DNA of 64,000 nt from NCBI GenBank assembly GCA_039654915.1, contig CM077597.1:82276001-82340000 (forward strand). The letters are read 5' to 3'. Positions 1-64,000 of the stretch are shown here, piece by piece (the first letter of the stretch is position 1; each line of letters opens with the position of its first letter). Source of the stretch: Aquilaria yunnanensis. Its lineage: Eukaryota > Streptophyta > Magnoliopsida > Malvales > Thymelaeaceae. A program made the position numbers and the translations under genes. A model generated the notes under the pieces. It made no database searches. It saw only the letters and a program-made list of their open reading frames with translations, and had not been told where the DNA came from.

Positions 1-332
1 CGTAGAGACTACTTTGCCCCCCTGAATATGGTATTTATGTGGATAAAAGGTATCATCTCACCTTTGATTTAACAGAAGGCCGAGCATTTCTAGACCTTTG
101 TGATGGCACTTGATCGTAAATTTCTCTTACAATAACCACATCTTATTAAAGAAAGACTCAAGCTATCTCCTCACTTTTAAGTCTACATACATTAATGAAT
201 AATGGTTTGGCCTTAAAGAAAAACTTTCATCAATTTGCAAAGCTTGACAAAGTAATTTACGGTCTTTGTTTTTAATTAAAATATCCTGCCATTCTTTCCT
301 TTCCAACTCGAAGACATAAACTGTGCAAGGCA

Positions 333-801
333 ATAAGGTAGAAACGTGATTCACAATAATAGCCTTTTAACTGAATGAGGATGATATCGAGAGGTAAATG
401 TTAGGTGTGAAGAAAGTTAAGTTTGAATGTTTTTTTTTTTTTTGTGGCAGTCTTTTAGCTGAATGAGAATAATATTAAGAGGTAAATATTAGGCCTGAGT
501 AAAGTTAAGTTTGAGTGGTGTGAAAGAAGGGTATTTTAATACTACTCGTGAGCAGTATTAAATAAGGTAGAAACATGATTCACAATGATAGTCTTTTAAC
601 TGAATGAGGATGTTAGGTCTGAGGAAAGTTAAATTTAAGTGGTGTGAAAGAATGGTCTTTTAATACTACTCGTAAGCAGTATTAAATAAGGTAGAAACAA
701 GTTTCACAATGATAGTCTTTTAGCTGAATGAGGATGATAAGTCTGAGGAAAGTTAAGTTTAAGTGGTTTGAAAGAAGGGTCTTTTAATACTACTCGTGAG
801 C
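333..801. repeat. Tandem repeat, ~123-bp unit, 3-4 copies, element A
   Basis: Units restart at about 333, 560 and 683 with AATAAGGTAGAAAC, each followed by a TGAATGAGGATGA-type stretch and by AATACTACTCGTGAGCA. A partial, expanded unit with a T-run lies at 430-555. The array sits where the polymerase or 3' untranslated region of element A should be. Confidence 0.8.
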
Positions 802-1097
802 AAATTTGATTATGATGAAAAACTCAATAGTGATGACCTCAAACTTGCCACTCTTTTCAGAAAGTTAAACCTCATCTGTTGCCCCCCAACTATCGTGGTC
901 ATTATGTATGCTTGGCTTGAAAGTTGCTTTTGTCTTCTAGACCGCCTTTGCAGATTTTCAGTCTAGAATCCATAGCTCACTTTTTTTCTTTTTTTCTTTT
1001 TTTCTTTTGCTCTAGTTTGAGCCCTTTTTCCTTTTTTTTTTTTTTGTTTCCCCTTTTTTTTTTTTTGTGAGCTATGGTGATGACATACTTGATAACT

Positions 1098-1395
1098 CTC
1101 TTGAAGTGAGATGACTCAAGTGGCCTTGCTTGCTCGTGCTTGTTCTCAGTCCTTTTTGGTTTTGAATTTTCCCTTGTTGTCTTTTGATGGAAGGGATGAA
1201 TTTCTCTTTTCGGAGTTTGTGTTGCAAAGAACTGAGATCATAGCCCTCTTGAAGTGAAATGATTCAAGTGGCCTTAGTTGCTTGTGTTTGCTCTCAGTTT
1301 CTTTTTTTTTGTTTTGGATTTTCCCTTTAATGGCTTTTGATGGAAGGGATGAACTTCTTTCCTTTGTTGGAATTTGTGTTGCAGAAAACTGAGAA
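1098..1395. repeat. Two-copy tandem duplication, ~148 bp, element A
   Basis: Copies start at 1098 and 1246 with CTCTTGAAGTGA and share ATGGAAGGGATGAA and TTTGTGTTGCA further on. T-rich microsatellite tracts lie before and within it (979-1070). The minus-strand open frame across it simply reflects the duplicated low-complexity sequence. Confidence 0.8.
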
Positions 1396-1648
1396 TTTTT
1401 TTTTTTTTTTGTATTGAGCATTTGTGAGAATTGGGAGGCCACTGAAGTCATTTAATATGAGAGCTAACTTCTTTGGAAGCTAATCCCGGACTTCTTGCAA
1501 GGATGTTGATAACCACTATGAATTCTTTTTTTGAGAGTTGGGGTGCAACATATGAAATCCTTCTTACTAGATTTGACAGCACTTTCAAGATCGCCACTAT
1601 TAAATCTCCCTTAACTTTTTATTTTCACCCACGAGTAGTATCGTTTTC

Positions 1649-1920
1649 AAAGTAAAGTGTGATAGCAATAATGGTTAGTGCAATGGCGAAGATTGAGAGA
1701 TAGAGGTAAAAATGAAATTTTTGGTAAAAAATGGTAGAATGCACACATAATATCTTTTTGTTGGAGAACAAAAAGAATTACCGGTTGTCAAAAAGTAAAG
1801 TGTGATGACAATAATGGATAGTATAATGGCAAAGAGTGTAAAAATGGAAAGTAGTAGAATGCACGCATTACATCTTTTTGTTGTACCAGAAAGAATACCA
1901 GGTGTCCATCTAACAAAGAC
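1649..1920. repeat. Two-copy tandem duplication, ~143 bp, element A
   Basis: Copies start at about 1650 and 1793 with AAAGTAAAGTGTGAT and both contain ATCTTTTTGTTG near their ends. The position just beyond the fused remnant of the protease end suggests a 3' untranslated region. Confidence 0.75.
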
Positions 1921-2243
1921 TACACCCTAGATTCTGGACTAAATCTAGGAGATTTTTACTATTAGATTACTTTTGCAAGCTTTCAAAGATACAAGTTTAT
2001 TCAAAGGATTCCCTGTCATTCGAAAATGTATGCGGACTGTTAGGTCAGATCTGACTTGGAGCCCTTCCAAAATCAATGTAATTCCAGCTCAAAATCTTTA
2101 CTTTCAATTACCAATCACATCGGGCCTAGCAGCTTGACCTCGGTTTTGTTTGATTTGTAGAGGAATGGCCTTGGGACTTGACGGCTTAAGAGTAGGTTTT
2201 GAGATTGGTATAGCATTGACTTCTTGTTCTTTAATGATCACAT

Positions 2244-3996
2244 TCACATCATCATAAAAACGATAAGTTGGGATGAGTCTATGAGTCTTTGCAGATTCTT
2301 ACGGAATTCTGAGCATTCTTGGATAGAATGACTCTTACTGTCATGAAAGTTGCACCATTCCTCATCTTCAACTTCTTCATGTCCAAAAGAAGGCTTTCCC
2401 ATGATAATCCCTTCTTTCACAAGGCATGAATATACATGCTTAAGAGGGGTTATGATATCATTGACTGACTTTTTCATCAGCCGGTGTTCTTCTATCATAT
2501 TGACTGGTTTTTCTTGATGAGGCGGCAATGGATTGTGAGTGACGTTCGGTTCATCGGAAAAGTCCAACCACTTTGATTCGATTAATTGTTGGACTATACG
2601 TTTCAATGCTGTGCAATTTTCCAAGCCATGGCCTGGAACGCCATCATGATATGGGCAAGTTATGTTGGGGTCATACCATGTTGGATACGGGGGTCCAAAT
2701 GGATTTGTAGGAATTGGACGGATAAGTTGACTTTCTATGAGTTTTGGATACAACTCAGTGTAAGTCATGGGAATTGGTGCAAAAACTTCTTTTGGTCTTC
2801 GTGTGGGTACTGGAGGAGTCGGAACAGGTGGCCGTAACTGATTAGGCCTGTTGAGAGGATAATTGTTGGGCCTATTGGGAGGATAATCATTAGGCCTATT
2901 GGAAGGATAATCATTGGGCATATTGGGAGGATAGTCATTGGGCCTATTGGTAGGATAATAATTGGGCCTTTTGGCAGAATAGGATAGGCGAGGACCGGTA
3001 GCCACAGTACCTACGAGGGGAATCCCTCTTTCGCGTCCTATTTGTTGTACTTCTTCATCTTTTGTTCTGGATGGTCCTCCTCTTTTCATAGGATCACTAA
3101 AGGACTCAGCAATCTTCCCAGTCCTAATCCCATGCTCGATCCTTTCTCCAGACATGACAACATCGGAGAAATTAGTTGCCGAATTGCCAATGAGTTTGTC
3201 ATAATATGGGTATTTCAGTGTCTGGACAAACAAAGTGGCCATTTCTTTTTCTGTCATGAGTGGCTGAACTTGTGCAGCTAAGTCCCTCCACCGTTGGGCA
3301 TATTCCTTGAAAGTTTCTGGCTTTTTATTCTCCAATGTTTTGGAGAGTTTGGCGATCCGGAGCCAAGTCCCTAACATGTTTATAGTTGCCGATGAAGGCC
3401 TGAGCAAGGTCATTCCAAGTTTTGATGTTTCTTGGTCCTTGACTTAGATACCACTGCAATGCTGATTTTGTGAGACTTTTCTGAAAAAGTGCAATCCACA
3501 CCTTTTCATCTTTTGTGAGTGGTTGTAGTCTCCTTAGGAACAGTGTGATGTGAGTGATGGGATCACTCGTTCCGTCGTATTTTACGAAATCCGGTACTTT
3601 AAAGTCCGAAGGGATTATGACGTCTGGCACTAAGCAGAGGTCATCCACTGAGAGAGATCCGAATATATTACCTCCTTCAATGGCTCGCAGTCTCTTCTCT
3701 ATTGTTTCGAGTTTTTGAGATTCTCCTTCTTCCTTTGGTGGTGTCTTCTTCTCTTCATACACAGTGTCTTGTTTCAGGTGAACACTAGCAGACGGTCCTG
3801 ATTCTTGAAACAGGTTTTCTTGGACTGAGACTCGTTGCGGGGTGAATCCCGGGGGATAAGTGGGATCTTGTACTTCTTTGATGGGGACTTGAGTTGTTTT
3901 CCCTTTGATTAATTCCATCAATTGTCTCATCTGTTCTGACATACTTTCAATCTTGGACTCCATCTCCATGAGACGTCCTTCGGCTTGTTCTGCCAT
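2244..3996 (-). pseudogene. gag: Gag of element A, one frameshift
   Basis: Gag forms the capsid of the retrotransposon particle. The first frame starts at ATG 3996 (MAEQAEGR) and runs to 3325; the second runs from 3413 to 2244, so a single frameshift in the shared 3325-3413 segment separates them. Together they give about 560 residues. Visible features in order: an N-terminal predicted coiled-coil stretch rich in E, K, M and Q; a PPGFTP motif; the capsid core (WIALFQKSLTKSALQWYLS); a repeated proline/asparagine tract (RPNDYPPN-like, six to seven copies, about 2860-2965); and two cysteine/histidine knuckles of the form CX2HX5HX4C (CPYHDGVPGHGLENC, then CNFHDSKSHSIQEC). The paralogue in element C is at 25976-27956. 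The frameshift makes it non-functional unless a programmed shift is used, for which nothing was seen. Confidence 0.85.
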
Positions 3997-4074
3997 TAAT
4001 CTTGTTTGGAGCCGAGTTGAATATCGGTGTTGAGGTCCAATTTTACCTTTTTAAAGGAATATTTATTTTATTAA

Positions 4075-4480
4075 ATTCTATGCGTATATGATTGATGTGA
4101 TGGATGCATGCAATGAGATTATGTTTTTATCAAAATTTATATGCACGTGATTGATGTAATGGAATGCATGCAATGAGATTATTTTTATCAGATTTTATAT
4201 GCGTGTGATTGATGTAATGGATGCATGCAATATAAAGTGAGATTATGTTTTTATCAGACTTTATATGCACGTGATTAATGTAATGGAATGCATGCAATGA
4301 GATTATTTTTATCAGATTTTATATGCATGTGATTAATGTAATGGAATGCATGCAATGAGATTATTTTTATCAGATTTTATATGCGTGTGATTGATGTAAT
4401 GGAATGCATGCAATGAGATTATTTTTATCATACTTTATATGCACGTGATTAATGTAATGGAATGCATGCAATGAGTGAGT
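4075..4480. repeat. Tandem array, 7 units of ~59-64 bp, leader of element A
   Basis: Each unit carries GATTGATGTAATGGAATGCA or a close variant followed by TGCAATGAGATTA. TGGATGCATG/TGGAATGCATG starts fall at about 4100, 4160, 4219, 4283, 4342, 4400 and 4459. The unit includes the palindrome TGCATGCA. The array lies between the primer site and gag. Confidence 0.9.
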
Positions 4481-5196
4481 TTGCTTATCCATTATCGTAG
4501 AACTTCAAAACTTTTAGTTGTCATTATAAAGACCAAAAAGTTAGCATAATTTGATGCGTGGTTTTGATGCATGAAGAATAATTGCACAAGAAAGATAAGG
4601 TTATTAATAAGTTAAATAGCAATTAACAACTCATGAAGTATTATGGAAAAATGAATTAAAACCATAAATATAAGACACGAAGAAAATAAAAGTGTAGAGC
4701 AACAACATAGCATAACAAGGACGTGCTTATGGCGTTGGTAAAATGGTAGAAATTCTATGGTCAGTTCTATGGTTAAGTGGGGAGTTCTATATGCATAAGG
4801 TAGCTTATCAAAAAGGCAAGGGATAGTTCCCGAATCCCGTCACTAAATTATAGTGACGGCCCGATTCCTTACCCTCTAGGGTTTATGTAAGGAATGGATT
4901 AATTCGAGTCGTAGCTTTTCGTGGGCCCATGCAGAGACTAACCGTCTCAGAAGGCAATACACTACTTTGCTACTTTGAAACCGGTGAAGGCTTGGAGACC
5001 ATGGCCTCACAAGGACAACAACACCAATTCCGCTTAGAAAGAATCGTGTTCGATTTAAGTAAGCTCGGGTATAGAGCTTCATATTGTGAATGCATAATGC
5101 ATGTTTTCGCTAAGTAAATATAGCATATAAAAATCCACATAATAAGCAAAGTAAATTAAAACAAATCAACTTTAGGCTCGACTCACTAACGTCGAG

Positions 5197-5214
5197 TCCC
5201 CAGTGGAGTCGCCA
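5197..5214 (-). promoter_or_regulatory. Primer binding site of element A (tRNA-Arg type)
   Basis: On the minus strand it reads TGGCGACTCCACTGGGGA, separated by three bases (5215-5217) from the LTR. The identical 18 bases occur at 22485-22502 in element C. From memory the sequence is complementary to the 3' end of plant tRNA-Arg(ACG), the primer reported for Ogre-type elements. Confidence 0.85.
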
Positions 5215-5217
5215 AGC

Positions 5218-8022
5218 TGTGGCAACGTGTGGATCGTTTTCGGGAGTCGCCACCAATCGGTTTTCGCTCAGGTCGATTGGATACCTAAAATATGGTCTGC
5301 GAGAGTTCGGGGATCGGGAGTACGGTTACGTTAAAACAACTTTGTTAAAACGCCCAAAAATTGGCACCTTAGTTGATTTTAATTTTGTTTTGCTTTGCTT
5401 TTAAATAATTCTCAGTTAATTTTCAAAATTAGAAATTTTAACTGGATTAGTCGAAATGTGGATTTTTAAATTAATTAATTTGTATGAAATTTTATACTTC
5501 CGAACCATGGACTCTGCCGAGTCATTTGGACACGGAAGATTTGGATTCCGAACCATGGACTCTGCCGAGTCATTTGGACACGGAATTTGACGAAATTTTA
5601 ATCCATATCGTAAAAATATGGATTTTTTATCTTTTTATTTAATTTATTTATTTTAAAAGTTTGATATTTTCCAAACCGTAGATCCTACAGGATCATCCGG
5701 ATATGGAAATTATTTTAATTTAATTAAATTTTTCTAAGCGTGACTTTTTGATTATGTCAAACTAATTTTTTTAGATTAATTAAAAAGAAGTTTATCTAAT
5801 CTAATCCTATAATTAAGCTTAACATTAATTTCTAAACTAATTCATAACTTTAATAATCCAAACAAAACTTAAAAAAAATAAGTAAAATAGCACCTAATTT
5901 GTAACTCAGAACAATATTAGAGTCTTGAATAGACAAATCAAATCCGACCAGGGGAAAATTATTTATTAAAAATAACTATCTAACCTAATCATATAATTAA
6001 ACTTAATGTTAATTCCTAAATTAATTTATGCCTTTAATTAGCTGAACAAACAAAAGTATAATAGAAAATAAGTGCATTTAATGACTTAATTGCAAATTAA
6101 AAAAAAACAAAATTAAAGTCTCAAATTGACAAATCAAATAAATCCAGAAGCAAAAAAAATCAAAATTATGCCAAAATTATGGACTTTCATATCAGATCCG
6201 GACAACGAGTCGGTTTGCGATTGAGATTTCGTTATTTAATTTTAATTTTTGTTTTGTTTTGTTTGCTTTAAATAAAATTAATTAACATCCAAACCATGGA
6301 TTCTAACCAAACCACCTGGATATGGGCGAATAATCGTTTTAAGATTTTATCAAACCACCAAGGACGGATCTTTGAAATTTACCATGTGTTATAAAATTGA
6401 CTCTTATTAAATCGTTTCTTAATTCCTGGATGATGAGAAAAGTAAGCATACATGAGTAATTAATTTACTAATTATTTTTATACACTATTAATATTTGTTG
6501 TTTTCAAGATGCATTATGAGATCTAAATCACAACTATAAGAACAAGAGAATATAAAAATGAGTTAAACATTCCGAGTGACATGCCTATATAGATTTAATG
6601 ATTAAATTTTATAGATGACAAATCAAACAAAACAAAGAAAGAAATCAAAGAAATTAAATAAATAAAGAAGTAAGTAAATAAATAAATAAGTAAATAAATA
6701 AAATAGTCAAGTAAGTAAGTAAATAAATCAACCGATGAGTAAATAAAGAGAATAAATAAAAAGAAAACAAACAAAACAAAAATACAACAGACAACATGAA
6801 GTAAAATATTTAAGACATATTTTATATAAATTTAATAGTTAAGGTTAATGCAAAGTTCAAACAGACAGAATAAATAAAACAAAAAGAAATCAATGAAAAT
6901 CCAGCTGTCAGTGACTGATCTGCAAGATAAAATGAAGTTAGTGGCTTAAATGGATAAAATAAAGAAAACTAGAGACTAAGCAAGAATTTTTACCAAAAAA
7001 AGTTTTGACTGGTCAAAGACGTATCTGTTTCTTTTTCGTTTTCGTTTTTTTTCAATTCCAGTTCTGTTTCGTCGGCGATCAAGGCGGCGATGGGTAAGGG
7101 AGTTGGCGCGGTAAACGACGGCAGGGGATGGGGCGGACGACGCGATGAGGTGGACTGTGCAACGTGGCAGCTGACGGGACGGCAGTGTGCGGGGAAGGTG
7201 CGAGACGGCGAGGGCGAAGCGCAAACGGGAGGCAGAGATGGAGCGCGACCAGCAGGGGAGAAGCGACAGCAGGCTGGATGGAGGCGCTGCAGGAGGCGAT
7301 ATGGAGGAGCTCTGGAGGGAGGCGACGGAGCAGGAAGCTGGCAGCAAGGGCGAGGGGGCACGGCGGGCGAGCGTGGTATGGCAGAGCACGAGGCGTGGGC
7401 GCGGTGGTGGAGGGACGGCAGCGTCACGATGACGTCGAGGCTATGGACGGCGGGGGTAAGAGGTTACGGTGCTGCTTGACGAAGCAGGGCCGAGAGAACG
7501 GCAGCAGAGGAGCGCAGAGGGGAGGGGAGGAGCGAGAAGAGGGAGAGACAGAGAGATGAACGTGAGAGCTCGGAGATCAGAAGCATGTGTGTGTGAGCCC
7601 AGATGAGGGAGAAGCGATGTGATCGTGAGAGTAGGAAGATGAGAGAGCGAAGCTGAAGAGAGAGATAGCGAAGGTCAGAGGGAGAGGAGAGTGAGAGAAT
7701 TGTTTTTAGAGAGAGTCAGAGATGAGAAGGAGAGGAAGATGAGAAGGAGCTCTGTTGTGTGTCTGCCGAGTGAGAGAGAGAGGAGTTGTTTTAATAGAAA
7801 GGGAAGAAGAATCGAGAAGGGAGCAGGTGAAGAAATTTGTGCCCGGGGAGCGTCTGTCGGCCACTTTTAATTTTTTTTTTTTCATTAATTAATTTCATTT
7901 TAATTTTAATTAATTTAATTAATTTTTAATTAATAATAATAAATTTTTTTATATAAAAAAAAAAAACAAAAAAGATGTCCGTAAAACAATATTTTATATC
8001 TTTTAATTAATTAATTGATTTT

Positions 8023-8053
<31 letters not shown>

Positions 8054-8088
8054 AATTTCAACTGGTCGGACGAAATTGGGTGTCAACA
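5218..8088 (-). repeat. 5' LTR of element A, 2871 bp
   Basis: Read on the minus strand it begins TGTTGACACCC (at 8088) and ends TTGCCACA (at 5218), matching both ends of element C's LTRs. It contains a 48-bp direct duplication (5500-5585) built on CCGAACCATGGACTCTGCCG, and weaker relatives at about 5680 and 6290. Bases 7080-7560 are GC-rich and 7560-7790 are GA-rich on the plus strand, so pyrimidine-rich in the element's sense. This corresponds in position to the CT-rich block in element C's LTR. Long open frames in this block are compositional. Confidence 0.88.
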
Positions 8089-9312
8089 GATTGCAAGTTT
8101 TTATTTTGTCTTATATTAACTATATTAAGGAGAAAAGTTCGGAGGTTTATTTTTTTAAAAGCTATAACTAAATTACACATTTTTAGGCCTTGACTACAGG
8201 TTTGACCATATAAAGAATTATATGAAAATGGAAGAAGCTGGAGAATTCTTAAAAGGACATGTAATAAATTTTGGTATAACAAAAGAAATACCCAACATGT
8301 GCTATAATGTTGGATTAAAATTTTAATCATTTTCATCCAAAATATAATTTTGTTGAAACTTTGTTATTTTTTCATTTTTGTAATATTGAATCCCTATACT
8401 TTCATATTTGACATTGATACACAAAATTATTTAAATATAAAACATATTTTAAGTATTTATAAGTTTTTAAAAAATTGTATTTTTATATTCAGTTTACTAA
8501 ATTAATATTTTTCTTTTTTTATTATTCAAAATTTTATTGTTTTCTAATATTTAAAATTTAAACACATTTGTATCATTTACAAATTCTTTATATTAGGAAA
8601 GTAAGAATAGTATTTGAAAAATAAAAAATAGAAAAACATTGGTGATTGTTTCTTGTGTTTTCTATAAGTCTTTTTGTAACAAAAAACTGAAAAATGCCAA
8701 TAAATTGAAAATTTTGTAACAAATATTTCTTTGATTTATTTGACTATTAAACATACCTAAAAACATGTTTATCCATTTATTTACTTTTTAATTTTTTAAT
8801 ATTTTTATTAGAACCCAAAAGTACAACTTAACACACACACACACACACACAAATATAAAATAAAAAGTGTAAAGATATGGGGTGGCTAAGCCATAAATTA
8901 TAAAGTTATCAGTTTTCCTTTTAGGTACTGAAAATTATTCTATTTTAAGGAGTCGATTTCATATGGTTGACTAATTATATCATAAGAATAATAGGTAAGA
9001 CTAAATGTTTAAACCTTAGTGATGTGAGTATAATTTTTAAGTCATGGGTATGCATTAATTACCCAAAGATAAAAAAGCTATATAAAACTTGACCTCGATA
9101 TTTGTACCAATCACATTGACTTTTTCTATAAAATTGATGGTAAGTGTAGATTTGAGACCTTGATGTATGTGTATTTTTTATTAAAAATTAATAGATAGGT
9201 AATTAGGCTTTTTTAGTAATTTATAGTTAATTATGTTACATGTCTTTGGAATAATTCAATTTTTACTTACCAAGTTCATACTTTGACATCATGACTCATA
9301 TTTGTGTCATAT
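8089..9312. other. Unassigned AT-rich spacer
   Basis: No coding sequence or recognisable repeat family is visible apart from a short CA microsatellite (about 8829-8851). Several frames are open by chance only. Confidence 0.6.
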
Positions 9313-12300
9313 TGTAATAACCATAGAAATTAAGGGAAATAAAATTACCACATTACTGTAAATGCAAAAATTACCATTTTACTCTGAAGGGTATTTTAGT
9401 AATTTTACCTATCAATTTAGAAAATTGGTGTAAAATTAAAAATCTTGATCCTTAAATAATTTCTTTAATGGTCATTAAGTCAAATTTCAAGCCGAAATCT
9501 CAAATTTATTTTGTTTAGGCTAAGGGCATTTTTGTCATTCCAACCGAGCATTAAATGAAAAATCTGGGAGCACCATTAGATTCTTCTCACAAAAATGAGT
9601 CAAAATAAATTAGCCTCACTTAATTTAAAATTTATTTGCTTAGGTTTTAAAAAATTTAGTCTACGTGCGTGTAGGGTTTAAACCGAGTTTGTGCTTTTGT
9701 TGCATAGGATAATTTCTTATTTAACCCTAATCTCTATCTTAATATAAAAATTTAACTTCCTGCTGCATGACTAATTAGAATATATATATATATATTCAAA
9801 TTAAACCTATTTAATCTACTTACCTTTTTCTTATTTGTGCCATTATCCCAGTAACCTTATTTTTTTTTATTTCTTCCCTTCTCCCCGTAATTGTACCTAA
9901 GTCAAGATCCGAAACTTTCTCTAGAAAAACAAAACCTAGGCATGTTCATTCTTTTGGCTTCATCTTTTTCTCCAACCGCCAAGCCCCAGCACACAAGGCC
10001 AGCGTCATGACCATTAATCCAAGTCTTGCCACACACATTATTTTCTAATAGTTTTGGCTATTTTTCTCTCCTTCATTATCTTACTTAATCTAGATAGTCA
10101 TTTAACCGATCCAATATTTCTGGTTTTCTCTTTGGAGAGGAGAAGTCATTGCACTAGAAGAATCATCATCACACCATTGTGTATTGTTGTCATCTCGATC
10201 ACATTTTTTGTCGAACTATCGTAAGTCCAGCCCTTGGGCTTTATTTCTCCATCATCCAAGCAATTTTTTTTTTATTTGGTTCCCTATTATTACTTAGGTT
10301 CATTAAGTTGAAGGGAGACCACATCCAGATACCAAAAGTGATCCTACGAGCACCAACAATCCTAATTTGATTCATGTGAGCCAAAATTCTTCGGTATTAC
10401 TCTTTTAATTTTTTTTTCAGCACCTAAAGGCCTTATATTTTTGCTCTAAATTTTTGGTAGATCATTGTTAATCCAAGTTTTGGGTGTTTGCACTCGTCTT
10501 TGGTGCCATCAGGTCCTTACTTGCTTCTACACCCCGGTAAGCCACCGTAGCCGTTTTAAAATTCTTTTTGCTACCAATTTCAAATCTTAGAGGCCTAAGA
10601 AGTCTATTTTCCTTGCTGTCCATCTTGTTTCAAAGGGTTAGAAAATCCTTACTTGAAGGTTTGACGCTTATTTGGACTCCAGAAGCGCCAAAGATCCCGA
10701 AAACACATCGGTAACCGAAATAATTTTTTTTTCTTTCCAAGATCAGTTTTTACAGCCATTAAATGAGCATATAACTCAGTGTGCGGCCACTGTAACTTTT
10801 AGGATCAATATCAAGAAGGCTCCCAAGATAATTCTGAATAGGCATTAGGCTATTGGAGACACCTCGAGACCTTTTTTGCTCATTAGGTAAAATTTCAGCC
10901 TAGATGCCAAGAACATAAACTTTCCAAGTACCATTTAGGAAAATTTCAAATTTTAGCATATTTTCTAATTTTCTACCATACTAACTTTTTATAAGACCTT
11001 CCTAAGAAATCGCCTCATTTTGCCGTATTATTCTATACTAAGTAAGGGGGAAGAGCGGGTTATCTACCCTCTTAGGCCCAAAATAAACATCAACCCGAAT
11101 AATAAATTTTAAGTAAACAATTGGGTTAAGTAAAATGTTTAAGTGCATGGGAAACATAGGTAGGGTAATTAATTAGTTCTTCTAGAAATTTTTTTTTTTA
11201 TTTTACTTAGTTTTCAATGAGATGTAATTTTGGTTGGTTGGTTGTATGGTTGTAATGATGTGATATATAGTGTATGTTTGGCACTAGTATCATACTAGGC
11301 TGCTTGTAATAAGAATTAAATTAGAATTTTTTTAGGACCACTTGAATAAACTCGTTAGTACCATGTTTAGGGCCGGTAAGACAAACACCACTGTACCATG
11401 TTTAGGGTTGACAAGCTCACTCGCAACATGATGAGATTGAAAGCAATCGTTAGTGGCATGTTAGGACCGTAATAAATTACTATGAGCCGGTAAATAAAGG
11501 ACCAGGAGTGTAAATGCTAAATGACCAACTTAGAAAGAATTCACGAGAGATGAGATGAACATTTATCAGAAATACGCTTGAAAAGATATCATTGATTGTT
11601 ATGACATCATGTAACACTAAGGTAAGATAACAAGATAAAAGAAATAGGATGCACTAGAATAATGACACTATACTAAAAAGAGCTAAAATAAAATGAGCTA
11701 TGATCATACATCAATTGGGTGTTGCATATGATTGATATTTGTCATACATAAGCCTGCATTGAGTAAAAGATTTGAGGAGTAAGATAAAACACGAGTCACG
11801 CAAGGTTGGCGATGGGCATATCTGTATGACCTGATGAGCCGTAAATTTAGAAGAGAGGTTTGAAATGGATGATTCGAACCCGAGAGGCATGTTATAATGG
11901 TGGTGGACCGTCCTTAGTCATGACCCGATAATGATATAGAGTATGGACATATGATTTGTACGCTACTAGACCATAGTTGGAAGGGGACCATGCCTATGGC
12001 TGGTATCACGAAAGGCTTTACCTCGGTATAGGTATTTCGATAGGCTCTAGCTTGGTGGCATCCTTAGTGGCACTACCTAAGAGTTGTCTTGAAAGTGGGT
12101 GATGTATAGACTCACCACCCTAGGTTCGTTCGATGGCATTTAAGTATTGGATTAAATGATCAATTAATAAGATATGATTTAATTGGTAGAAGAAATTATA
12201 AAAATGCATGTTAGATTACGCATGCTAGTAGGATTTTAATATTGTTGTTATGATGTTCTATGAAATTGTTCTTTAATTAAATTGCTTTAACTTAAATTTT

Positions 12301-12780
12301 ATTATTCACTGTTATTTGTTGTAGGAATATTAGGACTCACGTTATGGGCCTGATACTTCTCCCTTACTAAGCAAGTTGTGCTTACCCCTCCTTCTAACAT
12401 GCTTTCTTATGTGAGTATTATGAGGAGACAGAGTACATTGAACTAGATAATGAGGTTCAGGATGTGGAGTAGACTGAGTGAGGGTATGCTATAGCCCATT
12501 GAAAGTTAAATTGGCTAGGACTAGGTTTCAACTTTATGTTATTTGATTTTTGAAGGAATATATGGTTTGTTTAAATTGGCAAATTATCCGTATGTTAGTT
12601 TTCCTGGGATTATCACTTGATTACTTTGATTTCCTTGAATACTCTTATTATTTGGAAAATAAATTAAAATAAAATGTTTTACCTCATACTTCTTAAATTA
12701 TTTTTAATTAAATGCTTTATAATTCTTGGAATTTAAAATATTTTTTCAAAATTAAGATTCATAAAATTAGGCGCATTACA
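9313..12780 (+). mobile_element. Old solo LTR, chromovirus-like, 3468 bp
   Basis: The segment begins TGTAATAACC and ends GCGCATTACA, the inverted TGTAAT/ATTACA ends common in plant Ty3/gypsy chromovirus LTRs. Flanking bases are CATAT (9308-9312) and CATAC (12781-12785), a 5-bp target duplication with one mismatch. Near its 3' end, at about 12350-12390, CCTTACTAAGCAAGTTGTGC resembles the TTACTGAGTAC..CACCCC segment of the LTR family at 22923-25595, supporting plus orientation. No internal coding region is present, so this is a solo LTR left by LTR-LTR recombination, and clearly old. Boundaries come from the ends and the duplication rather than from a second copy. Confidence 0.7.
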
Positions 12781-13371
12781 CATACTTATTGAAATAAATT
12801 TATTTTTTCTTAGGTTTCTCGTTTAATGTCCCATCTATGGACTTACCATATGTCTGTTTTTTTTATTCTATGTCAACAATACAACCTCAAAATATTTATT
12901 AAAAACTTAACTTATGTCTATTTAAAAGTCAAAGTTATACTAATACGTTAATAGTAAATACATTTAATTGTTGGAGCCAACTAATATAAGATTTTTAGTT
13001 TAGTGATTAGCTTTTTTAATCTAAAGTATAATAATAAGATGAAATTTACTAACTACATAATATCTTTAAGTCCATTAAATTAAGAGCTTTTCTTAATAGA
13101 TTGTATGCTATTAATTTTAAATTTTATTGCCAAGAGGAGAAAGTTTGATATCTTTAGTAAGAAATTAAATGTATGACGAAGAAATTTTTATAAGTACCTT
13201 ACAATCACAAATAAAAAAAATTCTATCACTTTTTTGCAACCATTATTACACTTAGAATATTCTATGTCATATATATATATTTTAGGGATTGGTAAATATC
13301 ATTAATGAATGAATATATACAAAGAGTTTCTTGGCATTATAAGGTAAAAGTAAAAGCCGTCTAACTCAAGA
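12781..13371. other. Unassigned AT-rich spacer
   Basis: No gene or repeat was recognised. Start and stop codons are frequent in all frames. Confidence 0.55.
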
Positions 13372-13850
13372 CTAAATCATTGAACTATGCCACCTGGATC
13401 TCTCGAAGTCAAGACAGCTCACAGGAGCACAAACCTTAAACTGAATCTGGCATCGTAGTTGCTTAATAGCGTTACTAGTCTCTAAAAAACATCTACTATT
13501 CCTTTTCACCAAAATGTGATAGACAATAGTTGCAAAGGCGGCACGACAAACTTTGCTCATGATCAACTCGCACTTCATCCTTCAAGCAAACCGTTCAACT
13601 CCTCCCTTCATCTCAATGGGCCCCTCCTAATCCACAACCATCTCAGAATAATAGTCTATACTCGACAATAATACTGACATCAGAAGAATAAATGATTAGA
13701 AATTTCCTTATCTTCATAACATAAATAACAACGATTTAAGGTTTGGGTGGCCTACTATTATAACTTGTTCTCAGTATTAAAGCCCTTGGACACGAGCAAC
13801 CACAGAATGAGCCTATGCTTTGGCAAGGACACATTATTCCATACCACCTA
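13372..13850 (-). pseudogene. LINE remnant, C-terminal end of reverse transcriptase polyprotein
   Basis: The minus-strand frame at 13372-13578 contains SKVCRAAFATIVYHI followed by a basic RNSRCF stretch. This matches the tail typical of plant L1-type LINE polyproteins (A-A-x-V-Y-H-I/L-W-x-E-R-N-x-R). Upstream, in broken frames to about 13850, a CYLC pair and a NHLFF segment fit the zinc-binding domain that follows LINE reverse transcriptases. Only the 3' end survives, as usual for 5'-truncated LINE insertions. No poly(A) or target duplication was identified. Confidence 0.65.
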
Positions 13851-13973
13851 ATTGTTATTGATTTGTTACGGGCTAAAAAGGCTGGGTGCCAGCTACATGT
13901 GGACTAATTCGGCAGTTTAGGTGACGAGACGGTCCAAGTTCGTCTATGAATAAGCTGGCAGCGAGAGGCATAA

Positions 13974-15850
13974 ATTCAAATTCCAGGTCATTTTTTTTAT
14001 ACAAATTAGAATTTTCAAGGTAATAATTAACTTGACAGCTTTATAGATTAAGGAATTTGTAATATTATTATGTTTTTTGTTCATCAGCTTGGATCCAAAA
14101 AGAGTACCACCGGACATCTTTGTTTATACAAACTATTTGTATATATAGTAAGTTGTTTTTCCATTAATTTACCGCGTATGTCGCATGGTACGTTATATGG
14201 CTTAAGGGAAAAAAAAATCTCTTCTTATTTCATTTCAAATCATATACATCAATGTACCATATATATACATATATAAAATAAAAATATTAATATACATATT
14301 TTTAGCATAGACTTATATTATTTTCTTCTTTTTTTAGAATAAAACTAATTTAATAAATTTTGAAATCATAATTGAGATTTGGAAACTATTATAATTATTT
14401 TATTTTATTTTATCTTTCATTTTTATCAAATTAGACTCCATTTCTCAACATATTTTATTTGTATTTGGTAAATTTTGATGAAAATAATTAGAATAAATTT
14501 GGAAATGTATGTGAAAAAAATTATATTTAAAGTTTTCATCTTAAAATAATACTTTTAATGTTTACCGCACAATTAAAACTGCGTGAAACATTTCAAAAAA
14601 TTAAACAATCTAATGTTATTATAAAACTTTAACCAACTATTCTCAAGTTATCACTTCTAAACGGGAAATCCAGTGAGCAAAGACGACTTGCACCAACAAG
14701 TACCACAGTCAATTAAATCGTATTAAGGGGATTTTGCTTTTTTTTATTTATTATTTTTTTAAATAAAAAAAGTATAATTACCTTAATTTTTCACATTTGG
14801 CCTTTCTTCCCAAGAGCTCTGTGTATAGTTATTAGGAGACAGACTTTGTATTTCTTGGTCTTGTTTTTTTCTTCTGCTCATTCTCATTAATTTGTCCCAA
14901 CGACAATATACAAATTCCAAGTCATTTTTGAAAATTATATTTTTCACGGTAACAATTAACTTGAGAGCTTTATCGCTTAGAATTTTGTAACAATATTAGG
15001 TTATTTGGATTATCCACTAAAGTTTCTAAAAGTTCTGCGGACACAGGCATATGGTATGTGATACATATTTTTACATTTTCTCGATTTACCATGTAGAAAA
15101 CCAAAAAATGTGTACTTTTTTTGTTTTTTTCCATTTACTACATATACTGCTTGGTACGATACTTGGGTTAGGGGAAAAATATATTTTCTTATTTTATTTT
15201 AAATCATATACATGTATAAAATAAAAAATAAAAAATAAATGGTATAAAAATTTTTAAATAGATTTTGTTTTATTTTCTTATTTTTTATTTTTAAGAATAA
15301 AATTTGATTAATAAATTTGAACATCATTGAGATTCGGTATAATTTTTTTTTATTTTAATCTTTGATTTTTACCAAAGTAGAATACATTTATCAATATATT
15401 TTAATTACATTTGGTAAATTATAATGAAAATAATTGGAATAAATATAAAAGTGTAAAAAATTATATTTAATATTTTCATCTTAAAATAATATCTTTAACG
15501 TTTACCGCACAATTAAAACTGCAAGAAACGTTTCACAAACCTAAAAGTCAAACAATCTAAGGTCGTTATAAAACTTAATTGATTTAACCTAAGGCTCTCA
15601 AGTTATCAATTAAAAAATTGTAATCCTATGAGCAAAGACGACTTGCACCAACACCTATCACAGTCAACTAAATCGTATTAAGGGGATTTTAATTTTTTTT
15701 TTATTTTTTTTAGAAAAACAGGTATAGCTAACTTAAGTTTTCACATTTGGCCTTTTTTCCCAATAGCTCTGTGTATAGTTAGGAGGGAGACTTTGTATTT
15801 CTTAGTCTTTTTCTTTCTTCCACTCATTCTCATTAATTTGTTCCAAATAG
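13974..15850. repeat. Diverged tandem duplication, ~0.93 kb per copy
   Basis: Copy 1 spans about 13974-14905 and copy 2 about 14907-15850. Shared blocks in the same order include AATTCCA(G/A)GTCATTTTT at each start, TTTACCGCACAATTAAAACT (14561 and 15504), GAGCAAAGACGACTTGCACC (14676 and 15629), ATCGTATTAAGGGGATTTT, and AGCTCTGTGTATAGTTA (14815 and 15763). The end blocks CTCATTCTCATTAATTTGT match too. No coding frame runs through either copy. The content (conserved short blocks, CT-rich end) looks promoter-like, but no gene follows because element B begins at 16150. Confidence 0.85.
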
Positions 15851-16149
15851 ATTGAACAATTCTGACTGAGACCTCATGTGTTCTCAATGTACAGGAAAGC
15901 ACCTACTATGGTAGACATGCTCCTACTAACATTCCGCTAACATTCAATTTACAAACTAATGTTTTTAATACTGATAATGTTAAGCATATTTCATTATATT
16001 TTACGGAATTAACATTAAAAATAGAATTTCAATCAAATGCAAAATGTGGTAAGTCCCACCTCTTTCATTGTTCCCACAAATTTTTCCTGTTCTCATGATG
16101 GAGCCAGTGTTACACTACACCTCACATCATTCATGGTGCATCATCTTTC

Positions 16150-16594
16150 TGTTGATTTTTTCAGCCTAAAAGGATCATACATGAAAGCATATAATCATAT
16201 AAATTAAATAGGAACAAATAAAAGATTTGACTTGATTTAGGTTTCATTGATGAACGTAACGGAAACAAGATAAATGAATGAATGGGTCTTCTCTCTTATT
16301 CTAGTCAGCAGTTCTTTTAATGGATGGAAAACTTTTACCATCACTTGGCTAAGGGAGGGACCTAACTCTCTATTTATATAGAAGTTCATGGGCCTATCTA
16401 TCATTAGCCACATAGACTCTATTGGCCCGTATTTAAATAAACTCACATCTTTTATAATAATTGGAGTCACTAACCTATCTTTAGATCAATTATCATATGG
16501 GCCATATATGTTTCATTTGACCAATTTCAATCCTTCATCAGATTAAAAAACACACATACAATTAATATAGGCCACATATAAAAAAATTCCAACA
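16150..16594 (-). repeat. 3' LTR of element B, 445 bp
   Basis: It begins TGTTGATTTT on the plus strand and ends TTCCAACA. It aligns along its whole length with the right LTR (44231-44335 joined to 45881-46241), with many substitutions. Adjacent at 16595-16605 is a purine tract on the minus strand (AAGTGGAAGAA) that fits the polypurine primer for plus-strand DNA synthesis, which confirms minus orientation. Confidence 0.9.
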
Positions 16595-17254
16595 TTCTTC
16601 CACTTGGGCATATTAATTATCAATTATTTTGAAAATAAAACAATTTTATTGGATTAAGACAATTGAGAAACTCTATGCACATGCTATTTAAAAAACAATT
16701 GATCATGAAACAACTCCAGATACCATTTCATCCAATAAGGCTCTCAATGGCAAATAATGGTGGTAACTGCATTACTCAACAATGCGTAAGACCCTCAGTG
16801 GTCACACTCATTAATACACCTTGCCGACATGAACATGATGTGAAAGTGTGGCAAGTGACAATAACCCTCACCTTATGATCTAATTACATTGTTGTCTACT
16901 TATCGATCTCATTGATTTCTCTCTCTAAACAGCGTAGACATGCCAGAGAAATCCTTTATTGCTCTTTATTGAACTAGTACATCTTTATAACTTTACTCAT
17001 CTCCAGATAACCCTTTATGTGTTACATAAGACATACAACCACAAGGCTATAACCAGTAATGCCCCAGGTTTTTGCTTAAGATTGACACTCATGTTAAGAC
17101 TTTAAAACATTTCATAATGAAGAACTTTATGACTGAAAAACATCATTCATTATAAAATGTCTTAAAAAATTACACAAGTCAAATCTATAAAATTACACAA
17201 GTCAAATCTATATTTAAAATAAAGTAGTAGAGCAATTACAAATGACTCTCACTA

Positions 17255-19223
17255 ACCAAATGCATCAAAGAACTCTAGTAATTCCATATTAGTAACATGG
17301 CCCCTAAAACTTTTAGGGAGAAGTTGCTTGGTTAGAGAATCAACAATCATATACTCAGTTCCAATGTGCTTTATCACAACTTCACCTTTTCTTACTTGCT
17401 CCGTAATTATCAAAGATTAGACTTCCAAATGCTTAGCCCAAGATATATTTCTATTATTCTTGCAAAACAACACTGCTGCAATATTATTTCAACATAGTCG
17501 AATGGGCTTAGCAATGGAAACCACAATAGACATTTTAGTGATGAGATTCTGCAACCATGCAGCTTGTGTGGAAACCCTAAAACACGCTATGTACTCCGCA
17601 TGCATAGTTGAAGAGGTCACAATTGTCTGTTTGATACTTCCCCATTAAACTGCACTACTTGCCAATATGAAAATGTACCATAATGTGGTTTTTCTATCAT
17701 TTTTGTAGCTGGTATAGTCAAAATGAGGATAACCAATGAGTTCAAGATTCTTAACCCTTTTATAAGTCAAAATGTAGTCTTTGGTTTCCCTTAAGTATTT
17801 CAAGACTTTCTTTGGAACAACCCAACGGTAATGCCCAGGATTTGACAACTATCTTCCTAGGAGACCTACTACAAATGCGATGTCCTAAGAGGCCTACTAC
17901 AAAAATGATGCATGGTCTAGTGCAAACCTGTGCAATCATTAGGCTACCATTAACACTGGCATATGGCACATCCCTTACGCATTTTTTCTTAGAATCATTC
18001 ATAGCACATTATACCAAGCTCAAGTTTTCATCTTTAACAATTGGCAAATTTCAACATTTACAGTTTTACATATTCAATCGTTTTAATATGCATTCAGTGT
18101 ATGGTTTTTTAGAGAAATCCAACAAGTTTCGAGATCTGTCCTTATGATTTCAATTCCAAGAAGAAAAGATGTTTCACTAAGATCCTTCATGTCAAATTGC
18201 CTAGACAAAAACTACTTAACCTGGTGGAGCATGCCTAGGTCATTTATTGCAAGCAAAATATCATCCTTATAAAGAACCAGCAAGATAATTTTGCTTCCAT
18301 TAACCTTGTGATACAGGCATCTATTGACTTGGTTTTCCACAAAACCAAATGAGCTGATTACCTCATCAAACCTTAGGTACCACTGATGGGAAGCTTGCTC
18401 TAGCCCATAAATGGACTTTAATAGTCTATATACCATATGATCTTTACCAGCTAACTTAAAACCCTCAGGTTGTTCCATATAGGCTTCTTCTTTTATGTTC
18501 CTATTTAGAAAGATAATTTTAAAATCCATCTGGTGTAACTCTAAATCATAATGAGCTAAAAGTGCCATAACAACTTGAAAATAGTCTTTAGACGATGTTG
18601 GAGAAAAAAAATCAACATAGTCAATTCCTTCTATCTGAGTGTACAATTTAGCAACTAATCTAGCTTTAAACCTCTCAATCATTCTATTAGGATCCCTTTT
18701 AGTCTTAAACACCCCTTTGTTGCCAATGGGTTTATAGCCCTTAAGTAGCTCAACAAGCTGCCACACTTGATTGTGTTGCATAGATTGCATCTCATCCTTT
18801 ATTGTATCCTACCATAGATCCTTTTGATGACTAAATACAACTTCTAAAAAAGTCACTGGATCGATTACATGACTGATATCATAATCATTTTCACCAAGAT
18901 AGACCACATAATCAAAAGATAAAATAAACCTTCTTTCCCATATAGACCATTTAAGTGTAACCTCTGCTGCCGCACCCCATGCCTGAGGAAACTCTTTAAT
19001 TGGTGGTTGTAAAGGTTCTTACTCCATTGGAGCAAACACAGGTAAATGATCTACGGTTTCTTACTATATAGGTAGAGGAATACAAATGGTACTAGCCTGT
19101 ACATCCTTCTTTGTGGTCTTAAAATGACCACTATCATTTGCTATATCGTGCTTCAGAAACTTAGCTATTTGTGATTCCAAAATTTTAGAACCTCCATCTC
19201 TATGATAGAATTTATACCCTTTA
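17255..19223 (-). pseudogene. pol: Copia reverse transcriptase and RNase H, element B (3' part of pol)
   Basis: On the minus strand the order is: end of the integrase/linker region (GYKFYHRDGG just after 19223); reverse transcriptase in 18790-18212, with HNQVWQLVEL, FKARLVAK and a YKDD box where YVDD is usual; then DVPYAS..GSLM and the KKVLKYLRETKDY segment (18002-17645). RNase H motifs follow in broken frames (TSSTMHAEYIA near 17600, DSLTKQLLP near 17330), and the coding end lies near 17255. Many stops and frameshifts interrupt it. Reverse transcriptase copies element RNA into DNA; here the catalytic box is altered and the gene is cut off from its integrase by element C. Confidence 0.88.
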
Positions 19224-22200
19224 TTTTGACACCCAATTTCCTACGGTTACAATTAAAAAAAATTTCAAAAAAATTTCAAAAAAAATTAAAATTAAAAAAA
19301 TATATAATAACAATTAGTTTAAGGGAAATTTTGTTTTATAGGGTTAGTTAAAAATAATATATATATATATATATATATCTATCTAGATGTGTGTATAAAA
19401 TATGAAAAAAAGAAAATTTAAAAAAAAATTGACAAAATTAAGAAATTTGGGGTAAAAATGACAAAATTGAGAAGTTTGGAAAAAATCTGACAAAATCCTC
19501 TCTCCCCATCTCCCTGCCGCCGTCCTGCATAGCAGTCCCATCCCAGCCGCCATCTCCTCGTCCCAGCCAAGCACCACCGCCAGACGTCGCATTCCTCGGC
19601 CGTCGTTCTTTCAATCTTCGCCGCCGTCGCTCCTCTTCCCGTTTTTTTTGTTCGTCACCGCCCCTCCTCCCGGCCGCCGTTTCCACCTCAGTCCAGTCAG
19701 CCCACCGCCGACGAAGCCAGCCAAGGCAGACTGCCCCTCCATCGTCGCCGTCACCGCCGTCTACTTACGCCGCCGTCGCCGCCTCCCGTCACGCTGCCGT
19801 CGAGGAACTTCTTTTGAATTATTTTCCTCTTTAGGTATAATTCTATTTTAGCCCTTCTAATTTTGTGTTATACTCCTAAAAGTCACTAACTCTATTTTTC
19901 TTTCAGATAGGCCATTAACAGCCAAACTTTTTGTTTTCTTTTATTTTCTTTTTCTTCTTTCTTGTAATTTTTTTTATGGATGGTTATACCTTCTACTTTT
20001 ATGTGGATCGCTAAACGCCCCACCTTATTTATTTATTTATTTATTTTATTTATTTATTGTCATTTTATTTACATTTATTTACTTTATGCACTTTTTTTTT
20101 TGCGGATGGCTAAACGCCCCACTTTTATTTATTTATTTAATTTTCTTTGTTTATTTAATTTATGCACTTTTTATGTGGATGGGTAAATGCCCCAATTTCT
20201 TTATTTTCTTACTTTTCTGTATTTATTTATTTATTTTATGCACTTTTATTTTTAAGTGGATGGCTACACGCCTCACTTTCTTTATTTATTTACTTTTCTG
20301 CATTTATTTATTTTATGCACTTTTATTTATTTTTTATGTAGATGGCTAAACGCCCCACTCTTTTTATTTATTTACTTTTCTGTAATTATTTACTTTATGC
20401 ACTTTTATTTTTTTAAAAATGGATGGCTAAATGCCCCACTTTCTTTATTTTTTACTTTTCTGCATTTATTTATTTTATGCACTTTTATTATTTTTCTTTT
20501 TTACGTGGATGGCTAAACGTCCCACTCTTTTTATTTATTTAATTTTCTATAATTATTTAATTTATATACTTTTATTTTTTTAAAGTGGATGGCTAAACAC
20601 CCCACTTTCTTTATTTATTTACTTTTCTACATTTATTTATTTTATGCACTTTTATTTTTTTTACGTGGATGGCTAAATGCCCCACTTTCTTTATTTTTTA
20701 CTTTTCTGCATTTATTTATTTTATGCACTTTTATTATTTTTCTTTTTTACGTGGATGGCTAAACGTCCCACTCTTTTTATTTATTTAATTTTCTATAATT
20801 ATTTAATTTATATACTTTTATTTTTTTAAAGTGGATGGCTAAACACCCCACTTTCTTTATTTATTTACTTTTCTACATTTATTTATTTTATGCACTTTTA
20901 TTTTTTTTACGTGGATGGCTAAACGCCCCACTTTCTTTATTTATTTATTTTTCTGTAATTATTTACTTTATGCACTTTTATTTTTTTTTTAAGTGAACGG
21001 GTAAACGCCCCGCTTTCTTTATTTATTTACTTTTATGCAATTATTTACTTTATGCACTTTTATTTTTTTTAAGTGGATGGCTAAACACTCCACTTTATTT
21101 ATTTATTTATTTTATGCACTTTTATTTTTTTACGTGGATGGCTAAACTCCCCACTTTCTTTTCTTTATTTACTTTTATCCATTTTTTTACTTTATGTACT
21201 TTATTTTTTTAAGTGGACGGCCAAACACCCCACTTTCTTTCTTTATTTATTTTTTTACATTTTATTTATTTATTTCTTTATTTTTCTGCACTTTATTTTT
21301 TTGTGTGGAAGGGTCGAGCGCCCCACTTTATTTATTTATTTATTTACTTTTTGCACTTTTCTTATTTATTTATTTATTTACTTTTTCTACACCTTTTTTA
21401 CGTGGATGGTTACACACCCCACTTTATTTACTTTTCTGTAATTTATTTTTCTTTGTGTGGATGATTAAACTTATTTTATTTATTTACTATTTTTTTTATA
21501 ACTGGCCAAAAGCCCATCTTACTTCCTTATTTTATTATTTTTATTTATTTTTTTAGTATTACAACCAAGCCCCCCCGTTCTTTATTTTTCCGTCATCTTT
21601 AACATTATTTAGAATATTAAGACTTATCCTTTTTATTTCCTTTAAATAATAAAATTTAACCTTTTATTCCATTTATTAAAAAAAATTTTAAAAAAATCAT
21701 AACCAGGTGATCCAATAAAAATCAATGGTTTTAAATAAGTTTTTTTCAAAAATCTATGGATTAGATAATTATTTTTAAAGAAAAATAAAAAAAAAATTTA
21801 AGAAAAAAAAGTAAAAAAAAAAAGAAGAAAATAATATTTAAGATCATTAAAAAATCCATATTCGGATAATTCCGTAAAAATTTTTGATAAAAAAATTAAT
21901 AATTAATTAAATAATTAATAATAAATTAAAAATTAAAATTTTTATTAAATTCCATATCCAGGTGATTCGATTGGATCCATGGTTTGGAAAATATCAAATT
22001 TTTGACAAAAATGAATAAAAATTAAGTACTAAGATAAAAAAATCCATATTCGGATAATTCGACAGAATTTATGATATGGATTGATAATTAATTACAGTAT
22101 TTAATAATAATAAAAACTAAATTTTCATTAAATTGCATATCCGGGTGATTCGATAAAATCTATGGTTTGGAAATAACAAATTTATTATAAAAAAAATTTA

Positions 22201-22481
22201 TACAAATTAATTACCAAAATTTTAGAAGTCCGTATCAATCTAAAAATTCACATCTGGATGATTCAGTTAAAATTTCTGGTTTGAAAATTAACTAAAATTA
22301 TTTAAAAGCAAGCAAAAAAAATTAAAATCAACTAAGGTATCAATTTTGGGCGTTAAAATAGAGTTATTTTAACGTAACCGTAATGCCGAACCCTCGAACT
22401 CTCGTAGACCATTTTTAGGTGTCCAATCGACCTAGGTGAAACCGATTGGTGACAACTCCCAAAAACCCCCACGTTGCCACA
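19224..22481 (+). repeat. 5' LTR of element C, 3258 bp
   Basis: It starts TTTTGACACCC where the 3' LTR has TGTTGACACCC (one substitution at base 2) and ends TTGCCACA. Compared with the 3' LTR it lacks roughly 825 bp (3' LTR bases 38331 to about 39154), with the junction near 19496. The missing piece contains the TATA-like box, so this LTR probably cannot drive transcription. It has about 20 copies of an ~80-bp minisatellite against about 13 in the 3' LTR, including a 246-bp exact-looking duplication at 20431-20922. Confidence 0.92.
19970..21480 (+). repeat. LTR minisatellite, ~80-bp unit, ~20 copies
   Basis: Each unit has GTGGATGGCTAAACGCCCCA (or a close variant) followed by a T-rich stretch built from TTTATTTATTT and TTTATGCACTTTTA. 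Units restart at about 20003, 20103, 20176, 20258, 20338, 20420, 20508 and so on to 21458. The counterpart is at 39640-40690. The long hydrophobic open frames here are translations of TTTATT. Confidence 0.93.
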
Positions 22482-22484
22482 GCT

Positions 22485-22502
22485 TGGCGACTCCACTGGG
22501 GA
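22485..22502 (+). promoter_or_regulatory. Primer binding site of element C (tRNA-Arg type)
   Basis: TGGCGACTCCACTGGGGA lies three bases after the LTR end. It is identical to the primer site of element A (5197-5214, other strand) and, from memory, complementary to the 3' end of plant tRNA-Arg(ACG). Confidence 0.88.
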
Positions 22503-22917
22503 GATCTACATTAGTGAGTCAAGCCTAAAAGTTGATTTGTTTTATTTTGCTTTGCTTATTTTTATGTAGATTCATGTACTATATTTACTTATTGTAAACA
22601 TGCATTATGCATTCACGACATGAAGCTCTATACCCGAGTTTCTTCAATTCAACCACGCTTTTTCAAAGCGGAATTGGTGTTGTTGTCCTTGTGAGACCAT
22701 GGTCTCCAAGCCTTCACCGATTTCAAGTAGCAAAGTAGTATATTGCCTCCGGAGACGGATAGTCTCTACATGGGCCTCTGAAAAGCTACCACTCGAATTA
22801 ATCCTTTCCTTACATAAACCCTTGTGGGTAAGGAATTGGGCTATCACTATAATTTAGTGATGGGATTTGGGAATTACCCTCGACCTTTTTGATAAACCAC
22901 CCTATGCATATAAAACT
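22503..22917 (+). other. Leader of element C, first part
   Basis: Non-coding. It is similar in reverse complement to the element A leader at about 4770-5195 (shared ATGCATTATGCATTC, GAGACCATGG and GGCTTGGAGACC-type blocks), so it is a conserved Tat leader interrupted at 22922 by a solo LTR. Confidence 0.75.
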
Positions 22918-22922
22918 CCCCA

Positions 22923-25595
22923 TGTAAAGGCTCTCCTAGTATTTCCTCTACATTAAATATCGAGGTAAGTGAATCCCAAGTATTTTCCCCTCAAATAAGT
23001 AGTATTAAGCAAGGAAAGCAAGCTAGTTAAGGTTAAATTGAGTTCCAAAGGGTAATTGGCACCTAAGGGGCATAAAGGGAAAAATGGTAATTTTGGCCCA
23101 AGTCAGTGGCATGACCGTAATTTTGGTAAAATTAGGTCCATGCAAGTGTTTTGAGCTAGTTAAGTTAAGACCATAGGTATTTATAGCCATTTGAACCAAA
23201 AGCTAAAGTTAAGGGTGAAAAATGCACTGAGTAAGAATTTAAGCTATTACGTCTTATAATGGCTTAGGTGACTCAAGGGCAGTGTGTTTGGGTAAGAATA
23301 ACCTTTCTTTGGGACCAAGGAGTGATAGAAATGGGAGTGTTTAAGTGGCCTAAGTGATGCAAAAAAAGTTTAAGGGCCAAGATGACAAGAGGAAGAAGTT
23401 AGGCTAAATTGGTTTAAATGGAGGAGATGACACTATTCATCATCTCCCCCATTAGCCATTTTCGTAGCTCTCCTTTCTCCCTTGCCTTCTACCCCCCAAA
23501 CCTCTCAAATCACTCAAGTTTTCATGGAATTTGAAGGTCCCGAAGCAATCCCAACAAGCCCTTAGCTCGTTTTCGGTGGAATTGGTGCATTTGGAGTTGT
23601 TTTTGCAAGTTTTTGGTTCAAACCCAAAGGTAAACGTATTTGATCCTTATGGGTTAGTTTTAAGCTTGTTAAATGGTTAGAAATGGTCTTAACTTCGTGC
23701 TATTGGTGTCCAATTTGGTTGATTTCAAGCTTGGAACTCAAGGGAACTCATTGGAGCTTGGAGGTGCTCATAGCTTGTTCTTTCTTTCAAGATGATTTGA
23801 GGTAAGGGATTTAAGTTAATTAAGCTCAAATAATGCATAGAAATGTAGTGTTATGTGTGGGAATGAAGTAGAAACAAGACCCATATGATTTGAGTTTGGG
23901 ATGAGAAAGTTTGAGCAGTTTTCGTGCAAGGTCGCACGCTGTCGCGCAATGCTGGAAAGCGTTGGCAACGCGTCGACGGTGGCGACGCGAGTTGGCGACG
24001 TGTCGCCGAGAAGTGCAAAAATTCTCCGAATGCTGATGCCTTTGGCGACACGTCGCCAACGGCGCCACCAAGGCATTTTGCCCCCAAGCTCCGGGCATCC
24101 TAAGAGTGTCTCAAACTCTCGGTCTTCATCCCTAGGCTAATTTAAGACGTTCCATAGCCTTGGTTGGGTCTAGGACTCATTCCTAAGTTGGGAATTATGC
24201 ATTATTTAGGTGGTAGCTAAGTGGTGTGGTTAAGATAGGGTAAGTAATGCTGGCTAAGGAAGTTAAAGTGCTTCAGTTCCCAAGTGAGCACTAATGGGGA
24301 TTAAGTCGGGTTTCAAACTCTTTGTTGGCCAAGTGGAATGTTATAGACCTTTGGTCAATAAAAGGGAAACCTAAGTAGATCCCAACCAAACTTTATGGTT
24401 TGGTAAGTAAGCCACTAAGGTGCCCTAAGCTAAGCTCAGAAAAGCTTGGTAAGTTGAACCACATAAGGTAGCTACCCTGCACAATAAGTTAAGCGAAGAG
24501 ACGGGTAAGGAATGAGTAAGTGGAAACTTACTCTAAGTAGCTCGTCAAGGCGGGTAAGGTTGAGTAAGTGATATCTTACTCTAAGATGCCCGTAAAAGGA
24601 CTTCAAGGGGTTAGTAGTTAAGTGCTAGCATAGGATACGAGGGCCAGTATCCAAGTACCCCAGTCGTAAGAGCTCACGACAAGTCCAGCACCTACGGGTG
24701 TAAGGAAGTCCTAAGTGCATTTGCATGTGCATATTTCATTCATCCATCCATCCATCCATCACTTGCATTGATTGTTGTTTTAATCTTGCTTCTAGCTATC
24801 TTGTTGATTGCTTGTTTTGTTTTGTATGCTGTCTATTTATATGCTTGTTGTGCTTTGTATGCATGCATTACGTTTTTCCTGCAGGTACTAATCCCTTACT
24901 GAGTACTTTGGAGTACTCACCCCTTAAGTGTTGTGCAGGTTTAAGCAGTTTTGTTTGGGCTTAACAGTTGGTAAGGGGTAGCTGTTAAAGCTAGGTTCTT
25001 TTGGTTAAAAGGTATTCTCTAAGTAGGAAACTCCATGTTTTCTAAGTTACTTATGGCATAAGTAAGTACTGACCAAAGTGTTTGCCTTATAGTTGAGGCT
25101 AAGTGAGTACAAGGAAAGTGTAGCTCATCACTTGAAGCTAGCTTGCTTGGGTGAAGAGCTAAGGATGGATCTTAGTAGTTATGAAATGCTTCTTTTAATA
25201 TGTATGGCAATTTCATACATAGATTGTCTATACTAATGACCATTGGTGTGTATAACACTAGAGTTACATTTGGGTGCATATAAGTTGGAAATGTATGCAC
25301 ATAGTTGTTACTTGAAGTTAAAGCAACTAAAGATTTATGTCTTGGCTTATTTGATTTATGTTTTTAGTAATTGCCGCGGCACTGTTTTTGATGAAGTTTT
25401 AATTTAATTATTATTGCATAGCTAGGACAACGCATGCATATTTCTTATGCAGGGTAGGCTAAGTAACTAGTTGCATGTAATGATTTAAGGTATTTTACAA
25501 GTAATAACTAGCCAACTGTAACTTAAGTGGGATCATAGTTCCCTAGAGCCTACCAGTGTTAGCAATTCAGGGCACTGGGGCCCTGTTCCGCCACA
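22923..25595 (+). mobile_element. Solo LTR of the element F family, nested in element C leader
   Basis: It begins TGTAAAGGCTCTCCTAGT and ends CTGTTCCGCCACA. These match the sense-strand ends of element F's LTR (TGTGACAGCTCTCCTAGT ... CCGTTCCGTCACA), and the two align throughout, including CTTACTGAGTACTTT near 24897 and the GC-rich palindrome block at 23940-24070. Flanks are CCCCA (22918-22922) and CCTCA (25596-25600), a target duplication with one mismatch. The corresponding empty site exists in element A (minus strand, near 4775-4790), where ACTCCCCA runs straight into CTTAACCATAGAAC. Length is 2673 bp, and it is diverged, so an old insertion. Open frames inside are not genes. Confidence 0.9.
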
Positions 25596-25600
25596 CCTCA

Positions 25601-25975
25601 CTTTGCCATAAAACCAATCATAAGATTCCTATGTTTTGGTTTCCATCACCATAGGCATGAATTTTTTATTCATTTGCTTATATTGCGAAATTTATGATTC
25701 TGTGTATTACTTTTTGCTGACTCCATTTTTCCTTGTTCATTTTTTTTTGCACATTCATATCATTCATTAGGTTAAGTACTCGGTGAAGGAATTATTACCA
25801 TGTAATCAGGAATTTCCATCATAGTCATTCTTTCACCGAGTACCTACAACATTTATGCATGCATGCATTAAATTAATAATCCAAGGCCTAATAAATTTCA
25901 CTTTTTTAAAAAAAAAGGTAAAGAGAAAAAATTGACACTCAACATCGATATTCAACTCGGCTCCAAACAAGACTT
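25601..25975 (+). other. Leader of element C, second part
   Basis: Non-coding. It includes a TGCATGCATGCAT stretch near 25856, which corresponds to the TGCATGCA units that are expanded into an array in element A, and ends just before the gag start codon. Confidence 0.6.
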
Positions 25976-27956
25976 ATGGCAGAGCAAACCGAAGGACGTC
26001 TCACAGATATTGAGTTCAAGATAGAAAGTATGGCCGAACAAATGAAACAATTAATGAAGCTAATCAAGGGGAAAGCAACCCAAGTCCCCATTAAAGAGCC
26101 ACAAGATCCCACTTATCCCCCGGGATTCACCCCACAACGGATCTTATTTCAGGAAAATCTTTTTCAGGAATCAGGTCCATCTGCTAGCATTCACCTAAAA
26201 CAAAATACTGCCTATGAAGAGAAGAAGACACTATCAAAGGAAGAAGGAGAATCTCAAAAGCTCAAGACAATATAGAAGAGGCTTCAGGCCATTGAAGGAG
26301 GCACTGTATTTGGATCTTTCTCGGTGGATGATCTCTGCTTGGTGCCAGATGTTGTGATTCCCTCGGACTTTAAGGTGCCAGACTTTGTGAAATACGATGG
26401 AACAAGCTGTCCCATCACTCATATTACATTATTTCTACGAAAGCTACAACCACTCACAAAAGACGAGAAGGTATGGATAGCACTTTTTCAAGAAAGTCTT
26501 ACAAAGTTAGCACTACAATGGTATCTAAGTCAAGGTCCAAGAAACATCAAAACATGGAATGACCTCGCTCAGGCTTTTATCAATAACTACAAACATGTTA
26601 TCGACCTGGCCCCGAATTGTCAAACTTTCCAGAATATGGAAAAGAAAAAGCAAGAAACCTTCAAGGAATACACTCAAAGATGGAGGGACTTAACCGCACA
26701 AGTTCAGCCACCCATGATGGAGAGAGAAATGGTAACTTTATTTGTCCAGACACTGAAGTACCCATACTATGACAAACTTATTGGCAATTTGGAAACCAAT
26801 TTCTCAGACATTGTCATGTCTGGAGAAAGAATTGAGCATGGGATTAGGACCGGGAAGATCACTAAATCCTTTAATGATGCTATGAAAAGAGGAGGACCAT
26901 CCAGAAGAAAGGATGAGGAAGTACAACAAATAGGACGCGGAAGAAGGATTCCCCTCGTGGGTACTGTGGCTGCTGGGCCTCGCCTATCCTATCCTACCAA
27001 TAGACCCAATAATTATTCTCCCAACAGGCCTAATTAATTATGGCTACCTGTTCCGACCCCTCCAGTGCCCATACAAAGACAGAGAAAATTTTGCTCCAAT
27101 TCCTATGACTTACATTGAGTTATATCCAAAGCTCATCAAAAGTCAACTTATCCATCCAATTCCTACAAGGCCATTGGAACCCCCATATCCAAGGTGGTAT
27201 GACCCCAATATAAATTGCCCATATCATGATGGCGTTATGGGCCATGGTTTAGAAAATTGCATAGCTTTGAAACACATAGTCCAACAATTAATCGAGTCGA
27301 AATGGTTGGACTTTTTTGATGAACCGAACGTCACTCACAACCCATTGCCGCCTCGTTAAGCTAAACCAATTAATATGATAGAGGAACATCAACTGATAAA
27401 TAAGTCAGTCAATGACATTACAACCCCTCTTAAGCATGTATACTCATCACTTGTGAAAGAAGGGTTCATCATTGGAAAGACTTCTCTTGGACATAAAGAA
27501 ATCAAAGGTGAAGAATGGTGTGATTTTTATGACACTCTGGGTCATTCCATCTAGGAATGCTCGGAATTCCATGAGAATATACACAGACTCATAGACTCAT
27601 TCCAACTCAGCATTTCCATGTCAAATGAAAATATTGATGTAAACGTAATCATAAAAAAGCGAGAAGTTAATGTTATGCCAAGACCATTAGTCATACCAAT
27701 TTTAAAACCTACTGTCAAGCCTTTAAGGATTCAAGTCCTGACTCCATTCCTCTACAAATCAAATAAGGCTATTCCATGGAAGTATGATTATACTTCCAAC
27801 ATTACATCAATTCCGTTAGAGGTTGGGAGCATGACTAGAAGTGGTCGATGTTATTCACCAGAGCAAATGGACAAGTTCCAACAAAATAAGAATACCACAG
27901 ACCCAACAAAGGGGCCTATTGGCATAAGTACATCAGAAGAACAAGGGGTGCCTTGA
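25976..27956 (+). pseudogene. gag: Gag of element C
   Basis: It starts at ATG 25976 (MAEQTEGR) and is the counterpart of the element A gag. Seen in order: N-terminal predicted coiled coil; PPGFTP; an in-frame TAG at 26273; capsid core with WIALFQESLTKLALQWYLS; a short proline/asparagine tract that is much shorter than in element A; a frameshift between 27037 and 27105; a CX2HX5HX4C knuckle (CPYHDGVMGHGLENC, about 27218-27262); a second, degraded knuckle near 27520-27560; and a C-terminal region to 27956. It would form the virus-like particle. The stop and frameshift make it inactive. Confidence 0.87.
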
Positions 27957-28277
27957 ATGGTAACAGATGAACAAGCTGGCGAATTTCTCAAACTCATAAA
28001 GCAAAGTGAGTATAGTATCGTGGAACAGTTAAATCGCCTCCCAGTAAAGATTTCCATACTCTCACTACTCTTAAGTTCTAACGCTCATCGAGAAACCCTC
28101 CTTAAAGTCTTGAACAAGGCCTATATTGAGTAAGATATTTCTGTGAATAATTTTGACCACTTTGTCAACAACATCGCAGCACAAAATCTCATCACATTCA
28201 TTGACGATGAGATACCAGCAGAAGGAAGAGGTCACTCTAAGCCTTTATATATTTCAACTAAGTACAAAGACTAAATT
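27957..28277 (+). other. Degenerate link between gag and protease, element C
   Basis: Same reading frame as 27105-27956 and 28278-29222 but with stops (for example near 28131). Residual coding similarity to a Tat gag-protease linker is plausible; no domain was recognised. Confidence 0.5.
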
Positions 28278-29222
28278 ATGGCTAGAGTCCTTATCGACAA
28301 TGGGTCAGCTCTAAATGTAATGCCACTTGAAACCTTACATAAGCTTGGTATAGACCCATCATATCTCAACAATAGTCATATCATCGTTCGAGCATTTGAT
28401 AGGACGAGGAGAGATGTTGTTGGAGAAATAGAGCTACTAGTAGGGATCGGCCCTTGTATCTTCCACATCACATTCCAAGTTATGGATATTAACCCTTCTT
28501 ATACTTGTCTGTTGGGAAGACCATGGATCCATATGGCCAGGGCAATTCCCTTTTCATTACATCAAAAACTGAAATTCATCATTGAAGGAAAATTAATAAC
28601 AGTCTTTGCTGAAGAAAACATTCTACTGTCTAGACCTGCGGATGCTCAGTATGTCGAGGTCAATGAAGATGTACCTGATTGCTCTTTCAGGTCTTTTAAA
28701 ATTATTAATGCTACCTATGTCAGTGAATATGGAGAAGAACTCGTGCCTAGCATTTCCAAAATGAGTCGCATGGTCGCCAAACTCATGATGAAAGGAGGAT
28801 ACTCACCAGGGTTAGGTCTGGGACAAGATTTACAAGGGATTTCAGAGCCATTGAAAATCTTTGCAAATGAAGGGAAATACGGCCTAGGTTTTACACCAAC
28901 AACGCAAGATAAAATGAAAACGATAGCTGAAAAGAGAGAAAAGAGGATTGCACGGCTAAAAGGACATGCCCTAGAGGGAAGAAATCTAGATATCCCTGAC
29001 ATAACTGAAACATTCGTGAGTGGTGGCTTGATTCTGAGAAATGACAATGAAGGCGCGCTAACCATCAGCATCGACAAGTCTTTTGAATATCTTTCGATTC
29101 AGGCAATAATCAGTGATTCACCCAAAAAAGAGGAGCTCGTTCGACCTTGTAGCTCACGGGATGTGCTGAACAATTGGGAGGCGATAGAACTGCCTGTTGT
29201 AATCGAGAGCTTTTCAAAGTAA
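28278..29222 (+). pseudogene. pro: Retroviral-type aspartic protease with G-patch, element C
   Basis: An uninterrupted 314-codon frame, but part of a broken polyprotein. The N-terminus has ARVLIDNGSALNVMP, the Tat-type active site in which DNG replaces DSG/DTG; a hydrophobic CLLGRPWIH segment follows about 75 residues later, as in pepsin-like retroviral proteases. Residues near 175-205 (GGYSPGLGLGQDLQG then GLGF) form a glycine-rich G-patch, an RNA-binding motif known downstream of protease in several retroelements. The enzyme would cleave the Gag-Pol precursor. The upstream frame is continuous apart from stops, so the true start is not at 28278. The reading frame ends with TAA at 29220. Confidence 0.85.
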
Positions 29223-29398
29223 TTTAATAGTAAAAACCTCCTAAAGAAAGGTTCAATCAATAGGGTGTAATCTTTGCTTAAGTGAACCTTTTAGTTATTG
29301 CTTTTCATTCCAATAAAGTTGTGATTTATGCACATTATAAAGCACCAATTTGCATTAATTTCATTCTTGCCATTTTCTCTTCTCTCTTTTCTCTCTAG
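29223..29398 (+). other. Possible intron or spacer between protease and polymerase, element C
   Basis: The segment separates the protease and polymerase frames and ends in a long pyrimidine tract followed by CTCTCTAG (AG at 29397-29398), a strong-looking 3' splice site. Ogre-type elements are known to splice an intron between protease and reverse transcriptase. A convincing 5' splice site was not identified; GTAAAA near 29229 is one candidate. Confidence 0.45.
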
Positions 29399-32300
29399 CT
29401 AATGCAGACCTAAAACTCTCTTTGATGACAATGAAAGAATGAAGTTTGATAATCCTATAAACATTGTTGACTCAGATGACAAAGATCTTCAAATATCTCC
29501 TGAGTTATTAAAAATGATCGAGTAGGATGAAAAAGAAAGAGCAACAAGTCAGGAACCAACTGAGACATTCAACTTGGGAAAAAGTCAGGATGTAAAAGAA
29601 GTTAGGATTGGCACGTTATTTCCTCCTGAAGAGAAAGAAGAACTAATCCACTTATTAAAGGAATATATGGACGTATTTGCTTGGTTATACTAAGATATGC
29701 TCGGCTTAAGCTCGGACATAGTGCTACACAAAATATCATTGAAGCCTGGTGCAAAGCCTGTTAGATAGAAGCTACGAAGACTAAAGCCAGATCTGATCCT
29801 GAGAGTAAAAGATGAGATTCGAAAGCTATGGGATGCCGGATTCCTTGGAGTCCCTGAATATACAAAATGGGTTGTCAACATAGTACTAGTTGAAAAGAAA
29901 GAGAGTGGGAAATTAAGAGTTTGTCAGGACTATCGGCCCTTGAACAAGGCTAGCCCTAAAGATAACTTCCCACTTCCTCACATTGATACATTGGTGGATA
30001 ATATCGTAGGAAACTCCTACTTTTCTTTCATGGATGGCTTTTCTGGGTACAATCAAATCAAACTCGATCCAGATGATATGATAAAAACTGCTTTTGTTAC
30101 CTTTTGGGGTACCTTCTACTATAAGGTGATGCCTTTTGGGTTAAAGAATGCTGGTGCTATATATCAAAGAGCCATGGTCGCCTTATTCCATGACATGATG
30201 TAAAAAGAAATTAAAGTGTATGTAGATGGCATGATTGCTAAAACTTTCACTACTGGGGGGCATTTAAATGTACTGAGAAAACTATTCGATAGACTTCGCA
30301 GGTATCAACTAAAATTGAATCCTACCAAATGTACTTTTGGAGCCTTTTCAGGAAAGTTATTGGGTTTCATGGTAAGCAAAGATGGGATTCAAGTTGACCC
30401 AAGTAAAGTTAAGGCAATACAAGAAAATGCAACCCCCGAAGACTCCAAAAGAAGTAAGAATTTTTTTGGGCAGAATCAACTTCAGAGCAGGATTCATATC
30501 ACAATTGACGTCCAAGTGTGAACCTCTTTTCAAATCATTAAAGAAGAACAATCCGATTGAGTGGAATAATGAATGCCAAGAGGCATTTGAGAAAATCAAG
30601 TAATACTTATCAAATCCACCAGTCTTGGTACCACCTCGATCTGGAGAACCGTTGATTCTATACTTATCAATACAGGATTCTTCATTAGGATCCGTATTGG
30701 GTCAACGCGATGAGACAAGCAAGAAAGAGCATGCAATTTACTACTTGAGCAAGAAGCTTACCACATATGAAGCGAAATACTCAGTAGTAGAAAAGTCTTG
30801 TTGTGCCATTGCATAGGTAGCAAACCGACTACGACACTATATGCTCAACAATACCACATTGCTGATCTCCAAGACTGATCCCATCAAGTACATCTTTAGG
30901 AGACCCACTTTATCAGGAAGGATCGCAAAATGGCAAATGCTGTTGTCTGAATATGACATACAGTATGTCACCTAAAAGGCCGTAAAAGGGAGTGCGATTG
31001 CTGAATATTTGGCTGATAGAGCATTGGATGATTATGAGCCAATGAGAATGGACTTTCTTGATGAAGATATAATGACGATAGAACAGGAAGTCTCTGAAGA
31101 TGATGAAACATGGAAAATGACATTCGATGGAGCATCTAATGCTTTGGTACAAGGGATTGGAGCCATACTTATCTCTCCAAGTGGAGAACAGTTCCCCCTC
31201 ATAGCGAAAATCACAGTTCCTTGTACCAACAATATAGTAGAATATGAGGCATGTGCTATGGGACTCCAAATGGCACTAGGACTGAAGGTACGAAATCTCC
31301 GAGTTTTTGGGGATTCTGCATTGGTCATATATCAAATAAATGGAGATTGGGAGACAAGGGATTCAAAATTGATCCCTTACCAAAAGCTCATACTAGACTT
31401 GGCAGAAAAATTTAACAGTATAAGCTTCCATCATCTTCTAAGGAAAGATAATCAAATTCTGGACTCCTTAGCTACTTTAGCTACCATGTACAAGATAAGC
31501 AACCCTGAGCATACTCCTATTTTTGAAATAAAAGTATTAGATTTCCTAGCTTATTGTATGAGTGTGGAGGAAGAATTGGATGGGAAACCTTGGTATCATG
31601 ATATCAAGAAATACCTCCAAGAGCGAGTATATCCACCAGAAGCATCAGAAAATGACAAAAAAATTTTACGAAGGTTGTCAATGGGTTTTCTTTTAAACCT
31701 AGACATACTTTATAAGAAAATCCCAGATTCGATGCTTCTTCGCTGTGTAGATGCTCATGAAGCACGAAAGATCATGGAAGAAGTTCATGCTGGAATGTGT
31801 TGAGCACACACTAGTGGTCATACAATGGCAAAACAAATAATGAGGGCGGGCTACTATTGGCTCACATTAGAAAGTGATTGCATCAATCACGCCAGAAAAT
31901 GCCATAAGTGCCAAATATATGCCAACAAGATCCAGGCTCCAACTGCTCCTCTTAATGTAACATCAATACCTTGGCCTTTCGCTATATGTGGGATTGATGT
32001 CATTGGAGCAATTACCCGCAAGGCTTCAAATGGTCACAAATTCATTCTAGTGGCAATAGACTACTTCACCAAATGGGTAGAGGCTGTGTCTTATGCAAGT
32101 GTAACACAAAAGGTGGTATGCCGATTCATTAAGAAAGAAATCATTTGTCGGTATGGATTGCCAGAGTGTATCATCTCAGACAATGCCACGAACTTGAATA
32201 ATGAAATGATGCAAACTTTGTGCTGACAGTTCAAAATCAAGCATCTCAATTCAGCACCTTATCGACCGATGATGATTAGTGCAGTAGAAGCGGCCAATAA

Positions 32301-32836
32301 AAATATCAAGAGAATTATTGAAAAGATGATTGTTACTTACAAGGACTGGCATAAGATGTTACCTTTCGCACTACATGCTTACAGAACTTCTATTCGTACT
32401 TCTACTGGAGCAACACCTTTTTCTTTGGTATATGGTATAGAGGCCGTATTACCCATTGAAGTTGAGATTCCTTCATTGAGAGTATTAATGGATACCCAAT
32501 TGGAAGAAGCGTAATGGGTTAAGGCTAGATATGAGCAATTAAACCTAATTGATGAAAGGAGAATGATGGCCCTCTGCCATGGGCAACTTTATCAAATTAG
32601 GATGATCCACGCTTACAATAAAAAGGTTCACCCACGACAATTTCATGAAGGTGACATAGTGCTCAAGAAAATTATACCAATTCAGCATGATTTTAGAGGG
32701 AAATGGACACCAAACTATGATGGACCATATGTGGTGAAGAAAGCCTTTCAGGAGGGGTCCTGATTCTGACAGAAATGGATGGTCGAGAGTTACCAAAACC
32801 AGTGAATTCAGATTTAGTGAGGAAGTATTTTGCATA
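29399..32836 (+). pseudogene. pol: Polymerase of element C: RT, RNase H, second RNase H, integrase
   Basis: Reverse transcriptase spans about 29590-30460 (LRVCQDYRPLNKASPKDNFP, then FSFMDGFSGYNQI, then VMPFGLKNAGA); its catalytic box reads YVDG at about 30219-30230 instead of YVDD. RNase H follows (EHAIYYLSKKLTTYEAKY, about 30727-30786). A second RNase H at about 31108-31490 (MTFDGASNALVQGIGAILIS, EYEACAMGLQMAL, VFGDSALVIYQI) is the archaeal-type copy that marks Tat/Ogre elements. Integrase covers about 31790-32760, with a CHKC zinc pair, the core (CGIDVIGAI, IISDNATNL) and the C-terminal DFRGKWTPNYDGPYVV segment; no chromodomain follows. The coding end is near 32836 (LVRKYFA). At least eight in-frame stops (for example 30201, 31801, 32224, 32512) and a frameshift near 30400-30480 inactivate it. 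Confidence 0.92.
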
Positions 32837-33860
32837 ATGATTAAGTTTTCCGATAGAAGGGAAGAAGTGGATACAGGATTGCCAGAACTTGTTCGATCAA
32901 AGTTGTCAAAGAGAGTGTTCTTCTCTCAGACCTTCATTGTTCTTCATCTATGCCCAAGACTTTTATATTCCCTTACTCATAAATGAAAACCTAATTCTCT
33001 CTAGCTCTTTTTCTTCGAATCTCACATTCAACTTTTATATTCCCTTATCCATAAATGAAAAGTCAATTCTCTTTAGCCCTTTTTCTTCAAATCTCACATT
33101 CTTGCTGGCCTCAAGTGTGCAATAAATTGTGAATTTGTAGGAAGGATAGTAATAATTAAAACTCAGAAAAAGGAAAGACCGTAGATTACTTTGATAAGCT
33201 TTATGAATTAAAACAAGTAAGATTGAGGTCTTCGGCTAACAGGAAAAAGAGTAACAAACCTTCGGGTGATTCCCTTGGTGGTTGCCTGGATGATCGCTTC
33301 AAAAGTCTTATAATTGAAAATAGGAGCATGATTATATCAACAAGAAGGAAGTATACTCACGAAAGTTTCGTAAACCTAACAACAGGGACGAGTATCCAAA
33401 AAGACTAAAGTATGAGGCGGGTGAACCTTAAGGAAGTTGAGGCCAAAATTCAAGAACAAGTCAAGAAAAATTTCTTTGAAGGGGCTTTCGAAAAGAATTG
33501 AGCTTTTGAGGCAACGGACAAGAGCTGAGAAGTATAAAGAGATTCAATGGTAGTCCAAGAAGGCAATCACAAAAAGGATCCTGTAAAGCAAAGACATGAA
33601 GAACTAGATCCATAAAAAACAAAAAGAAAAAAAGAAAAAAACAACACAACACAACAACAAAAAAAAAAAAAAGAGCCATCAGTTACACATGCCCTGCATT
33701 CATGCATTTCGCATTATGCATGCATGGCTTTTGCATAAAAGGGATCAAACTGAAAACATATCCGTGGCATGATTGAGACTTCAACTTCATCAGCCCATTC
33801 GAGTCTATTACTGGATGCACAGCTAATACACTGGACCAAACTGCATCAAGAATTCAACAT
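32837..33860 (+). other. Post-integrase region of element C, non-coding start
   Basis: No domain was recognised. It includes a two-copy TTCTTC(G/A)AATCTCACATTC block (33011-33030 and 33086-33105), an A-rich tract at 33617-33672, and TGCATGCAT near 33718. Scattered short frames are open by chance. Confidence 0.6.
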
Positions 33861-33862
33861 TA

Positions 33863-34140
33863 TGGTCAAGGATAAGGTAGACATAAAAAATGCTATCATT
33901 GACAATTTGTCAAAATTTGGCAATGGATTCGATAATCGAGGCTGCACCCATACGGACAGGATTGGCGTCAGCTCAATGGAATTTAAAAAAAAAGAGATAG
34001 CTATGGTCAAGGATAAGGTAGACGTCAAAAAATATTGTCGTTGACAATTTGTCAAAAGCTCGCAATGGATTCGATAATCAAGGTTTCACCCATAAGGACA
34101 GGATCAGCGTCAGCTCAATGGAATATCAAAGATAAGAGAT
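33863..34140 (+). repeat. Two-copy tandem duplication, ~141 bp, element C 3' region
   Basis: Both copies contain TGGTCAAGGATAAGGTAGAC (33864 and 34004), GACAATTTGTCAAAA, CAATGGATTCGATAATC, and GTCAGCTCAATGGAAT (33969 and 34109). Confidence 0.85.
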
Positions 34141-34292
34141 ATCTATGACATCAAAATATTGTCAAAAAAAGTAGGATCCATTTTTCCGGTTAAATGGTGG
34201 ATACGGTACTCCGTAACTCTCAAGTCGGTTGTCTCAGTTGCCCATAATAACTGATTTCTTCCTCCATTCTTTCTTTTATTTCCTTCTAGAAA

Positions 34293-34841
34293 ATGGATGC
34301 TAATATTTCTGCCTTGTAAAAATACTTTCCTTCTCTCCCAATGAACATTTTTAAAAAGATTTACCGACTTTGTTGTGAACGATTGAGAGTTTTGATGTAC
34401 AAAGGAATCCCTGAAGATGTGCGGTGGTTAATTGAAGCTAAAGTTTGTCTAGCAGGTGAAGTCCCAGATACATTTGTGTCTCACATGCCTGGCATAGGCA
34501 AAAGCTCTTATGCCAAAAAGTGAAGAGCGAAAAGGTTACAAGTCTGTCACAAATGTGGTCTATGGACTTGTGATACTAAATGTTGTTCTTTAGGAATGAT
34601 CTCCGATAATCGGGAAGACAAAATACGATTCATCAAGAATGGCCTGAGTAAGGATTCGTTGGATGATATCCGATTGATTCTTGAGACGCATTCTTGTGGA
34701 TCAGTGCAACGCGAACTTCTTGGTTTATGGAGTATTTTTCATAAAGAACGAGACTGGTACAGTCTTGGGAATTTGACTTTAAAAGACCCTGTTTGTCAGT
34801 TTGTAAGAAAATTGGATGGGAAGCAAATTCCCGACTCATAG
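34293..34841 (+). pseudogene. Unknown cargo-like frame, copy 1, element C
   Basis: Not recognised. ATG at 34293 opens a 182-codon frame interrupted by TAA at 34317 and TGA at 34521 and ending at 34841. Visible features: a basic N-terminus with KYFPSLPMN; VRWLIEAKVCLAGEVPD; a short cysteine cluster CHKCGLWTCDTKCC just after the TGA, which could bind a metal ion; then a charged helical-looking region (IRFIKNGLSKDSLDDIRLIL) and GLWSIFHKERDWYSLGNL. It lies in sense orientation after the integrase, a position where extra frames are known in some Tat and Athila elements. The second copy at 35130 matches it residue by residue, so this is a real former gene rather than a chance frame. Whether it came from a host gene or belongs to the element family cannot be decided here. 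Confidence 0.65.
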
Positions 34842-35002
34842 AAGGCGTTGAAGCCGTTACTGGACGTAAAACCAGTGGAAGATGTGAGCCACAGTCACAA
34901 TTACTGTACATACGATTTGTCATATTTGGAAAATTTACCTTTTCTTTTGACAATAATGTACTTGCTCCTGTAAGCGTAATTAACACGTTATTCTTTCATC
35001 GC

Positions 35003-35009
35003 TATAAAT
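35003..35009 (+). promoter_or_regulatory. TATA-like box before copy 2 of the unknown frame
   Basis: TATAAAT inside CGCTATAAATGCATG, about 120 bases before the ATG of copy 2. The same CTATAAATGCA context recurs at 35898. Sequence-only call. Confidence 0.35.
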
Positions 35010-35129
35010 GCATGTTCTTCTTTCTGGTTTAGTAGCGGATACGGTAGTCCATGACTCTCATAGTCGGTTACTTCAGTTTCCTACAATAACTGATTTCTTC
35101 CTCTCTTCTCTCAAATTCTTCTCTCATCA

Positions 35130-35640
35130 ATGGATTCTACTCTTTCTGCCTTGCGAAAGTACTTTCCTTCCCTCCCAATAAATGTTCTTAAAAAATTTAC
35201 CACGCTAGATATGAAAGATTAGAGTTTGTATACACAAAGGCATTTCTGACAATGTGCGATGGTTAATTGAAGCTAAGGTCTGTTTGGCTGGTGAAGTTTC
35301 AGATGCATTTACGCCCCGTATGCCCGGCTTAGGTAAAAGCGTTTATGCCAAAAAGTGAAGAGCAAAGAGGCTAGGCGTCTGTCATAAATGTGGACGATAG
35401 AATTGCGATACTAAATGTCACTTTTTAGGATTCATCTCCAAAAATCGTGAAGATAAAAGAAAATTCATTAAGAATGGCCTGTGTAAGGAATCTATCGAAG
35501 ATATCCGAGGGACTCTTGAAACGTATTCTTGTGGAATAGTGCAACATGAAATTGTCGATTTATGGAGGACTTTCCATAAAGAACGAGACCATTACAGTTT
35601 TGGGAATCTGACTTTAAATGCCCTGTTTGCCAGTTTGTAA
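35130..35640 (+). pseudogene. Unknown cargo-like frame, copy 2, element C
   Basis: Tandem paralogue of 34293-34841. ATG at 35130 (MDSTLSALRKYFPSLP) lacks the early stop of copy 1, but a +1 frameshift occurs before 35218. From there the frame (VRWLIEAKVCLAGEV, CHKCG, CDTKC, RKFIKNGL, FHKERDHYSFGNL) runs to TAA at 35638. It carries TGA at 35356 in exactly the position of copy 1's TGA (after YAKK) and an extra TAG at 35398. The shared TGA means either the unit was duplicated after that mutation or the position has some meaning. Function unknown. Confidence 0.65.
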
Positions 35641-35898
35641 GAAAACTGGATAGGAAGCAAATCCCCGACTCATAGAAAGGCGTTGAAGTCGTTACTAGAC
35701 GTAAAACCAGTGGAAAACGTGAGCCACAGTCAGGACTACTGTACATGCTAGCTGTCACTTTTGAAAATTTTCCTTCTCTTCCGACAATAATGTACCTACT
35801 CCTGTAAATGTAATTGACGTGAGTCACAGTCATGACTACTCTACATGCTAGCTGTACCTACTCTTGTAAATATAATTATTGCATTATCATTTCATCTC

Positions 35899-35904
35899 TA
35901 TAAA
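35899..35904 (+). promoter_or_regulatory. TATA-like box before the LOG-like frame
   Basis: TATAAA in CTCTATAAATGCACG, 48 bases upstream of the candidate ATG at 35947, with TTCCTCACAGG, a possible splice acceptor, between them. Duplicate of the box at 35003. Sequence-only call. Confidence 0.35.
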
Positions 35905-35946
35905 TGCACGCCTTTATTTTCATTCCTCACAGGTTTAAGGATAGGA

Positions 35947-36576
35947 ATGGAGAGAACCTTAACTCATAAATTGTGAAGTATTTATGTATTCTGTGGGGCT
36001 TTTCCTGGAAAAGATGAAGAGTATTTGAGAGCAGCCAACCATTTGGGTAGAGTACTATCTGAGCGAAAAATCCATTTAGTTTACGGGGGAAGTAATATCG
36101 GATTAATGGGAGAAGTAGCATCAGCAGCATCTCTAGGAGGAAGCCAAGTTTTGGGTATTATCCCTGCACCTTTGAAATTGATTTTTGGGGGCACGATTGG
36201 AGAAGAATTAGTGGTTAAAAATTTATAAAAGCATTTGCTACAAATTCTTTTTAACCCTGATGCTTTTATTGCTCTACTAGGAGGTTTTGGCACATTGGGA
36301 GAAATTTTCCAAATTGCTTCCATGGCCCAACTTAATTTGCACCAGAAACCCATTGGGCTGTTAAATGTTAACAATTTCTTTGCAGGTCTGATATATTTTA
36401 TGGATTACGATGTGCAAAAGAAATTTATCTCAGTGGTGGCACGACAAATCATAATATCCGTATTAACTGCTGAAGAATTGCTAGATAAAATGCAAGCTTT
36501 TGTTCCAGAGCCAGATCTAGCAGTGATTAAGATAGACTGGACACGACAGTCATTCCCGACCAGTTCCATCTCATAA
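35947..36576 (+). pseudogene. LOG-like cytokinin riboside 5'-monophosphate phosphoribohydrolase carried by element C
   Basis: LOG enzymes release active free cytokinin base from its nucleotide in the cytosol. ATG at 35947 opens a frame of 209 codons, close to the usual plant LOG length of about 210-220. Recognisable parts in order: VFCGAFPGK (LOG: VFCGSSxGK), LSERKIHLVYGGSNIGLMG (LOG: LVYGGGSxGLMG), VLGIIPAPL, GEELVV, then NPDAFIALLGGFGTLGEI (LOG signature PGGxGTxxE with P changed to L, GG-GT and final E kept), and KPIGLLNVNNFF (LOG: KPVGLLNVDGYY), TARQIIIS-like C-terminus and a final VPEPD. In-frame stops are TGA 35974 and TAA 36226. The MHxRK segment, which carries a catalytic Arg in LOG, is degraded to KHLLQ and shortened. 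No introns are present, whereas plant LOG genes have several, so it derives from a processed transcript. Product probably inactive. Confidence 0.87.
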
Positions 36577-37239
36577 ATGTCCTTTACCCGGCCTGTTGAA
36601 GCATTGTGGAAGAAAAAGAGATCGGACTTGTGAATCTGTTTATCTTGTCCTTTAGTTTTAAGATCATCATTTTTTTATTTTTCCGTTTCTTCTTTTATTC
36701 AGGGAATTTCTTCTTTCTTCTTAATCTTTTAGGGTAGTTTTGTTCATGCTGATATTAAAACCATTGGACAAAGCTTTTAGTTTGGAATGGCTGAGTAAGG
36801 AGTAATTTTACTCTTGAGATGCATCCTATTAGGAACATTAGTCATAACATTTTGGGGTAGGTAAGTTTCAACCCTATTTGGATGACATATCTCACAAGGG
36901 AATCTATATTTTCTAAAGAAAATATTAGATGAAACCTGGATATTGATTCCAAACATTCATTCCCTTGCATAATTTGTCAGTTTTATGAAATTTCTCACTC
37001 TCAAGATTCATTCATTTCATTATGAAAATTCACATTTCCGAGGAAACTATTCCAAATTTGATTGCCCTCATAAAAATTTTTGCTTGAGGTACTAAGGAAA
37101 GTTCCTTAACCTCACAAAGAAAAAAAAGGTTTTTCTTCTTAAGATTCGAAGCAATGTGAGAGTTCATGTTGTGAAAAATCTAGGAAAGTCCCTAAATTAG
37201 GTAACAAGGAGGAAAGAGTTTTTCTCCTTTGTCTATTTT
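36577..37239 (+). other. Non-coding 3' region of element C before the 73-bp array
   Basis: No domain was recognised. From about 37080 the sequence contains early, irregular relatives of the following array (AAGGAAAGTTCCTTAACCTC at 37095). Confidence 0.6.
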
Positions 37240-37910
37240 TCTTAAATGATAGGAAAGTTCCTGTCGTAGAGGTATTAAGGAAAGCTCCATAACCTCAAAA
37301 AGGAAGGAAAGAGTTTTTCTCCTTTATCTATTTTTCTTAAACGATAGGAGAGTCCCTGTCGTAGTGGTACTAAGGAAATCTCCTTAACCTCAAACTCAAT
37401 CAATTTTTCTTAGACGATAGGAGAGTTCCTGTCGTAGAGGTACTAAGGAAAGCTCCTTAACCTCAAACTCAATCAATTTTTCTTGGACGATAGGAGAGTT
37501 CTTGTCGTAGATGTACTAAGGAAAGCTCCTTAATCTCAAAATCAATTTTTCTTGGATGATAGAATAGTTCCTGCCGTAGAGGTACTAAGGAAAAGTACTA
37601 AGGAAAGCTCCTTAATCTCAAACTCAATCAATTTTTCTTGGACAATAGGAGAGTTCCTATCGTAGAGGTACTAAAGAAAGCTCCTTAATCTCAAACTCAA
37701 TCAATTTTTCTTGGACGATAGGATAGTTTCTGTTGTAGAGGTACTAAGGAAAGCTCCTTAATCTCAAACTCAATCAATTTTTCTTGGACGATAGGAGAGT
37801 TCCTGTCGTAGAGGTACTAAGGAAAGCTCCTTAACCTCAAACTCCATCAATTTTTCTTAGACGATAGGAGAGTTCCTGTTGTAGAGGTAATAAAGAAAGT
37901 TCCTTAACCT
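37240..37910 (+). repeat. Tandem array, 9 units of ~73 bp, upstream of 3' LTR of element C
   Basis: Each unit contains ACGATAGGAGAGTTCCTGTC, GTAGAGGTACTAAGG and AAAGCTCCTTAACCTC, joined by AAACTCAATCAATTTTTCTT. GTCGTAG (or a variant) recurs at 37263, 37358, 37430, 37504, 37573, 37659, 37732, 37805 and 37878. The spacing is mostly 72-74 bases. Tandem arrays just before the 3' LTR are a known hallmark of Tat/Ogre 3' untranslated regions. Confidence 0.93.
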
Positions 37911-38029
37911 TAAAAGGGAGGAGAAAAAGGTTTTTCTCTTCAGGGTTTAGGCGGTGAGAAGGTTCTCAATGCTTAGCTAAGGTCGGACAAAATTTGGTAA
38001 TGGCTTTGCATGCATCATGTCCCATGAGG

Positions 38030-38047
38030 CATGCAAAGGGGGACAGT
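38030..38047 (+). promoter_or_regulatory. Polypurine tract of element C
   Basis: GGCATGCAAAGGGGGACAGT directly precedes the 3' LTR; the AAAGGGGGA core fits a plus-strand primer. It is interrupted by C and T near the LTR border. Confidence 0.6.
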
Positions 38048-38181
38048 TGTTGACACCCAATTTCGTCCGGTTAAAATTAAAATTTTTTTTAAAAAAAATT
38101 TAAAAAAAAATTTAAATTAAAAAAAGTATATAATAACAATTAGTTTAGGGGCACTTTGTTTTATAGGGTTAGTTAAAAATA

Positions 38182-38227
<46 letters not shown>

Positions 38228-38555
38228 ATAAAATATAAAAAAAGAAAATTTAAAAAAAAAATGGACAAAATTAAGAAATTTGGGGTAAAACTGACAAAAT
38301 TGAGAATTTTTGGAAAAATATGACTAAATCTGGAAGTTCCAGGAAAATCTTGTAATTTTTCGCATGGTTTTGGGCTAAATTGACAGAACAGACAAATTTG
38401 GGCTAATCAGTAATTTTGTGAGAAATATGGGACCAGACCAGTAGTCAATGAAAGAGAAAGGACTAAAACTGTAATTTTGACCAAATTATGAGATAAATCT
38501 GTTTTTAACTAAATATCTAATTTTTTTAAATCAAAGGAATTCAATGCTGCTCCCC

Positions 38556-38563
38556 TATAAATA
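38556..38563 (+). promoter_or_regulatory. LTR promoter TATA box, element C
   Basis: TATAAATA in CTCCCCTATAAATATGGGTCC, about 510 bases into the 3' LTR and upstream of a pyrimidine-rich leader. Good match to a plant TATA box. The equivalent segment is deleted in the 5' LTR. Confidence 0.6.
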
Positions 38564-39639
38564 TGGGTCCAAACCTGCAAAATAAGGACGGAAAAAATCA
38601 GGATTAGAGCTTCTTAATTAAAAAAGGAAGAGCTTAGCTTTAGTCCCTATTCCTCTTTCCTTCTTTCCAGAAAAACCTGAACTTTCCTTTTTTCTCTGTC
38701 TGTTTTTTTTTACCGTTTCCCCTTTCTCCGTTTGCCGTCACCTCTCCCACGCCGGCGTTTCTCCCTTCCGCCGTCGCCGTCTGCCGCCGTTCAGCTAAAG
38801 CCCTCTGTCGCGGTTTTTTTCCCCTTTTTTTCTTCCCGTCGCGACCTCCCCCCCCTCCCCCCCGGTCACCGTTCTCCTTTCTCTTCCCTCTTCGTCCGTC
38901 CTCCTTTCTCCTTCCCCCCGTCCGTCGTCTTCTCTCCTACCTCCTCGCCACGTCGCCCTCTCTCCTTCCTCCAGCACCACCTCACCTCTCTCTCTCCTCC
39001 TCGCCAGCCGTCGCCCCTATCCCTCTCCTTTTCCTTCTCCTTCTCCTCCATCCTTTGTCTCTCCTCCCTCTGCCGTTTTCCCTTCGTTGCTTCTCCTAGC
39101 CTCACCGCCTCGCCGACGCCTCCTTGCCTTTTCTCCTCACCGTCACCTCTCCTCCTCTCTCCCCATCTCCCTGCCGCCGTCCTGCCTAGCAGTCCCATCC
39201 CAGCCGCCATCTCCTCGTCCCAGCCAAGCACCACCGCCAGACGTCGCCTTCCTCGGCCGTCGTTCTTTCAATCTTCGCCGCCGTCGCTCCTCTTTCCGTT
39301 TTTCTTTTTCGTCACCGCCCCTCCTCCCGGCCGCCGTTTCCACCTCTGTCCCGTCAGCCCACCGCCGACGAAGCCAGCCAAGGCAGACTGCCCCTCAATC
39401 GTCGCCGTCACCGCCTTCTACTTACGCCGCCGTCGCCGCCTCCCGTCACCCTGCCGTCGAGGAACTTCTTTTGAATTATTTTCCTAGTTAGGTATAATGC
39501 CCTTTTATCCCTTCAAAGTTTCTGTTCTGCTCCTAAAAGTCACTAACTCTCTTTTTCTTGCAGATAGGCCATTAACAGCCAATCTTTTTGTTTTCTTTTA
39601 TTTTCTTTCTCTTCGTTCTTGTAATTTTTTTTATGGATG

Positions 39640-40690
39640 CTTACACCTCCTAGTTTTATGTGGATCTCTAAATGCCCCACCTTATTTATTTATTTATTTA
39701 TTTTCATTTTATTTTCATTTATTTACTTTATGTACTTTTTTTTTCGTAGATGGATAAATGGCCCACTTTTCTTTATTTATTTACTTTATGCACTTTTTAT
39801 GTGGATGGTTAAACGGCCCAATTTCTTTATTTGTTTACTTTTTTATATTTATTTATTTTATGCACTTTTATTTTTAAGTAGATGGCTAAACACCCCACTT
39901 TCTTTATTTATTTACTTTTCTGCATTTATTTATTTTATGCACTTTTATTATTTTTTTACATGGATGGCTAAACGCCCTACTCTTTTTATTTATTTAATTT
40001 TTTTAATTATTTACTTTATGCACTTTTTTTAAAGTGGATGGCTAAATGCTCCACTTTCTTTATTTATTTAATTTTCTACATTTACTTATTTTATGTACTT
40101 TTATTTTTTTTACGTGGATGGCTAAACGCCCCACTTTATTTATTTATTTAATTTTCCAAAATTATTTAATTTATGCACTTTTATTTTTTTTAAGTGGACG
40201 GCCAAACGCCTCACTTTCTTTATTTATTTACTTTTCTGCAATTATTTATTTTATGCATTCTTATTTTTTTTAAGTAGACAACTAAACTCCCCACTTTATT
40301 TATTTATTTATTTATTGTATGCACTTTTATTTTTTTACATAGATGGCTAAACACCCCCATTTTCTTTTCTTTATTTACATTTATCCATTTTTTTTACTTT
40401 ATGTACTTTATTTTTTTAAGTGGACGGCCAAATACCCCACTTTATTTATTTATTTATTTTTCTACATTTTATTTATTTCTATATTTTTCTGCACTTTATT
40501 TTTTTGTGTGGACGGCCGAGCGCCCCACTTTATTTATTTATTTATTTACTTTCTACACTTTACTTATTTCTTTATTTATTTACTTTTTCTGCACCTTTTT
40601 TTATGTGGATGGTTAAACACCCCACTTTATTTACTTTTTATTTATTTGTTTACTTTTCTGTAATTTATTGTTCTTTGTGTGGACGATTAA
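39640..40690 (+). repeat. LTR minisatellite, ~80-bp unit, ~13 copies (3' LTR)
   Basis: Same GTGGATGGCTAAACGCCCCA plus TTTATT-rich unit as at 19970-21480, with fewer copies, which shows the array length changes between LTRs of one element. Confidence 0.92.
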
Positions 40691-41705
40691 CTTTATTTTA
40701 TTTGTTTACCATTTTTTTATAACTGGCTAAAAGCCCATCTTACTTCCTTATTTTATTATTATTATATATTTTTTTATTATTACAACCAAGCCCCCCCGTC
40801 CTTTATTTTTCTGTCATCTTTAACATTATTAGGAATATTAAGACTTATCCTTTTTATTTCCTTTAAATAATAAAATTTAACCTTTTATTCCATTTATTAA
40901 AAAAAATTTTAAGAAAATCATAACCAGGTGATCCAATAAAAGTCAATGGTTTTAAATAAGTTTTTTTTTAAAATCTATGGATTAGATAATTACTTTTAAA
41001 GAAAAATAAACAAATTTTAAGAAATTTTTTTTAAAAAAAAGAAGAAAATAATATTTAAGATCATTAAAAAATCCATATTTGGATAATTTCGTAAAAATTT
41101 ATGACAAAAACAGTTAATAATTAATTACATAATTAATAATAAATTAAAAATTAAAAATTTCATTAAATTCCATATTCGGGTGATTCGATAGCATCCATGG
41201 TTTGGAAAATATCAAATTTTTGATAAAAATGAATAAAAATTAAGTACCAATATAAAAAAATCCATATTCGGATAATTCGATAGAATTTATGATATGGATT
41301 GATAATTAATTAAAATATTTAATAATAATAATAACTAAATTTTCATTAAATTCCATATCTGGAGGATTCGATAGAATCTATGGTTTGAAAATATCAAATT
41401 TATTATAAAAAAAATTTATACAAATCAATTACCAAAATTTTAGAAGTCCGTATCAATCTAAAAATTTACATCTGGATGATTCAGTTAAAATTTCTGGTTT
41501 GAAAATTAACTGAAATTATTTAAAAGTAAGCAAAACAAAATTAAAATCAATTAAGGTTCCAATTTTGGGTGTTAAAATAGAGTTATTTTAACGTAACCGT
41601 ACTCCCGAACCCTCGAACTCTCGTAAACCATTTTTAGGTGTCCAATCGACCTAGGTGAAACCGATTGGTGGCGACTCCCAAAAACCCTCACCTTGCCACA
41701 CTTTA

Positions 41706-43105
41706 GAATGTTCAAGGTAACCAACAAAATAGCAATGAGTAAAATAAGGTTGCAATTTATTTTTTTGTGGGATCGTACAATCTCACTTTAGTAGGACAAC
41801 CCTAAACTCAAAGTGTTGCAAGCTGAGTTTCCTACCAGCCCAAAACTTAAATGACATCTTTTGCACTGATTTACTAGATACTTAATTGAGGATATACAAG
41901 GCTATCTTGATAGTCTCACCCCAGAGAAAATTAGGCAAAATTTCCCCACTTTGCATGCTCATCATCATGTCTTTTAAGGTGTGATTTCGCCTTTCGACCA
42001 TACCTTTTTATTTAGGACTACCTAGCATAGTGAACTAAGTCATTATTCCACAATTTTCTAAGTATCTGGAAAACAGACCCTTGATTTGATCACTATCCCC
42101 ATGTTTGCCATAATTCTCACCTTCTTGGTCAGATCTCACAATCTTGATAACCTTTCTCAATTGTTTCTCGACTTTAGTCTTGAAGATCTTGAATTTTTCA
42201 AGAGCTTCAAACTTTCCCTTAATCAAGTACAAATAACCTAATAGGAATAGTCATCAATAAAAGTAATGAAATATTTGGAGTTACAAATTGTATGTGTGTA
42301 TATTTTACTTATGTCAGTGTGAATCACTTTAAAGAGGCCCGAGCTATGTGTAACTTTTTTTTTCTTAATCTTGGTCAACTTGCCTCTACAACAATCAATA
42401 CACGTCTTTAGGTTACTGAACTCAAAAATAGGTAGGATGTTTTCCTTTATCAACCTTTCTAGTCTTTTCCTAAAGATGTGGATAAGTCTTTTATGCCACA
42501 ACATAGAAAATTTTTCCTTTATGAAAGGCCTTTTAGCAACAAATTTCTCAATATTATATGAAGTGACATAAATATCATTTAGAGTCAAACACAATCTATA
42601 TAGGCTAGAGGACAAAGAATATCTACCAACATGATTTGAGTCAAAGAGTAATTTAATAAAACCATCCTTAATCTCAAAAGCATAGGCATCTTTGTCCAAC
42701 ATAGAAACCTAGATCAAATTCCGTCTAAAAGACGGTATGTAAAATGTGTTATTCAAAATAAGTCTAAATCTAGAATTTAAATTTAGAAAAATAACTCTTA
42801 TGAACTCCACATCCACCTCTTCATTATTGCCAACAATGAGCCTTGACTCCTCTTTAGTTGGTTGCCTCTTACTTATGAACCCTTGTAAAATAAAAGCAAC
42901 ATGAATAGTTGTTTCGCTATCTAGCCACCAGGAGTTGGATGGGCCATAGCTAAACTGGCTTCATGTAAAACAAGAGCCAAATGGTCATTACCTTTAAACC
43001 CATTTTTAGCTGACTAAGCTTTAAATTTAGGACAATCATTTTTAAAGTGACCTCTTTTCCTGCAGAAGAAACATTTCTTTTGTTTCTTATCAATCACTAC
43101 ATTTG
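41706..43105 (-). pseudogene. Copia Gag knuckle and integrase, element B (5' part)
   Basis: On the minus strand, from 43085 leftward: a CX2CX4HX4C zinc knuckle (CFFCRKRGHFKNDC, about 43080-43039); a broken protease region; then the GAG-pre-integrase and integrase from 42702 to 42035 (LWHKRLIHIFRKRLERL, CIDCCRGK, HTDISKIY, YFITFIDDYSY, VRSDQEGENY). After 42035 broken frames continue with the rest of the integrase and the FVGYLEHSKG segment reaching 41706, directly continuing at 19223 (GYKFYHRDGG). Integrase inserts element DNA into the genome. Several stops and frameshifts show it is inactive. Confidence 0.87.
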
Positions 43106-44215
43106 GATCACTCACCCCCATATCCCACATGGGTGAATTGTGGGAAGCCTTATGTGGATATATAGGCTCCAATTCCAGAACATAAGCATCTAGCGCTTAT
43201 CCTTTTTCCAAAGGATAAGCCATGTGGTGTGGGTAGCTGTTCCGTTGACCGGTTCTGGACTTGGGTCATTACAATTTCTCCCCAGTCATATGTTGCCGTA
43301 TTTATTTGTGTCTTTTGATCTATTTAAAGAATTTTTTGCCATGCATATGCACTTTAATTTACCTTTATAAGGCACCATGACCATATATGTCTCTTCAATT
43401 AAAGTAAATTTAACCTTTATTGCAAGAAAATAAATTATAGTATGGCTTGAATTAAAAGTTTGGAGTCACTTTTATGAAATTAGCAGCTTTAGGGTTCATT
43501 ATGAAAGTCTGGGATTGAAAAGCATGAAGGGGAAAAAGTTAATGGCTAACAAATAATTATAGCAAGAGAACCATGATCTAACTAACGAAAATAAAACCCA
43601 GTGATTAATTTGTAAAAAAATCATAACATGCATGGCAGTCTAGCAATTGGGCCACAAAGATAAGATTTTTTATTCTTCTTCCTTGAGTTGTTCTTTAACT
43701 TTTGAACCCAGAGGCGACTTCATCCATTTCATTTTTTTAATGAGCAACAGCGGATTTCAACCCCAAAATCATGATAGATTTTAAAAAATTATCCACCCCC
43801 TTCACATTTTCATTAACAAATGGCAATGAAATTGCGCAGAAAACAACCCATGAATAACATTGGCAGGTTGTTTCTTTGCAATAACAACTGTCCATGTTGG
43901 GGCTGTCCCGGAATCTAGCTAGAACAGCGAAGGCACTGACCACTGATCCCAATGCGACCATCTATGCGATCACTTCTCTTTGATGCATCCGCAAGAGATC
44001 CTGGTTCCAAACCTAATTTACCCCACCATGGATTTCTTTATTTTTGTTTTATTAACAAAGGTAACAAAACAAAAAAAGCCAAAGAAAATAAGAGGATCCG
44101 CCCATCGTTTACAAACCCAATTAATTAAAACATGTTCCAGTCATATAAAATCAAAAACCAATTATACAATCAGAAAATCCCAAACTAATTTCATGTATTC
44201 TATCATCATGTAAGA
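43106..44215 (-). other. Unrecognised internal region of element B where Gag N-terminus should be
   Basis: No copia gag could be recognised here. Bases about 43110-43275 (minus strand TGTAATGACCC ... ATGTGGGATATGGGGG, with an inverted pair CTTATCCTTT / AAAGGATAAG at 43197-43225) look like a separate short repeat, identity unknown. A minus-strand frame at 43737-43961 has no match that I recognise. Confidence 0.4.
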
Positions 44216-44230
44216 GGCTTTGATATCACA
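44216..44230 (-). promoter_or_regulatory. Degenerate tRNA-iMet primer binding site, element B
   Basis: Minus strand TGTGATATCAAAGCC, immediately next to the 5' LTR, resembles the copia consensus TGGTATCAGAGC with several substitutions. Confidence 0.6.
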
Positions 44231-46241
44231 TGTTGATTTTTTCAACCTACAAAGATCATACATGAAAACATAGAATCACGTAAATTAAATTGAAATAAAC
44301 AAAAGATCTGACCTGATTTAGGTTCCATCAATGACTATTGGCCCAAATGCAACCAAGAGGGGGGTGAATTAGTTGGGTTTCAAATAAAACAAAAAAATGA
44401 GTTCTTGAACCTTCAAACTCAAAGTTAATTTAAGGAAAAATAATTAACCCTATTTTAACCAGAAAAAGACTACTACAATCCACCTAAATTTGCTTTGAAA
44501 GCAACCTTTAAATTATTTTTTAAAACAAACAATTTTAATCAAGATAGGTTGCATAAAACACCAACCAAAGATCAAGTATGTAGAGAGAAGAAGAGAAGCT
44601 TGCACACAAGGATTTATAGAGGTTCGGTCTCTCCTCTTGAGAACCTATTCCTCTCCTCAAGTTCACCACTTGAGAGTTTTCTTCTTCACTATGAATCACA
44701 AGAGTACACACTCCTTTGACAGTTCTCTCTACCAGAACCACTCACTAGTTTTCCTAAAGGCTAACTAAAAACCTCATCAACACTCTTTTCCTCACTAGTT
44801 TTCTTAGAGGCTAACTAGAAACCTCACCAACTCAATCTCACCAAAATGGTGTTTACAAGGTTACAAAGTGGTAAGAATAATAGAAGCTTTCAAAGCTAGA
44901 TAAACAAGTGAAAGCACAAGTTCTTGGCAAATATCAAGTTTGAGCTCTTTGATGATGGATTCTTTTTTCTAGTTGCCAAGAATTATCTCCAAGGTGTTTC
45001 TTCATGTATTTATGCTCATTTGGGGGGCCAAAGAGACGTTGAAACCGTTGGAATGATCAGAAAAGTTCCCCTGAAATCTGGTGGACGTTGCTGTCAATTT
45101 TGACAGGAAATCGCGTCTGTTGCCCAGTTTCACCCAGGTGAAAATATTTTAACTCAGTTGAAAATTTTGTTTGATAACAAAATCCAAGGTTTGACCTCCA
45201 ACGGCTATATTGGTAATTAATGAGCTATCAGCGCTTTATACACATGAAAATCTGACGTGACATGAATTTATAATTAATTTTCAAAGATTTTTTGAATCGA
45301 AAAATCATGCGCAAGTCTGGAATCAACATTTCACCTTGTTAAACAATTTTAATTCGAGTGTTTTCCTGTTCTAGAACAAAAATGCTCTCAGGTTCGAAAA
45401 ATTGCCTCAGTTTCACCCGGTTGAAAAAATTTCACTTGAGTGTTTTTTTGTTCCAGAACCAGAATACTCTCGGGTTCGAAAAATTACTCCAGTTTCATCC
45501 GGTTGAAAAAAATTCACTCGAATGATTTTCTTGTCCAGAATTAAAATACTCTCGGGTTCAAAAACTGGCTCCAGTTTCAACACGTTGAAACGTTTTCACC
45601 CTGTTGAAACTGTAACTCTAGGATTTTCTTACTTCCAAACTTTCAAACTTCAATGAATTTTTTTCCAAAATGATTTCTTCCTTCACAAGCAATGCTTGAA
45701 TCAACATAAATACTTCAAATATACTTATGAAATAATTTTCCTTATAAAGATCAAAACTTTATCAATAAAAAACTAATGTATAAATCTTTAGGTAAAACTG
45801 AAACACATAAAACAACTATGTTTTGTTATCATCAAAATCAAATAAATGTGAGTCATGAATAGAACAAATCCAACAATGACCATAGCGGAAACAAGATTGA
45901 TGAATGTATAGGTCTTATCCCTTATTCCAATTGGCAGTTCTCCCACTGAGTGAAAAACTTTTACCCTAATCACTTAGCTAAAGGAGACCCTTGCTCTCTA
46001 TGTATATAGAAGTTCATAGGACCACCCATCATTGGCTACATGGACATCATTGGTTACATGGACTCTATTGGTATATACTTAAATAAACCTAGATCCGTTA
46101 TTATAATTGGAGTTACTAACTCATCTTCAGATCAATTACCATATAGGCCCTGTATGTTTCATTTGGGCAATTTCAAATTTTTAATCCGATTAAGAAAAAC
46201 ATACACAATTAATATAGCCCACATATAAGAAAATTCTAACA
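44231..46241 (-). repeat. 5' LTR of element B, interrupted by a solo LTR
   Basis: The LTR begins TGTTGATTTTTTCA on the plus strand and ends TTCTAACA at 46241, followed by the CTTTC duplication. It is split at 44335/45881; joined, the halves align with 16150-16594 over about 466 bp. Confidence 0.9.
44336..45875 (-). mobile_element. Solo LTR, 1540 bp, inside element B LTR (SIRE-like copia, tentative)
   Basis: It is flanked by ATGAC on both sides (44331-44335, 45876-45880). On the minus strand it begins TGTTGGATTTG and ends GGGCCAATA, the final CA having changed to TA. It contains GATGATAACAAAAC, a CTTGCACACAAGGATTTATAGAGGTTCGG-type block and, near the end, a CACCCCCCTCTTGG stretch, features I associate with long copia LTRs of the SIRE type. 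No internal coding region exists, so it is a solo LTR. The family assignment is from memory. Confidence 0.8.
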
Positions 46242-46808
46242 CTTTCATGATAAATACGATATAAACTTAGAGAAGTTTTTTTATAATTCGCATTTAGTTA
46301 AGTCAAAAGTTTCTTGGTTTTCTATGATTACAACGGCTTGAATCCTATATACTGATCATAATTTTTTTGTGATTATAACGGCATGAATCAAAATTTTTTT
46401 CTTTTTAGAAAAATGTGTCTAATAGATTAAAGTGATTATTTTTATATATAATAATTAATTACTCTACCTCCATATGACTTGAAAGTTTACATATTTCAAC
46501 CATAAGCTTATTTTTATTAATGTAGGTACTTGAATAAATTCATAAAAATTACTTATTCTGAAAATATTTTATTCAATTGGTTAAATGATATTTATAGTAC
46601 CAGACTTCAAATGTCGAGCATTAGTTTCAAGCAGAAATCAGAAAAATTGAAAATAAAGATTTTTTTTAAATCGGAAAACAACACAGCTCTGTGGTTTTTT
46701 TTTTTTCCTTTTCGACGGGAGAATTTTGCTTTTAACTGTCATTTATTTCTTTTTCTTGAAAGAAAATAATGACGTTTACTTAATCGTAAGAGGCGGCCGG
46801 CAAAACTC
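46242..46808. other. Host spacer / possible promoter region
   Basis: AT-rich sequence with no repeat recognised. It lies upstream of the TATA box at 46809 and would be the promoter of the candidate host gene. Confidence 0.45.
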
Positions 46809-46816
46809 TATATAAG
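46809..46816 (+). promoter_or_regulatory. TATA box of candidate host gene
   Basis: TATATAAG, about 200 bases before the candidate ATG at 47012. A possible leader intron follows, with donor TTG/GTAATATC near 46911 and acceptor TTATGCAG at 46990-46997. Confidence 0.45.
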
Positions 46817-47011
46817 GAGTATTCCGTTAGCAAGATTTCTCACAACTGAGCTCTAAGCATAGGCAGTAGAATAAGTGCAAAGCCTTCGAAGCAAGAGCAT
46901 CTGGATCACTTGGTAATATCACTTATTCGCTGTTAGTACGGGTTTAGTATTTTTTACTTAATTCCTTTAAGTGATTCTTATCTTAAAATTATGCAGCAAT
47001 TTTCGCACACA

Positions 47012-47203
47012 ATGGCTGGTGGTAAAACGCAGGGCTCCATTTCAAACTGTCACAGCTATGCCACGGGTTTGATGGACCAGAAGGAATGAAACGGCAAGGA
47101 GAACCCCAATAAGGTGTATCCGCAGTCGATACTTAACACTAACACGGTGAGTTTTTGGCAATTACTGGATATAGTGAATAATAACACTTCATCTGGCGCT
47201 TTG
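47012..47203 (+). pseudogene. Candidate host exon, 5' half, split by element E
   Basis: ATG at 47012 (MAGGKTQGSISNCHSYATGL) opens a frame with one in-frame TGA at 47087. The frame then stays open to 47203, where element E begins. When E and one CTTTG copy are removed it continues in the same frame from 61660 to about 61752, next to a possible splice donor. The product is not recognised. The upstream TATA box and leader splice signals make a host gene plausible. A GTGAGT at 47154 could be an alternative donor. The stop plus the insertion suggest the gene is dead. Confidence 0.4.
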
Positions 47204-47475
47204 TGTTGAAGATCATGCGAATTTGTTTCCTTGATATTCATGGTTTGTTAGTTTTTGAATAAGCATAGGAGTCTGGTAGCAGTATGTGTTAAACGTGTTC
47301 CTATCTTTCAGCTAGTTTATGTTAGACAGTTGAGTGTTTGTAGCAAAGTTTGTTTCAGCTTCTACTCATGTATTGCCTATTTAATGGACTAAGTTTTCAT
47401 CGAATAAAGCAGATTTGATCTGTAGCATCAATTCTTTTTCGTGTTCTCTGTTGTTTCTTTGCTCAATCTCCAACA
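47204..47475 (+). repeat. 5' LTR of element E
   Basis: Begins TGTTGAAGATCATG and ends CTCCAACA; nearly identical to 61388-61659 (differences such as GCGAATT/GTGAATT near the start). Confidence 0.93.
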
Positions 47476-47478
47476 AAT

Positions 47479-47490
47479 TGGTATCAGAGC
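47479..47490 (+). promoter_or_regulatory. tRNA-iMet primer binding site, element E
   Basis: TGGTATCAGAGC, three bases after the LTR, the standard copia primer sequence. Confidence 0.92.
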
Positions 47491-47529
47491 TAGGTTCCTT
47501 TTGAACTGGGCATTCTATTTTTATAAAAA

Positions 47530-48268
47530 ATGGCTGCAAATCTAAGTTCTCTTAATATGTCTCAGCCACAAATTCCTATTTTCAAAGGTGATTCATACGA
47601 ATTCTGGAGCATTAAAATGAAAACTCTTTTTAAGTCCCAGGATCTTTGGGATTTTGTCGAGTCTAGCTATGCAGAAGCCAGGGATGATGATACTTGCCAC
47701 AAGGAGAATTTGAAGCGCGATGCAAAGGCTCTTTTTTTCATCCAGCAGGCAGTGGATGAAGCCATCTTTTCAAGGATAGCTGCAGCTACAACCGCAAAAA
47801 CAGGCATGGTCAATCCTTAAAATCGAATATTAAGGATTGACAAAGGTAATTGCCGTCAAACTGCAATCACTTAGACGGGTTTTCGAAACTTTTTGCATGA
47901 AGAATAATGAGTCGGTCCAGGAATACTTGGCTAGAGTATCAGCAGTTGTGAGTCAAATGCGTTCGTATAGAGAAACAATGAGTGATGAAATTGTGGTAGC
48001 TAGAGTTTTAAGAAGTTTGACTCCAAAATTGGATCATGTGGTTGCTACCATTGAAGAGTATAAGTATTTATCAAATTTTTCTTTTGATGAACTATCGGGT
48101 CTTTGCAAGCCCATGAAGCCAGAATTAACCGGTCCGTTACCAGAGAAAAAGAAAAGGCATTTCAGACAAAGGGGGAGCCAGATTCCTCTAACCAGCGTAT
48201 GAGAGGAAGAGGTAGAGGAAACTACCGAGGATGAGGACGAAGGCATAGTAGCTCTCTTCAATGTTCCT
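47530..48268 (+). pseudogene. gag: Gag of element E, 5' part
   Basis: ATG 47530 opens MAANLSSLNMSQPQIPIFKG, a typical copia Gag start, with YEFWSIKMKTLFKSQDLWD and DAKALFFIQQAV following. A frameshift near 47800 and a TAA near 47831 break the frame. It resumes at 47837 (ESVQEYLARVSAVVSQMR) to a basic RGRGRGN-type stretch near 48200-48230. The frame is finally cut at 48268, inside the zinc-knuckle codons, by element F; the knuckle continues at 58234. Confidence 0.88.
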
Positions 48269-50801
48269 TGTGACGGAACGGGGCCCAGTGCCCCTAATCT
48301 TGTAGGCTCTTAGGGATAATGAATCCCACTAGTTACAATTGGCTAACTATTACTCGTCAATATAAATTAAAACAATTTATATGCAACTAGTTACTTAGCC
48401 TACTCAGATTAAGTTATGCATGCTTCTGACTTGGCAATGCAACCGAAATTTAAAAGTCTTGAATTAAAACATTGCTCGAGCATTTCATTAAAACATACTG
48501 AAAATGTACCAAGTCATTGAAATACTAGTTGCTTTAACTACAAGTAACAGTTTTGTGCATACATATAACTCTAGCATGCACCCAAAAGTAACAAGATGGA
48601 TTTACATCCTAATGTATCCCAATAGAGGCAACTTACTTAGTACACAAAGTACTATGTACAAGAGACAAAACTACTACTAACTAAGATCATTTACTTGAGC
48701 CCACCTTGAGCTAAACCAAGCTTCAAGTGTAGCCCTTCACTAGACCTTGTTCTTGTGTACTCTTAGCCTCTACACTGTAAAGGCACAACTTGGTTAGCAC
48801 ATAACTTATACTGCAAGAAACTAGAATCACTAGGATTCTCAATAAAATACCTGCAAAACAGAAAGCTTAGGCCTCAACTATCACCTCAGTGATTAGGCCC
48901 GGGATTAGATCCTGCACAATAAAACTAAGGGAATGAGTACTTAAAAGTACTCAGTAAGGATTCCCTTCTTGAATACCTGCAAAGAAATATGCAACAAATA
49001 TGCAGTATGGCAACCAAGCAATCAAACATGCAATTCAAACAACAAACAATCAACAAAATGCCAAAAATGCAATGTATGGATGTATGGTATGGAATGCACA
49101 CAACACATGCACTTGGGACTTTCTGCACTTAAGTGCCTTAATTCTTGCCGTGAGCTCAAACGGCTGAGGTACTTGAGATACTGGCCCTCGTATCCCGGAC
49201 ACTTTACCTCAATTAAGTCCCATCTACGGGTTCTAGAGTAGGTCGTCACCTATCTCAAACTTACCCGCCTTTACCCTTGATTTATTGTACAGGGTAGTCT
49301 TACTATGTGGTTTAACTAGTCAAACCCTCAAGGTTTAACTCAAAATACTACTAGTGGCTCACTTACCAAACCAAATGGCTTGGTTGGGATCGACTTAGGT
49401 TTTTCTCTCTATTGACCATATGTAATTGATACTCTATATGGCCAATAAAGAGTCTAAAAACCCACTTAATCCCCTTAATTTCCATTTAAAAACTTAAATA
49501 CTATAAGTTACTTAGCCACCAAGTCACATTTCTTTTATACTTAACCACACAACTTGACTACCTTCCAAATAACGCACAATTCCCACCTTAGGAACGAATT
49601 CTAGACCCAACCGAGGCTATGGAACGTCTTAGAATAGCCTAGGGATAGAAACCGAGAGTCTAAGTTAATCTTAGGATGGCCGGAAATCGAGGCCAAAATT
49701 GCATTTGGCGATGCGGCGCCAAAGAGCAAATGCTTTTGGCGACGCGGCGCCGCCGAGTAAACGCTCTGTGTACATTTTCGCTTCTTGGCGCCGCGGCGCC
49801 AATTCACGGACGAATTGGCGACGCGTCGCCAATTCAATTTTTCTGGGTTTATGCGACAGCGTCGCTCTTGTACACAAGCTACTCAAACTCTCTCATTTCT
49901 CATCCAAACTTAATGGGTCTTGTTTCTAATTCATCCCAACACACAAAGCTACAAAACCATGCATTATTTGAGCTTAATTACTTGAACCCTTACCTCAATT
50001 TTAGCACACAAGCAAGCAATGCAACAAAGCCTCCTAAGCTCAATTGAGCTTCCTTGAGTTCCAAGCCTAAAACCAACGAAAATTGGCACCCAAACCAATC
50101 AAACCAAAACCATTTCTAGCTCTAGAAACAACCTATAAACACACCAAATGATCTCAAGAAGCTTACCTACGAAAATTGGATTCCAAAACAAGCTCCAAAG
50201 ATCAAAGGAAGCAAGAACACTAGCAAAGGGGCTTAGTGATCTTTCTAACACCTTGGGCACCCTTAATTCAATGAGAACTTGCAAGAAAATGGAAGCTTGG
50301 GCTGTGATTTTGGGAGAGGAGATGGAGCCACGAATTTTTTGTGTTGCAATGAAATGGCTAAGTATGAAGAAGAGAAGAAGAAACTTAACTTATAAGCTTA
50401 TTAAGCAACTTTTCTCTCCCTTGCACTCAAGCCCTCATACTTTCATTTGTTTCAAATAGCTCACCAACTCACACTCCAAACTCACTTTTCTTTGTTTTAA
50501 AAGGTACTAAAGAGCTTCCCAAACTTAATTTTCTTGAACACTTTAGCCACTTAAGTTCTAAATGGCTCAAAAAGAACACTTAGTGCCACAAGTTGTCAAA
50601 ACTTACTAGGATGATTCTAAAAGCTAGAACAACTAATGGTCTTGACTTAACTATGCCAAATCACACTTAGGAACTCACTTAACTTGATTAAGCTTATGTT
50701 ACTTGCTTAACAAGGCACTAATTTGAGGTACTTAATTTCATAAACACTTAATCAAAGTAAATAAACACTTACTTGATTAGTTAACTAGGAGAGCTGTCAC
50801 A
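48269..50801 (-). repeat. 3' LTR of element F
   Basis: 2533 bp. Contains a GC-rich palindrome cluster (49697-49835), including perfect palindromes at 49785-49802 and 49812-49835. The last codons of the Gag-Pol frame extend into it (to 50777). Short open frames inside are not genes; they recur identically in the other LTR. Confidence 0.95.
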
Positions 50802-53800
50802 TCCTCCCCTCCTTCAGAAATTTGGTCCTCCAAATTCTGACTTAATTGAGCATACAAACTTGGATATTGCCTTAGCATATCCTGCTCGGTCTCCCAAGTG
50901 GCCTCTTCCTCCCCATGGTTAGACCATAGTACCTTGACCATTGGGATCTGTTTGGTCCTTAGTTTTCGGACTTGACGGTCAAGAAACTTGATAGGATGTT
51001 CCTCATAACTTAGGTCCTCTCTCAAGGGAATAGTGGGCGGGGTTAACACTTGCCCAGGGTTCACAATGCACTTCCTTAAGGAACTCACATGAAACACATT
51101 ATGAACATGGGCTAAACTTGGCGGTAAAGCCAACCGATAAGCCACTTTTCCTACCCTTTCGAGAATTTCAAAAGGACCAATAAACCTTGGTGCCAACTTA
51201 CCCCTTTGACCAAACCTAGCCACACCTTTCATAGGTGAGACTTTAAGGAGTACTCGGTCTCCTACCTCAAACTCTAAATCTTTTCTTCGCACATTGGCGT
51301 ACTTAGCTTGCCGGTCTGAGGCAGCTTTGATCCTTGTTTGGATCAACTTAATCTTTGCCGTGGTCTCGGCAATGATTTCTGGACCAACAATTATTTCATC
51401 AGCTTTATCTGCCCAACAATGAGGGGTCACACACTTACGCCCATACAAAGCCTCGTAGGGCGCCATCTTAATAGCTTCTTGATAGCTATTATTATAAGCA
51501 AATTCAATCAAAGGCAGATGTTGGTCCCAATCCCCTTTGAAGTCCATCACACAACTTCGTAACATATCTTCCAAGGTTTGGATCACCCGCTCAGTCTGCC
51601 CGTCAGTCTGAGGGTGATATGCAGTACTTAGGTTCACAGCGGAACCCATAGCCTTTTGAAAGGCACTCCAAAACCTTGAAACAAAACGGGGATCTCTATC
51701 AGATACAATCTGATCAGGAATACCATGAAGTCTTACTACTTCTCGGATATACAACTGGGCTAATTTCTCCATGGTATAAGTGATTTTAATGGGGATAAAA
51801 TGTGCAGATTTTGTTAACCTATCCACCACCACCCAAATGGAATCATGCTGGCTTCTTGTGTTTGGCAACCCAACACAGAAGTCCATGGTGATGGATCCCC
51901 ATTTCCTTTCTGGGAGTGGTAAACTTTGCAACATTCCTGATGGCCTTTGGTGCTCTGCCTTCACCATTTGACAGGTGAGGCACTTAGACACATATTCATA
52001 CATGTCTCTCTTAAACTTTGGCCACCAAAAATGAGTCCTAAGGTCATGGTACATCTTATTCACACCAGGGTGAACATTAAACTTACTCGTATGTGCCTCC
52101 TGCAACACCTGTTGCCTTAATTCACTTGGCACATAGAGCCGGTCACCAAAATAAAGTAACCCATCCTTGTACTGAAATTCCTTCAATACAGTACCATGCT
52201 TTTCCTCCCCAGAAATTCTTTTCAAGCTCGAATCACTTTCTTGAGCTTGCTTAACTCTAGTCAGCCATGCTGACTGAATTTCAAGGACCATGACTTGAGC
52301 CATTTCCCATTCTCTCCACAATTCATATAGAACTGTGAATTGCTCTGCACTAGGATCTTTTGAGGTTTGTGTTACTTGATCCTTGGAGAGAATTACCCCA
52401 GAATACTTACGGCTCAAGGCATCAGCAACCACGTTGCCTTTACCTGAACAATAGTCTATCGAGCAATCATAATCCTTGATATACTCGACCCATCTTCTCT
52501 GCCTCATGTTAAGATCCTTTTGAGTAAATAAGTACTTCAGACTTTTATGGTCTGTAAAGATCTTAAAGGATCTTCCCATAAGGTAGTGTCTCCAGAGCTT
52601 TAAAGCAAACACAACTGCTGCTAACTCAAGATCATGCACTGGGTAATTCAACTCGTTAGGCCTTAACTGCCTAGACCCATATGCAATCACTTGCTTATCC
52701 TGCATCAACACACATCCTAATCCTGTCCCAGATGCATCGGTATAAACCACAAAAGTCTCATGCGGATCTGGTAGGATTAAGATGGGAGCAGAAATTAACC
52801 TTTCCTTAAGCTCCTGGAAACTCTCCTCACACTTAGGAGTCCAAATAAACTTCTGTGCCTTCTTTGTCAAGGCGGTCAATGACGAAGCTATTATAGAAAA
52901 TTTCTCAATAAACCTTCGATAATAGCCTGCCAAACCCAAGAAACTCCTAACTTCAGTTACAGTTGTTGGGCGTTTCCACTCCACCACAGCCTTTACCTTT
53001 TCTGGGTCCACACTTAATCCTTGAGCATTTATAATATGTCCAAGGAAAGGAATTTCACTTGCCCAGAACTGGCACTTAGATAGTTTGGCATAAAACTGAT
53101 TACTCTTGAGTACTTGCAAAACTATCTCTAAATGTTTTTCATGCTCGTGGGGAGTCGGGGAATACACCAAAATATCATCAATAAACACCTCAACAAACTG
53201 ATCTAGGTAGGGCCTAAAAATCCGATTCATGGTATCCATGAAAACTGCCGGAGCATTAGTCACTCCAAACGGCATAACGGTATACTCATAATGCCCATAC
53301 CTAGTCCTGAATGCAGTCTTCGGGATGTCCTCATCCCTAACTCTTATCTGGAAATATCCAGACCTTAGGTCTATTTTTGAAAAGACCTTCGCCCCTCTTA
53401 ATCTATCAAATAGATCATCAATTCTGGGCAATGGGTACTTATTCTTTACCGTTACTGCATTCAGTTTTCTATAGTCTATACACAACCTTAAGGTTCCATC
53501 CTTTTTCTTTACAAACAACACTGGAGCACCCCACGGGGAAATACTTGGCCTAATAAAGCCTTTCTCAAGCAACTCTTCTAATTGCTTTTTCAGCTCATCC
53601 ATTTCAGGTGCTGACATTCTATAAGGGGGTATGGAAATTGGTTCTGCCCCAGGCTGTAAATGTATGGAGAATTCAATCTCCCTTCTTGGAGGTAACCCTG
53701 GGAGGTCTACAGGAAAAACTTCTGGAAATAGATTGGCTACTTGAATTTCCTTGAGTTGCTCCTCGACTGCCACTCCGTTCAACGAGCAAGCGACCAACTC

Positions 53801-55558
53801 ACTCGGAACGGGAATGGACTCCAATAACTTGAGGTGCAAACTCTTTACACTACTTGCCAAACCGCCTGTGCAAGTTATACTTACCCCTGAGGCATCCTCA
53901 AGAGTGACCTTACAACCCGCACAGTCAATCTGGGCCTTAAACTTACTTAACCAATCCATTCCAAGGACAATATCATAAGGAATTGAGGCCAAGACCCAAA
54001 GGTCACTTAAAAATTTACTACCTCCTAATTCCAAAGGATATCCCACAACCATTTCATTGGTAAACACAAGGTTACTCCCCACTGACTTAATGAACATCAT
54101 TTCATCAAGCACAGTTCTATGCAAACCAAACTTAACAACCATGCCTAGAGTAATGACAGAAATAGTAGTACCAGTATCAAACAGAATTCTAATACTACTA
54201 TCCTGAACATTAAAGTTACCTTGCACAGCTGTAGGCTCTCTGGATACCTGGCTTGCCAGTGCAAAAACTCGTGGTGGCACAGGAGGAACTCTGACAAAAG
54301 TACTACCAGCACTACCAACTCCTGAGGCTCCCGGTCGTCCTTGACCTTGGTCTTGTCTAAGCCTTGGGCACTCCTTAGCCCAATGTCCTGGCTGACGGCA
54401 GTAATTGCAGAGATCGGTTCCAAGAGTACAAGGTTTGTTACCATGAAATCTTTGACACTTAGGACAACGGCCTTTTGCAGCTTTCTTGATTTTCTTGGAA
54501 GGTCCTTGATCACCTCCCACACTAGGCCTTTTATCCATTAACCTTGAATGTACTAGAACCCTCGGCTCAACGGCCTTTTCATTGGATTTTGCTTCCATCA
54601 ACTCCCTTTCCAACACTAAGGCTTTTTGGACAGCCTCATGATAGGTCCGAACTCCTATCACTGTCAGAAAACTCCTCAACTCCACCCTAAGTCCACGAAT
54701 GAACTTCTTTGCCTTTAGTTCATCTTTTCCGGCCAAATGAGGTGCATACCGAAAAAGAGAACTAAACTTCCTTTCATACTCATGAACTGTTAGCCTTCCC
54801 TGGATTAGTTCATCAAACTCAATCCGCTTTTGATCCTGGGCAGCCTCACTATTGAATTCATTTTGAAACTCCTTCTCGAATTCAATCCAATCAAGCTCTT
54901 TAGGCCTTTGCCCGATCCTCCCTTCATTATAAGCATCAAGCCTTTCCATGACATCCTTCCACCATAATGAAGCCTTGCCCTCTAAAACGAAAGGTACTAA
55001 ATCCATCTTTACTTTGTCATCCAACTTCATGTTCTTGAAGATCTCCTTAATCTGATACAACCACCCTTCTGCCATATCAGGATCTCCTATGCCATTGAAC
55101 TTGGGAGTATTGATGTCCCGGCATAAGGAAACAAGTCCCATATGGTCTGGAATGACGGGTCTCCTCCGTCTCCTCCTTGGATGGATGTCCTCCTCATCTT
55201 CCTCCTCACTGTCCTCTTCACTGTCCTCACTGGACTCTACTTGAGCATGCTCATTAAATGGTTCCTGACCTTGCACTTGCCCCTGGGGCGGGGGATTTCT
55301 CCCCTGACCTTGGTGCACCGTTGGGCCTTGGTGCACTTCGGCCCTTACCCCATTAGGGTCCTCCAAGGTCTCCCCCTGAGCTGGAGGTTGAGCACGCTCT
55401 TCAAGCAAAATGGCCATGCCATGTAACATCCGGTCCATCGACTCATTAAGTCTCCTCAACAAGGAAACCACTTCCCTTATGTCTGATCCACCGGGATCAC
55501 TAGTTCCTGCACCGGAACCCTGAGCCTCAGCAGTAGTACCAGCCCGTGTATTCACCAT
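50777..55558 (-). CDS. gag-pol: Gag-Pol polyprotein of chromovirus element F
   Basis: A single 1593-codon frame from ATG 55558 (MVNTRAGT); the frame is open 20 codons upstream but has no ATG there. Order: acidic N-terminus and an arginine run (residues ~127-133); capsid core ~155-300; zinc knuckle CX2CX4HX4C at 384-397; protease with DTG at 461-463; reverse transcriptase ~640-830 with FIDD at 792-795; RNase H with acidic residues D941, E978, D1003; integrase zinc site (C1193, C1196) and D1226, D1287, E1323, the last two separated by 35 residues as in the D,D-35-E triad; GPF module ~1456-1480; a C-terminal chromodomain ~1520-1572 ([16 protein letters not shown]), which in this clade binds histone tails to direct integration. 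No stop, frameshift or missing catalytic residue was seen. The last nine codons lie inside the 3' LTR. Confidence 0.95.
50802..50815 (-). promoter_or_regulatory. Polypurine tract of element F
   Basis: Minus strand GAAGGAGGGGAGGA directly abuts the 3' LTR. It is simultaneously coding (SEGGED) in the Gag-Pol frame. Confidence 0.85.
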
Positions 55559-55672
55559 ACCTGCAACCACAGCCAGAAGACCATATCCAGAGCAACTTAT
55601 AAGCAGTACTAACCACACTTAACACAAGAACACTTTGATCTTAGTTCACTTATTGCCTCTACTAGGAACATT

Positions 55673-55689
55673 AACCCGCTCTGATACCA
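55673..55689 (-). promoter_or_regulatory. tRNA-iMet primer binding site, element F
   Basis: Minus strand TGGTATCAGAGCGGGTT, six bases from the 5' LTR border; perfect iMet-type primer sequence. Confidence 0.92.
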
Positions 55690-55695
55690 ATTTTC

Positions 55696-58228
55696 TGTGA
55701 CGGAACGGGGCCCAGTGCCCCTAATCTTGTAGGCTCTTAGGGATAATGAATCCCACTAGTTACAATTGGCTAACTATTACTCGTCAATATAAATTAAAAC
55801 AATTTATATGCAACTAGTTAGTTAGCCTACTCAGATTAAGTTATGCATGCTTCTGACTTGGCAATGCAACCGAAATTTAAAAGTCTTGAATTAAAACATT
55901 GCTCGAGCATTTCATTAAAACATACTGAAAATGTACCAAGTCATTGAAATACTAGTTGCTTTAACTACAAGTAACAGTTTTGTGCATACATATAACTCTA
56001 GCATGCACCCAAAAGTAACAAGATGGATTTACATCCTAATGTATCCCAATAGAGGCAACTTACTTAGTACACAAAGTACTATGTACAAGAGACAAAACTA
56101 CTACTAACTAAGATCATTTACTTGAGCCCACCTTGAGCTAAACCAAGCTTCAAGTGTAGCCCTTCACTAGACCTTGTTCTTGTGTACTCTTAGCCTCTAC
56201 ACTGTAAAGGCACAACTTGGTTAGCACATAACTTATACTGCAAGAAACTAGAATCACTAGGATTCTCAATAAAATACCTGCAAAACAGAAAGCTTAGGCC
56301 TCAACTATCACCTCAGTGATTAGGCCCGGGATTAGATCCTGCACAATAAAACTAAGGGAATGAGTACTTAAAAGTACTCAGTAAGGATTCCCTTCTTGAA
56401 TACCTGCAAAGAAATATGCAACAAATATGCAGTATGGCAACCAAGCAATCAAACATGCAATTCAAACAACAAACAATCAACAAAATGCCAAAAATGCAAT
56501 GTATGGATGTATGGTATGGAATGCACACAACACATGCACTTGGGACTTTCTGCACTTAAGTGCCTTAATTCTTGCCGTGAGCTCAAACGGCTGAGGTACT
56601 TGAGATACTGGCCCTCGTATCCCGGACACTTTACCTCAATTAAGTCCCATCTACGGGTTCTAGAGTAGGTCGTCACCTATCTCAAACTTACCCGCCTTTA
56701 CCCTTGATTTATTGTACAGGGTAGTCTTACTATGTGGTTTAACTAGTCAAACCCTCAAGGTTTAACTCAAAATACTACTAGTGGCTCACTTACCAAACCA
56801 AATGGCTTGGTTGGGATCGACTTAGGTTTTTCTCTCTATTGACCATATGTAATTGATACTCTATATGGCCAATAAAGAGTCTAAAAACCCACTTAATCCC
56901 CTTAATTTCCATTTAAAAACTTAAATACTATAAGTTACTTAGCCACCAAGTCACATTTCTTTTATACTTAACCACACAACTTGACTACCTTCCAAATAAC
57001 GCACAATTCCCGCCTTAGGAACGAATTCTAGACCCAACCGAGGCTATGGAACGTCTTAGAATAGCCTAGGGATAGAAACCGAGAGTCTAAGTTAATCTTA
57101 GGATGGCCGGAAATCGAGGCCAAAATTGCATTTGGCGATGCGGCGCCAAAGAGCAAATGCTTTTGGCGACGCGGCGCCGCCGAGTAAACGCTCTGTGTAC
57201 ATTTTCGCTTCTTGGCGCCGCGGCGCCAATTCACGGACGAATTGGCGACGCGTCGCCAATTCAATTTTTCTGGGTTTATGCGACAGCGTCGCTCTTGTAC
57301 ACAAGCTACTCAAACTCTCTCATTTCTCATCCAAACTTAATGGGTCTTGTTTCTAATTCATCCCAACACACAAAGCTACAAAACCATGCATTATTTGAGC
57401 TTAATTACTTGAACCCTTACCTCAATTTTAGCACACAAGCAAGCAATGCAACAAAGCCTCCTAAGCTCAATTGAGCTTCCTTGAGTTCCAAGCCTAAAAC
57501 CAACAAAAATTGGCACCCAAACCAATCAAACCAAAACCATTTCTAGCTCTAGAAACAACCTATAAACACACCAAATGATCTCAAGAAGCTTACCTACGAA
57601 AATTGGATTCCAAAACAAGCTCCAAAGATCAAAGGAAGCAAGAACACTAGCAAAGGGGCTTAGTGATCTTTCTAACACCTTGGGCACCCTTAATTCAATG
57701 AGAACTTGCAAGAAAATGGAAGCTTGGGCTGTGATTTTGGGAGAGGAGATGGAGCCACGAATTTTTTGTGTTGCAATGAAATGGCTAAGTATGAAGAAGA
57801 GAAGAAGAAACTTAACTTATAAGCTTATTAAGCAACTTTTCTCTCCCTTGCACTCAAGCCCTCATACTTTCATTTGTTTCAAATAGCTCACCAACTCACA
57901 CTCCAAACTCACTTTTCTTTGTTTTAAAAGGTACTAAAGAGCTTCCCAAACTTAATTTTCTTGAACACTTTAGCCACTTAAGTTCTAAATGGCTCAAAAA
58001 GAACACTTAGTGCCACAAGTTGTCAAAACTTACTAGGATGATTCTAAAAGCTAGAACAACTAATGGTCTTGACTTAACTATGCCAAATCACACTTAGGAA
58101 CTCACTTAACTTGATTAAGCTTATGTTACTTGCTTAACAAGGCGCTAATTTGAGGTACTTAATTTCATAAACACTTAATCAAAGTAAATAAACACTTACT
58201 TGATTAGTTAACTAGGAGAGCTGTCACA
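55696..58228 (-). repeat. 5' LTR of element F
   Basis: 2533 bp, same length as the 3' LTR and nearly identical. GC palindromes recur at 57212-57229 and 57239-57262. Confidence 0.95.
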
Positions 58229-58625
58229 TTCCTACTGCAAAAAAAACGGACATACAGAAAAATTATGTTGGTCTAAATCGGAAGAGGCAAAGTTTGCTGA
58301 AAAAGATGATGAACAAGATGATTATTTCTTCATGGCTTCATTGGACACAGAAGTGGCTAATAAGGAAGTCTGGTATCTCGATAGTGATTGCTCACATCAC
58401 ATGACTGGGGACAAATCTAAGCTGAAAAACCTTGTTGAATCAATAAAATCATTGGTTTGTCTTGGAGACAACAAGCAACTTCAGATTGAAGGAAGAGGTA
58501 CAACAATTGTTGCAGTAGGTAACCAGACAAAACTCATCAAGAATGTGCATTTTGCTCCTTGTTTGGCTCATAGTCTCATAAGTGTGGGTCAATTGATTGA
58601 GTCTGGATATTCTGTATTATTTTGA
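58229..58625 (+). pseudogene. Gag zinc knuckle end and protease, element E
   Basis: The TTCCT copy is followed by the second half of the knuckle (YCKKNGHTEKLCW); the first Cys codon is on the left side of element F. Protease follows with WYLDSDCSHHMTG (copia consensus WYLDSGASxHM, so the catalytic DSG triad has become DSD), CLGDNKQLQIEGRGT, and LISVGQLIESGY. The frame ends with TGA near 58623. The protease would process copia Gag-Pol; the altered triad and split gene make it inactive. Confidence 0.87.
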
Positions 58626-59472
58626 TGATAATAAGTGTGTGGTGAAGGAGAAAGCTACAGGTAAACTTCTTGCAACAGCTCGAGTGTTATCCAACCGAAT
58701 GTTTCCTCTAAATTTTTCGGAACATGCTGAAGCAGCCATGATAAGCAAGGTGGTCGAAAATAGTGAGTTATTGCACCTAAGGTATGGGCATCTAAATATT
58801 AAAGGACTGCAACTTCTGAAAAGCAAAGAGATGGTCAATGACTTGCCCAACATTGCACCACTAGAAAGGATGTATGAAGGATGTACACTTGGTAAGCAGT
58901 CCAATAAGGTGTTTCCGCTAGGGAAGTCCAAACGTGCTACCCAAATTTTGGAGCTGGTACATGCCAATTTGTGTGGCCCAATGAGGATCGAGTCACTAGT
59001 AGGAAGTAAATACTTCTTGCTGATTACCGATGACTACAGCAGGATGAGTTGGGTGTATTTCTTGCTATCAAAATCAGAGACATTTGAGCATTTCAAAAGA
59101 TTCAAGGCGCTAGTAGAAAAGAAAAGTAGAAGGAATCTGAAGGTGTTACGAACGGACCGTGGTGGTGAGTTCACATCAAAAGAGTTTGCTAATTTATATG
59201 AAGAACAAGGTATCAAGAGAGAGCTGACAGTTCTGTACACACCTGAGCAAAAAGGCGTGGTGGAAAGAAAGAATTGAATCGTTGTAGAAATGGCTAGGTC
59301 GATGATGAAGGGAAAGAAACTACAGGACTCATTGTGGGCAGAAGGAGTGGCCACCGCAGTATATATCATCAATATTTCTCCCACCAAGGTAGTATGGGAC
59401 AGAACTCCTTATGAAGCGTGGCATGGGAACAAGCCTTCGGTAAGTCACTTGCGTACATTTGGTTGTATTTGA
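58597..59472 (+). pseudogene. GAG-pre-integrase and integrase, element E
   Basis: LLHLRYGHLNIKGLQLL gives the histidine pair of the zinc site. The first Cys of the usual CxxC has become Tyr (MYEGC). The core has LVHANLCGPM where D is usual, YFLLITDDYSRMSWVYFL, LRTDRGGEFTSKEF and TPEQKGVVERKN, then a stop (TGA 59275). The frame resumes after it with the ARSMMKGKKLQDSLWAEG segment to a stop near 59470. The catalytic Asp of HxDxCGP is changed to N. Inactive. Confidence 0.88.
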
Positions 59473-61387
59473 TATGCGTTACTCACAAGTGACAGGCACA
59501 AGCTGGAAGAAAAATAAAAAAAAAATACATTTTTATGGGCTACTGTTCCCAATCAAAAGCCTACAGGCTTTATGATCCAGAGAATGAAAAGATTATTATA
59601 AGCAGAAATGTGAAGTTTGATGAGCAAGGTTGTTGGGAATGAAAAGAAAAGATGAAGGAATCAGTTGTTCAAACAGAGACAATGGAGGAGGAAGAAGAAA
59701 TAGTTGGTACTGGCACACAAACAATTACACCTCACAGCTCACAAGCATCGACACAAACAAAATAAAGTTCAGCCTCCAAGTTGACGTCTTCGTCAGAAGA
59801 CTCGCCATCGCCTTCACCAAAATTAAAATCTCTTAGTTAGGAGATTTATGCTGCCTCGCCTTTGGTTTTATTTGCTGATGACCCATCAAGTGTAGAAGAG
59901 GGCATGAAGCAGTAACAATGGCAAAGAGCAATGCAAGAAAAGCTTCAAGCCATCGACAAAATCAAACGTGGGAGCTGGTCGACGAACTGGAAGGTAAAAA
60001 CATAATTGGGTTGAAATGGATTTTCAAAACAAATTTTTTGGCAAATGGGAGCATTAAAAAACACAAAGCAAGGTTGGTCGTAAAAGGCTACGTTCAACAA
60101 CCGAGAGTAGACTTGGAGGAGACCTTCACACCAATTGCTCGATTTGAGACCGTTCAAGTTATATTGGCACTAGTAGCACAAAAATAGTGGAAGGTGTTTC
60201 AATTCGATGTAAAGTCATCTTTTTTAAATGGAGAATTGCAAGAAAACCAAAATGAGCAAAATAAAGTGTTTTGCCTCAAGAAAGCACTTTATGGTTTGAA
60301 GCAAGCCCTTCGAGCATGGTACAGCAAAATAGATGAGTTCTTCCACAACAATGGCTTTGAAAGAAGTATGCATGAGCCCATGTTATATGTCAAGAAGCAA
60401 GGTACGAATGAACTTATGGTGGTAAGCTTATATGTTGACGATATGATTTATACTGGGTCTTCTTCATGACTTATATGTGAGTTCAAAGAGTCTATGAAAA
60501 GCATGTTTGATATGACTAATCTTGGGGAGTTGAGATATTTTTTGGGTTTAGAAGTCACTCAAACAGGTAATAGAATCTTCATGATACAAAGGAAATATGT
60601 GGAGGACACATTGAAGAGTTTTAACATCATGGGGTGTAAAACTGCTGCTACTTTGATGAACATCAATGAGAAGCTCTAGTCAGGTGATAATACAGGAATT
60701 ATAGAAGCAAGCATATACAGAAGCCTGATCGGTTGACTTATTTATGTGACCCATTCTTGTCCAGATATAAGCTTCTCAGTTGGTGTCCTTTCTCGTTTCA
60801 TGCATAATTCGAGTAAGCATCATTTTGGGGCGGCCAAAAGAGTATTATGCTATCTTGTTGGCACCAAGGATTACGGTATTTGGTTTCATGAAGCTCAGTT
60901 GTTCACTCTTAGAGGATACTGTGATAGTGACTGGGCAGGTTCATTAGAAGATAGATGAAGCATGACCGGGAGCTATTTTTTACTTGGGATAGCGGTAGTA
61001 TCATGGAGCTCCAAGAAACAGGCAACTGTGGCCTTTTCATCGATAGAGGTAGAATATGTAGGTGTTACAACCACTTCTTGCCAAGCAGTATGGCTCCGAA
61101 GACTGCTGGTAGATATTGGTGAGGGGCAAAGTAAGGCAATAGAAGTATTATGTGATAGCAAGTCAGTTGTGTTGCTCGCAAAGAATCTGGTCTATCATAG
61201 TAGCACTAAACATATTGAAATCAAGCACCATTTCATCTGTGAATTGATAGCAAAAGGTGAAGTTAAATTGGAAAATTGCAGAACTGAGGAGCAACTTGCA
61301 GACCTCATGACTAAAAGTTTGCCACTCAAGAAGCATCTAGAACTTTTGCACTCCACTGGGAATATCCAAATTCAAATGAAGCGGTAG
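59473..61387 (+). pseudogene. pol: Reverse transcriptase and RNase H, element E
   Basis: Linker to about 59890, then reverse transcriptase: NQTWELVDELEGKNIIGLKW (59957 onward), KHKARLVVKGY, FQFDVKSSFLNGELQE (stop at 60187 just before), ALYGLKQALRAWY, and an intact YVDD box at about 60431-60442. RNase H spans 60750-61387 (HSCPDISFSVGVLSRFM, YCDSDWAGS, STKHIEIKHHFI, LADLMTKSL), ending at the TAG before the 3' LTR. Stops include 60187, 60467, 60677 and 60956, so the gene is decayed, although the polymerase active site is preserved. Confidence 0.9.
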
Positions 61388-61659
61388 TGTTAAAGATCAT
61401 GTGAATTTGTTTCCTTAATATTCTCGGTTTGTTAGTTTTTGAATAAGCATAGGGGTCTGGTAGCAGTAGGTGTTAAACGTGTTCCTATCTTTCAGCTAGT
61501 TTACGTTAGACAGTTGAGTGTTTGTAGCAAAGTTTGTTTCAGCTTCTACTCATGTATTGCCTATTTAATGGGCTAAGTTTTCATCGAATAAAGCAGATTT
61601 GATCTGTAGCATCAATTATTTTTCATGTTCTCTGTTGTTTCTTTGCTCAATCTCCAACA
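61388..61659 (+). repeat. 3' LTR of element E
   Basis: 272 bp, begins TGTTAAAGATCATG, ends CTCCAACA, followed by CTTTG target duplication. Confidence 0.93.
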
Positions 61660-61752
61660 CTTTGGTATATATGGCCCATGACTCCTCCCCGGCAGAAACA
61701 CCCTTGAAAAGCGTAGTCTTTTGGAAAAATTCTGGGACCAGACCCTGGAAAG
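61660..61752 (+). pseudogene. Candidate host exon, 3' half
   Basis: Continues the reading frame of 47012-47203 after element E. It reads VYMAHDSSPAETPLKSVVFW and on to GTRPWK, with AAAG/GTACGTAG at 61749-61760 as a good 5' splice site. Product not recognised. The reading frame across the element boundary supports a genuine former exon. Confidence 0.4.
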
Positions 61753-61775
61753 GTACGTAGCTCAACTTTATTTAG

Positions 61776-61778
<3 letters not shown>

Positions 61779-61818
<40 letters not shown>

Positions 61819-61831
61819 TTATATATATATA
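61779..61831. repeat. TA microsatellite
   Basis: Mostly uninterrupted TA dinucleotides. It sits at the 3' end of the LINE remnant and may be its tail. The open frame across it (Ile/Tyr repeats) is not a gene. Confidence 0.85.
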
Positions 61832-61841
61832 AAGTATTATT

Positions 61842-63106
61842 AATAATCAGCCAACAACATACATACATAAGAACTTGCAATGAGCAAGCCCTTAGTAACC
61901 AGACAACAATCCGCACACAATATCCCCCAGAACTGCTTTCACCTATCCTGACCTATACCAAACCTTTACGACCAGTTCCTAATCGCTAGCTTGGGATTAC
62001 TAAACCATTCAAACTAATTACAATTTAGCTTCAAACACTTATTTTTAATCCAACGAAAAGAAAGAGTTTGAATTCCTAGCAGTACCTGTCCATCAGTTTT
62101 CTTACAGCCCTTGAACACTAACTTATTTCTTCTATCCCACAAACTGCACAGAACAATGAAAGATACAACCTCCCAAACCTTTCTCTAAACCGATGACAAG
62201 CCTTCTACTTGAATATAGGAGGTGTCACCTCAATCAAATTTGCTGCTGCTAACTTCTCAAGCTGCCACCACTCTCTGACTAAGCACCAAACTGAAGCTGG
62301 CTGTAAACATCTTACGAACACATGGTCCAAAGTCTCTTCTTCTTGCTTGCAAAATGGGATAAATACCACGTAAGGCCAAATTGACTCTTGAGGGAAGTTA
62401 GTTTTGAGTTGCCCTCCAAACACAAATGTTGCATGATCTTGCGAAGCACCCACTTGTTCCACCTTTTGCTCTGTGTTCCAGCAGCCCATGCTAACAAGGC
62501 TCCATCCACCTTGTCGGAGAGTGTCTCCACGGAGAATGGTCCATTAGCCTGTATTTGGCAGCTTCACCTGTCCATATAACCTGTCTTCAAAGAACCTGCA
62601 ATTCCCTAATTTCCCTCCCTCGTAGCTCCCTCCGTCACAACCACACCCAAAATAATTCCTTCCTCCTCTCTTTAACTATATATCCTTTGACTGTTCCAAC
62701 CTAAAAACTCTAGGAAATCTCTCCAAAAGTTAATCCTAGCTCCATCCCCAACCTTCCACCTAAAGGAATTAACATACCCCAGGCTCACTTTTTCTAACTA
62801 CCACCCTATTTTTATAACGTCCCCCGAAACCCCTGAACATAATTTATCTAACACCTCCCTACCAAACCCACCATCACTTCCAAAAATCGATTTTATAACT
62901 CTAACCCAAAGAGCCCCATCTTTCATCCTAAATCTCCCCCACCACTTCCCAAAAAGAGACAAGTTTTTTTGCTTTCAAACTTCCTACATTTAAACCTCCA
63001 CTCTCTTTGGTTGATAGAATTTTTTTTCCACTCAACGCAAACCATTTTTTCACTTCCCAAAGCTCCCCTAAAAGAATTGGTATCTTTTACTCTCAAGAGT
63101 TTTAAT
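61842..63106 (-). pseudogene. LINE (L1-type) remnant, 3' end of ORF2
   Basis: Minus strand, in broken frames from right to left: VEWKK (about 63030), a KDGALWVRVIKSIFG-type segment (about 62920-62880), then GDGARINFWRDF (about 62750). The zinc-binding domain typical of LINE reverse transcriptase tails follows, with FCKQEEETLDHVFVRC at about 62350-62300 and SVWCLVREWW just after. A final LWDRRNKLVFKGCKK segment lies near 62120. The 5' part is cut off at 63106 by element G. The reverse transcriptase core is not in the window. Confidence 0.82.
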
Positions 63107-63597
63107 TGTAGGGAATGCGTAGCGGGTGATAACTTCGGGAGCAAGATGATTAGTATAGATGGGACCAGAAATTTACGTGGTTCACTCTTAATTTTAGGGC
63201 TACGTCCATGGGACAAACTCAGAGATTTTCTTCCACTATAAAAAATAGTAGGCTTACAAAGAGAGAATCTTCTCTAGAAAAAAATTCTAGAGGTTTGAGA
63301 TAAACCCAAAATAGTGGCACTCAAGTGTTTTCCAAACACCCCAAATAAATTTTTCACTATTTTGTCACTCCCCAAAAATAAATCTTTTTCTCATAATATC
63401 TTCTTCAAAGCAAGTATGTTTTGCTTTGGCTCTCAGTCTGACAAAATGAACTAAAGAACTTAAGGCTATTTATAGGAGTTCCACCAGGTCACTATTCATA
63501 TGGCGACTACTATTCATTCGACGGCTACTGTTCATATGACGGCTACTGTTCACATGGAAGCGGGAATTTTTTATTTTTATTTTTTAAATTATTAACA
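63107..63597 (-). repeat. 3' LTR of element G, 491 bp
   Basis: On the minus strand it begins TGTTAATAATTT and ends CCCTACA. It contains CTATAAATAG near 63470 (TATA box, minus strand) and a near-tandem triplet of CATATGAACAGTAG-type units at 63495-63555. The downstream purine tract AGAAGCGGAGGGGAGAT marks its internal side. Confidence 0.8.
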
Positions 63598-64000
63598 ATC
63601 TCCCCTCCGCTTCTTGTGAGAATTCTGTCATTCTTCCCGTGAGTCGAGAATATTCAAACTTTTCTCTTGGTAGAATCTTAGTCAGCATATCAAATCCATT
63701 TTTGTCAGTATGGATCTTCTCAAGTTGTAGTAGCTTCATCTCTGATGCATTCCTTATCCAATGATATCTTACATCAATATGCTTGGATCTTGAATGAAAA
63801 GAGGAATTTTTACCAAGATGAATTGCGCTCTGACTATCACAGAACAATTTATATTTCTCCTGGTGGAAACCAAGTTCTTTTAAGAACTTCTTCATCCATA
63901 GCAACTCCTTACATGCTTCCGTTGTTGCAATAAACTCAACTTCATTTGTTGAAAGAGTAACACATTTTTGTAATCTTGATTGCCATGATATAGCTCCCCC
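63598..64000 (-). CDS. pol: Copia RNase H, C-terminal end of pol, element G (partial)
   Basis: The minus-strand frame is open from the window edge to a stop near 63584. It reads AISWQSRLQKCVTLSTNEVE, then FIATTEACKELLWMKKFL, LFCDSQSAIHLGKN, SKHIDVRYHWIR and DMLTKILPREKF, the classic copia RNase H end. RNase H removes the RNA strand after reverse transcription. No stop is seen in the visible part, so this element may be less decayed than its neighbours. The last codons overlap the purine tract and extend into the LTR border. Confidence 0.87.

Follow-up and report, generated by a model that had tools for sequence, protein, structure and literature searches.

Cargo genes of a complete Tat-type element

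The window (the whole stretch analysed, 64,000 nucleotides of Aquilaria yunnanensis contig CM077597.1) contains a complete retrotransposon, hereafter element C, with a decayed LOG-family gene lying in sense orientation between its integrase and its 3' LTR, and two decayed NABP-like open reading frames (ORFs) upstream of that gene. The features, all on the forward strand, are as follows.

19219-19223 and 41701-41705: target duplication CTTTA, on both flanks of element C
19224..41700 (+): element C, complete Tat-type Ty3/gypsy element (LTR alignment; ends and target duplication read off the sequence)
19224..22481 (+): 5' LTR of element C (LTR alignment)
26276..27037 (+): GAG remnant (Retrotrans_gag, 3.6e-10)
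28275..29222 (+): protease region, then G-patch domain (G-patch 2.1e-9; protease weak, 0.039, below cut-off)
29769..30521 (+): reverse transcriptase, two pieces split by a stop (RVT_1 3.9e-14 and 5e-5, the second below cut-off)
30604..30816 (+): RNase H of the reverse transcriptase (RT_RNaseH_2, 4e-14)
30976..31803 (+): additional RNase H (aRH), between RH and INT (RVT_3, 2.6e-19)
31804..32514 (+): integrase, pieces split by stops (first piece rve 1.9e-6 and Integrase_H2C2 2e-4, both below the Pfam cut-off; second piece unmatched)
34293..34841 (+): first NABP-like accessory ORF, decayed (direct repeat; limits set against intact relatives in copies L001 and L010)
35003..35008 (+): TATA box, leader of the second NABP-like ORF
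35130..35675 (+): second NABP-like accessory ORF, decayed (contains two stops and lacks 3 bases)
35899..35904 (+): TATA box, LOG leader; shares the TTTCATC.CTATAAAT motif
35947..36576 (+): LOG-family gene of 209 codons, decayed (codon 10 is TGA, codon 94 TAA, final TAA; catalytic R to H)
37203..37993 (+): tandem array with units of ~73 bp, between LOG and the 3' LTR
38048..41700 (+): 3' LTR of element C (LTR alignment)

The domains of element C run in the order GAG, weak protease match with G-patch, reverse transcriptase, RNase H, additional RNase H and integrase. An additional RNase H between RH and INT is described as the mark of Ogre or Retand elements of the Tat lineage (PMC6317226), and its position in element C therefore places the carrier in the Tat lineage of Ty3/gypsy. 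A second feature looked for in this lineage, LTRs flanked by a short target duplication, is present as well, and the two LTRs are 88% identical in their longest aligned block (2,094 columns). Elsewhere in the window, a second element at 2244-4050 (minus strand) has a GAG very similar to that of element C, its 3' part falling beyond the window, and an open 1613-aa frame at 50777-55618 (minus strand) reads as a Ty3/gypsy polyprotein, probably that of a young, unrelated element.

The 209-codon frame translates as an earlier note on this DNA had claimed, with in-frame stops at 35974-35976 and 36226-36228. The amino acid losses listed in that note are equally real: the arginine of MHxRK has become histidine and the proline of PGGxGTxxE leucine, unlike the 30 copies fetched from elsewhere in the host genome, all of which keep the catalytic arginine. 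The stop-free pieces match the Pfam profiles PF18306 LDcluster4 (9.2e-8) and PF03641 Lysine_decarbox (3.5e-21), both above cut-off, and, once the second stop is written as X, the 199 residues that begin at codon 11 match the Arabidopsis structures 2a33 (1.3e-44) and 1ydh (1.9e-38), which we take to be AtLOG3 and AtLOG8, as protein names in a relatives search partly bear out. Membership of the LOG family, which the note had proposed, is thereby upheld, and the domain matches, LTR alignment and CTTTA duplication bear out its placing of the gene as sense cargo of the element. What the note saw was the LOG cargo; what it missed were the viral-type partner genes upstream, a decayed tandem pair in the window of an ORF that has 182 codons. 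We note that the codon-10 stop is common to 4 of 31 LOG copies (the window copy, at 35974, and L012, L031 and L040), perhaps through a recurrent CGA to TGA change.

Abundance, origin and conservation of the module

The genome searched comprises 842 Mb in 345 contigs. A PF03641 profile search, in which the best 150 of 3,311 candidates were scored, placed all 150 above cut-off, 145 of them without a stop inside the match. In a second search, aimed at native genes, the best 150 of 3,208 candidates were scored; by identity and match extent the first 7 were taken as native and the other 143 as element-type, and a stop was present in 9 of these 143 matches (~64 residues long). Merging both lists leaves at least 288 distinct element-type LOG places, with 23-46 listed on each of contigs C1-C8, and these lists lean towards intact copies because best scores were taken. 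The earlier suggestion that LOG had been spread with the element is thus well founded.

The partner gene is similarly widespread. The best 150 of 7,051 candidates scored against PF05515 all exceeded the cut-off (best 9e-8), and this profile gave matches in none of 14 control genomes. For 19 of these 150 places, a listed LOG place lies 1.1-3.7 kb downstream on the same strand. Four control intervals within 10 kb of the NABP places (same strand upstream, two opposite-strand offsets, and same strand at 5-9.5 kb) held no LOG place, and a wider same-strand interval at 20-65 kb held one. Capture-recapture with 288 LOG places, 149 NABP places and 19 shared gives about 2,260 elements (roughly 2,000), an order of magnitude only, since the lists are not random samples.

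Thirty distinct copies were fetched for detail, L001-L008 being dropped as duplicates of eight of them. The LOG frame is intact in 24 of the 30, so that the intact sister copies whose existence the earlier note had considered possible are indeed found. Every copy has at least one NABP-like ORF or remnant upstream of LOG: two in 24 of 30 by best hits, two also in L039, and one in 5 (short stretch). Sequence of the 3' LTR, mostly its last 500-900 bases, was matched downstream in 9 of 10 copies (the reference copy included), L026 being the sole exception among those examined. An LTR pair could be aligned in 3 of 10 copies with separate upstream and downstream stretches, at identities of 99.77% over 3,468 columns, 99.69% over 978 (truncated where the stretch ends) and 98.1% over 1,173, the last in a copy with a doubled LTR start. 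Some transposition is therefore recent, given such near-identical pairs; equally, with a 3' LTR in 9 and a pair in 3 of 10, not every counted LOG place is proven inside an element.

These data also bear on whether the genes are simply a multi-copy host family of domesticated LOGs that happen to lie near repeats. Open frames and TATA boxes of their own would suit such a family, but the LTR sequence downstream, the similar spacing to the NABP-like ORFs and the spread over eight contigs speak against it, and we regard it as very improbable.

The module's origin was approached through introns and phylogeny. At the host's native LOG loci (L049-L055, with L055, which has a stop, the least certain) the match is broken into pieces of exon size, the breaks falling near residues 27, 59, 68, 103, 127 and 174 combined, and the element copy L056 matches over residues 1-192 in one piece, with a stop inside. 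The element LOG has thus lost the introns of its source gene, as a processed retrogene does, and the description of the frame as intronless stands. Two readings build on this feature: the earlier note's, that the element captured a processed LOG transcript, and a rival in which reverse transcription placed a transcript of a host LOG in element C alone, once the element had inserted, as a processed pseudogene or private capture. Neither survives the genome-wide comparison: the module holds this gene in all 30 copies fetched, LOG is listed at no fewer than 288 places, relatives with the same partner gene occur in other plants, and none of the native plant LOGs sampled, among them those of four host loci, falls within the element clade. 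Capture private to element C has almost no probability left. The shared position within the module likewise refutes a late capture, including a later, independent insertion of LOG.

A tree of 60 proteins, with two bacterial LOGs as its root, gathers 38 element-type LOGs in one clade (99/96) and 20 native plant LOGs in another (97/98), the host's own included; 4 of the 7 host native loci were long enough to enter, and the bootstrap is not fully settled. An earlier quick tree of 85 proteins likewise separates 44 native from 41 element-type rows. Two Arabidopsis LOGs served as queries for the native rows, which were then thinned, so that other native LOG types may be under-sampled. Since the element LOGs form a single clade outside the native plant LOGs sampled, their capture looks single and old, and both trees, on the rows sampled, reject a recent host origin.

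Relatives in other plants are called element-type on the basis of the tree and of high copy number. Their hosts, among the matches listed, are Reevesia, Diplodiscus, Populus, Xanthoceras and Parasponia, and NABP-like proteins occur, again among the matches listed, in Populus, Xanthoceras, Acer, Citrus, Parasponia and Orobanche minor. Two Citrus gene models (P0203 and P0224) fuse NABP and LOG, and LOG and NABP proteins of common source lie on contigs of equal size (8,723, 4,511 and 2,128). The viral-type ORF of the parasitic plant Orobanche minor is represented by P0205 and P0206, the latter with an element protease-like stretch, read from the sequence, ahead of it. The Populus proteins P0025, P0052 and P0084, which belong to the element-type clade, carry the gene name LOGL10 in public databases.

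Selection was assessed by dN/dS (Nei-Gojobori) on copies picked by profile score, a choice that makes both intactness and dN/dS lean towards conservation. Over the 276 pairs of the 24 intact LOGs, dN is 0.0169 and dS 0.0462 (ratio 0.365), and the fifth of pairs with the highest dS gives 0.276; NABP copies give 0.326 for N2 (20 copies) and 0.466 for N1 (15 copies). Divergent LOG pairs lie near 0.3 at dS 0.3-0.4: 0.30 (0.18-0.50) for L031 and L010, 0.29 (0.18-0.45) for the window copy and L010, and 0.29 (0.18-0.46) for the window copy and L014. The two NABP copies inside one element give 0.27 (0.16-0.43) in L010 and 0.28 (0.17-0.44) in L024, at dS ~0.5. Non-coding divergence around LOG in the same elements, at 0.19-0.65, exceeds dN (~0.1), the upstream spacers aligning poorly. 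The window copy and L031, both old, give a LOG ratio of 0.61 (0.37-1.08), indistinguishable from neutral, which is the behaviour to be expected of copies once inserted.

We therefore consider it quite unlikely that LOG and NABP are passive cargo, of no benefit to the element and open only through the youth of the copies. Youth is evident enough, since all but one of the 30 fetched LOGs share 95-100% identity with the reference copy and one LTR pair reaches 99.8%, but it does not account for ratios of ~0.3 at the dS values above, nor for the persistence of the LOG/NABP pair in other plants. Neutral cargo is disfavoured by dN/dS, and many LOG copies in this genome look maintained by selection, an outcome that agrees with the purifying selection for which the earlier note had proposed a test.

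Enzyme pocket, viral-type partner and promoter signals

For the LOG of C. glutamicum, Arg99 and Glu122 are the proposed catalytic residues, adenine is held by Met96, Lys100 and Glu121, and a putative prenyl site is formed by Met96, His97, Lys100, Glu125 and Trp129, identical in AtLOG3, OsLOG and CpLOG (PMC4979012). At the matching positions, native LOGs are unchanged in 120 of 120. Among 120 element-type relatives, the catalytic Arg is retained in 117 and Glu122 likewise in 117, as are Met96 in 105, His97 in 69, Glu121 in 115 and Trp129 in 117; by contrast 112 no longer have Lys100 (Met, Leu or Ile mostly stand there) and 111 no longer have Glu125. The host copies depart further. Arg and Glu122 persist in all 30, and the prenyl-binding set of Met, His, Lys, Glu and Trp is absent: His97 is replaced by Gln, Lys100 by Leu, Glu125 by Gln and Trp129 by Met in 30 of 30, Met96 by Leu in 29 and Glu121 by Gly in 28.

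With the catalytic Arg and Glu retained but the pocket residues replaced, the hydrolase chemistry looks kept and the substrate changed; this change looks strongest in the present host, relatives elsewhere keeping more of the cytokinin pocket. 'Cytokinin activation', the plain function assigned by the earlier note, becomes doubtful, because the residues that hold the cytokinin side chain are those replaced. The reading that the element LOG has remained a genuine cytokinin-activating enzyme, raising active cytokinin wherever the element is expressed, can call on an intact copy (L001) that scores 118 bits against a family cut-off of 27, on the catalytic pair, and on the adenine- and prenyl-site residues that the 120 relatives keep. 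It is opposed by the loss of Lys100 and Glu125 in nearly all of those relatives and by the wholesale replacement in the host family of positions that line the adenine or putative prenyl site in solved LOGs (PMC4979012), and we consider it rather doubtful.

The C terminus differs as well. Of the 120 element-type relatives, 97 close with an LxLxL tail, often after KRK, which is present neither in any of 120 native LOGs nor in the host copies; the latter finish in FPTSSVP, FPTSSLP or a near variant. LxLxL-type tails can bind TOPLESS co-repressors.

As for the partner, of 56 aligned NABP-like relatives, 49 match PF05515 Viral_NABP (best 1.1e-8) and 50 match PF01623 Carla_C4 (best 5.8e-8) at E up to 1e-3. 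The intact L001 copy scores 25.6 bits against PF05515 (cut-off 23) and 20.8 against PF01623, just below the cut-off of 20.9. The basic residues K75, K76, R77 and R78 and the cysteines C85, C88 and C97 occur in at least 90% of the 56 rows, and C93 is invariant. A search for relatives in viral contigs gave 22 pattern matches, none confirmed. According to published descriptions, cysteine-rich proteins of plant viruses suppress silencing, and the one from chrysanthemum virus B acts as a hyperplasia-inducing transcription factor (PMC12172455). By analogy, the viral-type protein may bind nucleic acid and counter silencing or reprogram transcription.

Signals for separate transcription accompany the cargo. 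TATAAA lies within 160 bp upstream of LOG in 30 of 30 copies, of N2 in 26 of 27 and of N1 in 13 of 13 (counting leaders long enough), against 224 of 2,479 background windows; because the copies are related, this is not a count of independent events. The longer motif TTTCATC.CTATAAAT occurs in 16 LOG, 26 N2 and 12 N1 leaders and in 14 background windows. In the window, the ORF leaders have sequence in common, and no TATAAA lies near the first NABP remnant. These signals suggest that the cargo genes may have Pol II promoters of their own and do not depend on the LTR alone.

Meaning and comparison with known systems

In sum, we regard element C, with good though not full confidence, as a dead copy of a very abundant Tat-type element, whose family carries, in the interval from integrase to 3' LTR, a conserved module of one or two NABP-like genes, coding for a zinc-finger protein, and behind them an intronless LOG-family gene. 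This cargo would manipulate the host, and its enzyme would be an altered phosphoribohydrolase. The following mechanism can be proposed: (I) each cargo gene would be transcribed from its own Pol II promoter, not from the LTR alone; (II) the viral-type protein would bind nucleic acid and either counter silencing or reprogram transcription; (III) the LOG-type enzyme would still cleave ribose 5'-monophosphate off a base, but with a changed substrate, either a nucleotide of another kind or a cytokinin whose side chain differs; and (IV) jointly, the two proteins would leave the cell more open to expression of the element, for instance through an advantage to dividing, meristem-like cells or through weakened defence.

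A bolder version of this reading, which we offer as a tentative possibility, treats the module as a counter-defence kit. A lineage of plant retrotransposons would thereby own a protein that it has in common with plant RNA viruses, similar to a silencing suppressor or a transcription factor, along with a glycohydrolase derived from LOG and remodelled in its pocket for another nucleotide, possibly a nucleotide-based immune or stress signal, each with its own promoter within the element. If true, the virus-like strategy of accessory genes would be at work in an element without an extracellular phase.

If a LOG-family enzyme and a plant-virus-type protein have been kept by selection over the long term, accessory genes are part of transposon life in plants and not accidents, and the module offers a testable route to how retrotransposons defeat silencing and enter the germ line. 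Annotators should also be warned that element-clade LOGs named LOGL10 in protein databases may inflate counts of cytokinin genes. A 2011 abstract by Steinbauerova reportedly mentions two Athila-like elements resembling LOGL4.

The earlier note had supposed that hormone-activating cargo in a retroelement was undescribed, but a YgdH (LOG) domain has been published in LTR-element consensuses of two Citrus species, and of poplar with a filter off (PMC9289625, citing Steinbauerova et al. 2011). Searches by title, with most subscription papers outside their reach, found no further report of LOG in retrotransposons, and, among the matches listed, none of a viral NABP-like gene in them. Within the literature searched, LOG cargo is thus known, and the module, its scale, the selection on it and the pocket change appear new.

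Compared with the plant cytokinin riboside 5'-monophosphate phosphoribohydrolases (2a33 and 1ydh), the element type has the same fold family, the PGGxGTxxE signature and the catalytic Arg and Glu in common, but it is intronless, its prenyl pocket is altered, and four relatives compared are 46-52% identical to 2a33. The cysteine-rich nucleic-acid-binding proteins of carlaviruses and allexiviruses (PF05515, PF01623) resemble the partner in having a basic stretch followed by a Cys finger, PF05515 being above cut-off, whereas the element version has 182 aa, is encoded by a retrotransposon and often stands in tandem duplicate. Retand elements with TRP28 antisense ORFs (PMC11963269) also have a long region from pol to the 3' LTR with extra ORFs and tandem repeats; their ORFs, however, are antisense, and the terms 'cytokinin' and 'lysine decarboxylase' are absent from the main text of that paper. 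The Phalaenopsis Ty3/gypsy elements with an AlkB m6A demethylase (PMC9289625) likewise combine giant size with a cargo enzyme of host type, but the enzyme and the plant group are different. In the LTR elements of Citrus and Populus reported in the same paper, a LOG-family domain is likewise extra cargo of Gypsy-type elements. The account given of them there runs to two sentences and says nothing on copy number, selection, a partner gene, the pocket or function, and 'Carla', 'NABP' and 'nucleic acid binding' are absent from the paper's main text. The carrier described here, in contrast, has an additional RNase H between RH and INT, hence belongs to Tat, and brings with its LOG a Viral_NABP-like partner.
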